Below, one piece after another: positions 1-64,000 of a stretch of 64,000 nucleotides of DNA; positions within the stretch are counted from its first letter, which is position 1; every line of letters begins with the position of its first letter. The position numbers and the translations under genes were made by a program. Source of the DNA: Jiangella asiatica (lineage in GTDB: Bacteria > Actinomycetota > Actinomycetes > Jiangellales > Jiangellaceae). The stretch spans positions 1-64,000 of the forward strand of contig NZ_SMKZ01000008.1 in NCBI RefSeq assembly GCF_004349065.1. Reading direction: 5' to 3'. Below the pieces are notes generated by a model. That model ran no database searches. It worked only from the letters and a program-made list of their open reading frames with translations, and was not told the DNA's origin.

Positions 1-1
1 C

Positions 2-1024
2 ACCACCCCCGGTCCGCCAGCCCCGGAAGAGCGCCGACGGACGGGTCCGGGCCGCCCGCTCGCCCGGTTCCTGCTGGGCCGGCTGGTGCAGATGCTAGTC
101 ACGCTGGCGGTGCTCGTGCCGCTGACGTTCCTGCTGTTCCGGGCCGTCCCGGGTGACCCGGCGGCGGCCGTCGTCGGACCGGATATGGATCCGGCGGTCG
201 CCGAGCAACTGCGGGAGCGATACGGCCTGGACGAGCCGCTGCCGCAGCAGTTCCTGTCGTACTGTCTCGCGCTGCTGCAAGGTGATCTCGGGATCTCGTT
301 CCAGTACAAGGTGCCGGTGGTCGACGTGCTGGCGGACCGGCTGCTCAACACGGCCGTGCTGGTCGTCCCAGCGGTGCTGCTGGCCGCCACCATCGGTATC
401 GGGCTCGGCGCCTTGGCAGCCACGTCGAGCCGAAGGTTCGACGAGGGTGTGCGGACGTCTGCGTTCGTCATCAAGGCTTCACCGATCTTCTGGGTGTCCA
501 CCCTGGCGCTCACGCTGTTCGGGCTGACGCTGGGCTGGGTCCCGTCGCTGGGCATGTTCTCGCCTGGCGAGGGCGGTGACGGGCTGGCCCGGTTCCTGTC
601 GCTGGACTTCCTGCACCATCTCGTGCTGCCGCTCACCATCCTGGTGCTCTACTACCTGGTCGAGCCGACGCTGACCATGCGCGCCTCGATGAAGGAGGTA
701 CTCGACCAGGAGTTCATCGAGCTCGGCCGGGCGCAGGGCCTGCCGCGGCGGCGCATCGTCTACCGCCACGGTGCACGCAACGCCGCGCTGCCGGTCGTGA
801 CGCTGGCGCCGACGCTGGTCGACAACATCATCGGTGGCCAGGTCATCGTCGAGACGGTGTTCTCGTGGCCTGGCATGGGCCGCGGCGTCGTCGAGGCCGT
901 GAACAACTTCGACTACCCGATGATGCAGGGCATCTTCCTGCTCACGGCGGTGACCGTCATCGTCGTCAACGCCGTCATCGACGTCGCCTATGCCTATCTC
1001 GACCCGAGGGTGAGGCTGGCATGA
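2..1024 (+). CDS. ABC peptide-type permease (DppB-like), 5' end outside window
   Basis: Inner-membrane permease of a dipeptide/oligopeptide/nickel-type ABC importer. The frame is open to the window edge. The usual N-terminal pattern of this family (RFLLGRLVQ before the first membrane helix) lies upstream of the GTG at 86, so the true start is probably outside the window. After the first helix comes a periplasmic stretch with VPGDPA and YGLDEPLPQQF, then five more hydrophobic segments. The cytoplasmic EAA-type loop (ELGRAQGLPRRRIVYRHGARN) sits near the C-terminus, ahead of a segment containing ETVFSWPGMG. It overlaps the next permease by ATGA. A binding protein was not seen and may lie upstream of the window. 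Confidence 0.93.
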   Translation, partial: TTPGPPAPEERRRTGPGRPLARFLLGRLVQMLVTLAVLVPLTFLLFRAVPGDPAAAVVGPDMDPAVAEQLRERYGLDEPLPQQFLSYCLALLQGDLGISFQYKVPVVDVLADRLLNTAVLVVPAVLLAATIGIGLGALAATSSRRFDEGVRTSAFVIKASPIFWVSTLALTLFGLTLGWVPSLGMFSPGEGGDGLARFLSLDFLHHLVLPLTILVLYYLVEPTLTMRASMKEVLDQEFIELGRAQGLPRRRIVYRHGARNAALPVVTLAPTLVDNIIGGQVIVETVFSWPGMGRGVVEAVNNFDYPMMQGIFLLTAVTVIVVNAVIDVAYAYLDPRVRLA

Positions 1025-1932
1025 GCGCGACCACCGCCGACGTCCGCGACGCCGGCCGGCACTTCGTCACCGCCGGGCGTGACGCTCTGGTGCGGGTGTG
1101 GCACACGCCAGGCGCGAAGCTCGCGCTCATCGGTTTCGCGCTGTTCGTGCTGGTGGCGCTGATCGGTCCGTGGATCGCGCTCTACGGTCCGTTCGATCGG
1201 CTGCGGCTGGCGAACGGCGAGCTGGCGCGGTCGGTCCCGCCCAGCCTGGAGCATCCGTTCGGCACGACGAGCTACGGCCGTGACGTGCTGAGCCAGGTGA
1301 TCTGGGGGACCCGCCGCACTCTGGTGGTGGGCTTCGCCGGCGCGCTGGTGACAGTGGTCATCGGCGTCAACATCGGCCTCATCGCCGGGTTCGCCGGCGG
1401 CCGCGTCGACTCGCTGCTCATGCGCATCACCGACAGCGCCTACGCGCTGCCGTTCCTGCCGTTCGCGATCGTGCTGGTCGGCATCCTGGGCCGGTCCGAC
1501 ATGGTGCTGCTCCTGGCGATCGCGGCGCTGTTCTGGCGGACGACGGCACGGGTGGTCCGCGCCCAGGTCCTGAGCCTGAAACAACGGCCGTTCGTCCGCG
1601 CCGCCGTGGTCGGCGGCGCCCGTCCCCGGCGCGTGCTCTACCGGCACATCGCACCCAACGTGGTCTCACTGGCCATGCTCTACGGCCTGTTCCTCGTCAC
1701 CGAGGCCGTGATCGCCGAGGCGAGCCTGAGCTTCCTCGGGCTGGCGCCGCCGGACTCGATCTCCTGGGGAACGATCATGTTCGACGCGTTCACCTCGACC
1801 GAACTGAACACGACCTGGTGGTGGGCATTCTTCCCCGGCCTCGCGATCATGCTCTTCGTCCTGTGCATGTCACTGCTCGGCCGCGCCTACGAGTCCGCCC
1901 AAGCCCACCGATGGGAGGCGCGGCAGCCATGA
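1021..1932 (+). CDS. ABC peptide-type permease (DppC-like)
   Basis: Second permease subunit of the same importer, 303 residues. I chose the ATG at 1021 because it overlaps the upstream stop (ATGA) and begins just before the typical DppC N-terminal cytoplasmic segment and first helix (LALIGFALFVLVALIGPWIA). Family marks follow: the HPFGTTSYGRDVLSQVIWGTR motif region (residues about 77-97), five further helices, and the EAA loop around VVGGARPRRVLYRHIAPN. It ends with LSFLGLAPPDSISWG and a final helix. The stop overlaps the start of the ATPase gene by ATGA, indicating tight translational coupling. Confidence 0.93.
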   Translation: MSATTADVRDAGRHFVTAGRDALVRVWHTPGAKLALIGFALFVLVALIGPWIALYGPFDRLRLANGELARSVPPSLEHPFGTTSYGRDVLSQVIWGTRRTLVVGFAGALVTVVIGVNIGLIAGFAGGRVDSLLMRITDSAYALPFLPFAIVLVGILGRSDMVLLLAIAALFWRTTARVVRAQVLSLKQRPFVRAAVVGGARPRRVLYRHIAPNVVSLAMLYGLFLVTEAVIAEASLSFLGLAPPDSISWGTIMFDAFTSTELNTTWWWAFFPGLAIMLFVLCMSLLGRAYESAQAHRWEARQP

Positions 1933-3779
1933 CGAACCCCGTAACCGCCGGCCTCACGACCGGAACCGCCAGCGCGCCGGACCACGTGCTGGACGTCCGC
2001 GGACTCGCCGTCACCTACGAGACCGCCGACGGGGTCCGCCAGGCGGTGGAGAGCCTCGACCTCACCGTCGCGCCCGGACACACCGTCGGCCTGATCGGAC
2101 GGTCCGGCTCCGGGAAGACGACAGCGGGCAAGGCCATCCTCGGCCTGCTGCCGCGCACCGCGACGGTCAGCGGCGCGGTCCAGTTCGGCGGGCACGACCT
2201 GCTGGCGATGCCCGAGCGCCAGCGGCGGCGGCTGCGTTGGGAGCATCTCGCGCTCGTGCCGCAGGCGGCCATGAGCTCCCTCGATCCGGTCATGGCGGTC
2301 GACCAGCAGATCGCCGAGGTGGTCCGCGCCCACCGTGACGTCAGCCAGCGTGCGGCCTTGGCCATGGCCCACGAGGCACTGGAGCGGGTCGGCATCCACG
2401 CCGACCGGACGTCGTCGTACCCGCACCAGTTCAGCGGCGGGATGCGGCAACGGACGTTGATCGCGATGGCCACAGTGCTGGAGCCGACGGTGCTCGTCGC
2501 CGACGAACCGACCACCGGCCTGGACGTGATCGTCCAGGACCGTGTTCTGGAGCTGCTGGTCCGGGCGAAGGAGGACCTCGGTCTGGCTCTGCTCGTCGTC
2601 ACTCACGACCTCGGCGTGGCCAACGAGCTGTGCGACCACGTCATCGCGCTCGACCAGGGCCGGGTCCAGGCCGAGGGTACGCCGGCGCAAGTCCTGGGCC
2701 GGCCGCACGACGCCGGCGTGCTGGCGCCGCGACCGGCAGCCGAGCCGGAGTCCGAGCCGCCGCCGGCACTCGAGGTGTCCGATCTGACGGTGAGCTTCGC
2801 CGGTGGCCGTGGCCTGGCCGCGCTGCGCCGATCCAACGAGCTGACCGTGCTCCGCGACGTCTCGCTCATGGTGCGGCGCGGCGAGGTCGTCGGGCTGGCG
2901 GGGGAGAGCGGCTGCGGAAAGAGCTCGCTCGCGGCGACTCTCGTCGGGCTCACCGAGGTCGCCGGCGGGGCGATCCGCATCGCCGGTCACGAGGTCGCCG
3001 GAGGCGACCGGGCCGGCTGGCGGCCGTTGCGCAGGCATGTCCAGATGATCTTCCAGGATCCGTACGACTCGCTCAACCCGCGGCTCCGGGTGCGCGACGC
3101 TGTGGCTGAGCCGCTCATCGCCCAGCATCTCGCCGCGAACGACGCCGACCGAGACCGTCGTGTGACGGAGGCGTTGGAGAACGCCGGCCTGACGCCCGCG
3201 TCCGACTACGCCGGCCGATATCCGCACCAGCTCAGCGGCGGAGAACGGCAACGGGTCGCGATCGCGCGGGCCCTCGTCGTGGAGCCTGAAGTGCTGCTGG
3301 CCGACGAGCCGGTGTCGATGCTGGACGAGCAGACCGCGGCCGGCGTGGTCGCGCTGCTCGCCGACCTCGCCCGTCGCCTGGACGTGGCCGTCCTCCTGGT
3401 CTCGCACGACGTGTCCTTGCTGCGGCGGGTGTGCGACCGGGTCGCCGTTATGTATCTGGGCCGGATCGTGGAACAGGGACCGGCTGGGGAGGTCATCGAC
3501 GCTCCACGGCACCCGTACACGGACGCCTTGGTGCGGGCCGTGCCCACGCGCGTACCCGGACAGCGGCGAGCTCGCGTGTTGCTCAAAGGTGAGCCACCGT
3601 CGTTGCGGAACCGGCCGGCCGGGTGCGCCTTCCACCCCCGCTGCCCGCACGTCTTGCCGGCCTGCCTGGAAGACGACCCGGCGCTCCTGGATCTCGGGCC
3701 CGGGCCGGGCCACGACACAGCCTGCTGGCACCCCATGGCCGAGCGCGGCATCGCGGAGAAGGGAGGCGCCCGGGACTGA
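1929..3779 (+). CDS. Fused double ATPase of peptide-type ABC importer (DppD-DppF)
   Basis: A 616-residue protein carrying both nucleotide-binding domains that are separate in most Dpp/Opp systems. The first domain has Walker A GRSGSGKTT (about residue 57), signature FSGGMRQR and Walker B VLVADEPTTG. The second has Walker [10 protein letters not shown] (about residue 325), signature LSGGERQR and Walker B VLLADEPVS. The protein ends with the Opp-type C-terminal cysteine region (CAFHPRCPHVLPAC), typical of peptide transporters. The ATG at 1929 overlaps the preceding stop. Longer upstream readings would run back inside the permease gene. It powers the permease pair upstream. Confidence 0.94.
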   Translation: MTNPVTAGLTTGTASAPDHVLDVRGLAVTYETADGVRQAVESLDLTVAPGHTVGLIGRSGSGKTTAGKAILGLLPRTATVSGAVQFGGHDLLAMPERQRRRLRWEHLALVPQAAMSSLDPVMAVDQQIAEVVRAHRDVSQRAALAMAHEALERVGIHADRTSSYPHQFSGGMRQRTLIAMATVLEPTVLVADEPTTGLDVIVQDRVLELLVRAKEDLGLALLVVTHDLGVANELCDHVIALDQGRVQAEGTPAQVLGRPHDAGVLAPRPAAEPESEPPPALEVSDLTVSFAGGRGLAALRRSNELTVLRDVSLMVRRGEVVGLAGESGCGKSSLAATLVGLTEVAGGAIRIAGHEVAGGDRAGWRPLRRHVQMIFQDPYDSLNPRLRVRDAVAEPLIAQHLAANDADRDRRVTEALENAGLTPASDYAGRYPHQLSGGERQRVAIARALVVEPEVLLADEPVSMLDEQTAAGVVALLADLARRLDVAVLLVSHDVSLLRRVCDRVAVMYLGRIVEQGPAGEVIDAPRHPYTDALVRAVPTRVPGQRRARVLLKGEPPSLRNRPAGCAFHPRCPHVLPACLEDDPALLDLGPGPGHDTACWHPMAERGIAEKGGARD

Positions 3780-3835
3780 CGACATGCGCCACAGGCTCAC
3801 CGTCACACGTACCGCACACACGAGAGGACAGCACG

Positions 3836-4186
3836 ATGCTGCAGATCATCACGCCGGACGACGTCGAGACCAACGACAACGAGACCCGCACGAGCTGGCG
3901 GCTGCTCAACGCCGACACGCTGGGCATCGACTACGGTGCGCGCGGCGGATTGATCGACTACAAGTTCCGCTCCGAGGAGCCGACGGACGAGGAGCTCGGC
4001 GGCGCGCACGAGCACCCGGAGTACTACTACGTGATCTCCGGGTCCGGGGTCGTGGGGCTGCCGGGGGAGCGGGTCCCGATCAAGGGCGGATCGGCGTTCG
4101 TGATTCCGGCCGGCGTCCGGCACTCGATCTGGGGCTCGTCCGAGGACGGTCCCGTCACGGCGTTCTACGTCTCGCTCAAGCGATGA
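3836..4186 (+). CDS. Small cupin-domain protein
   Basis: A 116-residue single-domain cupin. The first cupin motif is visible as GGAHEHPEYYYVISGSG, with metal-ligand candidates His58, His60 and a Glu two residues on. The second motif has PAGVRHSIWG with His96. Such proteins bind a metal and act as small dioxygenases, isomerases or sugar/amino-acid modifying enzymes; the substrate cannot be told here. The ATG at 3836 is preceded by GAGAGGA. Its stop overlaps the start of the PLP enzyme (ATGA), so the two are translated together and probably act on the same imported compound. A longer in-frame reading from 3623 overlaps the ATPase gene and is unlikely. Confidence 0.85.
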   Translation: MLQIITPDDVETNDNETRTSWRLLNADTLGIDYGARGGLIDYKFRSEEPTDEELGGAHEHPEYYYVISGSGVVGLPGERVPIKGGSAFVIPAGVRHSIWGSSEDGPVTAFYVSLKR

Positions 4187-5478
4187 GCCTGAGCACTGAG
4201 ACGGCCGCGGCCGCCGCTGACCTGTCGCCCTCTTTGGCGACGGGTCAGCGGGCCGTCCACGACCACGAGCTGACGTACCCGCTGTGGCCACCGCTGGTCG
4301 CTGGCTGCCCGCGGTCGAGCACCGAGACGGTCGCGTACCCGCTCGAAGTGACGTTCGGCTACGACGCGCTCGGCGATGGCACGGTCGACGAACTGTTCGG
4401 CCGCGACACCGTGCCCTCCGACGCCTCCGCCTGGGCACCGCTGCTGCCGCCATTGCACCCGGGCTTGGTCCGCGGCATCGGCGGCACCACCCTGCTCGAC
4501 GCCTCGGCACTGTTCGACACCGACGTGCCGGTGCTGCTGAAGGACGAGAGCCGCAATCCGACCTGGAGCCACAAGGACCGGCTCAACCTGTGTGCCGTCA
4601 GCGCCGCGGCGTTGTCCGGCGCGCCGGGTGTCGTCGTCGCGTCCTCGGGCAACCACGGCGCCTCGGCGGCCGCGATGTCGGCCGCCGTCGGGCTCCCGTG
4701 CGTCGTCGTCATGTCCACCGGCGGTCCGCCCCCGGTGGAGTCGTTCGTCGGTGCCTACGGCGCCACGGTGCTGTCGGTGCCGCGGGCCGCCCGGTGGGGT
4801 GTGGTGAAGGACATCGTCGACCGGCTCGGCTTCCAACCGGTCAGCAACCAGACAGTCACCCACACCGGTCACCCCTTCGGTCCCGAGGGCTACAAGACGA
4901 TCGCCTACGAGCTCTACATCGAGCTGGGCCGCCGCGTCCCCGCCGCGGTCTACGTCCCTGCCGGTTACGGCGAACTCCTCTACGGTGTGTGGAAGGGCTT
5001 CGAGGAGCTGCGGACGCTGGGCGTGGCCGGCACCGTCCCCGCCGTGTACGCCTGCGAGGTCGGCGGTCGCGCCGTCATCGCCACGGCGCTGCGCGAACAC
5101 CAGCCGGCCGTCACGGTGCCGGTCACCCCGACCGACGCCTACTCCGTCGCGACGACCACCGGCGGCTACCGCGCCACCCACGTCATGACGCACACGACCG
5201 GCGAGGTGATCGGCGTCGAGGACGCGGACATGGTGCGCGCCCAGGACGACCTCGCCCGCTTCGGCATGTGGCAGGAACTGTCCGGCGTGATCGGCGTCGC
5301 CGGGCTGCGGCAGAGTCTGGCGGCCGGGACGAGGTTCGAAGGCCCGGTCGTCTGCATCTGCACCTCCAGCGGGTTCAAGGACAAGAACGCGCTGCGCTAC
5401 GAGCCGATCCCGACCGGGGCGGACTGGGCGTCGGTCTCCGCCGTCCTGGCAGGTCGTGGGATCGACATCGGCAGCTGA
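4183..5478 (+). CDS. Threonine-synthase-like PLP enzyme (fold type II), system A
   Basis: A 431-residue fold-type II pyridoxal-phosphate enzyme. The likely Schiff-base lysine is Lys131 in NPTWSHKDRLN, followed by the phosphate-contacting SSGNHGAS loop (about 156-163). The C-terminal CTSSGFKDKN is the glycine/serine-rich loop of the threonine synthase/threonine dehydratase group. The N-terminal YPLWPPLVAGCPRSS is shared with the paralogue at 13645-14949. Members catalyse beta/gamma-elimination or replacement on amino acids; the substrate here is unknown. It is the last gene of system A, coupled to the cupin by ATGA and followed by a strong terminator. It lacks the CxxC zinc ribbon present in the third family member at 12500-13648. 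Confidence 0.88.
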   Translation: MSLSTETAAAAADLSPSLATGQRAVHDHELTYPLWPPLVAGCPRSSTETVAYPLEVTFGYDALGDGTVDELFGRDTVPSDASAWAPLLPPLHPGLVRGIGGTTLLDASALFDTDVPVLLKDESRNPTWSHKDRLNLCAVSAAALSGAPGVVVASSGNHGASAAAMSAAVGLPCVVVMSTGGPPPVESFVGAYGATVLSVPRAARWGVVKDIVDRLGFQPVSNQTVTHTGHPFGPEGYKTIAYELYIELGRRVPAAVYVPAGYGELLYGVWKGFEELRTLGVAGTVPAVYACEVGGRAVIATALREHQPAVTVPVTPTDAYSVATTTGGYRATHVMTHTTGEVIGVEDADMVRAQDDLARFGMWQELSGVIGVAGLRQSLAAGTRFEGPVVCICTSSGFKDKNALRYEPIPTGADWASVSAVLAGRGIDIGS

Positions 5479-5498
5479 AGGCGCCGGGCGCGAAGACA

Positions 5499-5530
5499 AC
5501 GGCCCCGCCGGGCATCGCCGGCGGGGCCGT
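5499..5530 (+). terminator. Strong intrinsic terminator of system A
   Basis: Perfect 13-bp GC-rich stem with arms at 5499-5511 and 5518-5530 around a 6-base loop (GCATCG), starting 21 bases after the PLP enzyme stop. There is no clear T tract, which is common in high-GC actinomycetes. It can also serve the convergent strand. Confidence 0.8.
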
Positions 5531-5536
5531 CGCACG

Positions 5537-5759
5537 TCAGGAGGCTGTCACGCCGGCGCGCCCGTGCGCCGACTCACCGAGCGCGTGCTCGGCCTGGAAG
5601 ACGATGTCGGCCAGGTGGTTGACCGAAAGCTCCTCGCCGCGCAGCGCGAGGATGATCCGCACCCCCAGTGGGGTCGGAGAGGAGGGAGAAGACCTCCGCG
5701 GCCAGCTCCACGTACGGGCTGTCGACGTCCAGCTTGCACGTCTTCGTATCTTCGGACAT
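5537..5759 (-). pseudogene. Broken ArsR/SmtB-family metal-sensor gene
   Basis: The reading from ATG 5759 begins MSEDTKTCKLD and continues with helices typical of ArsR/SmtB repressors (VELAAEVFSLLSDPT). It then loses frame at a run of five G. Removing one G restores GVRIILALRGEELSVNHLADIV, the classic ArsR core. After this the frame jumps directly to FQAEHALGESAHG. That resembles a far C-terminal tail of such sensors, so the recognition helix and dimer helix (about 40-45 residues) appear to be deleted. The gene therefore shows both a one-base indel and an internal deletion. It lies downstream of and on the same strand as the CDF exporter, the usual partner of such sensors. The indel alone could be a sequencing error; the missing DNA-binding helix could not. 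Confidence 0.72.
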
Positions 5760-5798
5760 AGGCAGGTTCTATGCCAGTCGTTCCGACGCCGAACACAG

Positions 5799-5828
5799 GT
5801 GGGGCCGGATCCGGGGATCCGGCCCCAC
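5799..5828 (-). terminator. Intrinsic terminator of the CDF exporter gene
   Basis: Near-perfect 14-bp inverted repeat (GTGGGGCCGGATCC and its complement) with arms 5799-5812 and 5815-5828, 14 bases beyond the CDF stop. It separates the exporter from the broken sensor gene, so the two are not one simple transcript. Confidence 0.72.
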
Positions 5829-5841
5829 GGCTGCGTCGCTC

Positions 5842-7107
5842 TCAGCCGGTGCGGCCGTGCGCTTCCTGGTAGGCGCGGCGGGCTTCGGGTGAGGAGTGGT
5901 GGTGGGTCAGCTCGTGCGCCTCGGGGGGTGTGATGCCGTCGTAGGTGGGATGGATGTGCACGCTGACGTCGTTGAGGTGCGGGATCGTGTGCAGTAGCTC
6001 GTGGTGGGTCTGTTCGGCGAGCTGGTGGCCGTCGGCGACGGTGAGTGTGGCGTCGATGCCGAGGGTGAGTTGTGCCTCCAGCCGGTGGCCGCTCCACCGT
6101 GCCCGGATGGCGTCGACGTAGTGCACGCCCGGCACGGCCGATGCGGTCTGGTGGATCTCGTCGACGAGGCCGGGTTCGACGCCGTCCATGAGGCGGCGGA
6201 TGACCGACTTGCAGGACTCGACGAGGATCCACAGGATCGCGACCGCGATGAGTAGCCCGATGATGGCGTCGGCTTGCGGGAAGCCCAGCCATACGCCGAT
6301 CACGCCGAGGACCACGGCGATGGAGGTGAAGCCGTCGGCGCGGGCGTGGTTGCCCTCGGCGATCAGCGCGGCGGAGCCGATCTTGCGGCCGATGCGGATC
6401 CGGTAGGCGGCGACGAGTTCGTTGCCCAGCGCGCCAACGAGCCCGGCGGCGAAGACCCAGCCCAGGTTCGCGAGGTCGCGCGGGTTGATCAGGGCGTGGA
6501 CGGATTCCCAGATGATCAGGGCCGCCGACAGGGCGATCACACCGGCGATGAGCAGGCCGACGAGGTCTTCGGCGCGCCGGTAGCCGAACGGGTACTTCTT
6601 CGTGGGGTTGCGCCGGCCCAGCCGGAACGCGATCACCAGCGGGATCGTCGTGACCAGGTGACCGAGGTTGTGCAGCGTGTCGGCGAGCAGTGCGATGGAG
6701 CCGCTGACGGCCACGATGACGATCTGCAGGACCGCGGTCGCGCCCATGCCGCCGAGGCTGATCCAGGCAGCCCGGATGCCTTCGCTGCTGGCCTCCTCCG
6801 CGGTCTGGATGGCCTCGGTGTGGTCGTGCGCGTGCGGTCTGAACAGATGGGTGACGCGGCCCCACAGGCTGATCCCGTCGTGGCCGTGCCCATGCCCATG
6901 CCCGTGCCCGTCCTTGTGCGGGTGGGGATGCGGATGCGGGTGGTCGTGGTGCCCCTCCTGCGCCGCGTCGTCGTGGAGGTGTCCGTGTCCATGGTCCGCT
7001 GTCTCGGTCTGGCCGGAGGCCGGCCCGGGCTCGTCGTGGCCACGTCCGTGACCGTGGCCATGGCCGTGCCCGTGACCGTGGACCTTCGGCGCCGACTGGT
7101 CGTCCAT
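5842..7107 (-). CDS. Cation diffusion facilitator (CzcD/ZnT-like metal exporter)
   Basis: A 421-residue CDF transporter that exports divalent metal (most likely zinc) in exchange for protons. The first ~95 residues are an extreme His/Gly/Asp-rich metal-binding region (HGHGHGHGHG repeats and HPHPHPH). Six membrane segments follow. Metal-site motifs are visible: ALLADTLHNLGH in helix 2 and NHARADGFTS in helix 5. The cytoplasmic C-terminal domain with MDGVEP and VHIHP closes the protein, with another His cluster (HELTHHHSS). The start ATG at 7107 is preceded by GGGAGAG. Its own ArsR-type sensor downstream is broken, and its upstream region carries an operator pair shared with system C. Confidence 0.93.
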   Translation of the reverse strand: MDDQSAPKVHGHGHGHGHGHGRGHDEPGPASGQTETADHGHGHLHDDAAQEGHHDHPHPHPHPHKDGHGHGHGHGHDGISLWGRVTHLFRPHAHDHTEAIQTAEEASSEGIRAAWISLGGMGATAVLQIVIVAVSGSIALLADTLHNLGHLVTTIPLVIAFRLGRRNPTKKYPFGYRRAEDLVGLLIAGVIALSAALIIWESVHALINPRDLANLGWVFAAGLVGALGNELVAAYRIRIGRKIGSAALIAEGNHARADGFTSIAVVLGVIGVWLGFPQADAIIGLLIAVAILWILVESCKSVIRRLMDGVEPGLVDEIHQTASAVPGVHYVDAIRARWSGHRLEAQLTLGIDATLTVADGHQLAEQTHHELLHTIPHLNDVSVHIHPTYDGITPPEAHELTHHHSSPEARRAYQEAHGRTG

Positions 7108-7157
7108 CTGCGCTGCTCTCCCAACGGGTCGTCTCGTCGACTCCAGGCGTGTCGCCT

Positions 7158-7194
7158 GTGATACATCACAGACGATGTTATCTGAAACATCACT
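7158..7194. promoter_or_regulatory. Tandem GTGATRCATCAC-type operator pair upstream of the CDF gene
   Basis: Two related sites, GTGATACATCAC (7158-7169, near-perfect palindrome) and TGAAACATCACT (7183-7194), start to start 25 bases apart and 51-87 bases upstream of the CDF start. The same two-site arrangement with 24-base spacing occurs at 24339-24374 between the GntR gene and system C. This implies a common regulator, plausibly that GntR/FCD protein. Confidence 0.55.
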
Positions 7195-7233
7195 GATGCG
7201 GAAGGGCTTCGTGCAGGTCGGGCCGCTCGAACG

Positions 7234-8121
7234 TCAGCGCTTCGGCGGCCGCAGTACGGAGCGTGGTGCCACCTGTCGCGGGTCGAGGTGATCGCGCAGC
7301 GCATCGCCCAGGAGGTTCACGGCGACGACGGTGATCGCGATGGCCAAGCCTGGCGCGGCGATGATCCAGGGATCGGTCTGGAAGTAGACGCGGCCGTAGT
7401 TGACCATTGCGCCCCATTCGGACTGTGGCGCCTGGACTCCGAGGCCGAGGAAGGACAGCGAAGTGAGATTCAGGATCGCGGCGCCGAGATTGACGGTGAG
7501 GAGAACGACGAGGGGGCCGGCGACGTTGGGCAGCACGTGCCTGATGACGATCAGGGGCAGCGGCACCCCGATGGCGCGTGCCGCCTCGACGTACTCCCGG
7601 CGCCGCTCGAGGAGGAACAGGCCGCGGTAGGCGCGGGCGTACCAGGGCCAGCCGGTGATGATCAGCGCGATGATGATGTTGGTGAAGGATTTGCCCATCG
7701 CGCCGACCAGGGCGAGGGCGACCACCAGGGACGGCAGTGCGAGCAGGGCGTCGACCAGGCGCGACAGGACGGTGTCGACGCGCCCGCCGACGATGCCGGC
7801 CACGGCGCCGACGGTGATGCCGATCACTGACTCTCCGACGAGGATGATCCCGGCACCGGCGAGCGACAGTCGCCCGCCATGAAGCAGCCGGGCGAGGATG
7901 TCGCGCCCGAAATCGTCCGTGCCCAGAGGGTGCTGGGCACTGAATGGCGCGAACTGGCGGGCCATGTCGGTCTTGTCGGGGTCGATCGTCCAGATCATCG
8001 GCCCGATCAGCACAGCGCTGACAACGACGAGCAGCGTGACCAGTGAGGTCACGCCCACCCAGCCCAGCGCCCGATAGCCGGAGGCGAGCCGGCTCGGCGC
8101 CGGTACGGAGATGGTGGTCAC
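7234..8121 (-). CDS. ABC peptide-type permease (DppC-like), system B
   Basis: A 295-residue permease subunit of the system B importer. The GTG at 8121 overlaps the stop of the upstream permease (GTGA), which decides the start. The family motif AQHPLGTDDFGRDILARLLHG lies at about residues 59-79. It is followed by five helices, the cytoplasmic loop AARAIGVPLPLIVIRHVLPN and the C-terminal LTSLSFLGLGVQAPQSEWG. It is the last gene of a run that starts with the binding lipoprotein at 10668. Its ATPases are encoded about 8 kb upstream on the same strand (15040-17099), inside the same cluster. Confidence 0.93.
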   Translation of the reverse strand: MTTISVPAPSRLASGYRALGWVGVTSLVTLLVVVSAVLIGPMIWTIDPDKTDMARQFAPFSAQHPLGTDDFGRDILARLLHGGRLSLAGAGIILVGESVIGITVGAVAGIVGGRVDTVLSRLVDALLALPSLVVALALVGAMGKSFTNIIIALIITGWPWYARAYRGLFLLERRREYVEAARAIGVPLPLIVIRHVLPNVAGPLVVLLTVNLGAAILNLTSLSFLGLGVQAPQSEWGAMVNYGRVYFQTDPWIIAAPGLAIAITVVAVNLLGDALRDHLDPRQVAPRSVLRPPKR

Positions 8122-9062
8122 GCGCGCACCTCCTCGCGGATCCGCGGATCCATCAGGGCGTAGGTGATGTCGACCAGCAGGGTCGTGAGCAGCACGACGA
8201 CGCTGACGACCACGGTGAAGGCCATCAGGACCGGAAGGTCGCCGGCGAGGGCGGCCTCTACGCCGAGACGCCCGACACCGGGCCAGGCGAACACCCACTC
8301 CACGACGGCGGAGTTGGCGATCAGAACGGCCAGATCGAGCCCGATGACGGCGACGATCGGCAGGATGGCGTTCGGCAGCACGTGTCTGCGCATGATCGCG
8401 AACTCGCCGAGTCCCTTCCCTCGGGTGACCTTGACGTGCTCGCTGCGCAGGACCTCGGCGGTGGTCGTCTGCATGAGCCGGATGAGGCGGCCGAGTGGGC
8501 GCAGGCTGAGGACCAGGATCGGGAGGATGGCGCCGGCGAAGGTGAGCTGGCCGATCGCGGGTACCAGGTGCAACTTGGCCGCGAACAGCGCAATGGCCAT
8601 CAGAGCGATCCAGAAGGCGGGCAGCGACACGCAGGCCAGGGCGAGCAACCGGCTGGAGTAGTCGATCAAGCCGTTCGGGCGAACGGCCGACGCCATCCCG
8701 AGTGGAACGCCGACGGCGATGGCGACGACCATTGCGAGCACGGCCAGCATCAATGACGCGGGAAAGCGCTCGACGAACAGCGCCGTCACGGACCTGCCCG
8801 ACGTGAAGGACTCACCGAGGTCACCCTGGACCAGATCGCCCAGCCAGGTGAGGTAGCGCTCGGGCAGCGGGCGGTCGAGTCCCAGCTCGATCCGCTTCAG
8901 CTCCACATCGCGTTCGTCGATCTGCACGCCGGTGCCGCCGGCGGCCAAAGCCATGCGGGCCGGGTCGGACGGTGCGGCGTTGCCGAGGGCGAAGGCGACC
9001 AGCGTGATGAGGAACAGCAGCGGAACGGCGTGCACGATCCGCTTGAGGATGAGCCGAGTCAT
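8118..9062 (-). CDS. ABC peptide-type permease (DppB-like), system B
   Basis: A 314-residue permease subunit. The ATG at 9062 was chosen over a longer reading because it has GGGAGGTG just upstream and gives the canonical DppB N-terminus (RLILKRIVHAVPLLFLITLVAF). The periplasmic loop has LGLDRPLPERYLTWLGDLV. The cytoplasmic EAA loop is HVKVTRGKGLGEFAIMRRHVLPN and the motif EWVFAWPGVGRLG is near the C-terminus. Six hydrophobic segments are visible. It is coupled by GTGA overlap to the DppC-like gene and follows the binding-protein gene after a 64-base spacer holding a hairpin. Confidence 0.93.
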   Translation of the reverse strand: MTRLILKRIVHAVPLLFLITLVAFALGNAAPSDPARMALAAGGTGVQIDERDVELKRIELGLDRPLPERYLTWLGDLVQGDLGESFTSGRSVTALFVERFPASLMLAVLAMVVAIAVGVPLGMASAVRPNGLIDYSSRLLALACVSLPAFWIALMAIALFAAKLHLVPAIGQLTFAGAILPILVLSLRPLGRLIRLMQTTTAEVLRSEHVKVTRGKGLGEFAIMRRHVLPNAILPIVAVIGLDLAVLIANSAVVEWVFAWPGVGRLGVEAALAGDLPVLMAFTVVVSVVVLLTTLLVDITYALMDPRIREEVRA

Positions 9063-9088
9063 GGTGGCCGCACCTCCCGTGAGGGGCA

Positions 9089-9113
9089 AGGCGCGAGCGA
9101 GAAGCCCGCGCCT
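9089..9113 (-). promoter_or_regulatory. Intercistronic hairpin between binding protein and permease genes
   Basis: A 7-bp GC stem (AGGCGCG with CGCGCCT) around an 11-base loop sits between the binding-protein stop and the permease start. Hairpins in this position often stabilise the upstream message or partly stop transcription, so that the binding protein is made in excess over membrane subunits. The role here is inferred from position only. Confidence 0.4.
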
Positions 9114-9126
9114 CACCGGGTGTGGT

Positions 9127-10668
9127 CTAGCCGATGCCGAGCGCCGGGTCGATCTTGTAGTTCTCGAGGAAGTGCGGTGTGAAGTCGGTGACGTCCGGTG
9201 CGGTCGCCACGATCTGGTTGGGGTTCACCAGGTACACGACCGGCACGTCGGCACCGATGAGCTCCTGGATCTGCCGGAGCAGATCCTCTCGCTCGGCCTC
9301 GTCCAGCGACGTGCGGTACTGCTCGAACAGCGCGTTCACCTCGTCGTTGGAGTAGCGCTCGTTGTTGGTGCTCGACGGTGTGTAGAGCTGGCCGATGGCT
9401 CGGTCGATCTCGCCGAAGGGCGCGACGTTGTACGAGTAGAGCGTGGCGTCGAATTCGTTCTCGGCCATCGCGGTGTTGATGTCGGCGATGCTCTCCAACT
9501 TGACCTCGATACCGATCTCGGTGAGCTGGTCGCGGATGATCGTCGCGAGGGGCTCGAGCTCGGCGCGGGAGGTGTAATACCCGAGAGCGAACGCGAGCCG
9601 GTCGCCGTCCTTCGTCCTGATGCCGTCGGCGCCTTCGACCCACCCGGCGGCGTCGAGCACCTCGCCTGCCTCCGCGAGGTCGAACTCCTGGGTGGCCACC
9701 AGGCCGGTCAGGCCGATGTCCTCGGGCGCGAGGGCGTAGGCCGGCGTGCCGGAGCCGGCCAGGACGCCGTCGACCAATGCTTCGCGGTCGATGGCCAGGG
9801 AGATGGCCTGCCGGACCGCGACGTCGTCGAACGGTGGGCGATTGACGTTGAAGACGAGGTCGTTCTGCCGCCCGAACGGATACTCGTGGATCTGCATCCC
9901 GGCGGCTTCCAGCTGCGGCTTCAACGACGGCAGCATCGCATACGCCATGTCGATGTCGCCGGCTTGCAGCGCCAGGAGCCTGGCGCTGACGTCGGGGATC
10001 ATCTGTACCTCGATCGTCGCCACGGCCGCGGGCGTCCGATGGCCTTCGTAGGCCTCGAGGACGATGGAGGTCTGCTCGACGAACTCCGCGTACCGGTACG
10101 GCCCCGTGTAGACCAGCGAGCCGTCGTCGGCGACCTTCTTGATGGTGAAGTTGAAGGAGGCCAGGTTGTTGCTGAGCGAGCCCACGGGCTCGGGCGTCGT
10201 GATGGTGAGGACTTGGCCGTCGGCGGCGAACGTGGTCCCCGCTGGGATCAGGGTGTCGGTCCCGGGTTGCTCGGTGACCGAGCGTTCCAAGGACCGCTGG
10301 ACGGCCGTGGCGTCGACCTTCTCGCCGTCCCAGAAGGTCACGTCGTCGCGGATGGTCACCTCCAGGGTCAGCGGGTCGACCTGCTCGACAGATTCGGCCA
10401 CCCACGGGACCAGCTCGTTGTCCGGGGTCACCCGCATGAGCGACTCGGCGATCCCGTAGGCCATGAGGGTGTAGCCGGCGAATCCCACGTCGGCGTCGAG
10501 CGCGGTGGGGAACGTGTTCTCGCCTATGGTGAGCGTGCCCTCCGGGCCGGTGGCATCGTCCGGTGCCTCGTTGCTGGCGTCGCTTGCCGAGCAGGCGGTC
10601 AGAGTCGCCACGAGGGCGATGATCGGCGCGAGAGCTGTGGTGCGCCGCCGTGCGCGTTGCTGTCTCAC
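9127..10668 (-). CDS. Peptide-type ABC substrate-binding lipoprotein, system B
   Basis: A 513-residue family-5 solute-binding protein (DppA/OppA/NikA type). An Arg-rich signal peptide ends in the lipobox LTAC, with Cys26 as the lipid-anchored residue. A low-complexity linker follows. Family marks include LVPWVAESVEQVDPLTLEVTIRDDVTFWDGEKVDA in the N-terminal lobe and RQNDLVFNVNRPPFDDVAVRQAISLAIDRE at about 240-270. The GTG at 10668 has GAGG eight bases before it. As first gene of the A-B-C transport run it sets substrate choice for system B. The substrate cannot be read from sequence, but neighbouring genes point to an amino-acid or short-peptide derivative. Confidence 0.92.
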   Translation of the reverse strand: MRQQRARRRTTALAPIIALVATLTACSASDASNEAPDDATGPEGTLTIGENTFPTALDADVGFAGYTLMAYGIAESLMRVTPDNELVPWVAESVEQVDPLTLEVTIRDDVTFWDGEKVDATAVQRSLERSVTEQPGTDTLIPAGTTFAADGQVLTITTPEPVGSLSNNLASFNFTIKKVADDGSLVYTGPYRYAEFVEQTSIVLEAYEGHRTPAAVATIEVQMIPDVSARLLALQAGDIDMAYAMLPSLKPQLEAAGMQIHEYPFGRQNDLVFNVNRPPFDDVAVRQAISLAIDREALVDGVLAGSGTPAYALAPEDIGLTGLVATQEFDLAEAGEVLDAAGWVEGADGIRTKDGDRLAFALGYYTSRAELEPLATIIRDQLTEIGIEVKLESIADINTAMAENEFDATLYSYNVAPFGEIDRAIGQLYTPSSTNNERYSNDEVNALFEQYRTSLDEAEREDLLRQIQELIGADVPVVYLVNPNQIVATAPDVTDFTPHFLENYKIDPALGIG

Positions 10669-10734
10669 TTGCGTGCCTCGCTTTCGTGAGATGTGAGGTC
10701 GCTGAGCGCGGCCGGCCAGTCGTGGAGTGGCCCG

Positions 10735-11961
10735 CTACGCAGGGCGAGTGCGGGAGAGCAGGACGTCGAACTCCGCACTCGCCGTGCTGTACTCGAGATC
10801 TCGCTCGAACGGTCCGCCGTGCGTGAATCGTTCGGCACTGAACGGGCGCAGGTCGACGGTGCGTGGTGCCCCGTCGACGACCCACTCGGCGACGGCGCGG
10901 CCCAGCGCCGGTGCGCCCTTGAAGCCTCGGCCGTTGCAGCCGGCGATGTAGTGGAGTCCGGTGAGCTCGGGGTGCCGGTCCACGATCATCGCCCGGTCCG
11001 GGGTCAGCGTGACCGGCCCGGCCCAGCCGGGGCCGCGGCGAGCGGCGGCGGCCGCCGGCAGCCGCGCGACGAGGCGTTCGCCGGCACGCTCGCCGTAGGA
11101 GTCGTCGCCGCTCTCGTCGAAGTGGTCGAGATCGTCGACGGCCTGTCGGTGGTCAGCGGACAGACCGGCGATGAACCGGCGGCCTACGCCGTCCCAGGTG
11201 AAGTAGCTGCCGTGGATTTGGTCCGAGACATTGACGAACGTCGCCGAGCTCGGCACGTCCGGCCAGGCGAACTGCGCCAGTTGGGTGCGAGCGAGGGCCA
11301 CCGGAGGCCGGACTCCCACCTCCTTCAGCAGGTCCAGGTTCCAGCCGGCCGCCGCCAGGACGACGACTGGAGCGGCGATGATGCCGCGGTCCGTCCTGAC
11401 TCCGCTGACGCGTCCACCCGTGACCTCGATCCCTCGGACCGGCGTGCGGGCGTGGAGGCGAGCACCCAGCTGTTCGGCGCGGCGCACGAAGCCCTCCGCG
11501 GCCTCGGTGGCGGACGCGTTTCCGGCGACCGCCTGATAGATCCCGAAGGCGACGTCGGAGGTGTCGAGGTACGGCGCGAGCTCGGCCACCCCCGCCTGGT
11601 CGAGGATGTCGACGTCGACACCCCACGAGCGGAGCAGCTCGGCGTGCAGACGTGCCTTGGCTTCCTGATCGGAGGTTCCAACGCGCAGGTAGCCCTTCTG
11701 CTCGAACCCGCAGGAGCCGTGGCCGACGATCTCGTCCCAGTGCAGGTAGTAGCGCAGGCTCGCCAGGGTGATGCGCGCCTCGGGCCAGGATGTCTCGACG
11801 ACCTGGACGAACGCCGCCGTCTTGCCGGTGGCGCCGGAGCACAGGGCGTCGCGCTCGCAGAGGACGACCCGTTTCAATCCGCGGGCGGCCAGGTGGAACG
11901 CTATGCTCGCGCCGGTGATCCCGCCGCCGACGACGACGGCGTCCGCGGTTTCGGCTGCCAT
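10735..11961 (-). CDS. FAD-dependent amine oxidoreductase (DAO/sarcosine-oxidase-beta type)
   Basis: A 408-residue flavoprotein of the D-amino-acid oxidase family. The dinucleotide-binding motif VVVGGGITGASIAFHLAARG starts at residue 9. A conserved C-terminal motif HYIAGCNGRGFKGAPALGRAVAE binds FAD. It resembles SoxB/DadA-like enzymes that oxidise N-methyl or secondary amino acids to an imine and aldehyde, or D-amino acids to keto acids. The ATG at 11961 follows GGGAGAATGAC and lies 16 bases after the preceding gene. No covalent-flavin cysteine was identified, unlike the oxidase at 22105-23343. It sits between the transporter and the PLP genes, consistent with a step after uptake. Confidence 0.87.
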   Translation of the reverse strand: MAAETADAVVVGGGITGASIAFHLAARGLKRVVLCERDALCSGATGKTAAFVQVVETSWPEARITLASLRYYLHWDEIVGHGSCGFEQKGYLRVGTSDQEAKARLHAELLRSWGVDVDILDQAGVAELAPYLDTSDVAFGIYQAVAGNASATEAAEGFVRRAEQLGARLHARTPVRGIEVTGGRVSGVRTDRGIIAAPVVVLAAAGWNLDLLKEVGVRPPVALARTQLAQFAWPDVPSSATFVNVSDQIHGSYFTWDGVGRRFIAGLSADHRQAVDDLDHFDESGDDSYGERAGERLVARLPAAAAARRGPGWAGPVTLTPDRAMIVDRHPELTGLHYIAGCNGRGFKGAPALGRAVAEWVVDGAPRTVDLRPFSAERFTHGGPFERDLEYSTASAEFDVLLSRTRPA

Positions 11962-11977
11962 GTCATTCTCCCGTGCA

Positions 11978-12448
11978 TCAGTGCTGGTGAGCCGGCACGC
12001 CGGTGGCGGCAAACTCGTGGACCGCCTCGGCGTGCACGTGCAGCAGGCGTGCCAGCATGCCACCGCCCCGGTTGTAGTCGAGGGTCGGCGCGGCAGGCTC
12101 GGGGTCGTCGTTGCTCGCGCCGAGGGCAGGGGGATCGGGCAGCTCGAAGAGCACCCGGCCCTGGTCGGGCGGATTCCGGTCGTCTCCGTCCGGCGTCACC
12201 GGGGTCTGCAAACCGCGCAATTTCGGCCAAAGGGCCCGGGCGGCCGCCGTCGACTCGAACTCGAGCATCAACACCATCGTGTCGGGAAGCAGCTCGCCGG
12301 CAGACTCCCGCAGCACCGCGCCGCCCAGATACCCAGGATGGCCGTCGAGCTCGCCCAGCCAGTTGGACAGCCGGATGAGCGCTTCGTCGGCACGCCCCGG
12401 CGCCGGAACCAGCATGAACAGGTCTCGTCGTTTCGTCATGTCGAGCAC
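11978..12448 (-). CDS. Small protein, predicted alpha+beta barrel fold, function unknown
   Basis: 156 residues. I do not recognise a named family. The first ~80 residues follow a beta-alpha-beta pattern (DLFMLVPAPGR, a helix, then PDTMVLMLEFE) like dimeric alpha+beta barrel proteins of the EthD/antibiotic-monooxygenase type. A histidine-rich end (LLHVHAEAVHEF) and an acidic linker (SNDDPEPAAPTLDYN) follow. The GTG at 12448 is preceded by GGAG at a good distance; ATG 12439 is the alternative. It begins a transcription unit, since an AT-rich candidate operator lies just upstream. The product probably serves the same pathway as the FAD enzyme 16 bases downstream. Confidence 0.7.
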   Translation of the reverse strand: MLDMTKRRDLFMLVPAPGRADEALIRLSNWLGELDGHPGYLGGAVLRESAGELLPDTMVLMLEFESTAAARALWPKLRGLQTPVTPDGDDRNPPDQGRVLFELPDPPALGASNDDPEPAAPTLDYNRGGGMLARLLHVHAEAVHEFAATGVPAHQH

Positions 12449-12459
12449 CGCCTACTCCG

Positions 12460-12472
12460 AGTTAATTGATAC
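12460..12472 (-). promoter_or_regulatory. AT-rich candidate operator, site 1 of 5
   Basis: On the minus strand this reads GTATCAATTAACT and aligns with four other sites in system B (pattern TTATCRATNATYG). It lies between the stop of the threonine-synthase-like gene and the start of the small protein gene. A second AT-rich patch (CTATCGATTTC) follows at 12480-12490. Confidence 0.5.
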
Positions 12473-12499
12473 TAGGGCACTATCGATTTCTGTCGAATA

Positions 12500-13648
12500 T
12501 CAGCCTGAAAACATTTCGCCCATTTCGGCATCCGGCCAGGCGCTCTTGAGGCCGCTGCCGGTCAGCACCACAACCGTGTCGTTGGTGGCGGTGTTCGACC
12601 CGGCCAGCCGCCGGAAGCCCGCGACTGCGACGGCACTGGTCGGTTCCACGTAGTGGCCGAGTCGGCCGAGATCACGCAGGGCGGCCGCGATCTCGTGTTC
12701 GGTCACGGTGAGGACGTCGCCGTGGGACTCGCGGATGGCCCGAAGCAGCTGGCCGCCGTACAAGGGACGCACCGCGGCCACGCCCTCGGCGATGGTCGGG
12801 CCGTGGTCGAGCGCGGTGACCTCGTCGCGCCCCGATGACCAGGCAGCGGACAGCGCCGAACGCGTCTGGGCCTGCACGGCGATCAGGCGTGGGAGCCGAT
12901 CGATGGAGCCGCCTGATCGCAGCGCCCGGAAGGCGTGTGCGAGTGCCAGGACCAGGCTCCCGTGGCCGGCTGGTACGACGACGACGGCGGGTGCGGCGTG
13001 CCCGAGGTCCTCCCAGAGCTCGAAGCCGAGCGTGGACACGCCGGCGATGAACGCGGGCATCCTGTTGTGACTGGCGTAGAAGGGTGCGCCGTCGGCGGCC
13101 GCCGCGTCGCGCATGGCCGCGGCGCGGTCGCCGCCGATGGGGCGCAGTTCCGCACCGTAGCCGCGGATCTGCGCGAGCTTGCCGGACGAGTTGCTGGCGG
13201 GCACGTAGACGACGCACCGCATGCCGGCCGCCGCGGCGTAGGCCGCGAGGGAGGCGCCCGCGTTGCCCGACGAGTCGTCCATCACCTCGGTGACGCCAAC
13301 GTGGTGCAGGAGCGACACGACAACGGCCGAGCCGCGGTCCTTGTAACTCCCGGTGGGCAGTGCGTACTCCGCCTTGAGCAGCGCATCGGCGCCGTCGATG
13401 CGGACCGGCACGAGGGGAGTGCGGGCCTCGCCCAGCCGGACCCGCCCCGCGGCGGGCACCCGGGGGAGTGCAGCGGCGTAGCGCCAGGGACCGGTCTCGA
13501 GCGTGTCCACGTGCTCGCTGGTGAGAGGGGCGGGCGGGGCGAGTTCCAACAGCCCTCCGCAGATGCACGACACCACAAGGCGCTCGTGTTCGTATCGGGC
13601 GCCGCACACAGTGCACGCCACCGGCGGGCTGGTCGCAGCCGGGCTCAT
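12500..13648 (-). CDS. Threonine-synthase-like PLP enzyme with zinc ribbon
   Basis: A 382-residue fold-type II PLP enzyme. The N-terminus has a four-cysteine zinc ribbon (Cys12, Cys15, Cys28, Cys30: CTVCG and CICGG), as in actinobacterial/plant-type threonine synthases. The probable Schiff-base lysine is Lys103 in TGSYKDRGS, followed by DSSGNAGASLAAYAA. The C-terminal VVLTGSGLKSAWP is the phosphate-side loop. Threonine synthases convert phosphohomoserine to threonine, but relatives in catabolic clusters eliminate or replace beta/gamma substituents. This copy sits among transport and oxidase genes and not with hom/thrB, so a catabolic role is more likely. The ATG at 13648 overlaps the stop of the upstream PLP gene (ATGA), so two related PLP enzymes are translationally coupled. 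Confidence 0.87.
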   Translation of the reverse strand: MSPAATSPPVACTVCGARYEHERLVVSCICGGLLELAPPAPLTSEHVDTLETGPWRYAAALPRVPAAGRVRLGEARTPLVPVRIDGADALLKAEYALPTGSYKDRGSAVVVSLLHHVGVTEVMDDSSGNAGASLAAYAAAAGMRCVVYVPASNSSGKLAQIRGYGAELRPIGGDRAAAMRDAAAADGAPFYASHNRMPAFIAGVSTLGFELWEDLGHAAPAVVVVPAGHGSLVLALAHAFRALRSGGSIDRLPRLIAVQAQTRSALSAAWSSGRDEVTALDHGPTIAEGVAAVRPLYGGQLLRAIRESHGDVLTVTEHEIAAALRDLGRLGHYVEPTSAVAVAGFRRLAGSNTATNDTVVVLTGSGLKSAWPDAEMGEMFSG

Positions 13649-14949
13649 GTCGCGATGCCTTTCGTCTTCAGGTGCTCGCGAACCGAGGCCCAGTCCGGGG
13701 CCGAGATCGTGATCTCGCGCGGGTGCTCCTCGTGGTCCTTGAAACCGCTGGACGTGGAGACGAAGACCACGGGTCCGTCGTCGGCCCAGTCTCCGCGGCG
13801 GGCGCCGGTGAAAAGTTGCCGCAAGGCTGCCAGTCCTGCCCCGCTGGACAGTTCGTGCCAGAAGCCGGCCCGGCGCTGAGCCTGGTGGGCCTCTTCCAGC
13901 TCATCCTCGGTCAACAGGATGGCGGTGCCGCCGCTGTCGCGTATCGCCACGACTCCGCGGTACCCGCTGGTCGTCGATCCGATGGAGAACGCGCGTGTGG
14001 GGTTCGTGGGAACGTGCGTAGCGTCCGATCCCTCCCGCAAGGCCTTGTGCAGTGGCCCGCGAGCTGCCGGCTCGCACGCCACCATCCGCGGCAGCCGGGA
14101 CGTCACCCCGATCGCCTGCAGTTCGACGAACCCCTTCCAGATGCCGTACAGCGCCTCGGCGTATCCGGTCGGGACCAGCACGGCGGACGGTACCCGCCGG
14201 CCGAGCTGACCGAAGATCTCGAACGCGATGGTCTTGTAGCCCTCCGGCCCGAACGGGTGGCCGGTATGGGTGATGGTCAGATTGCTCACGGGGTGGAAGC
14301 CGAGCTTGTCGACGATGTCGCGGACCACTGGCCAGCGATCGTCGCGGTCGACGGCGACGACGGCCGCGCCGTAGGAGTCGACGAAGCGCTGGCCGACATC
14401 GGGTCCGCCGGCGGTCGCCACCACGATGCACGGTAGTCCGGCGGCTGCGGCATGGGCTGCCGCCGACGCGCCGTGGTTCCCGGGGGAGGCAACGACCACG
14501 CCCGGAGCTCCGGTGAGGACCGCGGCGCTGACCGCGCACGTGTTGAGGCGGTCCTTGTGGCTCCAGGTCGGGTTGCGGGTCTCGTCCTTCATGTACAGCT
14601 CGCCGTCGAACCTCGCGAACCGGGCCAGTTCCGGTACGGGCACGAGCGGTGTCCCGCCCACGCCGAGATCGAGTCCGGGGGCGAGCGGCGGCAGCACCGG
14701 TGCCCACCGGTGGAGTCCGGGCAAGGCGGGCTGGTCGAACAGCGTCGGATCGACACGTTGGAGGTCGTACGCGATCTCCAACGGGTACTGGACCTCCGTG
14801 CCGCTGGAGCGTGGACAGCCCTCGGTCAGCGGCGGCCACAACGGATAGGTGATGGTGGCATCGCGCACCGAGCGCTGGGCCACAGCCAGCGACGCCGCGC
14901 CGGACGCGTCGTCGGGTCCAGTGGTCTGCGGTGCAACCGAAACACTCAC
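13645..14949 (-). CDS. Threonine-synthase-like PLP enzyme, system B paralogue
   Basis: 434 residues, closely related along its length to the enzyme at 4183-5478 (shared TYPLWPPL..GCPRSS, NPTWSHKDRLN and THTGHPFGPEGYKTIA). The probable PLP lysine is Lys132, and SPGNHGAS replaces SSGNHGAS. The C-terminal loop is STSSGFKDH. The GTG at 14949 has AGGAGACC upstream. It is the first gene of the run 14949 to 12500 and lies behind candidate operator site 2. As a fold-type II enzyme it should act on the C-beta or C-gamma of an amino acid. Its pairing with a zinc-ribbon relative suggests two successive or heteromeric steps; this is inference. Confidence 0.87.
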   Translation of the reverse strand: MSVSVAPQTTGPDDASGAASLAVAQRSVRDATITYPLWPPLTEGCPRSSGTEVQYPLEIAYDLQRVDPTLFDQPALPGLHRWAPVLPPLAPGLDLGVGGTPLVPVPELARFARFDGELYMKDETRNPTWSHKDRLNTCAVSAAVLTGAPGVVVASPGNHGASAAAHAAAAGLPCIVVATAGGPDVGQRFVDSYGAAVVAVDRDDRWPVVRDIVDKLGFHPVSNLTITHTGHPFGPEGYKTIAFEIFGQLGRRVPSAVLVPTGYAEALYGIWKGFVELQAIGVTSRLPRMVACEPAARGPLHKALREGSDATHVPTNPTRAFSIGSTTSGYRGVVAIRDSGGTAILLTEDELEEAHQAQRRAGFWHELSSGAGLAALRQLFTGARRGDWADDGPVVFVSTSSGFKDHEEHPREITISAPDWASVREHLKTKGIAT

Positions 14950-14987
14950 GTGAGGTCTCCTCTTCAGCGAGGCATAGCGATAATTGA

Positions 14988-15000
14988 CGAATATCGATAA
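14988..15000 (-). promoter_or_regulatory. AT-rich candidate operator, site 2 of 5
   Basis: TTATCGATATTCG on the minus strand, including the palindrome TATCGATA, 39-51 bases upstream of the GTG of the PLP gene at 14949. A second GATAAT lies at 14979-14984. The surrounding DNA is GC-rich, so the AT-rich block stands out. Confidence 0.55.
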
Positions 15001-15039
15001 TCATGGTCGAGCGCGCAGGCGTCGCGGCCCGTCGGTCGG

Positions 15040-16077
15040 TCAGGTCACATCGGGAAAATGACAGGCGGTCCAGTGCCGGGTCGCGAGCTCGACCAACGGC
15101 GGCTCCACCTCGGCGCAGACCTCCTGTGCCTTCCAGCACCGGGTGCGGAACCGGCAGCCGCTGGGCGGTGACATCGGGCTGGGAACGTCGCCGTGGAGAA
15201 TGATCTGCTCGCGGTGTTGCTCCACCACCGGGTCGGGGACCGGCACCGCGGACAACAAGGCCTGGGTGTAGGGATGCAGCGCGTGGGCGTACAGGTCGTC
15301 GCGGTCGGCCAGCTCGACGATCTTGCCGAGGTACATGACGGCGACGCGGTCGCTGACGTGCCGGACGACGGCGAGGTCGTGCGCGATGAACAGGAAGGCG
15401 AGGCCGTACGCCGCGCGGAGGTCGGCGAGCAGGTTCACCACCTGCGCCTGGATCGAGACGTCCAGAGCCGAGATCGGCTCGTCGGCCACGATGACTTCGG
15501 GCTCTACCGCCAGCGCACGTGCGATGCCGATGCGCTGGCGCTGGCCGCCGGAGAACTCGTGCGGATAGCGCGAGACCGATGCCGGGTCCAGGCCCACTGT
15601 CCGCAGCAGCTCGGCGACCCGGACCGGCCGCTCGTCCTTCGCCACCAGCCGGTGTACGCCCAGCGGCTCGCCGACGAGCTGCCCGATGGTCATGCGCGGG
15701 TTCAGCGACGCGAACGGATCCTGAAAGATCATCTGCACGCGCCGGCGAACCCGGCGCAATTCCGTCCCTCGCAGCCGCGAGATGTCGGTGCCGTCGAGCC
15801 GGATCGACCCGGCAGTAGGCCGTTCCAGCCGCGCCACCGCCCTGCCGGTGGTGGACTTCCCGCAGCCGGACTCGCCGACCAGGCCGAGCACCTCGCCGCG
15901 GTGGAGGCTGAAGCTCAGGCCGTCGACGGCGCGCACCGCCGCGACCTGGTGGTCGAACAGGATGCCGGCCCGAACCGGGAAGTGCACCTGGAGATCGGTC
16001 ACCTCGATCAGGGGCGGCTGGGGCGCCGGCGTCGCGGCGCTCGAATGGGGAGTCGCGTGGGCCGAGGTCTGCGTCAT
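15040..16077 (-). CDS. Peptide-type ABC importer ATPase (DppF-like), system B
   Basis: A 345-residue nucleotide-binding subunit. An N-terminal extension of ~25 residues precedes [13 protein letters not shown]. Walker A is [13 protein letters not shown], the Q-loop is [13 protein letters not shown], the signature is FSGGQRQR, Walker B is VIVADEPIS and the switch is IAHDLAVV. The C-terminal Opp-type cysteine region is [16 protein letters not shown]. The ATG at 16077 overlaps the stop of the DppD-like gene (ATGA). With its partner it would power the permeases encoded about 6 kb downstream on the same strand. No other permeases lie between, which supports one importer with a split gene order. Confidence 0.94.
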
Positions 16078-17099
16078 GGTTGCCCCGCCGTCGTCGTGGC
16101 GTCGGCGAGCCAGCCATCCGGCTGGGTCGCCCAGCAGCGCACTTCGTGGCCGTCTTCGGCGATGGTGTGCCGTGGCGCCGACACCAGCCCGGGCTCGCTC
16201 GCGCCACAGATCTCCTGGCGATGACCGCACCGTGGCTCGAATCGGCAGCCGGCGGCGCCGTCGGCTAGGTCGGGTGGAGCGCCGTCGATCGGGGTGAGCC
16301 GGTCGGCACGCGGATGATCCAGGCGGGGCAGCGACCGCAGCAGCCCCCAGGTGTACGGCATGCGCGGGTTCGCGAAGAGCTCCTGTGTGGTCGCCTTCTC
16401 GACGATCCGGCCGCCGTACATGACGTGGATGCGCTGCGTCATGCCGGCGACGACACCGAGGTCGTGCGTGATGAGGATGAGCGCTGTCCCCAGGTCGCTC
16501 GCCAGGGCGCGCAGCAGCGAGAGGATCTGCGCCTGGATGGTGACGTCCAGCGCCGTGGTGGGTTCGTCGGCGATGATCAGCTTCGGCTGGCACGACAGGG
16601 CCATGGCGATAACGATGCGCTGACGCATCCCGCCGGACAGCTGGTGCGCGAACGCGTCCACTCGGGTCGTAGGGCTTGGAATTCCGACCATCTCCAGCAG
16701 CTCGATGACCCGGAGCCGAGCCCGGCGCCTGCTGAGGTGGAGCTTGCACTCGAGCAGCTCGGCGATCTGGCGGCCGACCGGCATGATCGGGTTCAGGCTC
16801 GTCATCGGATCCTGGAAGATCATGGCGACCTCGCGCCCCCGGATCCGCCGGATCTCGCGCTCGCCGAGAGCGAGAAGATCGCGGCCGTCGAGACGGATGG
16901 AGCCGCCTGCGATCCGGGCCGATGCGGGCAGCAGCCGCAGCAGTGACAGCGCGGTGACCGACTTTCCGCAGCCGGACTCGCCGACCAGGCCGAGCGCCTC
17001 GCCGCGGCTCACCGTGAAGCTCACCCCGTCGACAGCGGCGACGGTGCCGTTCTTGCCGGTGAACTCGGTCCTGAGGTCCGATACCTCGAGCAATGCCAT
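16074..17099 (-). CDS. Peptide-type ABC importer ATPase (DppD-like), system B
   Basis: 341 residues. Walker [14 protein letters not shown] starts at about residue 38, the Q-loop is [13 protein letters not shown], the signature is LSGGMRQR, Walker B is [12 protein letters not shown] and the switch is ITHDLGVV. The C-terminal cysteine motif is [15 protein letters not shown]. The ATG at 17099 has GGAGGTCGCC directly before it and lies 20 bases after the aldehyde dehydrogenase stop. Unlike systems A and C, system B keeps the two ATPases as separate genes. Confidence 0.94.
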
Positions 17100-17119
17100 G
17101 GCGACCTCCGCCCGTTCGG

Positions 17120-18598
17120 CTATGCGAGATTGACCGTCACGTTCTTGGTCTGCGTGTAAGCCTCGAGCATGCCCGCCAAGGAGTATTCGCGTCCGAAGCC
17201 GCTCTGCTTGTAGCCGCCGAAGGACTGTCCCGGGAAGGCGCCGCCGCCGTGGTTGATCTGAATCCAGCCGGCGTCGATGCGGTGGGCGGCCCGGATGGCC
17301 GCCGCGGTGTCCCGGCTCCAGATATAGGCCGCGAGCCCGAAATGCGTGTCGTTGGCCAGAGCGACCACCTCGTCCTCGTCGCGCCATGGTAGCGCCACGA
17401 GCACTGGCCCGAAGATCTCTTCCCTGGCCACCCGCCAGGCGGGACCCGTGCCGGCGAAGATCGTCGGCACCGCGAAGTACCCCTCGGCGAGCGGCCCGGT
17501 CGTCGGCGGCAGTCCGCCGGTCACCAGGCGGGCGCCCGGCTGAACCATCGCGTCGGTGACGTAAGCGCAGATACGGTCGAACTGGTCCGGCGTGGTGACC
17601 GCACCGACGTCTGTCGTCTCGTCGAACGGGTCGCCCACCACCAGGGCCTCGAGGCTGGCGACCACACGCGCGAGGAAGGAGTCGAACACCGACTCGTGGA
17701 TCAGCAGACGAGATCCCGCCGCGCATGACTGGCCCTGCCGGCTGAACCTCATCGCCGCCACGACGCCCGCGGCCGTGCGGTCGTCGTCGGCGTCGGGGAA
17801 GACGATGCTCGGGCTCTTCCCGCCCAGCTCCAGTGTCGCCGGCACGATGCGCTCGGCCAGCTCGCGAAGCACGACGCGCGCCGTACTTACGCCGCCGGTG
17901 AGACTGACCTTGCGCACTGCCGGGTGTGCGACGAGGGCCGCGCCCGCCTCGTCGCCGGTCCCCGTCACCACGCCCAGAACTCCAGCCGGCAGATGTGCCG
18001 CCAGGATCCTCGCCACGGCCAGGACCGCGAGCGGTGCCTCGAGCGCTGGCTTGAGGACAACGGCGTTGCCGGCGGCGAGTGCCGGGGCGAGTTTGAGAAC
18101 GCTCAGGGAGACCGGCGCGTTCCACGGCACGATGGCCGCGACCACACCCCACGGTTCGCGTCTGGTGTAGCTGAGCATCGACCCCGGCAGCGGTACGGTG
18201 TCACCGGCGACTTGGCTGGCCACGCCGCCGAAGTACCGAAGGAGACCGACGGCGTTGGCGACCTCCGGCCGGGCCTGCGTGCGTATGGCCATGCCGGTCT
18301 CGAGGGCGAGCAGCCGTGCCACGTCTTCCAACTGTGATTCCAGGTCATCAGCAGCTCGCGTCAGCGCCGGACCGCGTTCACTCCAATGCGCCGCCGCCCA
18401 TCCCGGTGCTGCGTCGGCGGCCGCCGTCACGGCGTGGTCGACGTCCCGCTCGTCGGCGAGAGGGACCGTCCCGGCGATGGCGCCGCGGTGCGCAGGGTTC
18501 TCCACGAACGCCGTCCGGCCGGTCGTGCCCGGCGTCCAGTCGCCGCCGACGAGCAGGAGCGCGTCGGCCGCGACGTGGTCGGGTCCGGGCACCGACAT
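17120..18598 (-). CDS. NAD(P)-dependent aldehyde dehydrogenase
   Basis: A 492-residue ALDH-superfamily enzyme that oxidises an aldehyde to a carboxylate with NAD(P). Key features are the Asn in IVPWNAPV (about 160), general base Glu257 in TLELGGKSP, catalytic Cys292 in [11 protein letters not shown], and the EEIFGPVL motif. The C-terminal [25 protein letters not shown] is typical of betaine/amino-aldehyde-type members. The ATG at 18598 overlaps the stop of the GNAT gene (ATGA). In this cluster it would clear an aldehyde made by one of the flavin amine oxidases or PLP enzymes; that role is inferred from context. Confidence 0.93.
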
Positions 18599-19194
18599 CA
18601 GTCGTGGTCCGCTGTCCAGGCGTTGCCGTACGAACCGTCCGGGAAGGCCATGTGGAAGTGCAGGGCGCCGTTCGGGCCGGGATCCTTGCGCGCGTCGTAG
18701 ATCTCCACGGTCGGCATTGACCGCCAGAACGGTTCGGCGCCCGGCGATCTCGGGTCGGTGTGGAGGTAGATGACGTCGTAGCCGCCCTCGTTGGCGACGA
18801 AGTCCCGCGCGTTGTTGACCAGCGCGCGGGCGAGGCCGTGGCGGCGATAGTCCGGGTCGATGTAGACGCGGAACAACTGCGCGGTTCGCTCCGGGTGGTA
18901 CCTCGCCGCCAGCCACTCCGGATGGGGCGGCGACCATGGCCCACCTGGCCGGACGGCGGACGTGCCGGCCACGGCTCCAGTCGCCTGGTCGATGGCGACG
19001 ACCAGGCAGTACCGCGACTGCTTGATGTAGGTCTCTTCGAGTCGCTCCAGGTCCCAATGGATGTCCGGCCTGTACCCGCCGAGATCCTCGTCGAGGACCC
19101 GGCGGATCACCTTCCCGGCTCCGTCCAGGTCCTCGACCGTGGCCCGCCTGATGAGGAATCCGTCGACTGTCCTGGTTTCCGCTGACCGACTCAC
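18598..19194 (-). CDS. GNAT-family N-acetyltransferase
   Basis: 198 residues with the acetyl-CoA-binding core of GNAT enzymes: LFRVYIDPDYRRHGLARALVNNAR contains the beta4 strand and the R/Q-x-x-G-x-A pyrophosphate loop (RRHGLA). It would transfer an acetyl group to an amine. The GTG at 19194 is preceded by AAGGAGG, and candidate operator site 3 lies just upstream, so this is the first gene of a long unit running to 15040. It might acetylate the substrate or an intermediate, or confer tolerance to it. No substrate can be read from the sequence. The stop overlaps the aldehyde dehydrogenase start. Confidence 0.85.
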   Translation of the reverse strand: MSRSAETRTVDGFLIRRATVEDLDGAGKVIRRVLDEDLGGYRPDIHWDLERLEETYIKQSRYCLVVAIDQATGAVAGTSAVRPGGPWSPPHPEWLAARYHPERTAQLFRVYIDPDYRRHGLARALVNNARDFVANEGGYDVIYLHTDPRSPGAEPFWRSMPTVEIYDARKDPGPNGALHFHMAFPDGSYGNAWTADHD

Positions 19195-19214
19195 GTAGCC
19201 TCCTTGAGCCGCGA

Positions 19215-19227
19215 CGATTATTGATAA
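19215..19227 (-). promoter_or_regulatory. AT-rich candidate operator, site 3 of 5
   Basis: TTATCAATAATCG on the minus strand, 21-33 bases before the GNAT start, inside the longer AT block TTATTGATAACTATC (19219-19233). It matches the site pattern shared through system B and is placed where a repressor would block the promoter. Confidence 0.55.
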
Positions 19228-19306
19228 CTATCTATAGTCCACGCGATTCGACAACGTCAAGGCTTCGGAGGGCGGAATCGGGACGCTGAGCCGGGCGGCG
19301 CTCGGC

Positions 19307-20410
19307 TCAGCGTCCCTTGCCGCTGTCGGGGCCAGGTGACCTGAAGACCGCCGCGAGCGCCTCCAGCGTGTGCTCGACACCCTCGTCGCGCAGGCTGAGC
19401 AGGGTGCCGTTGCGGACCCGCTCCTGACGCACCAGCTCGGCGGCGCGCAGGGCCGCGACGTGGTGATGCACCGTCGGCTGCGAGAGGCCGACGAGCCGGA
19501 CGAGCTCGGGTCCGGTGAGGGGCCCACGGCTGAGCAGGCGGAGGATTTGCAGGCGGGCGGGCACGGACATCACCTTGAGCGCGTAGACCAGCGAGGCGTC
19601 GACCGGCGCCGCGTCGAACCTCTGGGCCATGGTGGACTCGATGCCGTACACCACCAGCGCCTCCCCTGTGGACTCGTCCATTCGGACCGAGGCGAACGGG
19701 TGCAGGAAAACCGACGGCGCGAGCGTGAGCCGCCGCAACGGCCAGTCGGTGGAGATCGTGAAGCCGCCGCTGAGGTGTTCGACGGCCTTGGACGTCGGCA
19801 GGACGTCGAGCGTGTCCTCGGCACGCTTCACGGCCTCGGTCAACGGCTGTGTCAGCTGGTCGATCTGCTGGGCGAACACCGACTCGTTGTAGCGCGTCAG
19901 CACCTCCGCGAGCTCGTGCCGGGCGCGTGCGGGGTCCTCCAGGATCCGCCTGGCGCGCTGCTTGCGCACCGTGGGCAGGCCGCGCACGGCCGTGGTGACC
20001 GCGTTCGGTCGATCGCTGTCGAGCGCCCGGCGGAAGAGCTCGAGCCGGTCCGCCGGGGTGTCGCCGGGCGAATCGAGCATGTGCATGGCCAGGACGCGCG
20101 GATCGCTGGCGCGGATGCCCTCGATGAGCTGCTCCGGTCCGGCATCGTCGGGCAGCTCCGGCACCAGCCAGAGCGCGCCGATGCCCATCGACGTGTCGTG
20201 ACCTTGGAAATAGAAGCGGCCCGCCTGAGCTACCTGCGCGGAGAGGGACTCCTTGGCAGCTGCCGCCCAGCCGCGCAACGACGGATACGTCCGCGGGCTG
20301 TACAGCACCCGGAAGCTGATCAGGAGGTCGTAGCAGACCGAGTTGTGCACCCGGGCCAGTCCGTCGAAGGGATCGTGGGTCGCGCTCCGACCCTGCCGCG
20401 CGCGTCTCAT
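19307..20410 (-). CDS. Large ArsR-type winged-helix regulator
   Basis: A 367-residue protein with a long N-terminal region of ~255 residues that I cannot name, then an ArsR-type winged-helix domain near the C-terminus. The helix-turn-helix reads LQILRLLSRGPLTGPELVRL followed by VGLSQPTVHHHVAALRAAELV. Ordinary ArsR regulators are ~100-120 residues, so this is an unusually large form whose N-terminal part may sense the substrate. The ATG at 20410 is the likely start; a GTG at 20419 directly after the upstream stop is possible. Being the only regulator inside system B, it is the best candidate to bind the five shared AT-rich sites, one of which lies just upstream of it. Confidence 0.82.
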   Translation of the reverse strand: MRRARQGRSATHDPFDGLARVHNSVCYDLLISFRVLYSPRTYPSLRGWAAAAKESLSAQVAQAGRFYFQGHDTSMGIGALWLVPELPDDAGPEQLIEGIRASDPRVLAMHMLDSPGDTPADRLELFRRALDSDRPNAVTTAVRGLPTVRKQRARRILEDPARARHELAEVLTRYNESVFAQQIDQLTQPLTEAVKRAEDTLDVLPTSKAVEHLSGGFTISTDWPLRRLTLAPSVFLHPFASVRMDESTGEALVVYGIESTMAQRFDAAPVDASLVYALKVMSVPARLQILRLLSRGPLTGPELVRLVGLSQPTVHHHVAALRAAELVRQERVRNGTLLSLRDEGVEHTLEALAAVFRSPGPDSGKGR

Positions 20411-20419
20411 GTCCACCAC

Positions 20420-22027
20420 TCACTCGTATCGGTTATCGACGATTGTCACGTTACTCGGCGAACGCACTGGCGAGGACGATCTCGGCCCGGCGAGGTCGTG
20501 TCGTCGGAGTGCCCGGCCGGGCCGGTTCCCCGTGTCGGCGGCATCGGCCCAGACGATCTCCCCGTTGACGACGACCGCCTCGACTCCCCCTGCCAGTTGC
20601 CGCGGCGCGTCGTACGTCGCGTAGTCGGCCAGTGCGTTGAGGTCGAGGACCACGAGGTCAGCAGCTTTACCAGACCGGATGACCCCGCGACCGGCGAGAT
20701 CGAAGCGGCGCGCCGGCCTTCCCGTCATCGCATGGACGGCCTGCTCCAGCGACAGGCCGCCGGGCGATCTGGTGCAGGCGATGAGGTACCGCGGGAAGGA
20801 GCCCCAGCCGCGTGGATGCGGTCGCTGGCCGACCAGGATCGCGTCACTGCAGACCATGCCGGCGGGATGGCGCATGCACGCAGCGACACTGTCATCGGAA
20901 ACGGTGCTGCCGACGTAGCCGACCGCCAGGTCGTTGTCCGCGAGCATGGCCGTGAGGACGTCGCCCACCGTGCCGCCGAGGCTACCGGCAGCCTGTGCGA
21001 GGCTCGCTCCGGCGAGCGAGGCGTAGGTGTCCTTGGCGAAGCCGCTGAGCACGTACTCGTCGGCGACGGCATCGAGCCGGTCGGAGAGGTGTCGCGCGAT
21101 CCGTGCGCGCGACCTGCTGTCGTGCAGCCGGTCCATGAGCGCCGCCGGCCCGCCGACCAGGCTCCACGGTGGCACGTGCATCAGCATCATGCTGCTCGCC
21201 ACCGCATAGGGGTAGACGTCGAAGGTGACGTCGACACCCCGGTCGAGAGCTTCGTCGATGACAGGCAGTGCGGCCGCCGCGCGTAGATGCGAGATGTGCA
21301 CGCGCGCGCCGGTCGCCGCGCCGACCTCGACCATCTCGCGCACCGCTTCGACGATGCCCAGTGCCCGGCTCCGGGTGTGCGCGACGAGGACGCTGCCATG
21401 GGCCGCGACGACGCGGCCGAGCTCCAGCAGCTCGGCCGTGGTGGCGATGCTCTGGGGGAAGTAGTCAAGGCCGAGACCGACGCCGACCGCGCCCTGGTTG
21501 AGGCACGCCTCGGCGAGGTCCGCGGCGTGCTGGAGCTGCTCGGAATCCAGGGCGCGATCCGTCCACCCGGCCACGGCGATCCGGATCGCCCCGTAGGGCG
21601 CGAGCGAGGAGACGTTTTGGGCAGTGGCGCGGTCGTACTGGTCGAGGAACTCCAGGAACGTGGCGCCCTGCCCCCGGTAGCGCCCGTTGAGAGGCAGGAG
21701 ATAGTCGGCCTGTTCTCGCAGGCGCTGGGCGGCCAGCGGCGCATAGGAGAGGCCGTCCTGACCGAGGATCTCGGTGGTGACGCCTTGGGCGAGCTTGGCG
21801 GCCACGGCGCCCTGGTCCAGGAGGGCTGCCTCGACATGTGCATGAGTGTCGATGAATCCAGGGCTGACGACCAGGCCCGTCGCGTCCAGCGTGCGGCCCG
21901 CGCTGGCTCCGGTCAGGTCGCCGACCGCGACGATCGTCGCAGCGCTGACACCGACGTCGACACGCGCCGGGGGTGCGCCGGTGCCGTCGACCACCGTCGC
22001 TCCGGAGATCACCAGGTCCAGGTCCAT
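20420..22027 (-). CDS. N-acyl-D-amino-acid deacylase-like amidohydrolase
   Basis: A 535-residue amidohydrolase-superfamily enzyme of the D-aminoacylase type. The N-terminal DLVISGATVVDGTG and the metal-binding HxH (His62, His64 in GFIDTHAHVEAAL) are clear. Metal-site histidines are likely in VAHTRSR and RVHISHLRA. The C-terminal beta-domain contains GVIRSGKAADLVVLDL. Such enzymes cut the amide of N-acyl-D-amino acids or related N-acyl compounds. The ATG at 22027 is chosen over a GTG nine bases earlier. The tail after PGRALR is about 25 residues longer than expected and contains candidate operator site 4. It is divergent from the covalent-flavin oxidase gene. Confidence 0.88.
   Translation of the reverse strand: MDLDLVISGATVVDGTGAPPARVDVGVSAATIVAVGDLTGASAGRTLDATGLVVSPGFIDTHAHVEAALLDQGAVAAKLAQGVTTEILGQDGLSYAPLAAQRLREQADYLLPLNGRYRGQGATFLEFLDQYDRATAQNVSSLAPYGAIRIAVAGWTDRALDSEQLQHAADLAEACLNQGAVGVGLGLDYFPQSIATTAELLELGRVVAAHGSVLVAHTRSRALGIVEAVREMVEVGAATGARVHISHLRAAAALPVIDEALDRGVDVTFDVYPYAVASSMMLMHVPPWSLVGGPAALMDRLHDSRSRARIARHLSDRLDAVADEYVLSGFAKDTYASLAGASLAQAAGSLGGTVGDVLTAMLADNDLAVGYVGSTVSDDSVAACMRHPAGMVCSDAILVGQRPHPRGWGSFPRYLIACTRSPGGLSLEQAVHAMTGRPARRFDLAGRGVIRSGKAADLVVLDLNALADYATYDAPRQLAGGVEAVVVNGEIVWADAADTGNRPGRALRRHDLAGPRSSSPVRSPSNVTIVDNRYE
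20433..20445 (+). promoter_or_regulatory. AT-rich candidate operator, site 4 of 5
   Basis: TTATCGACGATTG lies within the last codons of the deacylase gene and 23-35 bases before the ArsR-type regulator start. It is placed to allow autoregulation of that regulator. Confidence 0.45.
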
Positions 22028-22052
22028 AGCGCACACCCATCGTTATAGACAT

Positions 22053-22065
22053 GTGTCGATGATTG
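22053..22065 (+). promoter_or_regulatory. AT-rich candidate operator, site 5 of 5
   Basis: GTGTCGATGATTG sits in the 77-base gap between the divergent deacylase and oxidase genes, with further AT-rich sequence (ATCGTTATAGAC) beside it. It could control both directions. Confidence 0.5.
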
Positions 22066-22104
22066 ATGGTAGACAAAGCTCGTCGATGCTCACGAGGAGG
22101 CCCC

Positions 22105-23343
22105 ATGTACGACTGCGTGGTGGTCGGCGCCGGCGCGATGGGATCGTCCGTAGCCTGGCACCTCGCTCGCCGGGGGCGCGAGGTCGCGGTGCTGGACCGG
22201 TTCGAGGCAGGCCACGCGCGGGGAAGCTCTCACGGCAGCACCCGGATCTTCAGGCTCGGCTATCCGCAGGCCGACTATCTGGAGCTGGCTCGTGAGTCCT
22301 TGCGCTGGTGGGAAGAGCTGGAGGCCGAGTCAGGAACCCGGCTCCTGGAGCTCACGGGCGCCGTCGAACACGGCCGGGAGTACATCATGCGGCCGATCCA
22401 GGGCGCTCTGAAGGCGTCAGGCCTCCCAGTCAGCCGGCTCTCGCCGGGCGAGGCGGCCGAGCGATGGCCCGGCCTGGCCTACGAGCCGTATGTGCTCCAC
22501 CAGCCCGACGCCGGGCGTATTCTCGCCGACCGCACGGTCCAGGTGCTTCACCGTCGTGCGGTGGCACACGGCGCGGAGCTGCGGCATGCCTCGCCGGTGC
22601 GTCGCATCGACGTGGCGGGCGACCGCGCGACGGTGATCACGGACGACGCTACGTTGATTGCCAGGCGCGTGGTCGTTGCCGCCGGCTCGTGGTCGCAGGA
22701 CCTGCTGGGCAACGTGCTGAACCTGCCTCGCATGGTGGTGACCCAGGAGCAGCCGGCGCATTTCGCGCCTTCGGAGGCCGCCGACTGGCCCAGCTTCCTG
22801 CACCATGGTGACCCGGGCCGTCCGAGCCGGCACATGTACGGCGCGTATGGCCTGGTCAGCCCAGGTGAGGGAGTCAAGGTAGGCCTGCACGGAACCGGCA
22901 TCCGCTGCCATCCCGACCAGCGCACGTTCCGGCCCGATCCCCGCGGCGCGGACATTCTTCGGTCCTACGTCCGCGAGTGGGTCCCGGGCGTCGACCCGGA
23001 CTCCGCAGAGTTCATCAGCTGCCTGTACACGACCACGGACAACGAGGACTTCGTCATCGATCGTCGAGGCCCGCTGGTGGTGGTGGCCGGATTCTCCGGT
23101 CACGGCTTCAAGTTCACCCCCGCGATCGGTCATCTCGTGGCCGGCGCGTTGCTGGACGGCGCCGCGTTGCCGGAGCGGTTCGCGATCGACCATCGCTTGC
23201 CCATCGAACGACCCAGGCGCGCTCAGCTGGAGACGTTGCTCGCGGCCCTGGGCGCGGGTCCGCCGGGGATCGTGGAACCGGCGACGCTTCACACGCAGCT
23301 GGCGACCGCCAGGAAATCTCCCACGAGCTGCGGACCCCGCTGA
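22105..23343 (+). CDS. Monomeric sarcosine oxidase / N-methyl-amino-acid oxidase-like flavoprotein
   Basis: A 412-residue FAD enzyme. It has the dinucleotide motif VVVGAGAMGSSVAWHLARRG and the family motif GSSHGSTRIFR (residues 40-50), which in monomeric sarcosine oxidase contacts flavin. Cys306 in ISCLYTTTDNEDFVIDR lies where that family attaches FAD covalently, followed by VAGFSGHGFKFTPAIG. Such enzymes oxidise sarcosine, N-methyl amino acids or pipecolate with oxygen. The ATG at 22105 has GAGGAGG. The last ~13 residues are not family sequence: they read through, out of frame, into a histidine kinase relic starting near 23304. The native C-terminus was therefore probably replaced. It is divergent from the deacylase gene. 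Confidence 0.9.
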   Translation: MYDCVVVGAGAMGSSVAWHLARRGREVAVLDRFEAGHARGSSHGSTRIFRLGYPQADYLELARESLRWWEELEAESGTRLLELTGAVEHGREYIMRPIQGALKASGLPVSRLSPGEAAERWPGLAYEPYVLHQPDAGRILADRTVQVLHRRAVAHGAELRHASPVRRIDVAGDRATVITDDATLIARRVVVAAGSWSQDLLGNVLNLPRMVVTQEQPAHFAPSEAADWPSFLHHGDPGRPSRHMYGAYGLVSPGEGVKVGLHGTGIRCHPDQRTFRPDPRGADILRSYVREWVPGVDPDSAEFISCLYTTTDNEDFVIDRRGPLVVVAGFSGHGFKFTPAIGHLVAGALLDGAALPERFAIDHRLPIERPRRAQLETLLAALGAGPPGIVEPATLHTQLATARKSPTSCGPR

Positions 23344-23595
23344 CATCAACCGGACTCTGATCGAGGTGGCCCTTGACGACCCGCGGACGCCGGAACCGAT
23401 GCACCGTCTCGGCGCGCCGGACCCGGGTCGCGATCCGCACCGACACGCGGGCGGCCCGCGTCGAGAAGGGTCCCGGGTCTGCTGGGCGGGTCCGGGCTGG
23501 GGTTGTCGATCGGCGCTCGGTCACTCACGCGCATGGCGGCGAAGTGCGGGCGAGCGCACGTGACGGGCGGCGGTCCGCGGGTCGAGGTGCGGTTC
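23304..23595 (+). pseudogene. Histidine kinase relic
   Basis: In a frame shifted from the oxidase, 23304-23357 reads DRQEISHELRTPLTSTGL, a clear H-box of a sensor kinase, followed by a stop. At 23485-23511 another frame reads GGSGLGLSI, the glycine box of the kinase ATPase domain. At 23520-23552 a further frame shift gives VTHAHGGEVRA, the expected next segment. Only ~130 bases separate H-box and G-box remnants, where ~450 would be normal. The gene is thus internally deleted, frame-shifted and missing its sensor half, which is replaced by the oxidase gene. No intact response regulator is adjacent. Three consecutive conserved motifs in order make chance unlikely. Confidence 0.72.
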
Positions 23596-24297
23596 TCAGA
23601 TGCCCAGGTTGGCAGCGGGCGCGCCGAGTGAGGTCGGGCTGAAGCCCGTGATCAGGGAGTCGATGACGCGTCGCCGGCTCTGCTCGATCTGCTCGGCGCT
23701 GATCTGCCGCGCAGCGTCGGCGTCGCCGGCCAGGATGGCGTCGTAGAGCGCGAGGTGCTCGTGCATCTGCTCGCTGCTGGTGTCGCGCATCGTGAGGCTG
23801 AGGAAGAACAGCCGCTGCATCTCCTCCAGCAGGGTCCGGATCGAGCGCGCGAGCCGCAGGTTGCCGGCCGCGACGGCGAGCCGCACGTGGAACTCCCGGT
23901 TGTCGACGATGAACCGCTCGTAGCTGGCCGGATCGGTCTGGTCGTACTCGGCGTGGGCGAGGTCGTGCAGCGCCTCGATGGAGGCACGTGATGCCCGGGC
24001 CGCCGCGAGCTCGCAGGCGGCGGGCTCGAGCAGTAGCCGCAGTTCGAACACCTCGTTGACGTCGGTGATCTTGAGGTCGGTGACGCGGTAGCCCTTCCGC
24101 GGGCGGACCTCGACGAAGCCGTCCTGGACCAGCCGGCCCAGCGCCCCGCGGACCGGTGTGCGGCCCAGTTCGAAGTCCTCGGCCAGTTGCGCCTCACGCA
24201 GCTCCGAGCCCGGTGCCAGCGCACACGTGAGAATCGCACGCTTCAGACGCTCGTAGGCGACGTCCGTCGCTGTGGCCGCGGCGGCACCTTCGGCCAT
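23596..24297 (-). CDS. GntR-family regulator (FadR/FCD subgroup)
   Basis: A 233-residue regulator. An N-terminal winged helix (AYERLKRAILTCALAPGSEL, then EAQLAEDFELGRTPVRGALGRL) is followed by the FCD effector domain. The FCD part has FELRLLLEPAACELAA, a metal/ligand-type pattern FIVDNREFHVRLAVAAGN and a C-terminal EHLALYDAILAGDADAARQ. FCD members typically sense organic acids or amino-acid derivatives. The ATG at 24297 is preferred over a TTG nine bases upstream. The gene is divergent from system C, and the gap carries a perfect GTGATGCATCAC palindrome plus a second related site. It is therefore the likely repressor of system C and of itself. Confidence 0.9.
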   Translation of the reverse strand: MAEGAAAATATDVAYERLKRAILTCALAPGSELREAQLAEDFELGRTPVRGALGRLVQDGFVEVRPRKGYRVTDLKITDVNEVFELRLLLEPAACELAAARASRASIEALHDLAHAEYDQTDPASYERFIVDNREFHVRLAVAAGNLRLARSIRTLLEEMQRLFFLSLTMRDTSSEQMHEHLALYDAILAGDADAARQISAEQIEQSRRRVIDSLITGFSPTSLGAPAANLGI

Positions 24298-24338
24298 GTG
24301 TGTCAACCGCGTTACCTCTCCTCGCAGCTCTTGCCACG

Positions 24339-24374
24339 GTGATGCATCACTCGTAGGTTACCTGACACATCACA
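24339..24374. promoter_or_regulatory. Tandem operator pair between GntR gene and system C
   Basis: GTGATGCATCAC (24339-24350, perfect 12-base palindrome) and TGACACATCACA (24363-24374), 24 bases start to start. They lie 42 bases from the GntR start and 17 bases before the leader ORF. The same arrangement lies upstream of the CDF gene at 7158-7194. Confidence 0.62.
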
Positions 24375-24390
24375 GTCGGAAGGAGCTTCG

Positions 24391-24468
24391 ATGCCCGTCG
24401 ATCCGAAGCTGGTGCACCGCGATGCTCCACCCTTTGCTGCAGTTCGACGCCAGGCTACTGGATGGTGA
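24391..24468 (+). CDS. Short leader reading frame of system C (25 residues)
   Basis: ATG 24391 follows a very good ribosome binding site (GGAAGGAG, 24378-24385) and encodes MPVDPKLVHRDAPPF and ten more residues. It ends in a TGA at 24466-24468 that overlaps the start region of the ATPase gene (ATG 24462, GTG 24465). The ATPase itself has no good binding site, so its translation may depend on ribosomes that finish this short frame. No family was recognised. It could be a coupling or attenuating leader, or the surviving N-terminus of a lost gene. Confidence 0.5.
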   Translation: MPVDPKLVHRDAPPFAAVRRQATGW

Positions 24469-26531
24469 CCTTTGCGAGCGGTGTCGCGGATCTCCTGGCG
24501 ATCCGCGAATTGACGGTCACCTTCCGTACCGGTGGACGCGATGTGTACGCCGTCCGCGGGGTGGACCTGTCCGTCGCCGAGGGTGAGACGCTCGCCGTCG
24601 TCGGGGAGTCCGGGTCGGGCAAGAGCGTGACGATGATGGCGGCGCTCGGCCTGCTGCCCGACAACGCCGAGGTGTCCGGGTCGATCCGGCTGGGTGATCG
24701 CGAACTGCTCGCGATGGAGGAGCGGGCGCTGCGCTCGGTGCGTGGCGCCGAGATCGGCGTCGTCTTCCAGGACCCGATGTCGTCGCTGAATCCCGTCCAC
24801 ACGGTCAGCCGGCAGATCGCCGAGGCGATTCGCGCCCATTCGGACGTCTCGCGCGCCGCCGCGCATGCCCGGGCGGTCGAGTTGCTGGGCGAGGTCGGCA
24901 TCCCGGACGCGAAGGGGCGAGCCGACGACTACCCGCACCAGTTCTCCGGCGGCATGCGGCAGCGAGTCATGATCGCGATGGCGCTGGCTTGCGGTCCGCG
25001 CGTGCTGGTCGCCGACGAGCCGACGACGGCGCTCGACGTCACCGTCCAGGCGCAGATCGTGGACCTGGTCGACCGGATTCGCGCGGAGCGGGGCATGTCG
25101 GTCATCTGGATCAGCCACGACCTGGGTGTCGTGGCGCAGATCGCCGACCGGGTCACCGTCATGTATGCCGGACGCGTGATCGAGCAGGGCTCGTGCGCCG
25201 ACCTGTTCGACGCGGCCGTCCACCCCTACACGGCCCGGCTGCTGCGGGCCATGCCGCGCCTTGACGCCGTAGCCGGAGCCGAGCTAGAGGTCATCCCCGG
25301 CAGCCTGCCTGACCCGGAAGCACAGCCCGAGGGCTGTGTCTTCGCCCCGCGCTGTGACCACACCCTGGACCAGTGTGCCGCCGCCCGTCCAGCCCTGCTG
25401 CCGCTCGTGGCGGGCGGCAGGCACGCGGTGGCGTGCCACCGGGCCGGCGATCGGCTCACGCACAGCCAGCCGCCGGGCCTCGTCGGGGGCGCGCCCGCGC
25501 ACGAACGATCCGCCGGCCAGATCGTCGTCGCGCTGGACGATCTGCGGGTTCACTACTGGGGGCGGGGCTCGTGGCGCCGAGCGGCAGCGCCGGTGCGCGC
25601 CGTCGACGGCGTCACCCTCGGCCTCGAGCGCGGACGGACGCTCGGGCTGGTCGGCGAGAGCGGCTCGGGCAAGTCGACGCTGGCCAGGGCGCTGCTGGGG
25701 CTGGAGAAGACCAGCGGCGGCACCGTGGCGTTCGGTGGCCAGGTGCTGCACACGATGAGCGCCGCCGGCCTGCGAAAGCTGCGCTGCACCGCACAGTTGG
25801 TCTTCCAGGACCCCTCGGCGTCGATGAACCCGGCGCTGCGTGTCGAGGACGTAGTCAGCGAGCCGCTGCGGATCAACCGCCGCGGCTCGGTGGCCGAGCA
25901 ACGCGCTCGGGCGGGCGAGCTGTTGGAGATCGTGGAACTCCCACGCGAGCTGGGTCGCCGCTTCCCGCACCAGCTCAGCGGCGGGCAGCGACAGCGGGTC
26001 GCCATCGCCCGCGCGCTCGCCCTGGACCCTCAGGTCCTCGTCTGCGACGAGCCGGTCTCGGCGCTCGACGTCTCGGTGCAGGCACAGATCATCACATTGC
26101 TGTCGAGACTGCAGGCGGAACTGGGGCTCTCCCTCCTGGTCATCTCGCACGACCTGGCCGTCATCCGGACCATCGCGCACCGGGTGGCCGTCATGTACCT
26201 GGGCCAGATCGTCGAGCTCGGCAGCCGTGACGACGTTTTCGGCGGGCCGCGCCACCCTTACACTCGCGGTCTGCTCGACGCTGTCCCAATTCCAGATCCG
26301 CACCGACGCTCCCGGCCGGTACCCCTGGCCGGTGACCCCCCGAGCCCGGTCGCACCACCACCGGGCTGCCGGTTCCACGAACGGTGCGCTTTCGCCCGAC
26401 CCGGACTCTGCGACACCACTCCGCCACCCCTGGAGCAGCAGCGCCCCGGCCACTGGACTGCGTGCCATCTCGCCGACGAGATCGCCGCCTCGTCCACCGC
26501 CCCCGATCCGGTCCGCTCAGCGACGGGCTGA
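24462..26531 (+). CDS. Fused double ATPase of peptide-type ABC importer, system C
   Basis: 689 residues with two complete nucleotide-binding domains. Domain 1 has Walker A GESGSGKSVT (about 48), Q-loop VVFQDPMSSLNPV, signature FSGGMRQR, Walker [13 protein letters not shown] and a cysteine region CVFAPRCDHTLDQC. Domain 2 has Walker A GESGSGKSTLAR (about 398), Q-loop LVFQDPSASMNPA, signature LSGGQRQR, Walker B VLVCDEPVSALD and a final cysteine region CRFHERCAFARPGLC. The start is either ATG 24462 or GTG 24465; both overlap the stop of the short leader frame and lack their own ribosome binding site. It powers the permeases at 28274-30132. The fusion parallels system A but was not compared in detail. 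Confidence 0.93.
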   Translation: MVTFASGVADLLAIRELTVTFRTGGRDVYAVRGVDLSVAEGETLAVVGESGSGKSVTMMAALGLLPDNAEVSGSIRLGDRELLAMEERALRSVRGAEIGVVFQDPMSSLNPVHTVSRQIAEAIRAHSDVSRAAAHARAVELLGEVGIPDAKGRADDYPHQFSGGMRQRVMIAMALACGPRVLVADEPTTALDVTVQAQIVDLVDRIRAERGMSVIWISHDLGVVAQIADRVTVMYAGRVIEQGSCADLFDAAVHPYTARLLRAMPRLDAVAGAELEVIPGSLPDPEAQPEGCVFAPRCDHTLDQCAAARPALLPLVAGGRHAVACHRAGDRLTHSQPPGLVGGAPAHERSAGQIVVALDDLRVHYWGRGSWRRAAAPVRAVDGVTLGLERGRTLGLVGESGSGKSTLARALLGLEKTSGGTVAFGGQVLHTMSAAGLRKLRCTAQLVFQDPSASMNPALRVEDVVSEPLRINRRGSVAEQRARAGELLEIVELPRELGRRFPHQLSGGQRQRVAIARALALDPQVLVCDEPVSALDVSVQAQIITLLSRLQAELGLSLLVISHDLAVIRTIAHRVAVMYLGQIVELGSRDDVFGGPRHPYTRGLLDAVPIPDPHRRSRPVPLAGDPPSPVAPPPGCRFHERCAFARPGLCDTTPPPLEQQRPGHWTACHLADEIAASSTAPDPVRSATG

Positions 26532-26571
26532 CCGCGCTGACGCCACTGATCGCCACCCGGAGGTCCAGAAG

Positions 26572-28233
26572 ATGTTCGAACGTCGCATCACCAGGACGGC
26601 AGTGCCGGCGCTCGTCCTCGTCGTCCTGATCCTCGGCGCCTGCGGTTCCAATGGAGGGACCGAGGACACCGGCTCGTCCGACGCCGCCGGCGCCGCGACC
26701 GCGGAGACCCTGCGCATCGGGATCATGTCCGAGGAGGGAAACCTGACGCCGCACACCTACGCGACCGGATTCCCGGGCCTGAACCTCACCATGCTCAGTT
26801 ACGACTCACTCATGCAAGCCGACGAGAACGGGGAGCCCCAGCCCTGGCTCGCCGAAACGGTCGAGAGCTCACCGGACGGCTTGACCTACACGCTCGGCCT
26901 CGCCGACGGCGTCACCTGGCACGATGGCGAGGCACTCACGGCCGAGGACGTCGTCTTCAGCGTCGACTACTACAAGGCCGGCCCGCCTGGCCGGTTCGCC
27001 ACCGCGATGGCCAACGTCTCGCAGGCCGTTGCGCAGGACGAGTCCACGGTCGTCCTCACCCTGGGCGTGCCGGACCCGTCGTTCGAGATCCGCGTCCTCG
27101 CCGACGTGCCGATCCTGGCCGAGCACGTCTGGTCTGGCATCACCGAGCCGGACCTCGCACCGTTCGACGAGACCACGAACATCGGCTCCGGGCCATACCG
27201 CCTGGTGGAGTCCGACCCGGGCGTGAGCTACTCCTTCGAGGCACACCCCGAGTACTTCCGCGGCGAGCCCAAGGTCGATGAGCTCGTCGTGGTCCAGTTC
27301 GCCGACGAGGCCGGCGCCACCGCGGCGCTGCGGTCCGGTGAGATCGACACGATGATGCGGTCGATCTCGCCCGAGCAGATCGACGTCCTGCGCGGCGCCG
27401 GGAGCCTCGATGTCGTCGAGGCGCCCGAGTACACGACCACCCTGCTGGTCTTCAACACCGCGGTCGCGCCGTTCGACCAGGCCGAGTTTCGCCGGGCCGT
27501 CGCTCTCGCCGTCGACCGGCAGCGGCTCGTCGACGACGTGTTCCTCGGTGCCGCGGTGGTCGGCAACGCCGGCTGGGTGCACCCGAGCTCGCAGTGGTAC
27601 GACGAGTCCGTCGAGACGGTGTATGACCCGGAGGCCGCCGCCCGGCTGTTGGACGACATCGGCCTCACCGACTCCGATTCCGACGGCATCCGCGAGCTCG
27701 ACGGCGCCTCACTGTCCTTCGAGCTACTGGTCGCATCGAACAATGCGCTGAGAATGCGCCTGGCCGAGCTGATCGGCGAGCAACTGGGGGAGGTGGGCAT
27801 CGGGGTCGAGGTCAGCTCGGTCGAGATGCAGACCCTCGACGACGCGGTCTGGCCGGGCTACGACGTCGCACAGGGCCGCAACTACGAGATGTCCATGTGG
27901 GGCTGGTCGGCCTCCAGCCAGGCCGACATCGGCCAGATGGCGTCGCTGGTCTCCAGCGACCCGGCCATCGGCAACCTCAACGTCACGGGCTACGCCGACC
28001 CGGAGACCGACGCACTCGCCGTCGAGCTGGACACCGAACTGGACCCGACGGCCCGGGCCGAGGTTGCCGACCAACTGCAGCAGCGGATCGCCGAGGAGGT
28101 CCCGTTCGTCTCGCTGCTGCACCCGAACGGCGCGTACGGCTACAACCCGGACGTGTTCGGCGACTGGGTCTCGATCACCGGTTCCGGCCCGATGACGAAG
28201 CTGTCGTTCATCCCGGACGACGGCCAGCCCTGA
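26572..28233 (+). CDS. Peptide-type ABC substrate-binding lipoprotein, system C
   Basis: A 553-residue family-5 solute-binding protein. The signal peptide ends in the lipobox ILGAC (lipidated Cys24), followed by a Gly/Ser/Asp linker. Lobe motifs include PQPWLAETVESSPDGLTYTL followed by ADGVTWHDGEALTAEDV, and EFRRAVALAVDRQRLVDDV. The ATG at 26572 has GGAGG eight bases before it. A longer open frame begins at 26227 but would overlap the ATPase gene and bury the signal peptide. It lies 40 bases after the ATPase stop and 40 bases before the first permease, an unusual ATPase-first order. Confidence 0.92.
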   Translation: MFERRITRTAVPALVLVVLILGACGSNGGTEDTGSSDAAGAATAETLRIGIMSEEGNLTPHTYATGFPGLNLTMLSYDSLMQADENGEPQPWLAETVESSPDGLTYTLGLADGVTWHDGEALTAEDVVFSVDYYKAGPPGRFATAMANVSQAVAQDESTVVLTLGVPDPSFEIRVLADVPILAEHVWSGITEPDLAPFDETTNIGSGPYRLVESDPGVSYSFEAHPEYFRGEPKVDELVVVQFADEAGATAALRSGEIDTMMRSISPEQIDVLRGAGSLDVVEAPEYTTTLLVFNTAVAPFDQAEFRRAVALAVDRQRLVDDVFLGAAVVGNAGWVHPSSQWYDESVETVYDPEAAARLLDDIGLTDSDSDGIRELDGASLSFELLVASNNALRMRLAELIGEQLGEVGIGVEVSSVEMQTLDDAVWPGYDVAQGRNYEMSMWGWSASSQADIGQMASLVSSDPAIGNLNVTGYADPETDALAVELDTELDPTARAEVADQLQQRIAEEVPFVSLLHPNGAYGYNPDVFGDWVSITGSGPMTKLSFIPDDGQP

Positions 28234-28273
28234 CGCACGTCGTGCTCACCACGGACGGAAGGAGACGGCGACG

Positions 28274-29248
28274 ATGAACGCGCGACGCCTCGGCCTGGCC
28301 CGCCTCGGCCAGTACGCCATCGTGCTCGTCGTCGCCGTCACCCTGAACTTCGCGCTGCCACGGCTGATGCCCGGTTCGCCGCTGGCGCTCATCGCCGGCG
28401 TCGAGGCGGGGGAGATGACGCCGGAGGAGCGTGCGGCGGTCACCGCCGACGCCGGGCTGGACGAGCCGCTGGTCGTCCAGTACCTCACCTACTGGAAGAG
28501 CATCCTCACGCTCGACTTCGGCTACTCCTTCCGCCAGGGCACGCCGATCGAGGAACTCGTGCTGGGCCGGCTGCCCTGGACCCTGCTGCTCACGCTCACC
28601 GCGCTGGCGGTGTCCGGCACCGTCGGCATCGCACTAGGGGCCTTCTCCGCGTGGCGGCGGGGAAGCAGGTGGGACGTCGGCTCGCTCAGCTTCATGATCG
28701 CGCTGGAGTCGACGCCGCAGTTCTGGCTCGGCATGCTCTTCATCGCACTGTTCTCGGTGTCGCTGGGCTGGCTACCGTCGTTCGGCGCGACGACGGCCGG
28801 CGCGGACCTGTCCGGCCTGGCGTGGGTCGCCGATGTGGCCGAGCACGCCGCGCTGCCAGTGCTGACGCTGTCCATCCTCAGCATCCCGGCGGTGTACATG
28901 GCGATGCGGTACTCGACACTGTCGGTACTGGGCGAGGACTACATCCGTACCGCCCAGGCCAAGGGGCTGCGGCCGCGTGCGGTGATGATGCACCACGTCG
29001 TGCGCACGGCGCTGCTACCGGTCACCACCGTCCTGGCGCTGCGGCTGGGCTGGGCGTTCGGCGGCACCGTCGTCATCGAGACCGTGTTCTCGTATCCAGG
29101 CCTGGGCCGGCTGATGTACGACGCGGTCTCCGCCCGCGACTACCCGGTCATGCAGGGCACCTTCCTGGTCTTCACGATCGCCGTTCTGCTGGCCAACCTG
29201 CTCGCCGACTCGCTGTACCCCCGCCTGGACCCGAGGACCCGCGTATGA
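28274..29248 (+). CDS. ABC peptide-type permease (DppB-like), system C
   Basis: 324 residues. N-terminal helix (GQYAIVLVVAVTLNFALPRL), PGSPL loop, periplasmic AGLDEPLVVQYLTYWKSIL, cytoplasmic EAA loop DYIRTAQAKGLRPRAVMMHH, then ETVFSYPGLGRLMYDAV and a final helix ending in LDPRTRV. GGAAGGAG at 28258-28265 precedes the ATG. The stop overlaps the next permease by ATGA. It forms the membrane channel with the DppC-like partner. Confidence 0.93.
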   Translation: MNARRLGLARLGQYAIVLVVAVTLNFALPRLMPGSPLALIAGVEAGEMTPEERAAVTADAGLDEPLVVQYLTYWKSILTLDFGYSFRQGTPIEELVLGRLPWTLLLTLTALAVSGTVGIALGAFSAWRRGSRWDVGSLSFMIALESTPQFWLGMLFIALFSVSLGWLPSFGATTAGADLSGLAWVADVAEHAALPVLTLSILSIPAVYMAMRYSTLSVLGEDYIRTAQAKGLRPRAVMMHHVVRTALLPVTTVLALRLGWAFGGTVVIETVFSYPGLGRLMYDAVSARDYPVMQGTFLVFTIAVLLANLLADSLYPRLDPRTRV

Positions 29249-30132
29249 CCGCTCGCGTGATCACCGAGTCCGCGCCGGAGCCGCAGATCGTGTTGCGCCG
29301 CAGCCGGGTGTCCGGCGACCGCACCAGAGTGCTCGGCGTCATCGGGGCCGTCATCGTGCTGGCGCTGGGCACCGTCGCGGTGCTGGCGCCCGTCCTGGCC
29401 CCGTACGACCCCACCGAGCGAGCGGGGACGCCGTTCTCGCCACCGTCGGCGGAGCACCTCCTCGGCACCAACGACGTCGGGCAGGACCTGCTCAGCGAGA
29501 TGATCTACGGCACCCGGGTCTCACTGACCGTCGGCATCGTCGCCGCCGCGGCCGCCATGGTTCTCGGCACCGTGGTGGGGCTGATCGGCGGCTACTTCCC
29601 GCGGCTTGGCGCGGTGGCGATGCGCGGCGTCGACGTCGTGCTGATCCTGCCGTTCCTGCCGCTGCTGATCGTGCTTGCCGCCTACCTCGGGCGCAGCATC
29701 GTCAACACCGTCATCATCATCGCGATCCTCATCTGGGCGCCGACCGCCCGGGTGATCCGCTCGCAGGTGCTGTCGCTGGCCAAACGCGACTACATCGTCG
29801 CCGCCCGCTCTATGGGCGCCGGGCACGGCTACGTCATCCGGCGCCACGTCCTGCCCAAGACCCTCCTGCTCGCCATCGGCGAATTCGTCGCCGCCACCAG
29901 CGGAGCGATCCTGCTCGAGTCGTCCCTCAGCTTCCTCGGCCTCGGCGACCCGCTGCAGGAGAGCTGGGGGTCGACGCTCTATTGGGCCCAGGCACGCGGC
30001 GCGTTCCTCACGCCGGCCTGGAAGTGGTGGGTGCTCCCGCCGGGCCTGCTCATCATGCTCTCCGCCCTCGGATTCGCCCTGCTCGGCTACGCCCTCGAGC
30101 AGCGCATCAACCCACGCCTGCGCCGCTCGTGA
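29245..30132 (+). CDS. ABC peptide-type permease (DppC-like), system C
   Basis: 295 residues. The ATG at 29245 overlaps the preceding stop, which fixes the start. A cytoplasmic N-terminus is followed by helix 1 (VLGVIGAVIVLALGTVAVLA), the motif EHLLGTNDVGQDLLSEMIYG (about 72-91), the EAA loop AARSMGAGHGYVIRRHVLPK and the terminal LSFLGLGDPLQESWGSTLYW. The PIG-L-fold gene follows 25 bases later with its own binding site, so it is likely on the same message. Confidence 0.93.
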   Translation: MTARVITESAPEPQIVLRRSRVSGDRTRVLGVIGAVIVLALGTVAVLAPVLAPYDPTERAGTPFSPPSAEHLLGTNDVGQDLLSEMIYGTRVSLTVGIVAAAAAMVLGTVVGLIGGYFPRLGAVAMRGVDVVLILPFLPLLIVLAAYLGRSIVNTVIIIAILIWAPTARVIRSQVLSLAKRDYIVAARSMGAGHGYVIRRHVLPKTLLLAIGEFVAATSGAILLESSLSFLGLGDPLQESWGSTLYWAQARGAFLTPAWKWWVLPPGLLIMLSALGFALLGYALEQRINPRLRRS

Positions 30133-30157
30133 CGGCACCGACAGAAGGGACACGCCC

Positions 30158-30898
30158 ATGACCAACGTCCTCATGCTCGCGAGCTACGGTCTGGAGATCG
30201 TTGAATGCGGCGGCGCCATCGCCAAGGCGGTCGCCGCCGGCGAGACGGTCAACGCGGCCGTCCTCATGTGCCGTGAGGAGAGCAAGCCGCAGGTGTCCCG
30301 CGCCGCGGACATCCTGGGGGTCAGCGGCGTGGACTTCCTCGACGTGTCCTTCGGCGAGGTGGACCTCACCTCCGCGACCAAGGTCAAGGTCGTCGAGCTG
30401 ATCCGGCGGACCAAGCCCGACGTCGTCATCATGCAGGACCCGCAGCACGCCCAGCACGACCTCGACCCCGACCGCCGCGTCATCGCCATTCTCTACGCCG
30501 AGGCGCTCGCCGTCGCCGGCCGCGACTGGCGCATCGATGAGTGCGGCGGCCACGACCCGCACCCGATCCCGACCATCTACTACATGACCCCCGAGCACCC
30601 GAACTGCGTGGTCGAGATCGGCGACGTGCTGGACAAGAAGCTGACGGCGCTGCAGGAGCTTTCGTCGCAGAACACCTTCAGCGCACAGCACTGGCTCGCG
30701 CACACCACGCCCGAGGTGCTGAAGTCCGTCATCCCGGCCTGGACCGACGGCGAGCTGGAGACGCTCGGGTCGGAGGGGCAGCGGGCGTTCTTCACTGCGC
30801 TGGCGCTGACGAACGGCCTCGCCTCGCACTCGGGCGCGGTCCTCGGCGAGCCTTACCGGCGTGAGGGCAGCTTCGTGATGGACCGGCTGACGAACTGA
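30158..30898 (+). CDS. PIG-L/LmbE-fold protein lacking the zinc ligands
   Basis: 246 residues. The overall pattern (VLMLASYGLEIVECGGAIAK, a Rossmann-like alternation, VELIRRTKPDVVIMQDP) fits PIG-L de-N-acetylases. In active enzymes the first motif is AHPDDE and the second HPDH, together giving His, Asp, His zinc ligands. Here the first motif is ASYGLE and the second DPDR, so every ligand position is changed. Substrate binding without hydrolysis, or a different reaction, is likely. GAAGGGA at 30144-30150 precedes the ATG. As the last gene of system C it may act on, or sense, the imported compound. Confidence 0.8.
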   Translation: MTNVLMLASYGLEIVECGGAIAKAVAAGETVNAAVLMCREESKPQVSRAADILGVSGVDFLDVSFGEVDLTSATKVKVVELIRRTKPDVVIMQDPQHAQHDLDPDRRVIAILYAEALAVAGRDWRIDECGGHDPHPIPTIYYMTPEHPNCVVEIGDVLDKKLTALQELSSQNTFSAQHWLAHTTPEVLKSVIPAWTDGELETLGSEGQRAFFTALALTNGLASHSGAVLGEPYRREGSFVMDRLTN

Positions 30899-30916
30899 GG
30901 ATCGACGCGGACCCGG

Positions 30917-30931
30917 TACCCGTATAGGGTA
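30917..30931. promoter_or_regulatory. CsoR-like palindrome upstream of copper chaperone
   Basis: TACCC-GTATA-GGGTA is a perfect inverted repeat of the kind bound by copper-sensing CsoR repressors. It lies 33 bases before the chaperone ATG and includes a -10-like TATAGGGT. No csoR gene is in the window. Confidence 0.6.
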
Positions 30932-30963
30932 TGCACACAGTCCGTTCGCGAAAGGGGCACTCC

Positions 30964-31167
30964 ATGGCCACGTCCACCTTCACCGTCGTCGGCATGACCT
31001 GCGGCTGCTGCGCCAACAAGGTGCGCGACGAGATCGCCAGGATCGACGGCGTGGGCACGGTCGATGTGGACGTTGAGTCGGGCGCGGTAGGCGTCACCAG
31101 CGCGGTCCCAGTGCCTGCCGACCAGGTGAAGGTCGCGGTCGAGACGGCCGGCTACCAGCTGGTCTGA
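30964..31167 (+). CDS. copZ: Heavy-metal-associated domain protein (CopZ-like copper chaperone)
   Basis: A 67-residue single HMA domain with the beta-alpha-beta-beta-alpha-beta pattern. The metal motif reads GMTCGCCANKV: two copper ligands Cys13 and Cys16 plus a third Cys15 where CopZ/Atox1-like proteins often have Gln, His or Ala. The extra cysteine could allow a different copper cluster. The ATG at 30964 (after GAAAGGGGCACTCC) is preferred over a start inside the CsoR-like palindrome at 30931. No copper ATPase is adjacent, so it stands alone behind its operator. Confidence 0.88.
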   Translation: MATSTFTVVGMTCGCCANKVRDEIARIDGVGTVDVDVESGAVGVTSAVPVPADQVKVAVETAGYQLV

Positions 31168-31176
31168 GTGGCCGAG

Positions 31177-31210
31177 CCCTCTCCCCGATCCATCTCCGGC
31201 CGGAAGAGGG
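31177..31210. terminator. Possible bidirectional terminator between convergent genes
   Basis: Outer arms CCCTCT (31177-31182) and AGAGGG (31205-31210) enclose an inner palindrome TCCGGCCGGA (31195-31204). It is placed between the convergent chaperone gene and the CGNR regulator gene. Confidence 0.35.
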
Positions 31211-31224
31211 CATCCGGTGAACGT

Positions 31225-31800
31225 TCAGGTGACGCGCAGCGAGCGGCTCTGGCGGTGGCGGATGTTCTTGACGCGGTTCTGGCAGGTGAGGCCGCAGAAG
31301 CTGCGTGTGCCGTTCTTCGAGCGATCGACGTAGACGCGGTCGCATTCAGCGGCGGCGCAGACGCCGAGCCGTCCAGCTCCCGCGCTGCCCAGGGCCATGG
31401 TGAGCGCGGCCGCGCAACCGGCGGCCCAACCGTCGCCGAGCCGGTCCGAAGGGCCGTGGAAGTGCATGTCCCAGGTGCTGTCGTGCTGATCCAGCCGCGG
31501 AATCGGCCGGGCCCAGGACAGGAGTGAGTTGGTCGCGGTCGAGGCCGCATCGAGGTCGTCGTCGGCCGCGGCCTCGAAGATCCGCCGCGCGTCCCGTGCG
31601 AAACGCACGAGGACGTGCACGTCACGCTGCCCGACGGCGGGCTGCCGCCCGTCCCTCGCGAGAATGCGTCCCAGCTCGTCGCGCAGCTCGCGACCCGAGG
31701 GGACGAGTGCCGGCCGGCCGCCGGCGTACTCGCAGGTCTGGACGTTGACGAGCTCGACCGCGACCGTGAGCAGGTCCACTACGTGACTGTCAAAACGCAT
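31225..31800 (-). CDS. CGNR zinc-finger transcriptional regulator
   Basis: 191 residues. The C-terminal ~45 residues form the CGNR-type zinc finger: GVCAAAECDRVYVDRSKNG then RSFCGLTCQNRVKNIRHR, with four zinc-ligand cysteines. The canonical CGNR is here CQNR. The N-terminal ~140 residues are the ABATE-like helical region that these regulators use as a stress or ligand-sensing part. The ATG at 31800 has no ribosome binding site; a -10-like CATAGACT lies just upstream, so the message may be leaderless. It is divergent from an MFS exporter with only 37 bases between, the typical layout of a local repressor. Confidence 0.88.
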   Translation of the reverse strand: MRFDSHVVDLLTVAVELVNVQTCEYAGGRPALVPSGRELRDELGRILARDGRQPAVGQRDVHVLVRFARDARRIFEAAADDDLDAASTATNSLLSWARPIPRLDQHDSTWDMHFHGPSDRLGDGWAAGCAAALTMALGSAGAGRLGVCAAAECDRVYVDRSKNGTRSFCGLTCQNRVKNIRHRQSRSLRVT

Positions 31801-31837
31801 TTGAACAGTCTATGCACTCCACCCTATCGTCAGTCCC
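31801..31837. promoter_or_regulatory. Compact divergent promoter, both messages possibly leaderless
   Basis: Only 37 bases separate two divergent start codons. Neither start has a purine-rich binding site. -10-like elements lie within ~10 bases of each ATG (CATAGACT on the minus strand, TATCGT on the plus strand). Overlapping promoters of this type are usually controlled by one of the two products. Confidence 0.4.
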
Positions 31838-33031
31838 ATGACTGGCAAACGGCGGTTCGACAGTCTCGCGGCGTGGTGGGGCTCGGATCTTCCCGGGACC
31901 GTGAAGGTCCTGCTGCTGGCCCGGTTCGTCAATCGGATCGGCGCCTTCTCGATGCCCTTTCTGGCCGTCCTCCTCGTACGGGACCACGGCGCATCGGTGC
32001 GGGTGGCAGGGCTCGTGGTCGGAGCGTTCGGGGCGGCGACCATCGTGTCGCGTCTCCTCGGTGGTCGTCTCGTCGCCGGCGTCGGGTCCAAGGCCGCGGT
32101 GGTGATCGGGCTGTGTGGAACCGCGGGCGCTCAGCTTGTCATCGCCGTTGCGCCCACTCTGGTCGTCGCGCTGGCCGGTGCGGTCCTACTCGGGCTGTGC
32201 TTCGAGATCTACGAGCCTGCGAGCCAAGGGCTGATCGCCGACGTCACGCCCGACCACCTCCTCCCGGCTGCCTACGGGCTGCTCGGCGTTACCCTGTCGG
32301 CCGCCGGCCTGGCCGCAGGACTGGTCGCGGCCGCGGTGGGGCGCATCGGCCTCTCCTGGCTGTTCGCCATCGACGCGGCCACCGCGCTCGCGTGCGCTCT
32401 ACTGGTGGCCATCGCCATGCCGGCCACACCGCGCCACCCACGCGACGAGTCGGCGAGAACACGGCCCTGGGCGGACCGGCGGCTTCTCGCACTCATGGCG
32501 ACCGGTACCGCCTTCGCGACCGTCTACATGGCCGTTCCCATGGCCTTGCCCATCGCCCTCACGACAGCGGGCCGGGATCCGTCCGAGGCGGGCCTGCTCG
32601 CGGCGCTGGGCGCGCTGGTCGTCGTGGTCGCCCAGCCTGTCCTGCGCCGTCACGCCGATCCGAACGGGCGCATGGTCAGCGGCTACCTTCTCGTCGCGGT
32701 GGGCCTCGCGACCGCCGGAGCCTTCCCCACCCTTGCCGGCTACACGGTCTCGGCGGTCGTCATCGCGCTCGGCGACGTCCTTTTGCTCGGCTACGCCTAT
32801 ACGCTCGTGGCGCGCCTGGCGCCGGCCGGGACCAAGGCCGCCTACTTTTCTGTCTACGGCATCATTTGGGGCGTCGCGCTGACGGTTGGGCCGCCGCTCA
32901 TGGGCTCGGCACTCGCCCATGGCACGCGCACGTTCTGGCTCGTCGCGGCGGGCGTCATGCTCGCCACCGCAGTGGCCCATCGCCTCGTAGCTCGTTCCGG
33001 AGCGCTCAATCCCGCAGCGCGTACAGGCTGA
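31838..33031 (+). CDS. MFS transporter
   Basis: A 397-residue major facilitator with about 11-12 hydrophobic segments. The A-motif-like loop between helices 2 and 3 is SRLLGGRLVAGVGSKAAVV. The cytoplasmic central loop is around PATPRHPRDESARTRPW (about residue 200). The C-terminal half repeats the six-helix pattern. Such exporters remove drugs or metabolites by proton antiport; the substrate is unknown. It is divergent from, and probably repressed by, the CGNR regulator. The ATG at 31838 lacks a Shine-Dalgarno sequence. Confidence 0.88.
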   Translation: MTGKRRFDSLAAWWGSDLPGTVKVLLLARFVNRIGAFSMPFLAVLLVRDHGASVRVAGLVVGAFGAATIVSRLLGGRLVAGVGSKAAVVIGLCGTAGAQLVIAVAPTLVVALAGAVLLGLCFEIYEPASQGLIADVTPDHLLPAAYGLLGVTLSAAGLAAGLVAAAVGRIGLSWLFAIDAATALACALLVAIAMPATPRHPRDESARTRPWADRRLLALMATGTAFATVYMAVPMALPIALTTAGRDPSEAGLLAALGALVVVVAQPVLRRHADPNGRMVSGYLLVAVGLATAGAFPTLAGYTVSAVVIALGDVLLLGYAYTLVARLAPAGTKAAYFSVYGIIWGVALTVGPPLMGSALAHGTRTFWLVAAGVMLATAVAHRLVARSGALNPAARTG

Positions 33032-33645
33032 GTGTGGTCGCGGTCAGGGCGAGCGCCGTGCCATGGACAGCGGCTGCGGCGAGCATCCCGGCGCGGCGGG
33101 GCGAGCGGCCATCCGCCCGCGGCGAATCACGATGGCGGCGTCCGCGACGCTGCGGGGTTTCGCGACGGCGTCGAGCGCTCGAACCAGCGGGTCGCGGCGG
33201 TTGCGGGGGAGGGCGGCTGTCGTGGCGACGACGTCGCGCTGGCCGCCCTGCTCATCGACGGCGGACTCGTTGGCGTCGCCGTCGACACCGGTTCGGCCGT
33301 GGCGGGTCGCCGGCCGTGTTGGGGTCCCCCACGGTGTGAACCGCCCGGCACGGGAACGCATGGCGCGTGATCGTCGGCATCGTCTGGTGCTGCTCGGTGG
33401 TCCGGACCGGGCGGGCCGTCGTCACCGATGGCTCGTGTTGCCCATGCGGCCCGGGTGGCGGGCAGGTGTGGTCGTTCGCCTCGATTGTGTACGCACACGT
33501 GTTGGTGATCGTCATGGTGGCTATTCCGGGGAAAGACGGACCGTTCTGTTCAATTGGGGGTTGATACCGGCGACGTAACGTGCTTCGGTGGAGAGATCGT
33601 GGTCAAGCAAGCGCCACCGCCCTTCGATTCTGGAGAGGTGCCAGC
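33032..33645. other. Intergenic stretch without a recognisable gene
   Basis: 614 bases between the MFS gene and the sigma factor gene. Several open frames exist on both strands, but none has a convincing ribosome binding site or recognisable motifs. Composition drops in GC toward 33490-33570, where the sigma factor promoter probably lies. Part of the region may be decayed coding DNA; I could not name a family. Confidence 0.5.
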
Positions 33646-34497
33646 ATGCAGACCCAGGTCTTATCGTCCCTGGACGAACGTGTAGAGCATGACCACCAGG
33701 ACATCGACAAGTCCGACCGAAACCAACTCACCATCGACCTGCTGAGGCTTGCCGCCCGGGCGAAGGGTCAGAAGCGTCAGCGGCTGATCGACGAGGTCGT
33801 CCTGCTTCATCTGGGCCTGGCGGAATCGGTTGCCTGGCGTTACAGCAACCGGGGGATCGAGCGTGATGATCTGGTCCAGGTGGCCTGCCTGGGGCTGGTC
33901 AACGCCGCTCGGCGGTTCGATCCGGCTTACGGTAAGGACTTCGTGTCCTTCGCGATGCCGACCATCACCGGTGAGGTGAAGCGGTACTTCCGTGACCGTG
34001 GCTGGGCGGTCCGGCCGCCGCGCCGGGTCCAGGAGCTGCACGCGGCGGTGGCTGCGGCGAGGTCGGAAATGTCGCAGGCCCTGGGGGCTGCACCAGCCGA
34101 TGCCGAGCTGGCCGAGCACCTGGGCGTCGAGGTGGAGGAGATCAGGGAGGCGAACGCCTCGCACGAGTGCTTCACGGCGGCCTCCATCGACCACCGTGGC
34201 GGTGACGGCGAGGAGACCCGGCTGGCGGATTCCCTCGGCGAGGACGAGCGCGGTTATGCCCGGGCCGAGGCCGTGGTGGCGCTGGCGCCGGCTTGCCGCG
34301 CGCTGCGTCCGCGTGATCGTCGTCTCCTCTACCTGCGGTTCTTCCGCGGCTGGACCCAGCAGGAGATCGCCCAAGAGCTCGGCGTCACCCAAATGCAGGT
34401 GTCACGCCTGCTGACCCGCATCCTCACCAACCTGCGATCCAGCCTTGGCGTCGCCGAGCCCGAGCAACGCACCCGGAGGCGTCGCGCGGCGCGGTGA
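33646..34497 (+). CDS. SigB/SigF-type RNA polymerase sigma factor
   Basis: A 283-residue group-3 sigma factor. Region 2 is visible as HLGLAESVAWRYSNRGIERDDLVQVACLGLVNAARRFD followed by FVSFAMPTITGEVKRYFRDRGW. Region 3 (PADAELAEHLGVEVEEIREA) and region 4 with its helix-turn-helix (WTQQEIAQELGVTQMQVSRLLTRIL) follow. This layout is that of stress/sporulation sigma factors SigB/SigF/SigG, which are normally held by an anti-sigma kinase. The ATG at 33646 has GGAGAGG. A STAS-domain protein gene follows, but no anti-sigma kinase gene is adjacent, so regulation is probably in trans. Confidence 0.92.
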   Translation: MQTQVLSSLDERVEHDHQDIDKSDRNQLTIDLLRLAARAKGQKRQRLIDEVVLLHLGLAESVAWRYSNRGIERDDLVQVACLGLVNAARRFDPAYGKDFVSFAMPTITGEVKRYFRDRGWAVRPPRRVQELHAAVAAARSEMSQALGAAPADAELAEHLGVEVEEIREANASHECFTAASIDHRGGDGEETRLADSLGEDERGYARAEAVVALAPACRALRPRDRRLLYLRFFRGWTQQEIAQELGVTQMQVSRLLTRILTNLRSSLGVAEPEQRTRRRRAAR

Positions 34498-34615
34498 CCG
34501 CAGCGCATTCGCTGCTGCGGTAGTCAGGTCAAGGAGCCGCAGCGCGGCTGCGAAGATCGAAGATCGGTGCGAACCGGTTCCTCATGGAATCGGTCCCGCT
34601 GGGAACAGAGGTGCT

Positions 34616-35035
34616 GTGACTGTCTCTCCTCCTCGTGCCGGCTCCGCCGGCCACATCCCGGAGCCGGGCCGCGCCGGCATGATGTCCACGCAGCGGCTCG
34701 GGGGATGTGTGATCGTCCGCCTCGCAGGCGAGTTCGCCGATGCCGACGTGCTGCCGCTGCAGCGAGCTCTCTGCGATCTCGTCGCTTCCGATGACGTCGT
34801 CATCGACTTGTCGCGCACGGGCCCGTCGGCCGCGACGGTGGTGGGCGCGCTGACCGCCGCGCACGATGAGGCGGTGCGGCATCGTATGAGTCTCCACGTG
34901 ACTGGCGCCGCCGGTGCGCTACGGCGCCTCCTGAACCGGTCCCAGCTGGAGGCCCGATTGACCTATCACGAGCACCTCGCCGACGCCGTGGAGTCGGCGC
35001 TCGCGGCGCGCGATGCGAGAACGCACGGCACGTAG
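34616..35035 (+). CDS. STAS-domain protein (anti-sigma factor antagonist-like)
   Basis: 139 residues. STAS core: CVIVRLAGEFADADVLPLQRAL, then DDVVIDLSRTGPSAATVVGALTAAHDEA and a C-terminal region LRRLLNRSQLEARLTYHEHL. The phosphorylatable Ser of classical antagonists (in a D-S-S/T-G context) corresponds to SRTGPSAAT here, so a phospho-site is possible but not typical. The GTG at 34616 has AGAGG five bases before; ATG 34679 or 34682 are later alternatives. It lies 118 bases after the sigma factor gene and probably takes part in partner switching with a distant kinase. Confidence 0.78.
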   Translation: MTVSPPRAGSAGHIPEPGRAGMMSTQRLGGCVIVRLAGEFADADVLPLQRALCDLVASDDVVIDLSRTGPSAATVVGALTAAHDEAVRHRMSLHVTGAAGALRRLLNRSQLEARLTYHEHLADAVESALAARDARTHGT

Positions 35036-35079
35036 GCGGGTGGACGAGTGCACCGACGCGCCGACGCCGTGACCTTGCC

Positions 35080-35235
35080 TCAACCGAGAATGCGCACGGT
35101 CTTGACAGCCGCTCGCATCGCAGTACGCCACGAGGGGAATCGCCGTGGCTCGCCCACCAAATGCGGGAACGGATCGATCAGGATCGCCCAGACCACCCAC
35201 TTGCCGCGGTCGTGATGCACGCTGGCCCGGATCAT
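35080..35235 (-). CDS. Small conserved-looking hypothetical protein (51 residues)
   Basis: The frame starts at ATG 35235 with TAGGAG upstream and ends at TGA 35080. The product begins MIRASVHHDRGKWVVWAILID and continues with a tryptophan-containing FPSWRTAMRAAVKTVRIL helix. The alternating beta-like first half and amphipathic helix second half look like a real small protein and not antisense noise. No family name is known to me. It is convergent with the STAS gene. Confidence 0.5.
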   Translation of the reverse strand: MIRASVHHDRGKWVVWAILIDPFPHLVGEPRRFPSWRTAMRAAVKTVRILG

Positions 35236-35324
35236 GTCCGACTCCTACCCAGTCAGGTTGGCCGCATTCCCGGCCGGCCGCAAGCGTCGCGGTACCGATG
35301 GACCACATCCAGGCGGCGACTCGA

Positions 35325-35424
35325 TCAACGGTCGGGTTGAACGGCCGTCATGGCCGTGACGTCCTTGACCGACGGAGGCCACCTGGGGCGCAGAGACGTC
35401 GACGCGGCGCGACACTTCGATCAC
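35325..35424 (-). pseudogene. Possible SRPBCC (polyketide-cyclase-like) N-terminal relic
   Basis: GTG 35424 follows GGGAGGAAT and encodes MIEVSRRVDVSAPQV, the usual first strand and helix start of SRPBCC proteins. The next residues match only after a +1 frame shift (WPPSVKDVTAMTAVQPD), then a stop at 35325. The rest of a ~140-residue protein is missing. The similarity is short, so this is tentative. Confidence 0.3.
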
Positions 35425-35502
35425 GACGATTCCTCCCATGGACGTCGTCGATCATGCGGAGGGAGGGAGAGTAGCCCGGACCGTGCGCGGTGACGGTTCC
35501 CC

Positions 35503-36555
35503 TCATTCGCGCAGCGCGGGGAGCACCGCCTTGCCGTAGGTGCGGATCGTGCCGAGCGGGTTTCGGCCGGCCACGTTCATCACTACGATCGCGGTCGCGC
35601 CGAGTTGACCCAGCGCTTTGATCTTGCGCACGTGGTCCTTCGGATCAGGAGAGAACAGGCTGGCGGCCTTGAAGGTCATGTCGGACACCTGGTCTCTGCC
35701 ATTGGCATGGATCTGGCCGGGATCGTGGATGTCGTCGCTGTAGTGCGCCGGGACCTGGGTGGCTTTCCATTCGCGAGCGCTCTCCAGAGCCGCGTCCTGG
35801 GTCTCGTCGATCGCCACGGCGGTCTGCAGAACGATTTCACCGGGTTCCTTGCTCGCCATCTCGCGGGCGCGGCGATAGCCGGCGATGACGCTCGGGACCG
35901 AACGCGGATCGGCCAGGGTCCACACGCCGTCGGCGAGACGGCCGGCGATCTCGGCGGCCTGCTCGCCGAATGCCGACATGAAGACGGGTGGGCGCCGCGC
36001 TGGGACGTCGTAGAGCCTTGCCGCCTCGGCCCGGAAGTACCGGCCCCGGAAGGTGACGGTCTCACCGTCGAGCAAACGACTGATGATGGTGAGCGCCTCC
36101 TCCGTCCGCTCCAGCTGCTCCTGCACGTTTGGCCACGTCATCCCCGCTGGGACTTCGTTCATAGCCTCTCCGGACCCCACGGCCAGGAAGGCGCGGCCGG
36201 GGCACAGCGTCTCCAGAGTGGCCACCTGCTGGGCAACGACGACGGGATTGTAGCGGTGGACGAGGGAGGTCACCGCGGGACCAAGCGTCACCCTGCTCGT
36301 CGCCTGTCCCGCCGCCCCGAGCCATACCCATGCATTGCCGCAAGCCGCCGGCGACGGGTTGCCTGGCTCCCACCACGGGGCCAGGTGATCGCTGCAACTC
36401 ACGAAGTCGAAGCCGGCGTGCTCCGCGGCCACTGCCTGTGTCAGCAACTCGTCGGCGGCGAACCGCTCATGTGCGAGCGAGACGCCGTACGCCACGTCCT
36501 CGGGCCGGTGCCGGCGTGCCCACAGCAATCCTCGAGTCGATTCGATGATGTTCAT
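35503..36555 (-). CDS. LLM-class (luciferase-like) F420/FMN-dependent oxidoreductase
   Basis: 350 residues, a TIM-barrel protein of the bacterial luciferase-like superfamily, resembling F420-dependent glucose-6-phosphate dehydrogenase/methylene-H4MPT reductase relatives. Visible features are AAEHAGFDFVSCSDHLAPWW, TSRVTLGPAVTSLVHRYNP with VATLETLCPGRAFLAVGSGE, and the late helix LDGETVTFRGRYFRAEAARL. The C-terminal region (VRKIKALGQLGATAIVVMNV) is typical. The ATG at 36555 is chosen because it gives the family N-terminus; upstream sequence in frame is Pro/Arg-rich. It probably oxidises or reduces an alcohol or small metabolite. Neighbours give no pathway link. Confidence 0.88.
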   Translation of the reverse strand: MNIIESTRGLLWARRHRPEDVAYGVSLAHERFAADELLTQAVAAEHAGFDFVSCSDHLAPWWEPGNPSPAACGNAWVWLGAAGQATSRVTLGPAVTSLVHRYNPVVVAQQVATLETLCPGRAFLAVGSGEAMNEVPAGMTWPNVQEQLERTEEALTIISRLLDGETVTFRGRYFRAEAARLYDVPARRPPVFMSAFGEQAAEIAGRLADGVWTLADPRSVPSVIAGYRRAREMASKEPGEIVLQTAVAIDETQDAALESAREWKATQVPAHYSDDIHDPGQIHANGRDQVSDMTFKAASLFSPDPKDHVRKIKALGQLGATAIVVMNVAGRNPLGTIRTYGKAVLPALRE

Positions 36556-36721
36556 TTCAGGCCCGTACCCAGGAGGTCCGCCGGGCACGCGCGACCTGGA
36601 GCGGCCGCCGCCGCTCCGCGGGCCCGCGCCAGGAGCCGCGATGATCGGGTTGGGCTGCAGACGGCGGTCCTCGTCGCGTGCTGGCGGGCTGTCGCCGAGG
36701 CGCAGACGGGTGCTGGTCACA

Positions 36722-37486
36722 TCACCCGCTCGGCAGACCGGGGTCGATGACGATCCAGTCCTGGTACTTTCCGGCCCGGTGGTCGCCGGACGAGCGGCCG
36801 GTGAGCCGGCGGCGGACCCACGGAGCGACGTATCGGCGGTAGTAGAGCAGGTTCTCCGCGGCGGTCGGTGCCGTCCGGCCTGGGGGGACCGGAGCCATCC
36901 ACTCGTGCGGATACGAGGCGTTCAGCGTCTCCAGCACGCGGGCTGCGACCCGGTGATGGCCGGCGGTGTTCAGATGCAGCCGATCCTCGGCCCAGTAGTC
37001 GGCACGGGTGAGTTCGTTGTCGGCCCAGTTGTTCGCGAAGGGCACGTGGTACTTCATCGTGAGCGCCTCGACCGCCGACGTCAGCTGGTCGCCCAGCTGG
37101 CGCATGCGCCGACCCATCGGCAGGCCGCGGCTGGGGTCGCCGCCGCTGAGGATGATCGGCTGGACGTCTGTCTCCAGACAACGAAGGATGACGTGCTCGG
37201 TGAGGGCGCAGATGCGGCCGATGTCGACACGCGGGCGCATGAGGTCGTTCCCGCCGCCGTTGAAGGTCAGAGCGGTCGGCTCGAGCGCCAGCGCCGGCTC
37301 GAGCTGTTCGGCCACGATCTGGCCGGCAAGCCGTCCCCGAATGGCGAGGTTGGCGTACTCCACCGGTGCGCGGCGATCGCGGGCGAGGCCGCTCGCGAGC
37401 AGGTCGGCCCAACCTCGAGGACTCCCATTCGGGAGTTCGTCGCCCACGCCTTCGGTGAAGCTGTCGCCGATGGACACCAGCCGCAT
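36722..37486 (-). CDS. SGNH/GDSL-family hydrolase
   Basis: A 254-residue esterase/lipase-like enzyme. All SGNH blocks can be seen: GDSFTEG at residue 7-13 (Ser nucleophile in block I), the Gly of block II, GGGND in block III (Asn), and EDRLHLN near residue 168 with the catalytic Asp/His pair. No signal peptide is evident, so it is probably cytoplasmic. The ATG at 37486 begins MRLVSIGDSF with no extension, as is common in this group. The C-terminal ~60 residues (YYRRYVAPWVRRRLTGR) are basic. It is co-directional with the flavin oxidase upstream, 72 bases away. Confidence 0.92.
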   Translation of the reverse strand: MRLVSIGDSFTEGVGDELPNGSPRGWADLLASGLARDRRAPVEYANLAIRGRLAGQIVAEQLEPALALEPTALTFNGGGNDLMRPRVDIGRICALTEHVILRCLETDVQPIILSGGDPSRGLPMGRRMRQLGDQLTSAVEALTMKYHVPFANNWADNELTRADYWAEDRLHLNTAGHHRVAARVLETLNASYPHEWMAPVPPGRTAPTAAENLLYYRRYVAPWVRRRLTGRSSGDHRAGKYQDWIVIDPGLPSG

Positions 37487-37558
37487 GGCGTTCAGTATCG
37501 GCTACCCGCCCAGCGCGGGTGCCGGGGCGTGGCTGTTCTTCCTACCGCGCTGCTGTTC

Positions 37559-38953
37559 CTACTCGATGTCGGGCCGGATGTTCTGGTTGAGGCGGAACAG
37601 GTTGCCGGGGTCGTAGCGGCGTTTGACCTCGACCAGCCGGCGATGGTTGTGCCGATAGTTCGCCCGGACCTGCGCGGGGTCGTCGTCGGAGGAGAAGTTG
37701 ACGTAGCCGCCGGCCATCGCGCTGGACCGCAGCGCCTCATGGTAGGCGCGCGTCCAGGTGATGTTGGCAGCGTCGTCCGCGGGTTCGTGCCAGGTGGCGC
37801 CGATCCCTACGGCGAAGTTCGCGTCGCGGAATCCGAAGGCGGTCTCGTTAGGGCCGACGCGGTGGCATGCCCCATCGATGGGGAAGATCAACGTGGCGGA
37901 CTCCAGCGTCGGCAACCTCCGAGCGAAGGAGATGTGCGTGTCGATCGCTGCGTCCGTCAGGCTCGCGTTGAAGCACCCCTTCCAGTAGTGGCGCAACCCG
38001 AAGGGCAACAGGTCGTCGAACAAGGTGTTGATCACTGGATAGGGCATGCGGTCGACGAACTGACCGACCGCCGGTCCGAGCTGCTCGAGGTGGCCGCGGA
38101 TCCGGTCGTCCTGGTCGCGTGGGCCGCTCCAGCACGTCAGCACCGCGACTACCGGCTTGCCGTGCCATGCCTCGGGAACAAAGGGCACCGGTGGGGCTTG
38201 CACGAGCCCGAGGACGAGGTTCAGTTCGCCGGGGGCGTCGGCCAGGAGGTCGAGGCATTCGTGTACGACCTCGCTGTCCAGCGGATAGAAGGTCGGACCA
38301 CCGAGAATGTCCGCGACCGTGTGGAGGCGGTACTCGAACGACGTCACGACCCCGAAGTTTCCGCCGCCGCCACGCAGTGCCCAGAACAGGTCGGGATGCT
38401 CGTCCGCGCTGCACACGAGCAGGCGACCGTCGGCGGTGACGACGTCCGCGCTGATGAGGTTGTCGCAGGTCAGCCCACACCGCCGCGCAAGGTGGCCCAG
38501 CCCGCCGCCCAGAGTCAACCCGGCGATGCCGGTGGTGGACACGATCCCGCCGGTGACGGCGAGCCCGAACGCATGGGCGGCGTGGTTGAGGTCGCCCCAC
38601 GTCAGTCCCGGCTCGGCGCGCACCGTCCGGCGCTGCGGGTCTACCCGCAGCCCTCGCATCGGCCCCAGGTCGAGGACGATCCCGCCGTCGGAGGTGGCGA
38701 AGCCGGCAATGCCGTGGGAGCCGCCGCGCACCGCCAGCGCCAGCTCGTGGTCACGGGCGGCGGCCACGGTCGCGGCCACGTCGGCTGCGCTCTTGGCGCG
38801 GACCACGGCTCCGGGTCGGCGGTCGTGGATCGCGTTGTAGATCGAGCGCGCTACGTCGTAACCGTCGTCGCTTGGTGCGAACACCGAACCGCGCACCGCG
38901 ACGCGTAGATTCTCGACCACCGTCGGGTCGACGGACATGTCGGTGAGCGCCAT
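37559..38953 (-). CDS. Covalent-FAD oxidase (BBE / 6-hydroxynicotine-oxidase-like)
   Basis: 464 residues. FAD-binding PCMH domain: VRGGSHGIAGFATSDGGIVLD carries His80, where this family attaches FAD through an 8-alpha-histidyl bond. The second attachment Cys of bicovalent enzymes is not present at the expected place (VTGGIVSTTGIAG). LTLGGGLGHLARRCGLTCDNL follows. The C-terminal BBE motif YDPGNLFRLNQNI is intact. Members oxidise alcohols, sugars or amines with oxygen. It lies 120 bases downstream of the LuxR-type regulator gene on the same strand, and may be its target. Confidence 0.9.
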   Translation of the reverse strand: MALTDMSVDPTVVENLRVAVRGSVFAPSDDGYDVARSIYNAIHDRRPGAVVRAKSAADVAATVAAARDHELALAVRGGSHGIAGFATSDGGIVLDLGPMRGLRVDPQRRTVRAEPGLTWGDLNHAAHAFGLAVTGGIVSTTGIAGLTLGGGLGHLARRCGLTCDNLISADVVTADGRLLVCSADEHPDLFWALRGGGGNFGVVTSFEYRLHTVADILGGPTFYPLDSEVVHECLDLLADAPGELNLVLGLVQAPPVPFVPEAWHGKPVVAVLTCWSGPRDQDDRIRGHLEQLGPAVGQFVDRMPYPVINTLFDDLLPFGLRHYWKGCFNASLTDAAIDTHISFARRLPTLESATLIFPIDGACHRVGPNETAFGFRDANFAVGIGATWHEPADDAANITWTRAYHEALRSSAMAGGYVNFSSDDDPAQVRANYRHNHRRLVEVKRRYDPGNLFRLNQNIRPDIE

Positions 38954-39073
38954 CGCTTTCCTCCCCAGCTCGGCTCATCACCGAGTGTGGATCGGCTCGA
39001 ACGGCGAGCGCATCGCGCAAACACCCCAACTCGTCGAGGCGGCCCTTGGGCCGAATGCGCTATGGCGTGGCGC

Positions 39074-40705
39074 TCAGGCAAGGTGATGGGTGTAGGCGAA
39101 GGCCGCCGCTGCGGCGCGGGTGGACACCCCGAGCTTGGCATAGATGTTGTCCAGGTGGCGCGAGACCGTGTTCGCGCTGATGACCAGCTCTGCCGCGATG
39201 TCGCGGTTACTCTTGCCTGCTGCCACGAGGCGAAGCACGTCGAGCTGGCGCGTGGTGAGTCCGGCCGGCAGGTGGCGCCGCGAGCTGAGGAGCTCTTCGA
39301 CCCGCCGCAGACCGGCGGACGACCCGAGGCGGATGAAGGTCGACCGCGCGGCGCGTAGCTCGAGCTCGGCCGTGTCATCGTCGCCGGCCGCCCGATATGC
39401 GGTCGCGAGCAGCAGTCTCGCCTGTGCTGCCTCGTAGGGCAGCTGCAGTTCGAGCCACAGGGTGCGGGCGCGGCGTAGCCGGGCGAGTGCGTCCGCGATG
39501 TCGTCGCCGGCCGCGGCGACGGTTCCGCGCGCCTGCAGCGACAACGCCTCGAGGAGCCGTGATCCCGACGTGCCGGCCATCGCCTCGAGGTCCCGTGCCG
39601 CGTCCTGGCCGGTCTCGACGTCGCCGATGGCCACGCTGACCTCTGCCTGGGCCGCCAGGAGCCGTGCCCTGTCGAGAAGACCCCAGCCTCCGCCGGCAAG
39701 ACAGGAAGCCAGGGCCGTGGCGGCCGTTTGCGCCTTTCCCTGGGTGAGACGGAGCAGGGCCAGGCCCGGCTGCGGGTCGCGTCCGAGTTCGTGGGCGGTG
39801 AGGAATGCGTTCTCGGCGCCGGTTAGGTCTCCCATCCGCCGCTGCAGCTCGCCCGCTACATAGAACGACTCGCCCGCCATGTTCGGGTGGTAGTTCATCA
39901 GTTCCCGACACGCGAGCACGGCCTCCGCTCGGGCCTTGTCCCAGGCACCGCCGAGACCGAGCAGCTCGACGTGATGGACCCGGCAGAGGCCGTGGAATGG
40001 CGTCCCGGCTGGCAGGGTGGCACACCACGCCATGGCAGCGTCGTTCCAGGCGGTGGCGCGACCCAGGTCGGACAGCTCGAAACAGATCGGGACGGCGAGG
40101 CAGTACAGCCAGCCCGTCACCAGATCACCCAGTGCACCGGTCATGACGTCGCACATGACCTCGTCGAGGCGGGCCAGACCTGTCTCCGTGTCGCCGACGG
40201 TGATGCGCAGTCTGCCTTCGAGCAGGCGGGCCATCGCGACCACATCTTGGCTCTCGCAGCGTGCGCCGACCTCGGCCATGTGGCGGGCCAGCCGCAGCGC
40301 CTGCTCGTGGTCTCCCGCACCTGCCGCGAGCTCGGCCTCGGCGAAGCAGAGAAAGCCCTGCTCCTCGCACTCCGGCAGATCGGCCAAGTGCCGCCGCGCC
40401 TTGGTCAACCAGCCTGCTGCCAGCGCTTCCTTGCCGATGAACCCGTACTCCGTGGCCAGCATCCAGGCGTTGTAGCCGGCCCTACGCCCGTCCCCGGCGG
40501 CGACGTACGCGGCGTGGGCTCGCCGACGGGTTGCCAGCGACTCCTCGACCCGCGACAACCACCAAGCCGCTTCGGCGAGTGCCTCCAACCCGGTGGCCCC
40601 GAGCGACTCAGGATCTTGATCATGCAGCAACCGGTACACCTCGGGCCACCCGCCACGGCCGGCCTCGGCCCGAGCCCTCTGCGTCGCCGCACGATCCGCG
40701 GGCAT
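39074..40705 (-). CDS. LuxR-type regulator with TPR-like helical region
   Basis: 543 residues. The C-terminal ~60 residues are a LuxR/NarL helix-turn-helix (GLTTRQLDVLRLVAAGKSNR, then DIAAELVISANTVSRHLDNIYAKLGVSTR). The remaining ~470 residues are repeated helical hairpins rich in Ala, Leu and Gly with alternating pattern like TPR repeats, as in LAL/MalT-like regulators, but the ATPase domain is absent. No Walker A was seen, so this is a shortened form. The ATG at 40705 follows GGGAGGGAGCTG. The next gene on the strand is the covalent-FAD oxidase. Confidence 0.88.
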   Translation of the reverse strand: MPADRAATQRARAEAGRGGWPEVYRLLHDQDPESLGATGLEALAEAAWWLSRVEESLATRRRAHAAYVAAGDGRRAGYNAWMLATEYGFIGKEALAAGWLTKARRHLADLPECEEQGFLCFAEAELAAGAGDHEQALRLARHMAEVGARCESQDVVAMARLLEGRLRITVGDTETGLARLDEVMCDVMTGALGDLVTGWLYCLAVPICFELSDLGRATAWNDAAMAWCATLPAGTPFHGLCRVHHVELLGLGGAWDKARAEAVLACRELMNYHPNMAGESFYVAGELQRRMGDLTGAENAFLTAHELGRDPQPGLALLRLTQGKAQTAATALASCLAGGGWGLLDRARLLAAQAEVSVAIGDVETGQDAARDLEAMAGTSGSRLLEALSLQARGTVAAAGDDIADALARLRRARTLWLELQLPYEAAQARLLLATAYRAAGDDDTAELELRAARSTFIRLGSSAGLRRVEELLSSRRHLPAGLTTRQLDVLRLVAAGKSNRDIAAELVISANTVSRHLDNIYAKLGVSTRAAAAAFAYTHHLA

Positions 40706-40972
40706 CAGCTCCCTCCCCGGGACAGCCCTGAATCACCGTACACCGGTCGCCACGGCTTGAAACGGGCTCGATCAACGCCATCCTCGTCCAGGGCAGCCGA
40801 ATTGTGAGCGGGACCGGCACGCCGAAATCGGCCCCGGCGCCTGGGTCTTCCTGCCGTGCGGTGTCGCCACGAGGTAGAAGCGCCCCGCTCGGGCTGTTGC
40901 GGGTGTTTCCCCGCGGCCGGCTGAGGAAGCCGCGGACGGTGTCGAGGAAGGCAGATGGACGCAGGCCGTCCT

Positions 40973-41815
40973 CTACCCGAGCGAGAGCATCGCCTCGGCG
41001 ACCTCACCGGCTGCCGCATCGGGGATCGCAGTGGCAGCTTCCTCGAGGACGAGCAGCCGCGCCCCGGGAATCTCGCGCGCGATAGCCTCGCCGTTGCCGA
41101 CGGGGAAGAACGGGTCTCGGCGGCCGTGGACGACGAGCGTGGGAACCTCGATCTCGGGTAGGCGCTCGCGCCAGCGGGGTTTGCAGTTGAGCGTGGCGAA
41201 GACCATGCCGAGCTGGTTGGACATCTGGGTCGGGGGTGCGGTGCCAGGTGTGCGGTCCCAGATGCGCGCTGCGATCGCGCGGGCAGCGACGGGGTCGTCG
41301 CCGAGGATCTCCGCGCGGGCAGCGGCGAACTCCGCCACCGCCTCGCGATCGGTCCAGTCGGGCATCGGTCGGGTGAACAGGCGCTTCATCGTCGCCTTGT
41401 CGTGATCGGGGAGGTCAGCGTCGGACTTGCCCGGCGCGACCGCGCGGGTGCCGGCCAGGGTGAGCGCCGAGAACGCGCCGGGATGGTCGAGAGCGGCGGT
41501 CTGGGCGACCATCCCGCCGACGCCGATCCCGGCGAGGTGCGCGGGCACGCCGCCGAGCGCGTCCACAAGGGCCGCCGCGTCGGCGGCGAGGTCGCGCAGG
41601 GTGTAGGTGGGCGCGTGCGGGTCCGCCGTCGTCGACTCGCCGCTATCGCGTAGGTCGTAGCGCACAACGCGGCGCCCACCGGCGGCGAGGCGCTCGCAAA
41701 GCGCGTCGGGCCAGGACAGCATCGTCGTCCCGCCCGCGAGCAGAACGAGTGGCGCGTCGTCGTCACCGAAAGACTCGATGCCCAGGGCGACCTGATTGGC
41801 GTCGACGGTGGTCAT
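40973..41815 (-). CDS. Alpha/beta-hydrolase-fold protein lacking Ser and His of the triad
   Basis: 280 residues. The fold is clear: PLVLLAGGTTMLSWPDALCE, RVVRYDLRDSGES and a nucleophile-elbow region LAGIGVGGMVAQTAAL. In active members this elbow is G-x-S-x-G; here Ser is replaced by Gly98. The acid residue region VVHGRRDPFFPV is kept. The C-terminal histidine, usually in a GxGH context, is replaced by LEEAATAIP. The protein is therefore probably not a normal hydrolase; a binding or isomerase-like role is possible. It follows the SnoaL-like gene after 7 bases, so the pair is an operon. Confidence 0.82.
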   Translation of the reverse strand: MTTVDANQVALGIESFGDDDAPLVLLAGGTTMLSWPDALCERLAAGGRRVVRYDLRDSGESTTADPHAPTYTLRDLAADAAALVDALGGVPAHLAGIGVGGMVAQTAALDHPGAFSALTLAGTRAVAPGKSDADLPDHDKATMKRLFTRPMPDWTDREAVAEFAAARAEILGDDPVAARAIAARIWDRTPGTAPPTQMSNQLGMVFATLNCKPRWRERLPEIEVPTLVVHGRRDPFFPVGNGEAIAREIPGARLLVLEEAATAIPDAAAGEVAEAMLSLG

Positions 41816-41822
41816 CGGTCGG

Positions 41823-42221
41823 TCAGCCCTCCAGGGCGGCGACAGTCGGTGCAGTCTTCGAGTAGCCGGCGGCCTCGACGATCTTGCCGTCGACGACCCG
41901 CATGACGTTGACGCCACGGACCGAGTCGGTGTGGCCGGGACCCCATACGTAGCGCCAGCGGATAAGCGCCCACTCGTCACCGGTGTGGACGTCCTCGACC
42001 TCGAAGTGGCTGGTGGTGTCGTCGATGAGCGCCTTCCACGAGCTCAACGAAGCGTCATAGCCCTCGTAGCGGGTGCCGTCGGGGGCTGGCTGAATACTCT
42101 CCATGACGCAGTCGGGGGCGATGATCTCCTCGAGGAGGGTGGCGTCCCGCTCCCGGAACGCCAGGTTGAAGCGGTCGATGACCTCGTCGGTTGTCTTCGT
42201 CAAGTCATCAGAGGGGCTCAT
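41823..42221 (-). CDS. SnoaL-like / NTF2-fold protein
   Basis: A 132-residue cone-shaped alpha+beta barrel protein. Pattern: DEVIDRFNLAFRERDATLLEEIIAPDCVMES (helix pair), WKALIDDTTSHFEVEDVHTG, then EWALIRWRYVWGPGH and VNVMRVVDGKIVEAAGYSKTA strands. These proteins include polyketide cyclases, limonene epoxide hydrolases and binding proteins. The ATG at 42221 is preceded by AAGGAAGGG. It is the first gene of a two-gene unit with the alpha/beta-hydrolase-fold protein. Confidence 0.85.
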   Translation of the reverse strand: MSPSDDLTKTTDEVIDRFNLAFRERDATLLEEIIAPDCVMESIQPAPDGTRYEGYDASLSSWKALIDDTTSHFEVEDVHTGDEWALIRWRYVWGPGHTDSVRGVNVMRVVDGKIVEAAGYSKTAPTVAALEG

Positions 42222-42531
42222 GCGATTCCCTTCCTTCGTGGGTTCGGGATCTGATCTGGACCGCTTCGGTGGGCACGGTGCCCCCGAAGGCGGGTCGCCG
42301 TTTAGACCGGACCACCGCCCCGATCTCATCGGTTGTGGCCCGTCGACGGATGCGGTCGAGCGTCCGCATAGCGATCGCTTCCGGAACGCTGAAGCACCCG
42401 GAGGTCGATCACGGCGGAGCTGCCCGCGCTCGCCACGAGTACGAGGGGCGTGCCCGCTCGACCGACGGCGGAACGCACACGGCCTACACGGTGGTGCCAG
42501 TCGCCTGTCGCCGGCATGGACGCTCGGTGGA
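42222..42531. other. Intergenic stretch, no gene recognised
   Basis: 310 bases between the SnoaL-like start and the protease stop, both on the minus strand. Open frames are present in both directions but none shows a ribosome binding site plus recognisable motif. The promoter of the SnoaL-like/hydrolase unit must lie near its right end of transcription start (about 42230-42300). Confidence 0.45.
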
Positions 42532-44832
42532 TCAGGAGAGCTGGCGGAAGTTGATGTCGCCGATCCGCAGGTCGAAGTCGACACCGCCGTCGGTGACACC
42601 ACCGGACGTGTAGGGTCCGGCGTCCCGTTCGGGCTCGCGCGGCGGGAAGAAGCCGTCCTCGAGGCGGAACGGGGATTCACCGACGATCTGCTCGTAGACC
42701 GCCTGCCGCAACTCGACCACCTGATCCGGCCACGTCCGGACCTCGGACCAAGGGTACCGCGGATCGGTGAAGGGTGTCTCGCGGCGGGCGATCGCGATCT
42801 CGCAGTCGGCGAAGTCGTCCCGGATAACGGTCATCTCCGGAAGCGTCCCGTGCTCCTGGGCGGTGGCGCCTTCACCGAGCGACAGGGTCAGGTCGGCGGT
42901 CCGATCGTCGCTGGGCTCGCCCTCGATGACCTGCCCGCTCACCGTGACCGGCACGTTCCAGGTGAAGGTGAGCTCGGGATCGATGCTGTCGTGCTCGGGG
43001 CACTCGACGGTGTGCCCGTAGTCCACCTCGGACAGTTGCATGCTGCCGCTGCCGGTGACGTCGCCGTCGGAGTCGACGACGAGCATGCCGCCGATGAGGG
43101 TCCTGAACGGCTCCAGGACCGACCAGTCCAGGCCCTGGAGCGTCCACGGATAGAACTGGTCGTCGTCGTCCTGGTAGGCCTCAACGCTGTCGTACTCCGC
43201 GGGGTCGCGCGGCGACGTCGCGAGCCCAGCCAGCCGCCACACCTGGGAGCCCTGATCGAAGCCCAGACCCACGCTGAACGGGATGAACTGCCTGCCCGTG
43301 GTGACGTCGACGATCGGTTCGTCGGTCGGTCCGATCCCCAGGAACCGCAGGAACGCTTCGGCGATGAGTCGGCCGTTCTCGTCGGTGGCGTACGACATCG
43401 CGGTGCGGATCTCCGCCGGGGTCAGGTCGCGGTTCTCGGCCAGCGCGGTGGCGACCAGCCCCGACACCAGCGCCGTGGCCGCCGACGTTCCGCTGCTGAT
43501 CCAGTAGCCGTCGGGGGAGTCGGCCATCATGAGGTTGGCTCCCGGCGCGTGCACGTCGATGTACTCCTTGTCGGGAGTGCACGGCCACCGCGAGCCGTCC
43601 CGCTCGGTCGCGCCGACGGTGATGACGCTGCCGAAGGCGGCCGGCCAGCTGTCGAGATTCTCCCCCGGGCAGTAGTCGGCGCCGGAACCGTCGTTGCCCG
43701 CCGACGCGACGACCACGACACCTTGCTCCTCGGCGTAGCGGATCGCCGGACCGAACACGTCGTCGGGACAGTAGAGATCGGTAGAGCCGATCCGCATGCA
43801 GATGGCCGTCTGGCTGACGTTGATGACCCTGGCTCCGTTGTCGACGGCCGTGATGATGGCCTCGGCGATCGAGCCGAAGTTGCCGATGTCGGTCATGTTG
43901 ACGTCGGTGTCCAGCTCTCCTTCCTCGTTGACGTGCTGGTTGTGGATGTCGTAGGCGTGAATCGTGACGCCGGTGGCGACGCCGTGGACGACCCCGGTGT
44001 GCTCGCCGACGATGAGCGACGCCATCGCGGTCGCATGGTCGCCGGGTGCGTCCCGGCCCGGCTCGAGGATGTTCGTCTCGGAGATCGTGGCCTGGTCGAT
44101 GTTCGGATGGTTCGGGTAGATGCCGTCGTCGAGCAGGGCGACGACGATGCCCGTTCCCCGCGGGTCCGGCGGTAGGGCGTCGAAGTTCATCGCCTCGATC
44201 TGCCAGGACGTCTCGCCGTCCGGCAGCGGCCACTCGGTCTCCGAATCCGTCTCCCGCACAGGTCCGGCGACACCGGCGCCGAGAATCCCTTCCTCGGCTT
44301 TCAGCTGATCGATCCGAACCTGGACGTCGCCGCCGACCGGGACGGTCTCGAACTCGACCACCGGCGTCCCGTCGGAGTCGGCCCGGGTTACCGCGAGCAG
44401 AACCGGCTGGTCGGCGGGCCACTGGGTGACCGCAGGGCTCGGCGCTGGCCAGTCGGGCAGTCGGGCGGCATCCGACGGCTCGGAGACGGTCTCGCCCTGG
44501 ACGGAGGCGACGGTGGCCGTGGTGGCTCCGGCGGCGCTGAGCCGGTCGAGGGTGAGCTGGCAGGCGTGGTCCGGACAGCCATCCGGCTCGATGCGGATGG
44601 GCGTGTCGGTGCTGTCGAGTTGGAGTAGGTAGGCGTCGGCGCCATCGACGGGGGCGAACGCGACGACCAGACGCGGGTCGGCGCCGTCGGTGAGCGAGGC
44701 TTCGAGCGACGACGGCGGGAGCAGCGAGCCGTCGTGGCCGTCGTCCGAGCCTCCCGTGCAGGCTGCCGGTACCAGGAGCGTCGCGGTGAACAGGAGCATC
44801 GCTGCCCGCGTCTGCGCTGGTCGGCCCTGCAT
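42532..44832 (-). CDS. Secreted subtilisin-like (S8) serine protease, lipoprotein
   Basis: 766 residues. The signal peptide ends in the lipobox VPAAC (Cys25), giving a surface-anchored lipoprotein. Residues ~35-140 look like a fibronectin-III-like strand domain. The catalytic domain has Asp of VVALLDDGIYPNHP (about 235), His of PGDHATAMASLIVGEHTG (about 266), the oxyanion Asn in VVVASAGNDGSG (about 380) and Ser of ISSGTSAATALVSG (about 450). The final ~250 residues are an unassigned, acidic extracellular domain. It is divergent from the lipoprotein gene at 44952. The ATG at 44832 is preferred over TTG six bases upstream. Confidence 0.92.
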   Translation of the reverse strand: MQGRPAQTRAAMLLFTATLLVPAACTGGSDDGHDGSLLPPSSLEASLTDGADPRLVVAFAPVDGADAYLLQLDSTDTPIRIEPDGCPDHACQLTLDRLSAAGATTATVASVQGETVSEPSDAARLPDWPAPSPAVTQWPADQPVLLAVTRADSDGTPVVEFETVPVGGDVQVRIDQLKAEEGILGAGVAGPVRETDSETEWPLPDGETSWQIEAMNFDALPPDPRGTGIVVALLDDGIYPNHPNIDQATISETNILEPGRDAPGDHATAMASLIVGEHTGVVHGVATGVTIHAYDIHNQHVNEEGELDTDVNMTDIGNFGSIAEAIITAVDNGARVINVSQTAICMRIGSTDLYCPDDVFGPAIRYAEEQGVVVVASAGNDGSGADYCPGENLDSWPAAFGSVITVGATERDGSRWPCTPDKEYIDVHAPGANLMMADSPDGYWISSGTSAATALVSGLVATALAENRDLTPAEIRTAMSYATDENGRLIAEAFLRFLGIGPTDEPIVDVTTGRQFIPFSVGLGFDQGSQVWRLAGLATSPRDPAEYDSVEAYQDDDDQFYPWTLQGLDWSVLEPFRTLIGGMLVVDSDGDVTGSGSMQLSEVDYGHTVECPEHDSIDPELTFTWNVPVTVSGQVIEGEPSDDRTADLTLSLGEGATAQEHGTLPEMTVIRDDFADCEIAIARRETPFTDPRYPWSEVRTWPDQVVELRQAVYEQIVGESPFRLEDGFFPPREPERDAGPYTSGGVTDGGVDFDLRIGDINFRQLS

Positions 44833-44951
44833 GAACAAGCATGAAACCAGATGTCGGCAACCTTGTCATCGACCTTCCGGGTACCGGCGGCGCCAGGTGT
44901 ATACCATGAGCGGCCGGGCACATCGGGGAAGGCGACGGCAAGGAGAATGAC

Positions 44952-45515
44952 GTGCGGGCCTCGATACTTGCTGTAGGTCTCTTGGCCGTGATGACGTTGG
45001 TCGGCTGTGCGGACGAACCCGCTGAGACCTCGACGTCCACGGCCAACACCGGGAGCGCTGAGCCCACGTCGGACGATGACGGCGAGCCGACGACCGCACC
45101 GGCCGAAGCCGGCGAGGACAGCGAAGCCGGCGCCGAAGCGTTCGTGCGCTACTACCTCGAAGCCCTCAGCGACGGCTACAACCACCTGGCCGTCGGGGAG
45201 ATTCGCGCGCACGCGTTGGAAGCCTGCGTGACGTGCCACGAGTGGGCCGACGCGTACGCGGGGACGATGGAGCAAGGCGGCACGATCGTCTCCGGCGATG
45301 CCACCTGGCGGGTGGGCGAGATCGTCGTCTCCTCTTACGAGGCGGGCGCGAACGCCGAGGTCAGCGCGTCGGTGACGATCGGGGAGCACACGTTCACCGA
45401 ATCGGCGACCGCGACTCCGGTCGCGCGTCCGGAGGTGACGTTCCACTTCGAGTTCGTCGTCGTCCGGCAGGACGACTCCTGGGCCGTCGAGGAGATGGCC
45501 GAGTCTCAGATGTGA
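44952..45515 (+). CDS. DUF6318-like lipoprotein
   Basis: 187 residues. The signal peptide ends in LVGC (Cys19), followed by a Thr/Ser/Asp/Glu-rich linker of ~40 residues. The folded part starts FVRYYLEALSDGYNHL and contains ALEACVTCHEWAD, two cysteines close together, as in DUF6318 proteins of actinomycetes. An NTF2-like fold is likely. The GTG at 44952 has AAGGAGAATGA. Function is unknown. It is divergent from the S8 protease. Confidence 0.8.
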   Translation: MRASILAVGLLAVMTLVGCADEPAETSTSTANTGSAEPTSDDDGEPTTAPAEAGEDSEAGAEAFVRYYLEALSDGYNHLAVGEIRAHALEACVTCHEWADAYAGTMEQGGTIVSGDATWRVGEIVVSSYEAGANAEVSASVTIGEHTFTESATATPVARPEVTFHFEFVVVRQDDSWAVEEMAESQM

Positions 45516-45752
45516 TCCGGGCTGCGATCCCCTGTGATCATCAACGATCACGCGGCCAACGGTTGACGATCATGGAAACCGCGATCGGTGTCCCGCGGCC
45601 AGGCCGGCGGACCGGTGGCGGACCGTGCCGAGCGCCGGCCGGGCAGCACGGCCGGTGGCGGATGGAAGTCCTGGGTTGGGAGTGTTCGCGGGAAGAGCAC
45701 GACAAGAGGCGTGCCGGATTTCAGGACGAGGCGGCGTCCAGTCGGGCTGCAG

Positions 45753-46382
45753 TCAGCTCACGAGGGCATGGCGGTGCGCCTGGCCGACGATGCGATCAGC
45801 GGTTTGGTCAGGGGTGAGGGCAGCGGTGTCGAACCACCAGCCGGTATCGCCGAACTCCCGCTTCATGTCGGCCTCAAGGGCTTCGTAGCCGTCGAAGTCG
45901 AACCGCTCACGTGGATCCCTGATGGTGTTGCGATATCGGCAGACCTCGATGCCGGGTGTGAGGACGACGAACATGACCCGGCGAGGCCTGAGGAGCTCGA
46001 GGAAGAAGTCCAGCCTCTCGCGGGAGGGAATCACCGCATCGATCAGTGGCGTGAAGCCGGCGTCGGCGAAGTTGTTGGCCAGTGTGCACAGATTGCGGTG
46101 GCACAGCTCCACCTGTCGCGCTGCTTCGGCGGCGGGCTCGCCCAATGCCCAGACGAAACCACTGACAATCATCCTGTTGAGCTCATCGCCGTCGAGCCGG
46201 GCGGAACGCGGCAGCCGCTCGGCGGCCAGCCTGGTGACGGTCGATTTCCCGGCCCCCGGCATCCCTGTCACGATCACGCAACTCGGCGTTCCTGTAGGGA
46301 GCACGACCGGAATCGTGTCACCGTGCCTGCTGATCGGCAATCCTATTTCCCAGGAGCCGCGACCGCACGAGCGGAACCGCAT
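45753..46382 (-). CDS. Small P-loop kinase / AAA-type nucleotide-binding protein
   Basis: 209 residues. Walker A is VIVTGMPGAGKSTVTRLAAE. It is followed by ARLDGDELNRMIVSG (a Walker-B-like or substrate Asp region), a lid-type helix pair, and RFDFDGYEALEADMKREFGDTGWWFDTA near the C-terminus, as in small kinases of the adenylylsulfate/chloramphenicol phosphotransferase group. The ATG at 46382 has GAGGA upstream; GTG 46304, closer to the P-loop, is an alternative start. The substrate is unknown. It may inactivate a small molecule or antibiotic, but this is speculative. Confidence 0.78.
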   Translation of the reverse strand: MRFRSCGRGSWEIGLPISRHGDTIPVVLPTGTPSCVIVTGMPGAGKSTVTRLAAERLPRSARLDGDELNRMIVSGFVWALGEPAAEAARQVELCHRNLCTLANNFADAGFTPLIDAVIPSRERLDFFLELLRPRRVMFVVLTPGIEVCRYRNTIRDPRERFDFDGYEALEADMKREFGDTGWWFDTAALTPDQTADRIVGQAHRHALVS

Positions 46383-46497
46383 TGAGCCAGATCCTCGTCT
46401 CGTGACATCGCGCACGACGACGACCTCGGCCACGACGTCGCGCTCCGTCAGCACGTCGCAGGGCCATCACCAGGCATACATGCCTGGTGAACCGCAC

Positions 46498-47787
46498 CTA
46501 GCCCTGGTGGTGTGACGGATCGTCGACGGGCGTGGCCTCGGAGCTCGCCGGGAGAGTGACGGTCACGACGAGGCCGCCACCGTCGCGCGGGTGGGCGGTT
46601 GCGTCTCCGCTGTGGGCTCGCGCGATGGCGCGGACGATGGACAGTCCCAGGCCGGCGCCCTTCGCGGTGGTCAGGCGGTCGGTGCCGAGCCGGCGGAACG
46701 GTTCGAAGAGGGCCGAGACCTCGTACGGTGGGACGACGGGGCCGGTGTTGCTGACCTCCAGCTCGACGACTCCCGCATCGGAGTCGGTGCGGCTCGTGAC
46801 GTGAACCCAGCCGCCGTCGGGGTCGTTGTGCCGGATGCCGTTCTCGACGAGGTTGTGCACGAGGCGTTCAAGGAGGAGCGCGTCGCCGTCGGTCACGGCT
46901 TCCCCGGCCTCGTCGTGCACGTCGACCCCAGCTGATTCCGCGTCGTCGGAAGCTTGGCCGATGACGTGGTCGATGACGTCGGCGAGGTCGACCGGGAACC
47001 GTTCGACCAGCTCGTTCTCGGCTCTGGCCAGCAGGAGAAGGCCAGCGATCAGGCGCTCGTGGCGGGTGTTGATCTCCAGGAGGTCTTCACCCAGGCGCTT
47101 GACGTCGTCAGAGGCTGTTCGCCGGCGCATCGCCAGCTCGACGAGGCCCCGGCCGAGCGTGAGCGGCGTACGTAGCTCGTGCGAGGCGTTGGCCACGAAA
47201 CGACGTTGACCATCGAAGGACCGGTCGAGGCGGGCAACCATCGTGTCGAACGTGTCGGCGAGCTCCTTGACTTCATCGTCGGGGCCGACGAGCGCTATGC
47301 GTTCGTGGAGTCCGCGGTCGGCGGCGGGAGCGGCGGCGATGCGTCGTGCGGTTTCGGTGACGCGGTGCAGCGGCGCGAGCACTCGGCCGGCCACCAGCCA
47401 CCCCAGTCCGGCCGCGGCGCCGCCGACGACCACGAGTGCGATACCTCCCTGGGTGATCAGCGACGTCACGGCCGAGTCCCGAAGCCGTTGCTCCTGCTGG
47501 TTCATCCATTCCGTGGCCGCCTCGTCGGAGAAGACCTGTCCGTCGTCGGTGACGATCTCGTTTCGTCGAGGTGCGTCCACTTCGCTGGTCGACCGGTCCT
47601 CCCCGTCGGTGGAGCTCGAGAAACTGGCCTCTTGTGAAAAGCCGGACAACTGCTGGTTGAACAGCGCGTAGGTGGTGCCGAGGAGAACGACGCCGGCGAT
47701 GAGGAACATGGCCCCGTAGATGACCGTCAGTCTGGTGCGCAGGCTGATCCGGTTCGGCAGGATTCTGGTCAACTCTCGGAGTCTCAT
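46498..47787 (-). CDS. Two-component sensor histidine kinase
   Basis: 429 residues. Membrane helix ~20-42, a short extracellular region of ~65 residues, and a second helix ~108-135. Then HAMP (LHRVTETARRIAAAPAAD), H-box FVANASHELRTPLT with His203, an N-box-like LVHNLVENGIRHNDPDGG, and G-boxes AKGAGLGLSIVRAIARAHSG. The protein ends with the catalytic domain. Its start overlaps the regulator stop (ATGA). With the regulator and the divergent export operon it forms a likely envelope-stress or antimicrobial-peptide response system. Confidence 0.93.
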   Translation of the reverse strand: MRLRELTRILPNRISLRTRLTVIYGAMFLIAGVVLLGTTYALFNQQLSGFSQEASFSSSTDGEDRSTSEVDAPRRNEIVTDDGQVFSDEAATEWMNQQEQRLRDSAVTSLITQGGIALVVVGGAAAGLGWLVAGRVLAPLHRVTETARRIAAAPAADRGLHERIALVGPDDEVKELADTFDTMVARLDRSFDGQRRFVANASHELRTPLTLGRGLVELAMRRRTASDDVKRLGEDLLEINTRHERLIAGLLLLARAENELVERFPVDLADVIDHVIGQASDDAESAGVDVHDEAGEAVTDGDALLLERLVHNLVENGIRHNDPDGGWVHVTSRTDSDAGVVELEVSNTGPVVPPYEVSALFEPFRRLGTDRLTTAKGAGLGLSIVRAIARAHSGDATAHPRDGGGLVVTVTLPASSEATPVDDPSHHQG

Positions 47788-48440
47788 GGGATGCGGTATC
47801 CCACACCGGGGATCGTCTCGACGATCGGCGGGTTGCCGAGCTTGCGGCGCAGCTTGAGGATGGCCAGCCGGACGGCTCCGGTGAACGGGTCGGCGAACTC
47901 GTCCCAGACTTTCTCCAGCAGGTGCTCGGCGGAGACGGCGGCGCCGTCGGCACGCAGCAGTTCGGTGAGTACAGCGAACTCCTTCTTGGACAGTGCCAGC
48001 AGTCGGTCCTCACGGAAGGCCTGGTGACGGGCCGGGTCCACGATGATGCCTGCCCGGCGCAGCACGGGTGGAACGGGCGGACGGGAGCGGCGCCCGAGCG
48101 CATGGACACGTGCGCTGAGCTCGGCGAACGCGAACGGCTTGGTCAGGTAGTCATCGGCGCCGAGTCGCAACCCGGTCACTCGGTCGACTACCTCGGCGGC
48201 GGCTGTGAGCATCAGCACCCGCGCGCCCGAACCGTCCTCGACCAGTTCGCGGCAGACATCGTCGCCATGGATGAGCGGAATGTCGCGGTCGAGGACGACG
48301 ACGTCGTAGTCGTTGACGCCGGTGCGTTCCAACGCCGCGGCGCCGTCGTGGACGACGTCAACGGCATGGGCATCGCTACGCAGCCATTCCCCGACCGCCT
48401 CGGCGAGTCTCGGCTCGTCCTCTACGACCAGTACCCGCAT
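47784..48440 (-). CDS. OmpR-family response regulator
   Basis: 218 residues. Receiver domain: VEDEPRLAEAVGEWL, phospho-acceptor Asp51 in VVVLDRDIPLIHGDD, the Thr/Lys switch residues in LMLTAAAEVVDRVTG and YLTKPF. The C-terminal winged helix contains LSKKEFAVLTELLRADGAAV and GAVRLAILKLRRKLG. ATG 48440 starts MRVLVVEDE. It is the first gene of the kinase pair. Candidate binding repeats (GAAACGC) lie in the divergent promoter region. Confidence 0.94.
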   Translation of the reverse strand: MRVLVVEDEPRLAEAVGEWLRSDAHAVDVVHDGAAALERTGVNDYDVVVLDRDIPLIHGDDVCRELVEDGSGARVLMLTAAAEVVDRVTGLRLGADDYLTKPFAFAELSARVHALGRRSRPPVPPVLRRAGIIVDPARHQAFREDRLLALSKKEFAVLTELLRADGAAVSAEHLLEKVWDEFADPFTGAVRLAILKLRRKLGNPPIVETIPGVGYRIP

Positions 48441-48550
48441 GTCTGATCCTCTTTCGCTGGTCGGAGTGGCGGCTATCGATGACGCTCGCCGCCACCCCGC
48501 ACGGTCATTGTCGCCGACCGGCGTGTTTCTTTTCCGTTAGCGCTTTGCCT

Positions 48551-48589
48551 GCGTTTCGTCTCGGGCACAAGGAAACGCTGAAGAAACGC
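48551..48589. promoter_or_regulatory. GAAACGC repeats, candidate response-regulator sites
   Basis: GAAACGC occurs twice as direct repeats (48572-48578 and 48583-48589), exactly 11 bases apart, and once inverted (GCGTTTC, 48551-48557). An 11-base direct repeat is the usual spacing for OmpR/PhoB dimers. The site lies between the response regulator and export operon starts. Confidence 0.5.
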
Positions 48590-48655
48590 CCCTCACCCTT
48601 CGATGGTCCCAACGGCGCCGGTACTCGGCCGGGGCCACGACAGGAAGTCGAGACG

Positions 48656-49240
48656 ATGATGCGCATCCGATTTCGCATGGGGCTGGCGGCCCTGCCGCTG
48701 GTCATCCTGGTGGCTCTCACCGGCTGCGGGTCAGACGACGGAAGCGGCGACGACGACGGCTCGGTCGCATCCGCCGACGGCGGCACGCCCTCCGACAGCG
48801 GGGACGACGGCAGCCGGGATGACGACAGCGGCGACGGCGGGAAGCCGCTGAGCGAGGACGAGCTGCATGACAGGCTGCTGGAGTACGCGCAGTGCCTGCG
48901 CGACCACGGCCTCGACGTGGAGGACCCGGCACCCGGCGAGGGCATCCAGATTCAGAACGAGGGCGATCCCTCGAAGTCCGACGAAGCTATGGCCGCGTGC
49001 GAGGATGTGGCACCGCCGTCTCCCCCTGAGGGGAGCGAGGACGACGATCGCGAGGACATGCTGACGTTCGCGCAGTGCATGCGTGACAACGGCGTCGAGG
49101 CCTTCAAGGATCCCAAGCCCGGCGAGGGTATCAACATCGGCCCGGAGGTCGCCGAGGACCCGGACTTCGTAGCGGCCGAGCAGACCTGCAACGACCAGGT
49201 GTTCGGTGGACAGCCCGACACGCAAGGCGGCCCGTCGTGA
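48656..49240 (+). CDS. Acidic lipoprotein with duplicated CMRDNGV-type motif
   Basis: 194 residues. A signal peptide ends in LTGC (Cys24), followed by a very acidic, Gly/Ser/Asp-rich linker of ~45 residues. Then come two related segments: YAQCLRDHGLDVEDPAPGEG and FAQCMRDNGVEAFKDPKPGEG. Each starts with a Cys and ends in a Pro/Gly motif, with further cysteines (ACEDV, TCNDQ) likely to form disulfides. This pattern is common in actinobacterial lipoproteins next to ABC exporters. The ATG at 48656 is preceded by GGAAG. Its stop overlaps the HlyD gene (GTGA), so it is co-translated with the exporter. Confidence 0.82.
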   Translation: MMRIRFRMGLAALPLVILVALTGCGSDDGSGDDDGSVASADGGTPSDSGDDGSRDDDSGDGGKPLSEDELHDRLLEYAQCLRDHGLDVEDPAPGEGIQIQNEGDPSKSDEAMAACEDVAPPSPPEGSEDDDREDMLTFAQCMRDNGVEAFKDPKPGEGINIGPEVAEDPDFVAAEQTCNDQVFGGQPDTQGGPS

Positions 49241-50397
49241 GCCAGGGCATCATCATGTCGCGACCACCGGACGAGTCGGAGCTGGACGCCGACGACCGTC
49301 CACGACGACGTCGCCTGCTGTGGCTGGCTACGACTCTCGTTGTGGCCGGCGGCGCCGGGGCCTGGTACTGGTTCGCCATCCGGAACGACACATCGGCACC
49401 GGCCGACGCGTCGACCGGTCCCGCGGCGACCGCGGAGGTCGCCAGGGAGACGCTTACCAGAGCCGAGTCGTTGACCGGCACGCTCGGCTACGGCACGCCG
49501 CTCGCCGTCAAGGCGAAGGGCGACGGAACCGTCACCTGGCTCGCTGCCCAGGAGTCGGCGGTCGGCCGTGGCACCGAGCTGTACCGCCTGAACGAGCAGC
49601 CGGTGATCGCTGTGATCGGGTCGGTCCCCATGTACCGCGAGTTGTCACCGGGCGCTGAGGGAACTGACGTCGAGGTGATCGAGCAGAACCTCAGCGAGCT
49701 GGGCTACGACGGGTTCACCGTCGATGACGAGTACACCTGGTACACGGCACAAGCCGTCAGGGAGTGGCAAGCCGACATCGGCGCCGAGAGGACCGGCACG
49801 GTCGGACCGACCGACGTCGTGGTCGTTCCCCAGGCTGGACGCGTTGACGGGATCAAGGTCGCACTCGGCGACACGGTCGCACCCGACACCGAGGTCCTCG
49901 GCATCACCACCGCCGACCAGATCGTGTCGCTGGAGGTCGACGTCGCCGACCGGGGTCTCATCGACGTCGGCACCGCGGTCTCCGTCCAGCTGCCAGGCGG
50001 TCAGGAGGCGGCCGGGACGGTCACCTCCTCCACGGTGGTCGAGGACACCTCCGGCGAGGGCGACGACGGCGGAGAAGGAGGCGGAGGCGACGGGGACCCT
50101 GGCGCGGACGACACCATCACCGAGGTGGAGGTGACGCTCACCGGCCCGGTCGACGAGGCCCTGATCGGGGCGCCGGTCGACGTCGTCGTGGACGTCGAGA
50201 CCCGCGAGGACGTCCTCGTCGTCCCCGTCAACGCCCTGCTCGCCCTGGCCGGGGGCGGGTTCGGCCTCGAAGTCGTCCGCGCCGATGGCACGACGGACAT
50301 CGTTGCTGTCGAGACCGGCATGTTCGCCAACGGCAAGGTCGAGGTGAGCGGCGCGGACATCGCCGAGGGAACCGTCGTCGGGGCGGCCGGCCGATGA
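49237..50397 (+). CDS. HlyD/MacA-like membrane-fusion protein with peptidoglycan-binding domain
   Basis: 386 residues. One N-terminal membrane helix (LLWLATTLVVAGGAGAWYW). A peptidoglycan-binding domain is visible at about 145-185: GTDVEVIEQNLSELGYD, then FTVDDEYTWYTAQAVREWQ. Two barrel halves follow, including APVDVVVDVE. A Gly/Asp-rich spacer lies inside the beta-barrel region. The GTG at 49237 overlaps the lipoprotein stop; ATG 49255 is another option. Such proteins connect a MacB-type ABC exporter to the cell envelope, fitting the two following genes. Confidence 0.86.
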   Translation: MSQGIIMSRPPDESELDADDRPRRRRLLWLATTLVVAGGAGAWYWFAIRNDTSAPADASTGPAATAEVARETLTRAESLTGTLGYGTPLAVKAKGDGTVTWLAAQESAVGRGTELYRLNEQPVIAVIGSVPMYRELSPGAEGTDVEVIEQNLSELGYDGFTVDDEYTWYTAQAVREWQADIGAERTGTVGPTDVVVVPQAGRVDGIKVALGDTVAPDTEVLGITTADQIVSLEVDVADRGLIDVGTAVSVQLPGGQEAAGTVTSSTVVEDTSGEGDDGGEGGGGDGDPGADDTITEVEVTLTGPVDEALIGAPVDVVVDVETREDVLVVPVNALLALAGGGFGLEVVRADGTTDIVAVETGMFANGKVEVSGADIAEGTVVGAAGR

Positions 50398-51137
50398 GCA
50401 CACGCATCCAAGCCGCCGCCACGGCGCCCGTCGCGGTCGCGGACACGAGGGATCCCGTCGTCCTCCTGCGCGACGTCCGCCGCATCTATCCCGGGCACCC
50501 ACCGGTGCGAGCGCTCGACGGCGTCGACCTGCAGATCGACCCGGGCGAACTCGTCGGCATCGTCGGACCGTCAGGCTCGGGAAAGACGACCCTGCTCAAC
50601 GTGCTGGGCACGCTGGATCGGGCCGACGCCGGCGTGGTGCGCGTCGACGGCTACGACGTCGAGGAGCTGTCGGACCGGCAGCTGTCGGCGATGCGCGCGC
50701 ACCGGATTGGCTTCGTGTTCCAGCAGTTCTTCCTCTCCCCAGGAGTGACCGCGCTGGACAACGTCGCCGACGGACTGCTCTACACCGGGCTCGCTCAGCG
50801 CAACCGCCGGGCCAGGGCACGGCGGACACTGACCCGGGTCGGGCTCGCTGACCGGACGCACCACAAGCCGCACCAGCTCTCCGGCGGGCAACGGCAACGG
50901 GTCGCCGTCGCCCGGGCTCTCGTCGGCCAGCCGGCGCTGCTGCTCGCCGACGAGCCGACAGGCGCCTTGGACTCGGCCTCCGGTGCCGCGGTACTGGAGC
51001 TCCTGCACGAGCTTCGCGACACCGGAACGACCATCGTCGTCATCACCCACGACCACGGCGTGGCAGCGGAGCTGCCCCGGCAGGTGCACATCCTCGACGG
51101 CCGGATCGAGTCCGACGAAAGGACCGCAGAACGATGA
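50394..51137 (+). CDS. MacB/LolD-type ABC exporter ATPase
   Basis: 247 residues. Walker A GPSGSGKTTLLNVLGTLDRAD, Q-loop FVFQQFFLSPGVTALDNV, signature LSGGQRQR, Walker B LLLADEPTGALDSASG and switch ITHDHGVAAELPRQ. The DEPTGALDS sequence and short loop are typical of the macrolide/lipoprotein type (MacB, LolD, FtsE), not of drug or sugar importers. The ATG at 50394 overlaps the preceding stop (ATGA). It is paired with the MacB-type permease directly downstream. Confidence 0.94.
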   Translation: MSTRIQAAATAPVAVADTRDPVVLLRDVRRIYPGHPPVRALDGVDLQIDPGELVGIVGPSGSGKTTLLNVLGTLDRADAGVVRVDGYDVEELSDRQLSAMRAHRIGFVFQQFFLSPGVTALDNVADGLLYTGLAQRNRRARARRTLTRVGLADRTHHKPHQLSGGQRQRVAVARALVGQPALLLADEPTGALDSASGAAVLELLHELRDTGTTIVVITHDHGVAAELPRQVHILDGRIESDERTAER

Positions 51138-52342
51138 CGGCCACGTCCACACCCCCGGCCTCGCGGCTGCGCGGCCGCGACACCGTCCGCGTCGCCTTCT
51201 CCGGCCTGCGTGCGCGGCCGCTGCGCGCGGTGCTGTCCGCGCTGGGCATCGCCGTCGGCATCGCCGCCATGGTAGCCGTGGTCGGCATCTCGGCCAGTAG
51301 CCGCGAACAGGTCAACGACCAGCTGCGCCAGCTCGGCACCAACCTGCTGACCATCACGCCGGGCCAGCAGCTGACGGGAGGCGAGGCCAAGCTTCCCCCT
51401 GACAGCGTCGACATGGTCGCCCGTGTCGGCCCGGTCACCGCCGTCAGCGCCATCGGCACGGTCGACGACGCTTCGGTCTTCCGCAACCAGCACATCCCCG
51501 AAGAACAGACCAACGGGCTCTCGGTGAACGCGGCCCGGCCCGACCTCCTCGACACCATCTCGGGCACGGTCGCCTCCGGACGCTGGCTCGACGACGCGCT
51601 CGCCCAGTTCCCGACGGTCGTGCTCGGCGCCGACGCCGCCGAACGCCTCGGCATCAACCGCACCGACGGCAGCGGCCAGGTATGGCTCGGCGGCGAGTGG
51701 TTCACCGTCGTCGGGATCCTCGACCCGGTGCCGCTGGCTCCCGAGCTGGACTCGTCGGTCCTGATCGGCTGGCCCGTCGCCGCGGACCTTCTCGGCTTCG
51801 ACGGATCGCCGACGACGATCTACGAGCGATCCGACGAAGACGCGGTGGACGACGTCCGTGCCGTGCTCCCGGCCACCGCGAACCCCGACCACCCCGAAGA
51901 GGTCTCGGTCAGCCGGCCCTCGGACGCGCTGGCCGCCCAAGCCGCCGCCGACGAGACCCTCACCACCTTGCTGCTCGCCCTGGGCGGCGTCGCGTTGCTG
52001 GTCGGTGGCATCGGCGTGGCTAACACGATGGTCATCGCAGTGCTGGAGCGACGCTCCGAGATCGGCCTGCGCCGCGCGCTCGGCGCCACTCGCGCCCACG
52101 TCCGCCGCCAGTTCCTCGGAGAGTCCGTCCTGCTCGCCGGCCTCGGGGGCATCGGCGGCGCTGCCCTCGGCGGCGTCGTGACCGCCGCGTTCGCGCAGAC
52201 CCGGGACTGGCCGTTCGCCTTGCCGGTATGGGTCCTCGCCGGCGCCGCGGCCGCTACCGTCCTGGTCGGTGCCATCGCCGGCGCGTACCCCGCCGCCCGT
52301 GCCGCCCGCATGCCACCCACCGCCGCCCTGGCGACGGTGTAG
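51134..52342 (+). CDS. MacB-type ABC permease (FtsX-like)
   Basis: 402 residues. Helix 1 (PLRAVLSALGIAVGIAAMVAVVGI) is followed by a long extracellular MacB periplasmic-core-like domain (about 60-260). A C-terminal FtsX domain has three helices (LLLALGGVALLVGGIGVANTM, then the cytoplasmic ERRSEIGLRRALGATRAHV coupling motif). This is the standard mechanotransmission permease. With the ATPase and HlyD partner it should export a peptide, antibiotic or lipid. The ATG overlaps the ATPase stop. The operon is divergent from and probably regulated by the two-component system. Confidence 0.93.
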   Translation: MTATSTPPASRLRGRDTVRVAFSGLRARPLRAVLSALGIAVGIAAMVAVVGISASSREQVNDQLRQLGTNLLTITPGQQLTGGEAKLPPDSVDMVARVGPVTAVSAIGTVDDASVFRNQHIPEEQTNGLSVNAARPDLLDTISGTVASGRWLDDALAQFPTVVLGADAAERLGINRTDGSGQVWLGGEWFTVVGILDPVPLAPELDSSVLIGWPVAADLLGFDGSPTTIYERSDEDAVDDVRAVLPATANPDHPEEVSVSRPSDALAAQAAADETLTTLLLALGGVALLVGGIGVANTMVIAVLERRSEIGLRRALGATRAHVRRQFLGESVLLAGLGGIGGAALGGVVTAAFAQTRDWPFALPVWVLAGAAAATVLVGAIAGAYPAARAARMPPTAALATV

Positions 52343-52345
52343 CGC

Positions 52346-52362
52346 CACGAGCACGCCTCGTG
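52346..52362 (+). terminator. Weak stem-loop after the exporter operon
   Basis: CACGAG and CTCGTG form a 6-bp stem with a 5-base loop, four bases after the permease stop. There is no T tract. Confidence 0.3.
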
Positions 52363-52537
52363 CTGTCCGTCGTACTGCACCCGCGTCCTGTCGTGGTCTG
52401 TCACACACCGTCTGCCCGTCCGTCTGTAGACGGCCCTGGGCCTCCAGGGGTATGCGTCAAGCAGACCGCGGCTGGTCCCACCCCCGCCAGTACTCGCCGA
52501 CCACGTGACCCCAGCACTCACCGGGGTCACACCGGCC

Positions 52538-52745
52538 GGCGTGCTGGTGTCGGCGCTTGCGTCCGGTCGGTTACCGCATGTCTCGGGCGCCATCTATGAC
52601 GACCGCGATGCCGTGGAGCTCGGCGACGGCCGCGAGCTCCCGAGCGAGGTGAGGATCTGGGCCGCCGGGTTCGGCGCGCCGGACCCGGCCGTGCGCAGTG
52701 CGGGCCAAGCGGGACGAGGCGCCGGCCACCCGCTGAACGAGCAGC
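52538..52745 (+). pseudogene. NAD(P)/FAD oxidoreductase fragment
   Basis: The frame reads AGVLVSALASGRLPHVSGAI and continues ELGDGRELPSEVRIWAAGFG, then APDPAVRSAG. The second part is like the hallmark tAxGxxxP-type region of type-II NADH dehydrogenase-like flavoproteins (xVxWAAGFxxPDLAxRSG). No glycine-rich FAD or NAD motif precedes it, so only a piece survives. Directly downstream is an ECF sigma fragment; such oxidoreductase and SigJ-type sigma genes are often neighbours in actinomycetes. Confidence 0.42.
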
Positions 52746-52790
52746 CTGGACCGGCCGCGAAGGAGAGGTGTGGAGCTGTGAGCTGTGAGC

Positions 52791-52963
52791 GAGCACGCCG
52801 TCCTGGAGACGCTGACGCCGACCGAGCGGGCCACGTGGACGGCGAGCTGGACGGCGTCCTGGCGATGCGGGTCGACGACGCTCGCACCACCGACCTCTAT
52901 CTCGTCCGCAACCCGGACGAGCTGACCTGCATCGACTCCGAGATCGCGCTCACCCTGCGGTGA
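52791..52963 (+). pseudogene. ECF sigma factor (SigJ/ECF41-like) C-terminal fragment
   Basis: In one frame 52791-52832 reads EHAVLETLTPTERA, like the start of sigma region 4 (VLLETLTPxERAVF). In another frame, ELDGVLAMRVDDARTTDLYL continuing VRNPDELTCIDSEIALTLR resembles the SnoaL-like C-terminal extension that SigJ/ECF41 factors carry. The helix-turn-helix between the two is gone, so the fragment arose by deletion with a frame change. The assignment rests on short matches in the right order. Confidence 0.5.
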
Positions 52964-53010
52964 ACGCCGGTAGTGGCCGCCCGGTCGCGCGGATGGCGCC
53001 GCCCACGGAG

Positions 53011-53029
53011 TGAGGTTAGGGATGCCTTA
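53011..53029. promoter_or_regulatory. DtxR/IdeR-like iron box upstream of siderophore importer
   Basis: TGAGGTTAGGGATGCCTTA matches 14 of 19 positions of the consensus TWAGGTTAGSCTAACCTWA. It lies 12-30 bases before the first FecCD permease ATG, so iron-loaded IdeR/DtxR would block transcription. Confidence 0.6.
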
Positions 53030-53040
53030 GATTTGGCAGC

Positions 53041-54063
53041 ATGTCGAACAGGTCCGGGTGGAGCGACGCGAAGCTCGGCATCGGAATCGTGGCCGCGATG
53101 GCCGCCCTCGTGCTCGTGGTGGCGCTGGGCCTGGCCATCGGCACTCGCGCGCTGCCGTTGGCCGACGTCGTCGACGCCCTGCGCTCCCACGACCACAGCG
53201 ACGCGGCCATCATCGTCTGGGACCAGCGGCTGCCGCGCACCCTGCTCGGCGCGCTCGTCGGCGCGGCACTCGGGGTCGGCGGCGCGATGGCTCAGGGCAT
53301 CACCCGCAACCCGCTGGCGGATCCGGCGCTGCTGGGGGTCTCCGCCGGTGCGGCGCTGGCGATCGTCGTCGGGTCGCTGGCGTTCGGCATCACCGCGTTG
53401 GCGCCGCAGATCGTCGTCGCCACCGTGGGCGCGGCCGCGGCGGGCGCGGTCATCCTGGCGCTGACGGGGTTCGGGCACGGCGGGGTACCACCGGTCACGC
53501 TGGCGCTGGTCGGGCTGTCGCTGTCCGCGCTCATCGTCGCCGTCGTCTCCATTCTGGTGCTGCTCGACGCGCAGACGCTCGACGAGTACCGGTACTGGCT
53601 GGTCGGCGCGCTGTCCGGGCGCGGCACCCCCACGCTGACGACGGTGGCGCCCGTCCTGATCCTCGGGTTGGCCGCCGCGGTGACCGCCGTGCGCGGCTTG
53701 GACGCCCTCGCGCTCGGCGACGACGTGGCCCGCGGCCTGGGGGTGCGCGTGACGCGGGCCCGGATCGCGGCCGGGCTCGCCGTCATCCTGCTGACGGCGA
53801 CGGCCGTGGCCGCCGCGGGCCCGATCGCGTTCGTCGGGCTGGTCGTCCCGCATGCCGCGCGGGCGATCACCGGGCCACGGCACGGCTGGCTGCTGCCGTA
53901 CTCGGCGCTGCTCGGCGCCACCCTCCTCGTCGCCGCCGACGTGGTCGGGCGGGTGGTGGCGCGGCCCGGCGAGGTGCAGGTCGGCGTGGTGACGGCGCTG
54001 GTGGGTGCGCCGATGGTGCTGCTGATGTTGCGGCGGACGGCTCGGGCAGGTGCGGCGCTGTGA
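53041..54063 (+). CDS. Iron-siderophore ABC permease (FecCD family), first subunit
   Basis: 340 residues with about nine to ten hydrophobic segments. Family marks: DQRLPRTLLGALVGAALGVGGAMAQGITRNPLADPALLGVSAGAAL (residues ~60-105) and EYRYWLVGALSGRGTPTL, then VTRARIAAGLAVILLTATAVAAAGPIAFVGLVVPHAAR. The ATG at 53041 is directly behind the iron box, with no strong Shine-Dalgarno. It forms the BtuC/FhuB-like channel with the next subunit, whose GTG start overlaps its stop (GTGA). Confidence 0.94.
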   Translation: MSNRSGWSDAKLGIGIVAAMAALVLVVALGLAIGTRALPLADVVDALRSHDHSDAAIIVWDQRLPRTLLGALVGAALGVGGAMAQGITRNPLADPALLGVSAGAALAIVVGSLAFGITALAPQIVVATVGAAAAGAVILALTGFGHGGVPPVTLALVGLSLSALIVAVVSILVLLDAQTLDEYRYWLVGALSGRGTPTLTTVAPVLILGLAAAVTAVRGLDALALGDDVARGLGVRVTRARIAAGLAVILLTATAVAAAGPIAFVGLVVPHAARAITGPRHGWLLPYSALLGATLLVAADVVGRVVARPGEVQVGVVTALVGAPMVLLMLRRTARAGAAL

Positions 54064-55193
54064 CCGTGGTGCGTTCCCGAGCAGTGCGGCAGCGCGACGG
54101 CGAAGCCGCGACGCTCGCACGGTCCGGGCCGGCGGTGGTGCTGCGCTGGCGTGGCGCCGGTGTGTTGGTGCACCCGCGCACCTGGGCCGTCGGAGCCGTG
54201 CTGGCCGCCGTCGTCGCCGCCCTGTGCATCGTCGCGCTCGCCGTGGGAACCCAGTGGCTCCCGCTCGACGACGTCGCCCGCGGCCTGGTGGGCGAGGCGG
54301 AGCGGGCGACCAACCTGACCGTGCGGCGGTTCCGGCTGCCACGGGTCGTGGTGGCGGTTCTGGTCGGCGCCGCGCTCGGGCTGGCCGGCGCGCTGGTGCA
54401 GGCGGTGACGCGCAACCCGATCGCCGCGCCGGACGTGATCGGCGTGACCGCGGGAGCGAGCTTCGGCGCGGTACTGGTGCTGCTGGCCTTCGGCGGCACG
54501 ACGTTCGGTGCCGGGGGAGCGGCGGCCGAGCTCTCGCGGGTCGGGCTGCCGCTGGGCGCCGTCGCCGGAGCGTTCGTCGCAGCGGCCATCGTGCTCGGGC
54601 TGGGTGCCGGGAAGGGACCGTCCTTCGCCACGCAGCGGGTCGTGCTGGTCGGCATCGTGTGCCACGCCGCGTTCATCGGCCTGGTGCACTGGGGCCTGAC
54701 CCGCGGCGACGTCGACCAGGCCACCCGGGCCGCGGCCTGGCTGGTCGGCAGCCTGCACGGGCGCGGCTGGGAGCACGTCACCGGGCTCGCGGTGGCGCTG
54801 GCGCTGCTGTTGCCGGTCGCGCTCGTGCTGGGCCGGTCGTTGAGCGCGCTGTCGCTCGGCGAGCCGTCGGCGGCCACCCTCGGGGTCCGGGTCCGGCGCA
54901 CGCAGCTCGGCGTGTTCCTGGTGGCGTTCGCGCTCACCGGCGCCGCGGTGGCGGCGGCCGGGCCGGTCGGCTTCATCGCGCTGCTCGCGCCGCAGATCGC
55001 CCGGCGGCTGGTCCGCGCACCCGGGATGCCACTGGTCGCGTCCGCGCTCACCGGCGCGGCCGTGCTGCTGGCCGCCGACGTGCTGGCCCGGCTGGCGGTC
55101 CCCGGCGTCGAGCTGCCGGCCGGCGCCGTCACGGCGCTGGTCGGCGCCCCGTACCTGCTCTGGCTCGTCGTCCGCTCGGAAGGACAGAGATGA
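54060..55193 (+). CDS. Iron-siderophore ABC permease (FecCD family), second subunit
   Basis: 377 residues. The GTG at 54060 overlaps the previous stop. An N-terminal cytoplasmic stretch of ~40 residues precedes the first helix. Family marks include RLPRVVVAVLVGAALGLAGALVQAVTRNPIAAPDVIGVTAGA, AAWLVGSLHGRGWEHV and AAAGPVGFIALLAPQIARRLV. ATGA overlap couples it to the ATPase gene. It pairs with the first subunit to form the membrane channel of the siderophore importer. Confidence 0.93.
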   Translation: MTVVRSRAVRQRDGEAATLARSGPAVVLRWRGAGVLVHPRTWAVGAVLAAVVAALCIVALAVGTQWLPLDDVARGLVGEAERATNLTVRRFRLPRVVVAVLVGAALGLAGALVQAVTRNPIAAPDVIGVTAGASFGAVLVLLAFGGTTFGAGGAAAELSRVGLPLGAVAGAFVAAAIVLGLGAGKGPSFATQRVVLVGIVCHAAFIGLVHWGLTRGDVDQATRAAAWLVGSLHGRGWEHVTGLAVALALLLPVALVLGRSLSALSLGEPSAATLGVRVRRTQLGVFLVAFALTGAAVAAAGPVGFIALLAPQIARRLVRAPGMPLVASALTGAAVLLAADVLARLAVPGVELPAGAVTALVGAPYLLWLVVRSEGQR

Positions 55194-56023
55194 GTGTCAT
55201 CGGCGCCACCGGCGCACCGGCCTCTGAAAAGGTCGTGCCGCTCCTGCGCGGTCAGGCGTTGCGGCTGGCGTACGGGCCGGACCGCGTCGTCGTCGACGGG
55301 CTCGACCTGGAGCTGCCGCCGGGCAAGGTGACGGCGGTGATCGGCGCCAACGGCTCGGGCAAGTCCACGGTGCTGCGCGCGCTGGCCCGCCTACTGCGGC
55401 CGGTCGACGGGCAGGTGCTGCTCGACGGCCGTGACATCCACCAGATGCGCACCCGCGACGTGGCGCGGCAGCTCGGGCTGCTGCCGCAGGCGCCGGTGTC
55501 GCCGGACGGCATCACCGTCCGCGACCTGGTGCGCCGTGGCCGCACCCCGCACACGTCGCTGTGGCGGCAGTGGAGCGACGCGGACGAGGCCGCGCTGCTG
55601 GCCGCGCTGGCGGCGACCGACCTGACCGAGCTCGCCGACGATCCCGTGGACGCACTCTCCGGCGGTCAGCGCCAGCGCGCCTGGCTGGCCCTGGTGATCG
55701 CGCAGGAGACGCCGCTGCTGCTGCTCGACGAGCCGACCACGTTCCTCGACATCGCGCACCAGGTGGACGTGCTGGAGCTGGTGCGGGCGCTGAACCGGGA
55801 CGCCGGCCGGACCGTCGTGATGGTGTTGCACGACCTCAACCAGGCGTGCCGGTTCGCGGACCACCTCGTGGCGTTGCGCGGCGGCAGGATCGTGACCGCC
55901 GGTCCGCCGGCCGCCGTGGTCACCACCGAGCTGGTCCGGACCGTGTTCGACCTGGACGCCATGATCGTGCCCGACCCCGTTGGCGGCACCCCCATGGTCG
56001 TACCCATCGGGCGGGCGAAGTAA
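55190..56023 (+). CDS. Iron-siderophore ABC ATPase (FecE/FepC-like)
   Basis: 277 residues. Walker A GANGSGKSTVLRALARLLRP, Q-loop LGLLPQAPVSPDGITVRDLV, signature LSGGQRQR, Walker B LLLLDEPTTFLDIAHQ and switch VLHDLNQACRFADH. The DEPTTFLD with HQ pattern is specific to FecE/FhuC type iron-siderophore and B12 importers. The start ATG 55190 overlaps the upstream stop (ATGA). The stop codon is part of the second iron box, ahead of the binding-protein gene. Confidence 0.95.
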   Translation: MSVIGATGAPASEKVVPLLRGQALRLAYGPDRVVVDGLDLELPPGKVTAVIGANGSGKSTVLRALARLLRPVDGQVLLDGRDIHQMRTRDVARQLGLLPQAPVSPDGITVRDLVRRGRTPHTSLWRQWSDADEAALLAALAATDLTELADDPVDALSGGQRQRAWLALVIAQETPLLLLDEPTTFLDIAHQVDVLELVRALNRDAGRTVVMVLHDLNQACRFADHLVALRGGRIVTAGPPAAVVTTELVRTVFDLDAMIVPDPVGGTPMVVPIGRAK

Positions 56024-56039
56024 GGTATGCCTGGCCTTT
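56021..56039. promoter_or_regulatory. Second DtxR/IdeR-like iron box
   Basis: TAAGGTATGCCTGGCCTTT matches 14 of 19 consensus positions and lies 27-45 bases before the binding-protein start. It suggests a separate iron-controlled promoter for the binding protein inside the operon. Confidence 0.5.
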
Positions 56040-56065
56040 CTTCCATCGTCTGAAGGAGACACGTC

Positions 56066-57052
56066 GTGTTCCGATACAACGGGCGGTGGCGTCGTGTCGC
56101 CGCCGCGGCGATGCTGACCCTGACCGCGACGCTGACGGCGTGCGGCGGCGACGACTCCACGGAGACCTCGACCACCGACGGTGCCGAGGCGGCCGCCGGC
56201 GACTTCCCGCGGACCATCACCCACCACAAGGGCGAGACCGAGATCGAGAGCCAGCCCGAGCGCGTCGTGGCGCTGGACAACAGCCTGGTCGAGGCCGTCG
56301 TGGCGCTGGAGCGGCCACTGGTCGGCGGCATCTCCAGCTACCGGGACCTGACCGGCTTCCCGGAGTACCTCGGCGACGCGGTGGCCGACACCGAGGAGGT
56401 CGGGCCGCTGGAGTCACCCGACCTGGAGGCCATCGCGCTGCTCGAGCCGGATCTGATCGTCTCGGCCAGCGTCCGCCACGACGCCCTGTACGACGAGCTG
56501 TCGGCCATCGCACCGACCGTGTTCGTCGAGACCACGGGCCCGACCTGGAAAGACAACATCAGGTTGCTGGCGGAGGCACTCGGCACCGAGGACCTGGCCG
56601 ACGAGGTGCTGACCGAGTACGAGACCCGGGCGGCAGAGCTCGGCGCGGCCATCAACGAGGCGGCCGGCGACCCGACGGTGTCGATGGTCCGCTTCCTCGA
56701 CGGACCGACGCGCCTCTATGCCAACGCATCGTTCAGCGGCATCGTCTTCCAGGACATGGGCCTGGCCCGCCCGGCGCCCCAGGACGTCGACGAGTTCGCC
56801 GTCGAGATCGGCGAGGAGGAGATCCGCCAGGCCGACGGCGACCACATCTTCGTCACCATGTTCTCCGGCGGGGAGGAGTCCGAGGAGCGGTTCCTGCGCA
56901 ACCCGCTGTGGGGCCAGCTGGCCGGTGTCCAGGCCGGCAACGTGCACGAGGTGGCCGACGAGATCTGGATGACCTCCGTCAGCGTCCAGGGTGCGCACAT
57001 GATGATGGACGACATGGCGGAGATCTTCGACGTCGACCCGATGACGGGTTGA
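56066..57052 (+). CDS. Iron-siderophore ABC binding lipoprotein
   Basis: 328 residues. The signal peptide ends in lipobox LTAC (Cys26). The Fe/B12 periplasmic-binding fold follows: RVVALDNSLVEAVVALERPLVGG, then PDLEAIALLEPDLIVSASVRH and the C-terminal half with NPLWGQLAGVQAGNVHEV. A long connecting helix is seen around LAEALGTEDLADEVLTEYETRAAELGAAI. GTG 56066 follows GAAGGAG. The binding protein delivers ferric siderophore to the FecCD/FecE complex encoded upstream. Confidence 0.93.
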   Translation: MFRYNGRWRRVAAAAMLTLTATLTACGGDDSTETSTTDGAEAAAGDFPRTITHHKGETEIESQPERVVALDNSLVEAVVALERPLVGGISSYRDLTGFPEYLGDAVADTEEVGPLESPDLEAIALLEPDLIVSASVRHDALYDELSAIAPTVFVETTGPTWKDNIRLLAEALGTEDLADEVLTEYETRAAELGAAINEAAGDPTVSMVRFLDGPTRLYANASFSGIVFQDMGLARPAPQDVDEFAVEIGEEEIRQADGDHIFVTMFSGGEESEERFLRNPLWGQLAGVQAGNVHEVADEIWMTSVSVQGAHMMMDDMAEIFDVDPMTG

Positions 57053-57151
57053 GTCGTTCGGGCCGCTGGGATCGGTTGACGCCCCTGATAAGGTCTCCGC
57101 CCTGGCTGAATGGTGCCGGAGGGGTTCCCGATCGACATCAGGAGGACCGCG

Positions 57152-58045
57152 ATGAGTCCGGACCCCGCCAGCCTCCCCGCCCCCATACCGCCGCTCGACG
57201 CCGCGCAGTTGGTCAGTGCGTTGTACCGCGAGCACGACGTGCGGCTCGAACTGGTCGGCGTCGCGCCGGGCGGTGAGGTCGGCGCCGCCTTCGTCCGCTG
57301 GCCGGACGGCCGGGACGGCGTGCTCACCCGGGCCGGTGACGGCTCGGGTGAGTCCGAGGCGTCGTTGCGCGCGACCGCCGAGGTACTCGAGCTGGCGAGG
57401 ACCCACGGCGTGCCCGCGCCGCGCTACGACCTGATCGCCGCGGTGGACGGCGCGCACGTCGTCGTCCAGGAACGGTTGCCTGGCGCGCTGCCCGAGGCCG
57501 TCGATGCCCTGCTGGTCGACCGGATGGTCGCCGCCACACAGGTGTGGTCCGGGCTCCTCGCCGGCCGTACCGAGCTGGAGCCGCCGTCGCTGTACCTGAC
57601 CGATAGCGGCCCGGGCTTCTGCCTGCACGAGTCGCTGAGTCGCTACGACGCGAGGACCCGCGGACTGCTCGGACAGGTCCGCGAGATCGGCCGCGGGATC
57701 GGCGAGCTGACCGGCGAGGACCTGGTGCACCTCGACTTCCACCCGGGCAACGTCCTGGTCGACGCCACCGGCACGATCACCGGGATCGTCGACTGGGACG
57801 GCTGGGGCCGAGGCGACCGCTGGTTCGCGCTGGAGGTGCTGGCGTTCAACCTGAGCCGGCTACGTGCCGACCCGCTGGTCCGTCGTCGGCTGGACGAGTT
57901 GATCACCGCGTCCGTCGCCCCGGAGCGGTTGCTGGCCTACCGGGCACACCTCGGTCTGCGACAGGTCGACTGGGCGATCCGTCACCACGGCCCGGCCGAG
58001 GTCGACTTCTGGCTCGGCACCGCCGCGGACCGGCTCACCACGTGA
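57152..58045 (+). CDS. Aminoglycoside-phosphotransferase-fold protein (APH family)
   Basis: 297 residues. The kinase-like fold shows a catalytic loop HLDFHPGNVLVD (about residues 193-204), with the catalytic Asp and Asn, and a metal-binding VDWDGWGRGDRW about 20 residues later. The N-terminal lobe is diverged (RLELVGVAPGG and PDGRDGVLTRAG). Such proteins phosphorylate antibiotics or small alcohols (choline-kinase-like). The ATG at 57152 has AGGAGG, better than GTG/ATG options farther upstream. No resistance role can be claimed from sequence alone. Confidence 0.87.
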   Translation: MSPDPASLPAPIPPLDAAQLVSALYREHDVRLELVGVAPGGEVGAAFVRWPDGRDGVLTRAGDGSGESEASLRATAEVLELARTHGVPAPRYDLIAAVDGAHVVVQERLPGALPEAVDALLVDRMVAATQVWSGLLAGRTELEPPSLYLTDSGPGFCLHESLSRYDARTRGLLGQVREIGRGIGELTGEDLVHLDFHPGNVLVDATGTITGIVDWDGWGRGDRWFALEVLAFNLSRLRADPLVRRRLDELITASVAPERLLAYRAHLGLRQVDWAIRHHGPAEVDFWLGTAADRLTT

Positions 58046-58065
58046 CAACGCAGTATCGTGCGGCC

Positions 58066-58263
58066 ATGTGGCTGGATCGTCTGCTCGGCTCCTGGCGGTT
58101 CACCATGAACCACTCGGCGATGCCCGAGCCCGTCACCGGGCGGCAGCGCTATGTCGGGCGCTTCCGCGGCGCCGATGCCATCGACTGTGCCGGCGAGTAC
58201 TCCCGCGACCTCGGCGCCACTTGGCAGCACGACTTCACGATGACCTGCAGCCGCATCGAGTGA
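58066..58263 (+). CDS. Short DUF1579-like protein, probably internally deleted
   Basis: 65 residues from ATG 58066 (or 73 from GTG 58042, which overlaps the upstream stop as GTGA). The start MWLDRLLGSWRFTMNHSAMP and the end GEYSRDLGATWQHDFTMTCSR resemble the two ends of ~140-residue lipocalin-like proteins (DUF1579 type), with the central ~70 residues missing but the frame kept. It may be a deletion remnant that is still translated. It lies 7 bases before the VOC gene. Confidence 0.5.
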   Translation: MWLDRLLGSWRFTMNHSAMPEPVTGRQRYVGRFRGADAIDCAGEYSRDLGATWQHDFTMTCSRIE

Positions 58264-58270
58264 GGCCACC

Positions 58271-58690
58271 ATGAGTGAGGCAGAAGTACACCTTCAGGCC
58301 GCCGTGCTCCACGTCAGCAGCCTGGACCGCGCGATCGACTTCTACACGGAGCTGCTGGGGTTGGAGGTGGCGCGCCGTACCGCGGACGCTGCCGTTCTCG
58401 CCACCCGCAGCGGAACCTCCACCATCGCCATGCGGGAGCGGCACGTCCAGCACGTCACCGACCGCACGGTGCAGGCACTGGTGTGGCGCCTGCCCACGAT
58501 CGGCCTGCTGGACGAGCTCGAGCAGCGGCTAAGCCGCCTGACGTCGAGGTCCACCAGGCACGTGCTGACCGAGGACGCCATCACCCTGCTCAGTGCGTGG
58601 GACCCGGAGGGGCAGCGGCTCGTGTTCCTGCATCACGACGGCGACAACGACCTGCCGCGGGACATCCCCGCGGAGGTGTTCTGGTACTGA
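58271..58690 (+). CDS. VOC-superfamily (glyoxalase-like) protein
   Basis: 139 residues. The N-terminal beta-alpha-beta unit is clear: QAAVLHVSSLDRAIDFYTELLGLEVARRTADAAVLA with His14. The second half ends with ITLLSAWDPEGQRLVFLHHDG. Metal ligands would be His14 and a C-terminal Glu/His, but the C-terminal Glu is not at the classic place, so catalytic status is uncertain. VOC proteins include glyoxalase I, dioxygenases and antibiotic-binding proteins. ATG 58271 is eight bases after the preceding stop. Confidence 0.85.
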   Translation: MSEAEVHLQAAVLHVSSLDRAIDFYTELLGLEVARRTADAAVLATRSGTSTIAMRERHVQHVTDRTVQALVWRLPTIGLLDELEQRLSRLTSRSTRHVLTEDAITLLSAWDPEGQRLVFLHHDGDNDLPRDIPAEVFWY

Positions 58691-58704
58691 AGGGCTGCAT
58701 GACG

Positions 58705-61700
58705 TCAGCGGTCGACGGCGGGGAGGATGGGCAGGCCGCGGTCGGTGTCGAACGCCCAGACGTCGGTGAAGTCCCAGCCCATGGCCTCATACGTGGCCTG
58801 GCTGGCCGCCTCGGCGGCGGTGCGGGTCTGGCCGTTCAGGGTGTCCGGCCCCGTCTCGGAGACGGACTGGTTGGCGGCGACGACGGCGTCGGAGGCGGCG
58901 TTGCCGACGAGGGTTGCGGTGTTGCCGGCGAGCACCCGGGCGACGACGCGGTGGGCGTAGCCGGTGGCGACCACCTGGGAGTTGAGGGCCATGTTGTCGC
59001 GGACGGTGGTGCCGGTGTACGCATAGCCGCTGATCCCGCCGGCGTTGGCGTTGCCGACCACCTCGACGTGCCCGGTGGCGTAGGTGCGTTCGGTGAGGCT
59101 GCCGACCCCGGTGATGCCGACGACGCCGCCGGCCTGGCGGCCCCCGGTGGCGTACACGGCGGCGGTGGAATAGCTGTCGCGCAGCTGTCCGTAGGAGTAG
59201 CCGACGACGCCGCCGACGGTGCTGCCGCCGGCGATCATCCCCGAGGTGGTGACCCGCTCGACGATGCCGTGGCTGGTGTCGATTAGGATGCCGACGTTGG
59301 CGGCGGGGGTCTCGACATGGGCACGGTCGACGGCGACGTCGTGGAGGTGGCCGTCGGCGGTGACGAGCGGGAAGAGGCCGCCGGCGGCGGAGGTGAACCC
59401 GGTGATCCGGTGACCGGCTCCGTCGAGCTCGCCCGAGAACCCGGTGCGGGCGACGGTGAGGCCGGGAAGGTCGCTGAGGTCGAGGTCGGCCGCCAGCCGG
59501 TAGTGCTGGTCGGCGAATCGGGTCACCTGGGCGAGGTCGGCGTCGGCGGAGACGAGGTAGGCGCCGTCGGTGTCGCGCGGAAGCGTCGGGGTGCCGGGCT
59601 CGGATGACGGCGGGGTCGCGTCCTCGGTGACCGCACGCAACACCGGGCGCAGGCCGTCGCCCTCCCAGGTCCAGACCGTGTCCAGGTCCCAGCCGAGGGT
59701 GTCGCGGTAGAACGCAGGATCCTGGGTCTGTTCGGTGGTCGCGGTGGCTCCCATGAGGTTGTCCGCGGCGGGTGCGTCGGGCACGCTCTGCACGGCGGCG
59801 TCCACGGTCTGCGCGGCCCAGTTGCCGATGAGGGTGGCGGTGTTGCCGGCGAGCACCCGGCCGAGCACGCGGTGGGCGTAGCTCGGCGCTGTCACGGTCG
59901 GGTTCAGCGCGACGGAGTCCCGCAGCACCGTGCCGGTGTAGCCGTAGCCGGCGACGCCGCCGGTGTTGCGGGTGGACGCGCTGACCGGCCCGGCGGCGTA
60001 GACCCGCTCCGTCGTCGACCCCGCGAGAGCCACGCCCACGGCGCCGCCGGCCTCGGTGCCGTTGCTGTGCACCCGGGCGGTGGAGTACGCGTCGCGGAGG
60101 ACGCCGGCGTTGTCGCCGACGATCCCGCCGGCCCGGGAACCGGCCGTGAGCAGGCCGGTCGTGTAGACGCGCTCCATGGTGCCGGTGTTCGTGTCGGCGA
60201 GGATGCCGCCGCGCGCGGTGGCGATGGCGACATCGGCGTCGACGATCGCCAGGTCGCGGATGGTGCCCGCGTTGACACCGACGAGCCCGCCGTGCGTGGT
60301 GGTGAGCCCGGTGAGGGTGTGCCCGTCGCCGTCCAGGTCGCCGGTGAACGGTTCGGCGTCGCCGATCTTGTCGATGTGCTGGCCGGTCAGGTCGAGGTCG
60401 GCGGCCAGCTGGTAGGACGCGGCCGGGTCGTTCGCGATCTTGCCGAAGTCGTCGGCGGAGTCGAGGAGGTACGGGTCGGCGGCCGTGCCGGCGCCGGCCA
60501 GGCCCTCCTGCAGGACGACCGCGGGGCGCAGCTCCTCGCCGCGGTCCGGGCTGTCCCAGAAGCGCAGCTTCACGGTGTCGTTGGCGGCGACGGACAGGGC
60601 GGTGCCGAAAGCGACCCACTGCTCCGCGCCGCGGTGGTCGAGGTCGACCTCGGTCAGGCGCCGGTCGAGGAGCTGTTGGCCGCCGGCGTCGTACCGGACC
60701 GCCTCGACGGTGACCGTGTCGCGGCTGCCCGGGTGGCTGATCAGCCCGACGCCGTCGACGGCGCCGCCGACGATGCCCGCGGTGCTGACCGTCCAGGTGC
60801 CGCGGGGGCGCTCGATGGTCGCGCTGTCGACCACCCGCCCGCCGACGGTGTACGTCGTGAGCGACAGCTCCTGACCGCTCGCCCGCAGGACACTGCCCAT
60901 CTGGGTGTCCTCGTCGTCGACGACATCGTCCCACGGCTGCTCGGCGTTGGTGCCGAAATGCGGTCCCGCGGCGCCGAGCGTCACGAACGTCGTCCCCGCC
61001 GCTGCCTCCTCCGGGGTCAGCGCGAGCCGGCCGTCGTAGATCGTGGAGCGCTTGTAGACGTTGTCGTGACCGCCGACGTAGAGGTCGACGCCGAGCCGCT
61101 GGAACAGGCGGGCGATCTCCTCGCGCCGCTCGCCCATCCCCGGGCCGTCCGCACCGGCGCCGCCGAAGAACGACTGGTGACCCACCACGACGTTCCACGG
61201 TTGGTCCGAGGCGTGGATGTCCTCGACCAGCCAGTCCAGCTGGGCTTCGAGGTCGTGGACGGTGTTGAGGACGGCCACGTGGACGTCGCCGCGGTCGAAG
61301 GAGTACGCGGACTCCCCGATGGGTCCGTCGTCGGGCAGGGCGTACATGCCGGAGAAGATGGCGTTGCGCTCCGGCGACACGATGTTGTACTCCAGGTCGC
61401 CGTCGCTCTCGGCGTCACCGACGACCGGCGCCAGCTGCAGGTCGATGCCGTCGACGACGTGGTCGAACGCGTCCTCCCAGTACTCGCGGTTGGCACCGCG
61501 CGGCACGAGGTCGCCCGTCTGCACGACGGTGTCGCCGCCTGGTGCCTGCTCGCGCAGCGCCGTGAGCATGCCGGGCAGCAGCTCGAGGTCGGCGGGCTCG
61601 CGGGAGTCCGCGGCGAGGTCGCCGAGCAGGTAGATCGGCCGGTTCTGCCCGCCGCCAACCCGGAAGGTGCCCTGCACCTCGGTCCACGCGGGGTCGTTCG

Positions 61701-63540
61701 GCCCCGGGGCGACGCCGTCGACCGCCACCCCGAAGCGGTACTCGTACCGCGTATGGTCCCGCAGCCCGGTCAGCTCGAACTCGTGGCCGCGCAGGGGTTG
61801 TCCGGTCACCGTGTCCTGGTAGACGTCGCCAGGCTTGCCGATCGTGTTGATCTCGTACGTGGTGTCGCCGGTCGAGGTGAGGACCTCGGTGCTGCGCCAG
61901 GTGCGGTGGCCGACCGGCCGGACCTGTGCGTACACCTGGTCGACGGTGGCGTCGGTCGTGACGCTGAGGCCGGCGGTCCCGGGCTCGGCGCCGACCGTGG
62001 CGACACTGCCGAGGTGCTGGAAGACGCCGGCGGGGTCGGCGCCGTCCTGGGTCACCTCCAGACGGAGCAGCTCCGCGCCGATGTTGCCGGCGTCGTCGGT
62101 CGCCTTCACGACGATGACGTGATCGGAGTAGCCGCGGACGGTGAAGCCGCCGTCGACGACGCGAACCTGGCCGTTGTCGTCCCACACCTCGTAGGTGACC
62201 GTCGGCGCGTCACCGCCGTCGTCGTCGGCGGTGACCTCGGGCAGCTCGACGCGGTCGCCATAGGCCACCTCGGCCGGCGCCGCCGGGTCGATCGTGATCG
62301 TCGGTGCGTAGTCCGCGCCGCGGGTGGTCTCACCGACCCACACCGGCGCGGACACGACCACGTCGCCGTCGGCCTGGGTGGCCACGAGGTAGAAGTAGTC
62401 GCCGTCGGCGGCGGGTAGCTCGTGGGTGGCGCGCACCTCCCGGCCCGAGACGTCCGGGACGTCGTAGGCCACCGCACCGCCGTTCGTGAGCACCCGGACG
62501 GAGGAGAACGACTCCGCCGCGTCGGCGTCGGTGAGGCCGATGTCGAGGGTGGCGGTGGTGGTGTCCGACGGCAGCACCGAGCCCATCAGCTCCCCGTTGA
62601 CGCCGAACTCCAGGACACTGTTCACGTCCTGCGTGGAGTACATGCTCCGGTCGCGCATCGCCTGGTAGACGGCCGCCTGGCTCTTCTCCGTCGCCCAGAC
62701 CCCGGTGATCGACTCGTCGCCGGTCACCCAGTCGGCGCTGTGCTCGTCGCCGTTCCATACCGGCGCCAGGTGCCACCCCTTGTCGAGGGCGATCTGGAAC
62801 TGCGCCAGGTTCGTGGCGTTCTTGACCTCGATCAGGTCCACCCGCTCGTCCACCTCACGGTCCAGGTGGGCGAACCCGGCGAACGCGCCCTTGCCGTTGG
62901 GATCGGGGTGGTTGAACTGCGCGATCGCGTCCGGGTCCTGCTTGAGCCGGGCGTAGAAGGTCGGCAGGTCGTACTTGAGGTCGCCGGTGGCGGCGCCGAA
63001 CGAGAGCGAGTCGCCCTCGCTGCGGGCGGTCACCAGCCAGTCGGTGTCGAACAGGTTCATGTGGCCGGAGTCGTCGTACCAGGTGATCTCCTCGGCCGGG
63101 ATCGTCACCAGGTCGTTCTGGGAGGCGTTGAACGAGTCGGTCGCCTCGTGCAGGTAGCGCCACTCGTCGGACACCGCGTGCTGCCAGTCGGTGGTGAAGT
63201 CGTCGCTGTTGCGCCGGTCGTACAGCACGTCGTGCTCGGAGACGGTGAAGAAGTCCGCGTCGCTGTTGGCGGCCACGTGCTCGAACGCGTCCAGCGGCAA
63301 CCGCACGCCGTCGCTGACCTCGGTGTGTGCGTGGAACTCGCCGGTGAAGTGGGTCTTGCCGAGATACGCCGGACGATCGTCGGCGATGGTCGTCATGGCG
63401 GTGGTGGCCGGCGCGGCCGAGCTGGTGGATACCGCGGGGGTGAGGATGACCAGGGCCCCTGCTGACATCGCGCCGATACGGATGAATCGTGTGGCCACGG
63501 ACACCTGCGACTCCTCTGTACGGACGGGACGATCCGGCAT
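58705..63540 (-). CDS. Large secreted PHP / calcineurin-like phosphoesterase with GLUG-like repeats
   Basis: 1611 residues from ATG 63540; GTG 63504 or 63498, nearer the signal peptide and behind GGAG, are good alternatives. Signal peptide ~16-43. PHP-type metallohydrolase region ~58-300 with HAH (70-72) and SEHD (101-104). Strand-rich linker domains ~310-500. A metallophosphatase domain ~636-890 has LLGDLAADS, QTGDLVPRGANREY, VVGDAE, VVGHQSFFG and YVGGHDNVYKRS. The C-terminal ~590 residues form two related repeat blocks (1022-1304 and 1327-1611) with GGIVGDNAG and GGVVGYSYG units, like GLUG-type adhesion repeats. It probably acts on a phosphate polymer or nucleic acid outside the cell while bound to a surface. 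The substrate is unknown. Confidence 0.87.
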   Translation of the reverse strand: MPDRPVRTEESQVSVATRFIRIGAMSAGALVILTPAVSTSSAAPATTAMTTIADDRPAYLGKTHFTGEFHAHTEVSDGVRLPLDAFEHVAANSDADFFTVSEHDVLYDRRNSDDFTTDWQHAVSDEWRYLHEATDSFNASQNDLVTIPAEEITWYDDSGHMNLFDTDWLVTARSEGDSLSFGAATGDLKYDLPTFYARLKQDPDAIAQFNHPDPNGKGAFAGFAHLDREVDERVDLIEVKNATNLAQFQIALDKGWHLAPVWNGDEHSADWVTGDESITGVWATEKSQAAVYQAMRDRSMYSTQDVNSVLEFGVNGELMGSVLPSDTTTATLDIGLTDADAAESFSSVRVLTNGGAVAYDVPDVSGREVRATHELPAADGDYFYLVATQADGDVVVSAPVWVGETTRGADYAPTITIDPAAPAEVAYGDRVELPEVTADDDGGDAPTVTYEVWDDNGQVRVVDGGFTVRGYSDHVIVVKATDDAGNIGAELLRLEVTQDGADPAGVFQHLGSVATVGAEPGTAGLSVTTDATVDQVYAQVRPVGHRTWRSTEVLTSTGDTTYEINTIGKPGDVYQDTVTGQPLRGHEFELTGLRDHTRYEYRFGVAVDGVAPGPNDPAWTEVQGTFRVGGGQNRPIYLLGDLAADSREPADLELLPGMLTALREQAPGGDTVVQTGDLVPRGANREYWEDAFDHVVDGIDLQLAPVVGDAESDGDLEYNIVSPERNAIFSGMYALPDDGPIGESAYSFDRGDVHVAVLNTVHDLEAQLDWLVEDIHASDQPWNVVVGHQSFFGGAGADGPGMGERREEIARLFQRLGVDLYVGGHDNVYKRSTIYDGRLALTPEEAAAGTTFVTLGAAGPHFGTNAEQPWDDVVDDEDTQMGSVLRASGQELSLTTYTVGGRVVDSATIERPRGTWTVSTAGIVGGAVDGVGLISHPGSRDTVTVEAVRYDAGGQQLLDRRLTEVDLDHRGAEQWVAFGTALSVAANDTVKLRFWDSPDRGEELRPAVVLQEGLAGAGTAADPYLLDSADDFGKIANDPAASYQLAADLDLTGQHIDKIGDAEPFTGDLDGDGHTLTGLTTTHGGLVGVNAGTIRDLAIVDADVAIATARGGILADTNTGTMERVYTTGLLTAGSRAGGIVGDNAGVLRDAYSTARVHSNGTEAGGAVGVALAGSTTERVYAAGPVSASTRNTGGVAGYGYTGTVLRDSVALNPTVTAPSYAHRVLGRVLAGNTATLIGNWAAQTVDAAVQSVPDAPAADNLMGATATTEQTQDPAFYRDTLGWDLDTVWTWEGDGLRPVLRAVTEDATPPSSEPGTPTLPRDTDGAYLVSADADLAQVTRFADQHYRLAADLDLSDLPGLTVARTGFSGELDGAGHRITGFTSAAGGLFPLVTADGHLHDVAVDRAHVETPAANVGILIDTSHGIVERVTTSGMIAGGSTVGGVVGYSYGQLRDSYSTAAVYATGGRQAGGVVGITGVGSLTERTYATGHVEVVGNANAGGISGYAYTGTTVRDNMALNSQVVATGYAHRVVARVLAGNTATLVGNAASDAVVAANQSVSETGPDTLNGQTRTAAEAASQATYEAMGWDFTDVWAFDTDRGLPILPAVDR
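58708..60477 (-). repeat. Duplicated C-terminal repeat blocks of the PHP protein
   Basis: Two ~285-codon blocks (59629-60477 and 58708-59562) share matching landmarks: YLLDSADDF versus YLVSADADL, AADLDL in both, GERVYTTGLLTAG versus VERVTTSGMIAGG, and VLGRVLAGNTATL versus VVARVLAGNTATL. The similarity is at protein level and points to an internal gene duplication. Confidence 0.7.
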
Positions 63541-63743
63541 GAAGCAGCCGAAAGGATGCCGTCCGGGCGTGACCGCCGTCTACTGTCCGAGTCGACGGGA
63601 GGTGTCGGGGCGATGAATGGTTGTGCCGCGCTTCGGTGCAGAGGTTGTCGCGATGAACGACGACAAGACGGACCCGCCGGTGGTGGCTTCGTGTGCCAAG
63701 GACCGTGATCGGGCGGGCCAACGCGACGCGGTCGGCGCAAGGT

Positions 63744-64000
63744 CTAGGTGACGTCGTCGCCTCGCCGCACGCGCACGACGGTGTCGACGAGGGTGGCGTT
63801 CTGGCCGTCAGGGCCGGTCGCCGCGCGCGGCCGCACCTCGGCGACGTCGACGACCCACGGCTGCGCGCGCAGGCCGATGGCGTCGACCAGCTCGTCCGGC
63901 GTCGGGAAGTGGACGTCGACGTCGTGATCGTGGTGCCTGGCCCACGGCGGGAAGGCGGCGTGCGAGACGACCAGGAGCGTGCCGCCGGGACGGAGCGCGC
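63744..64000 (-). CDS. SAM-dependent methyltransferase, C-terminal part (start outside window)
   Basis: The minus-strand frame is open to the window edge and ends at TAG 63744. It begins ALRPGGTLLVVSHAAFPPW, the post-motif-III strand of class I methyltransferases (LRPGGxLLVV), followed by HHDHDVDVHFPTPDEL and a C-terminal strand pair. The full protein would include the SAM-binding motifs outside the window. The 203 bases between this stop and the PHP gene start hold the latter's promoter. Confidence 0.75.
   Translation of the reverse strand, partial: ALRPGGTLLVVSHAAFPPWARHHDHDVDVHFPTPDELVDAIGLRAQPWVVDVAEVRPRAATGPDGQNATLVDTVVRVRRGDDVT

Follow-up and report, generated by a model that had tools for sequence, protein, structure and literature searches.

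In the stretch of Jiangella asiatica DNA analysed here (the window, 64,000 nucleotides), the gene of an FAD-dependent amine oxidase (22105-23343, + strand) runs at its 3' end into letters that recall a sensor histidine kinase. This raises two questions: are these letters the remains of a kinase gene, and how did they come to lie against an oxidase gene? The original prediction read them as a relic marking the border at which an accessory gene cluster, called system B, was inserted into a former two-component locus.

The decayed histidine kinase gene occupies positions 23312-23595 of the window (+ strand, 284 bases), with six frame changes in the best alignment. Its N piece (23312-23471, + strand) carries the H box, or phospho-acceptor box, SHELRTPL (23319-23342, + strand), followed, after the loss of one base at about 23343-23344, by INRTLIEVALDDPRTPEPMHRLG. 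The latter corresponds to the post-H-box helix of one actinobacterial kinase family, and is the strongest stretch of the relic. After a frame change comes a weaker stretch, with ARVEKG as its last letters near 23471, which is not aligned in the same way in the single-kinase test and in the profile search described below. The C piece (23485-23595, + strand) opens downstream of the H box with the G2 box GGSGLGLSI (23485-23511, + strand), continues after a frame change with RSVTHAHGGEVRASARDG (23514-23567), and ends after another with GGPRVEVRF, the last stretch, which extends up to 23595. The three motifs on which the prediction had been based (SHELRTPLT, GGSGLGLSI, and HAHGGEVRA) are present on the + strand, in kinase order and in different frames; what the motif list had overlooked is the strongest stretch, INRTLIEVALDDPRTPEPMHRLG.

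Much of the gene is missing. In intact relatives, the two pieces are separated by 123-148 residues, mostly 125 (20 best rows), so that about 125 codons, or roughly 375 bases, have been deleted from the interior of the relic. The N and G1 boxes of the ATP-binding domain fall within these codons and are absent from the relic, which excludes a functional kinase and leaves the status of relic unaffected. As the profile similarity to kinases does not extend upstream of 23312, the sensor and HAMP half is gone. Compared with the actinobacterial kinases that partner OmpR-type regulators, with their HELRTPLA(I/V)NRTLLEVAL signature, the relic shares the H box, the helix, the G2 box, and the last strand, in this order, but it has no sensor or HAMP region, no open frame, and no adjacent response regulator, and it lacks some 125 codons of the dimerisation and ATP-binding region. 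We take this kinase family to resemble CutS of Streptomyces; the best NCBIfam models for an intact relative of the relic remain far under their cut-offs (the first reaches 214 of 720 bits). The relic is best explained as what is left, in a form that can no longer be translated, of a histidine kinase gene whose type is paired with an OmpR-like regulator, reduced by the loss of everything upstream of the H box, of the codons from the HisKA helix to the G2 box, and probably of its own 3' end.

Since every motif is short and each lies in another frame, a chance resemblance in GC-rich DNA deserves consideration, all the more as Pfam offers little: HisKA gives a weak match in one frame (17.3 bits, E 0.005), under its gathering cut-off of 26.9 bits, and the other two frames of the relic have no Pfam match. 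These matches are weak or absent because each frame holds a small piece. Two tests nevertheless place the relic far above their controls. In a frameshift-aware search with a profile built from 31 kinases, the relic scores 213 over 23312-23574, whereas 25 random stretches of the window, taken from either strand, score 32-71. When the frames are joined, the top scores against intact kinases are 130 for the N piece and 116 for the C piece. For 100 shuffles of each, compared with the same 49 kinase frames (distinct members), the maxima are 57 and 61, respectively. Scoring against one kinase at a time, a cruder test, yields 66-120, with six plain shuffles at 40-62, and the weakest of these single-kinase matches are near noise. 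Similarity is also visible in the DNA itself: by blastn, the H-box part is 80-84% identical over 66-77 bases (E down to 4e-12) to kinase genes of four congeners (G001, G002, G007, and G011) and of the same genome (C77). Chance is, therefore, hardly credible, and the relic of a histidine kinase gene at 23312-23595 is confirmed.

The oxidase gene encodes a protein of 412 residues that belongs to the DAO family (Pfam DAO, E 9.1e-56, a clear match) and is N-methyl-tryptophan-oxidase-like. It resembles N-methyl-L-tryptophan oxidase and monomeric sarcosine oxidase, with NF008425 aligned over residues 2-353, but differs from them by about 47 extra C-terminal residues and by scores below both curated cut-offs (245 bits for NF008425, cut-off 257; 213 bits for TIGR01377, cut-off 480). 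Its homologues end at oxidase residues 351-384, with a median of 365 (102 of 107 loci gave a row), which leaves a non-conserved tail of about 47 residues; the C-terminus is, thus, not the conserved one, as had been predicted. The part of this tail beyond the median homologue end and ahead of the relic (approximately residues 366-402, 23200-23310, + strand) has no Pfam match in any of the six frames, with E values of up to 1 allowed. The reading frame then enters the relic in a frame other than that of the kinase and stops at 23341-23343. Between 7 and 10 residues, at most the last 10, are kinase-derived, given that the profile alignment starts at 23312. The previously proposed count of about 13 is a fair estimate of this kinase-derived part, and does not hold for the whole odd tail. 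The oxidase gene would have lost its own stop codon and now terminates within the scrap, at most 10 codons in, probably the only effect that the relic has. The relic is, in this respect, a warning that the C-terminus of this protein is not native.

The relic forms the last 284 bases of a variable block of 16.4 kb (7206-23595), the system B of the original prediction, which is delimited by homology with congeners; it lies inside this block, not outside. On the left, the block is anchored by a CzcD-like cation-efflux gene (5842-7107, - strand; named from its sequence, not from a family search), and on the right by a GntR/FadR-type regulator gene (23596-24306, - strand), with congener homology beginning at its stop codon. 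Beyond the latter lie the genes of an oligopeptide-type ABC transporter, with its binding protein and permeases, and of a PIG-L-type deacetylase (24462-30898, + strand). From the GntR gene to 30898, synteny is found in five congeners (G004, G006, G007, G009, and G010), the main alignment pieces being 83-90% identical in DNA, and the efflux gene keeps its side relative to this GntR gene in all five. At the right border, homology starts directly at the stop codon of GntR (23596) in G006, G007, and G009, and, by BLAST, at 23641 in G004 and G010; at the left border, it ends at 7204-7206 in the congeners examined (G006, G007, and G010). The predicted link between the relic and the border of the accessory cluster is borne out by the resumption of homology at the GntR stop codon, and the relic marks this border precisely.

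What lies between the two anchors varies from one congener to the next. The spacer is reduced to 73 bp in G007, and consists of 1.26 kb of other sequence in G006, where a reading by eye points to apparent transporter-permease debris and a PIN/antitoxin-like pair (L132, 8872-10129). In G004, G009, and G010, it spans about 10 kb and encodes a distant oxidase (29% identity), a permease, transporter ATPases, a binding protein, and a threonine-synthase-like protein. The clusters of the different spacers (7206-23595 here; L133, L135, and L136) are not the same, yet they are alike in function, several of their proteins being 28-38% identical. A peptide-type transporter, an amine oxidase, and a threonine-synthase-like enzyme are the functions in common. 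It is possible, albeit rather unlikely, that several species share the borders of a spacer, from the efflux operator to the stop codon of GntR, in which unrelated clusters of like function are repeatedly exchanged, and that the scrap was left behind by an earlier occupant. A search of the two borders for direct or inverted repeats gave one direct repeat of 14 bases, at 7277 and 23576, which was considered as an attachment site and rejected: 30 random pairs of window stretches gave repeats of up to 15 bases and three others of 13, and one copy of the repeat lies inside a permease open reading frame. Only one pair of the 30, though, exceeded 14 bases. Rfam, at gathering thresholds, detects nothing in the window.

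Was there ever a two-component system at this place? Spelled out, the account of the original prediction would be that a native kinase and regulator pair, convergent to the GntR gene, was lost through insertion of the oxidase cluster into its kinase gene. The orientation of the relic, convergent with GntR, agrees with this account, as does the tail of the oxidase adjoining the relic. The last frame of the C piece is, moreover, open beyond the border, up to a stop codon at 23629-23631, which is what a short overlap between convergent genes would produce. The site in other species, however, speaks against it. Eight kinases and seven regulators of this family, used as queries with E values of up to 0.01 allowed, gave no match in the stretches read at the site of the five congeners that keep both anchors, nor in the 16-20 kb surrounding the efflux homologue of six others; the efflux proteins of these six are only 55-66% identical and may not represent the same place. 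Within 5 kb to the left of GntR in the congeners, the best match has an E value of 0.18, and a scan for H boxes came back empty at the congener site stretches and beside the efflux homologue of the six others. The predicted kinase at the syntenic place in relatives was, thus, looked for and not found, which counts against the prediction. In the window, the kinase and regulator queries recover the relic and one separate pair. Debris of a regulator is also lacking near the relic: tblastn with the seven regulators gave no match of any strength within 21-38 kb of the window, its sole strong match being an intact pair at 46.5-48.5 kb and the rest having E values of 0.017 or worse. Finally, the relic tends to group away from the more widespread kinase of the genus. 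A former two-component locus at the GntR border is, on these comparisons, not supported, and the account by which it was destroyed in place appears improbable.

The relatives of the relic do not designate one source. In a FastTree phylogeny, it groups with L013, L165, and L020, the last from the same genome (support 0.96, inner nodes 0.26-0.31), apart from the genus's more widespread kinase, which is present in five of its genomes; with 85 columns, a long branch leading to the relic, and poorly supported inner nodes, this tree is too short to rely on. Plain scoring, contrary to this grouping, gives the genus kinase of G007 as the best match. Across 33 kinases, 37-50 of 85 aligned positions are identical to the relic, the top counts being 50, 48, 48, and 48. 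The window itself also holds, intact, a kinase gene from the same broad family together with its response-regulator gene (46498-48536, - strand), adjoining genes common to the kinase loci of several congeners (66-76% DNA identity). This kinase (46498-48009, - strand) and its regulator were rejected as the source of the relic: the two pieces score 77 and 94 against it, and their sum is lower than that of each of the 12 best rows.

The reading that we prefer, with a probability of roughly 0.72, is that the relic, most likely without function, is the old scar of a gene, now a pseudogene, that entered or once occupied a site of DNA exchange. The relic, the borders of the block, and a congener site in which no kinase was found are what is seen directly; from these, we infer that the kinase gene reached this place through DNA exchange and is not left over from an ancestral two-component locus. 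A 16.4-kb accessory block fills the spacer between the efflux and GntR genes, where the contents of the congeners differ, with the relic at its right border. A kinase that only this lineage acquired and then lost may also be compatible with the absence in congeners. Neither the same junction nor an intact kinase beside the oxidase was found in the genomes compared, and the kinase gene may have been imported or may have been an earlier resident.

In a narrower form of the exchange-scar reading, the relic travelled with the oxidase cluster, from a donor that already held a kinase pseudogene alongside. The two are indeed physically joined within the variable block, and the position of the relic inside this block is in keeping with such a common journey. 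A kinase is, however, not a regular neighbour of the oxidase, since only two of 80 named oxidase loci have one (with H and G2 motifs) in the flanks fetched, about 7 kb away. These 80 homologues are only 44-56% identical to the oxidase, so that no true donor is among their loci. The neighbouring deacylase proved no better guide to a donor, with homologues in 16 other genomes of 393 (E 1e-90) that are at most 43% identical. Within about 1.5 kb, these 16 loci contain neither the oxidase nor a kinase, and a response regulator is present at one of them (L230); among plasmids, the deacylase search returned 154 records, all below 60% identity. Joint transfer is, therefore, a doubtful refinement of the exchange-scar reading.

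Pseudogene debris at the borders of accessory islands is a known kind of feature. Like such debris, the relic is truncated, frameshifted, and situated at the edge of non-homologous content, the sole unusual point being the oxidase that runs into it. No function is plausible for the relic, which, on its own, matters little: it is an ordinary genome scar, one of many cases in which a gene has decayed where an accessory block ends. Still, it points to a site where congeners hold different, functionally alike catabolic clusters, apparently under common GntR control.

Part of this site is duplicated elsewhere in the genome. A second GntR copy (80% protein identity) lies at 93166-94047 of C22 (L216, L138), beside a 77-base scrap of the 3' end of the efflux gene (93.6%). 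A weak kinase-like match is found about 3.4 kb from this GntR copy, with best E values of 5e-6 in one search and 9e-5 in another, on the opposite strand relative to the relic; it is a point against the exchange-scar reading.

Next to both anchors lies a long two-part motif, GTGATRCATCAC followed by CTGAMACATCAC, which occurs exactly twice in the window (7158-7193 and 24339-24373) and in none of 100 shuffles. One site lies upstream of the efflux gene and the other in the divergent promoter of the GntR and transporter genes. Its first half, GTGATRCATCAC, is also found in congener loci that hold the efflux, GntR, or transporter genes, and in 31 of 216 loci overall. The GTGATRCATCAC-CTGAMACATCAC motif is a likely operator of the GntR regulator, tying the efflux gene to the transporter operon.
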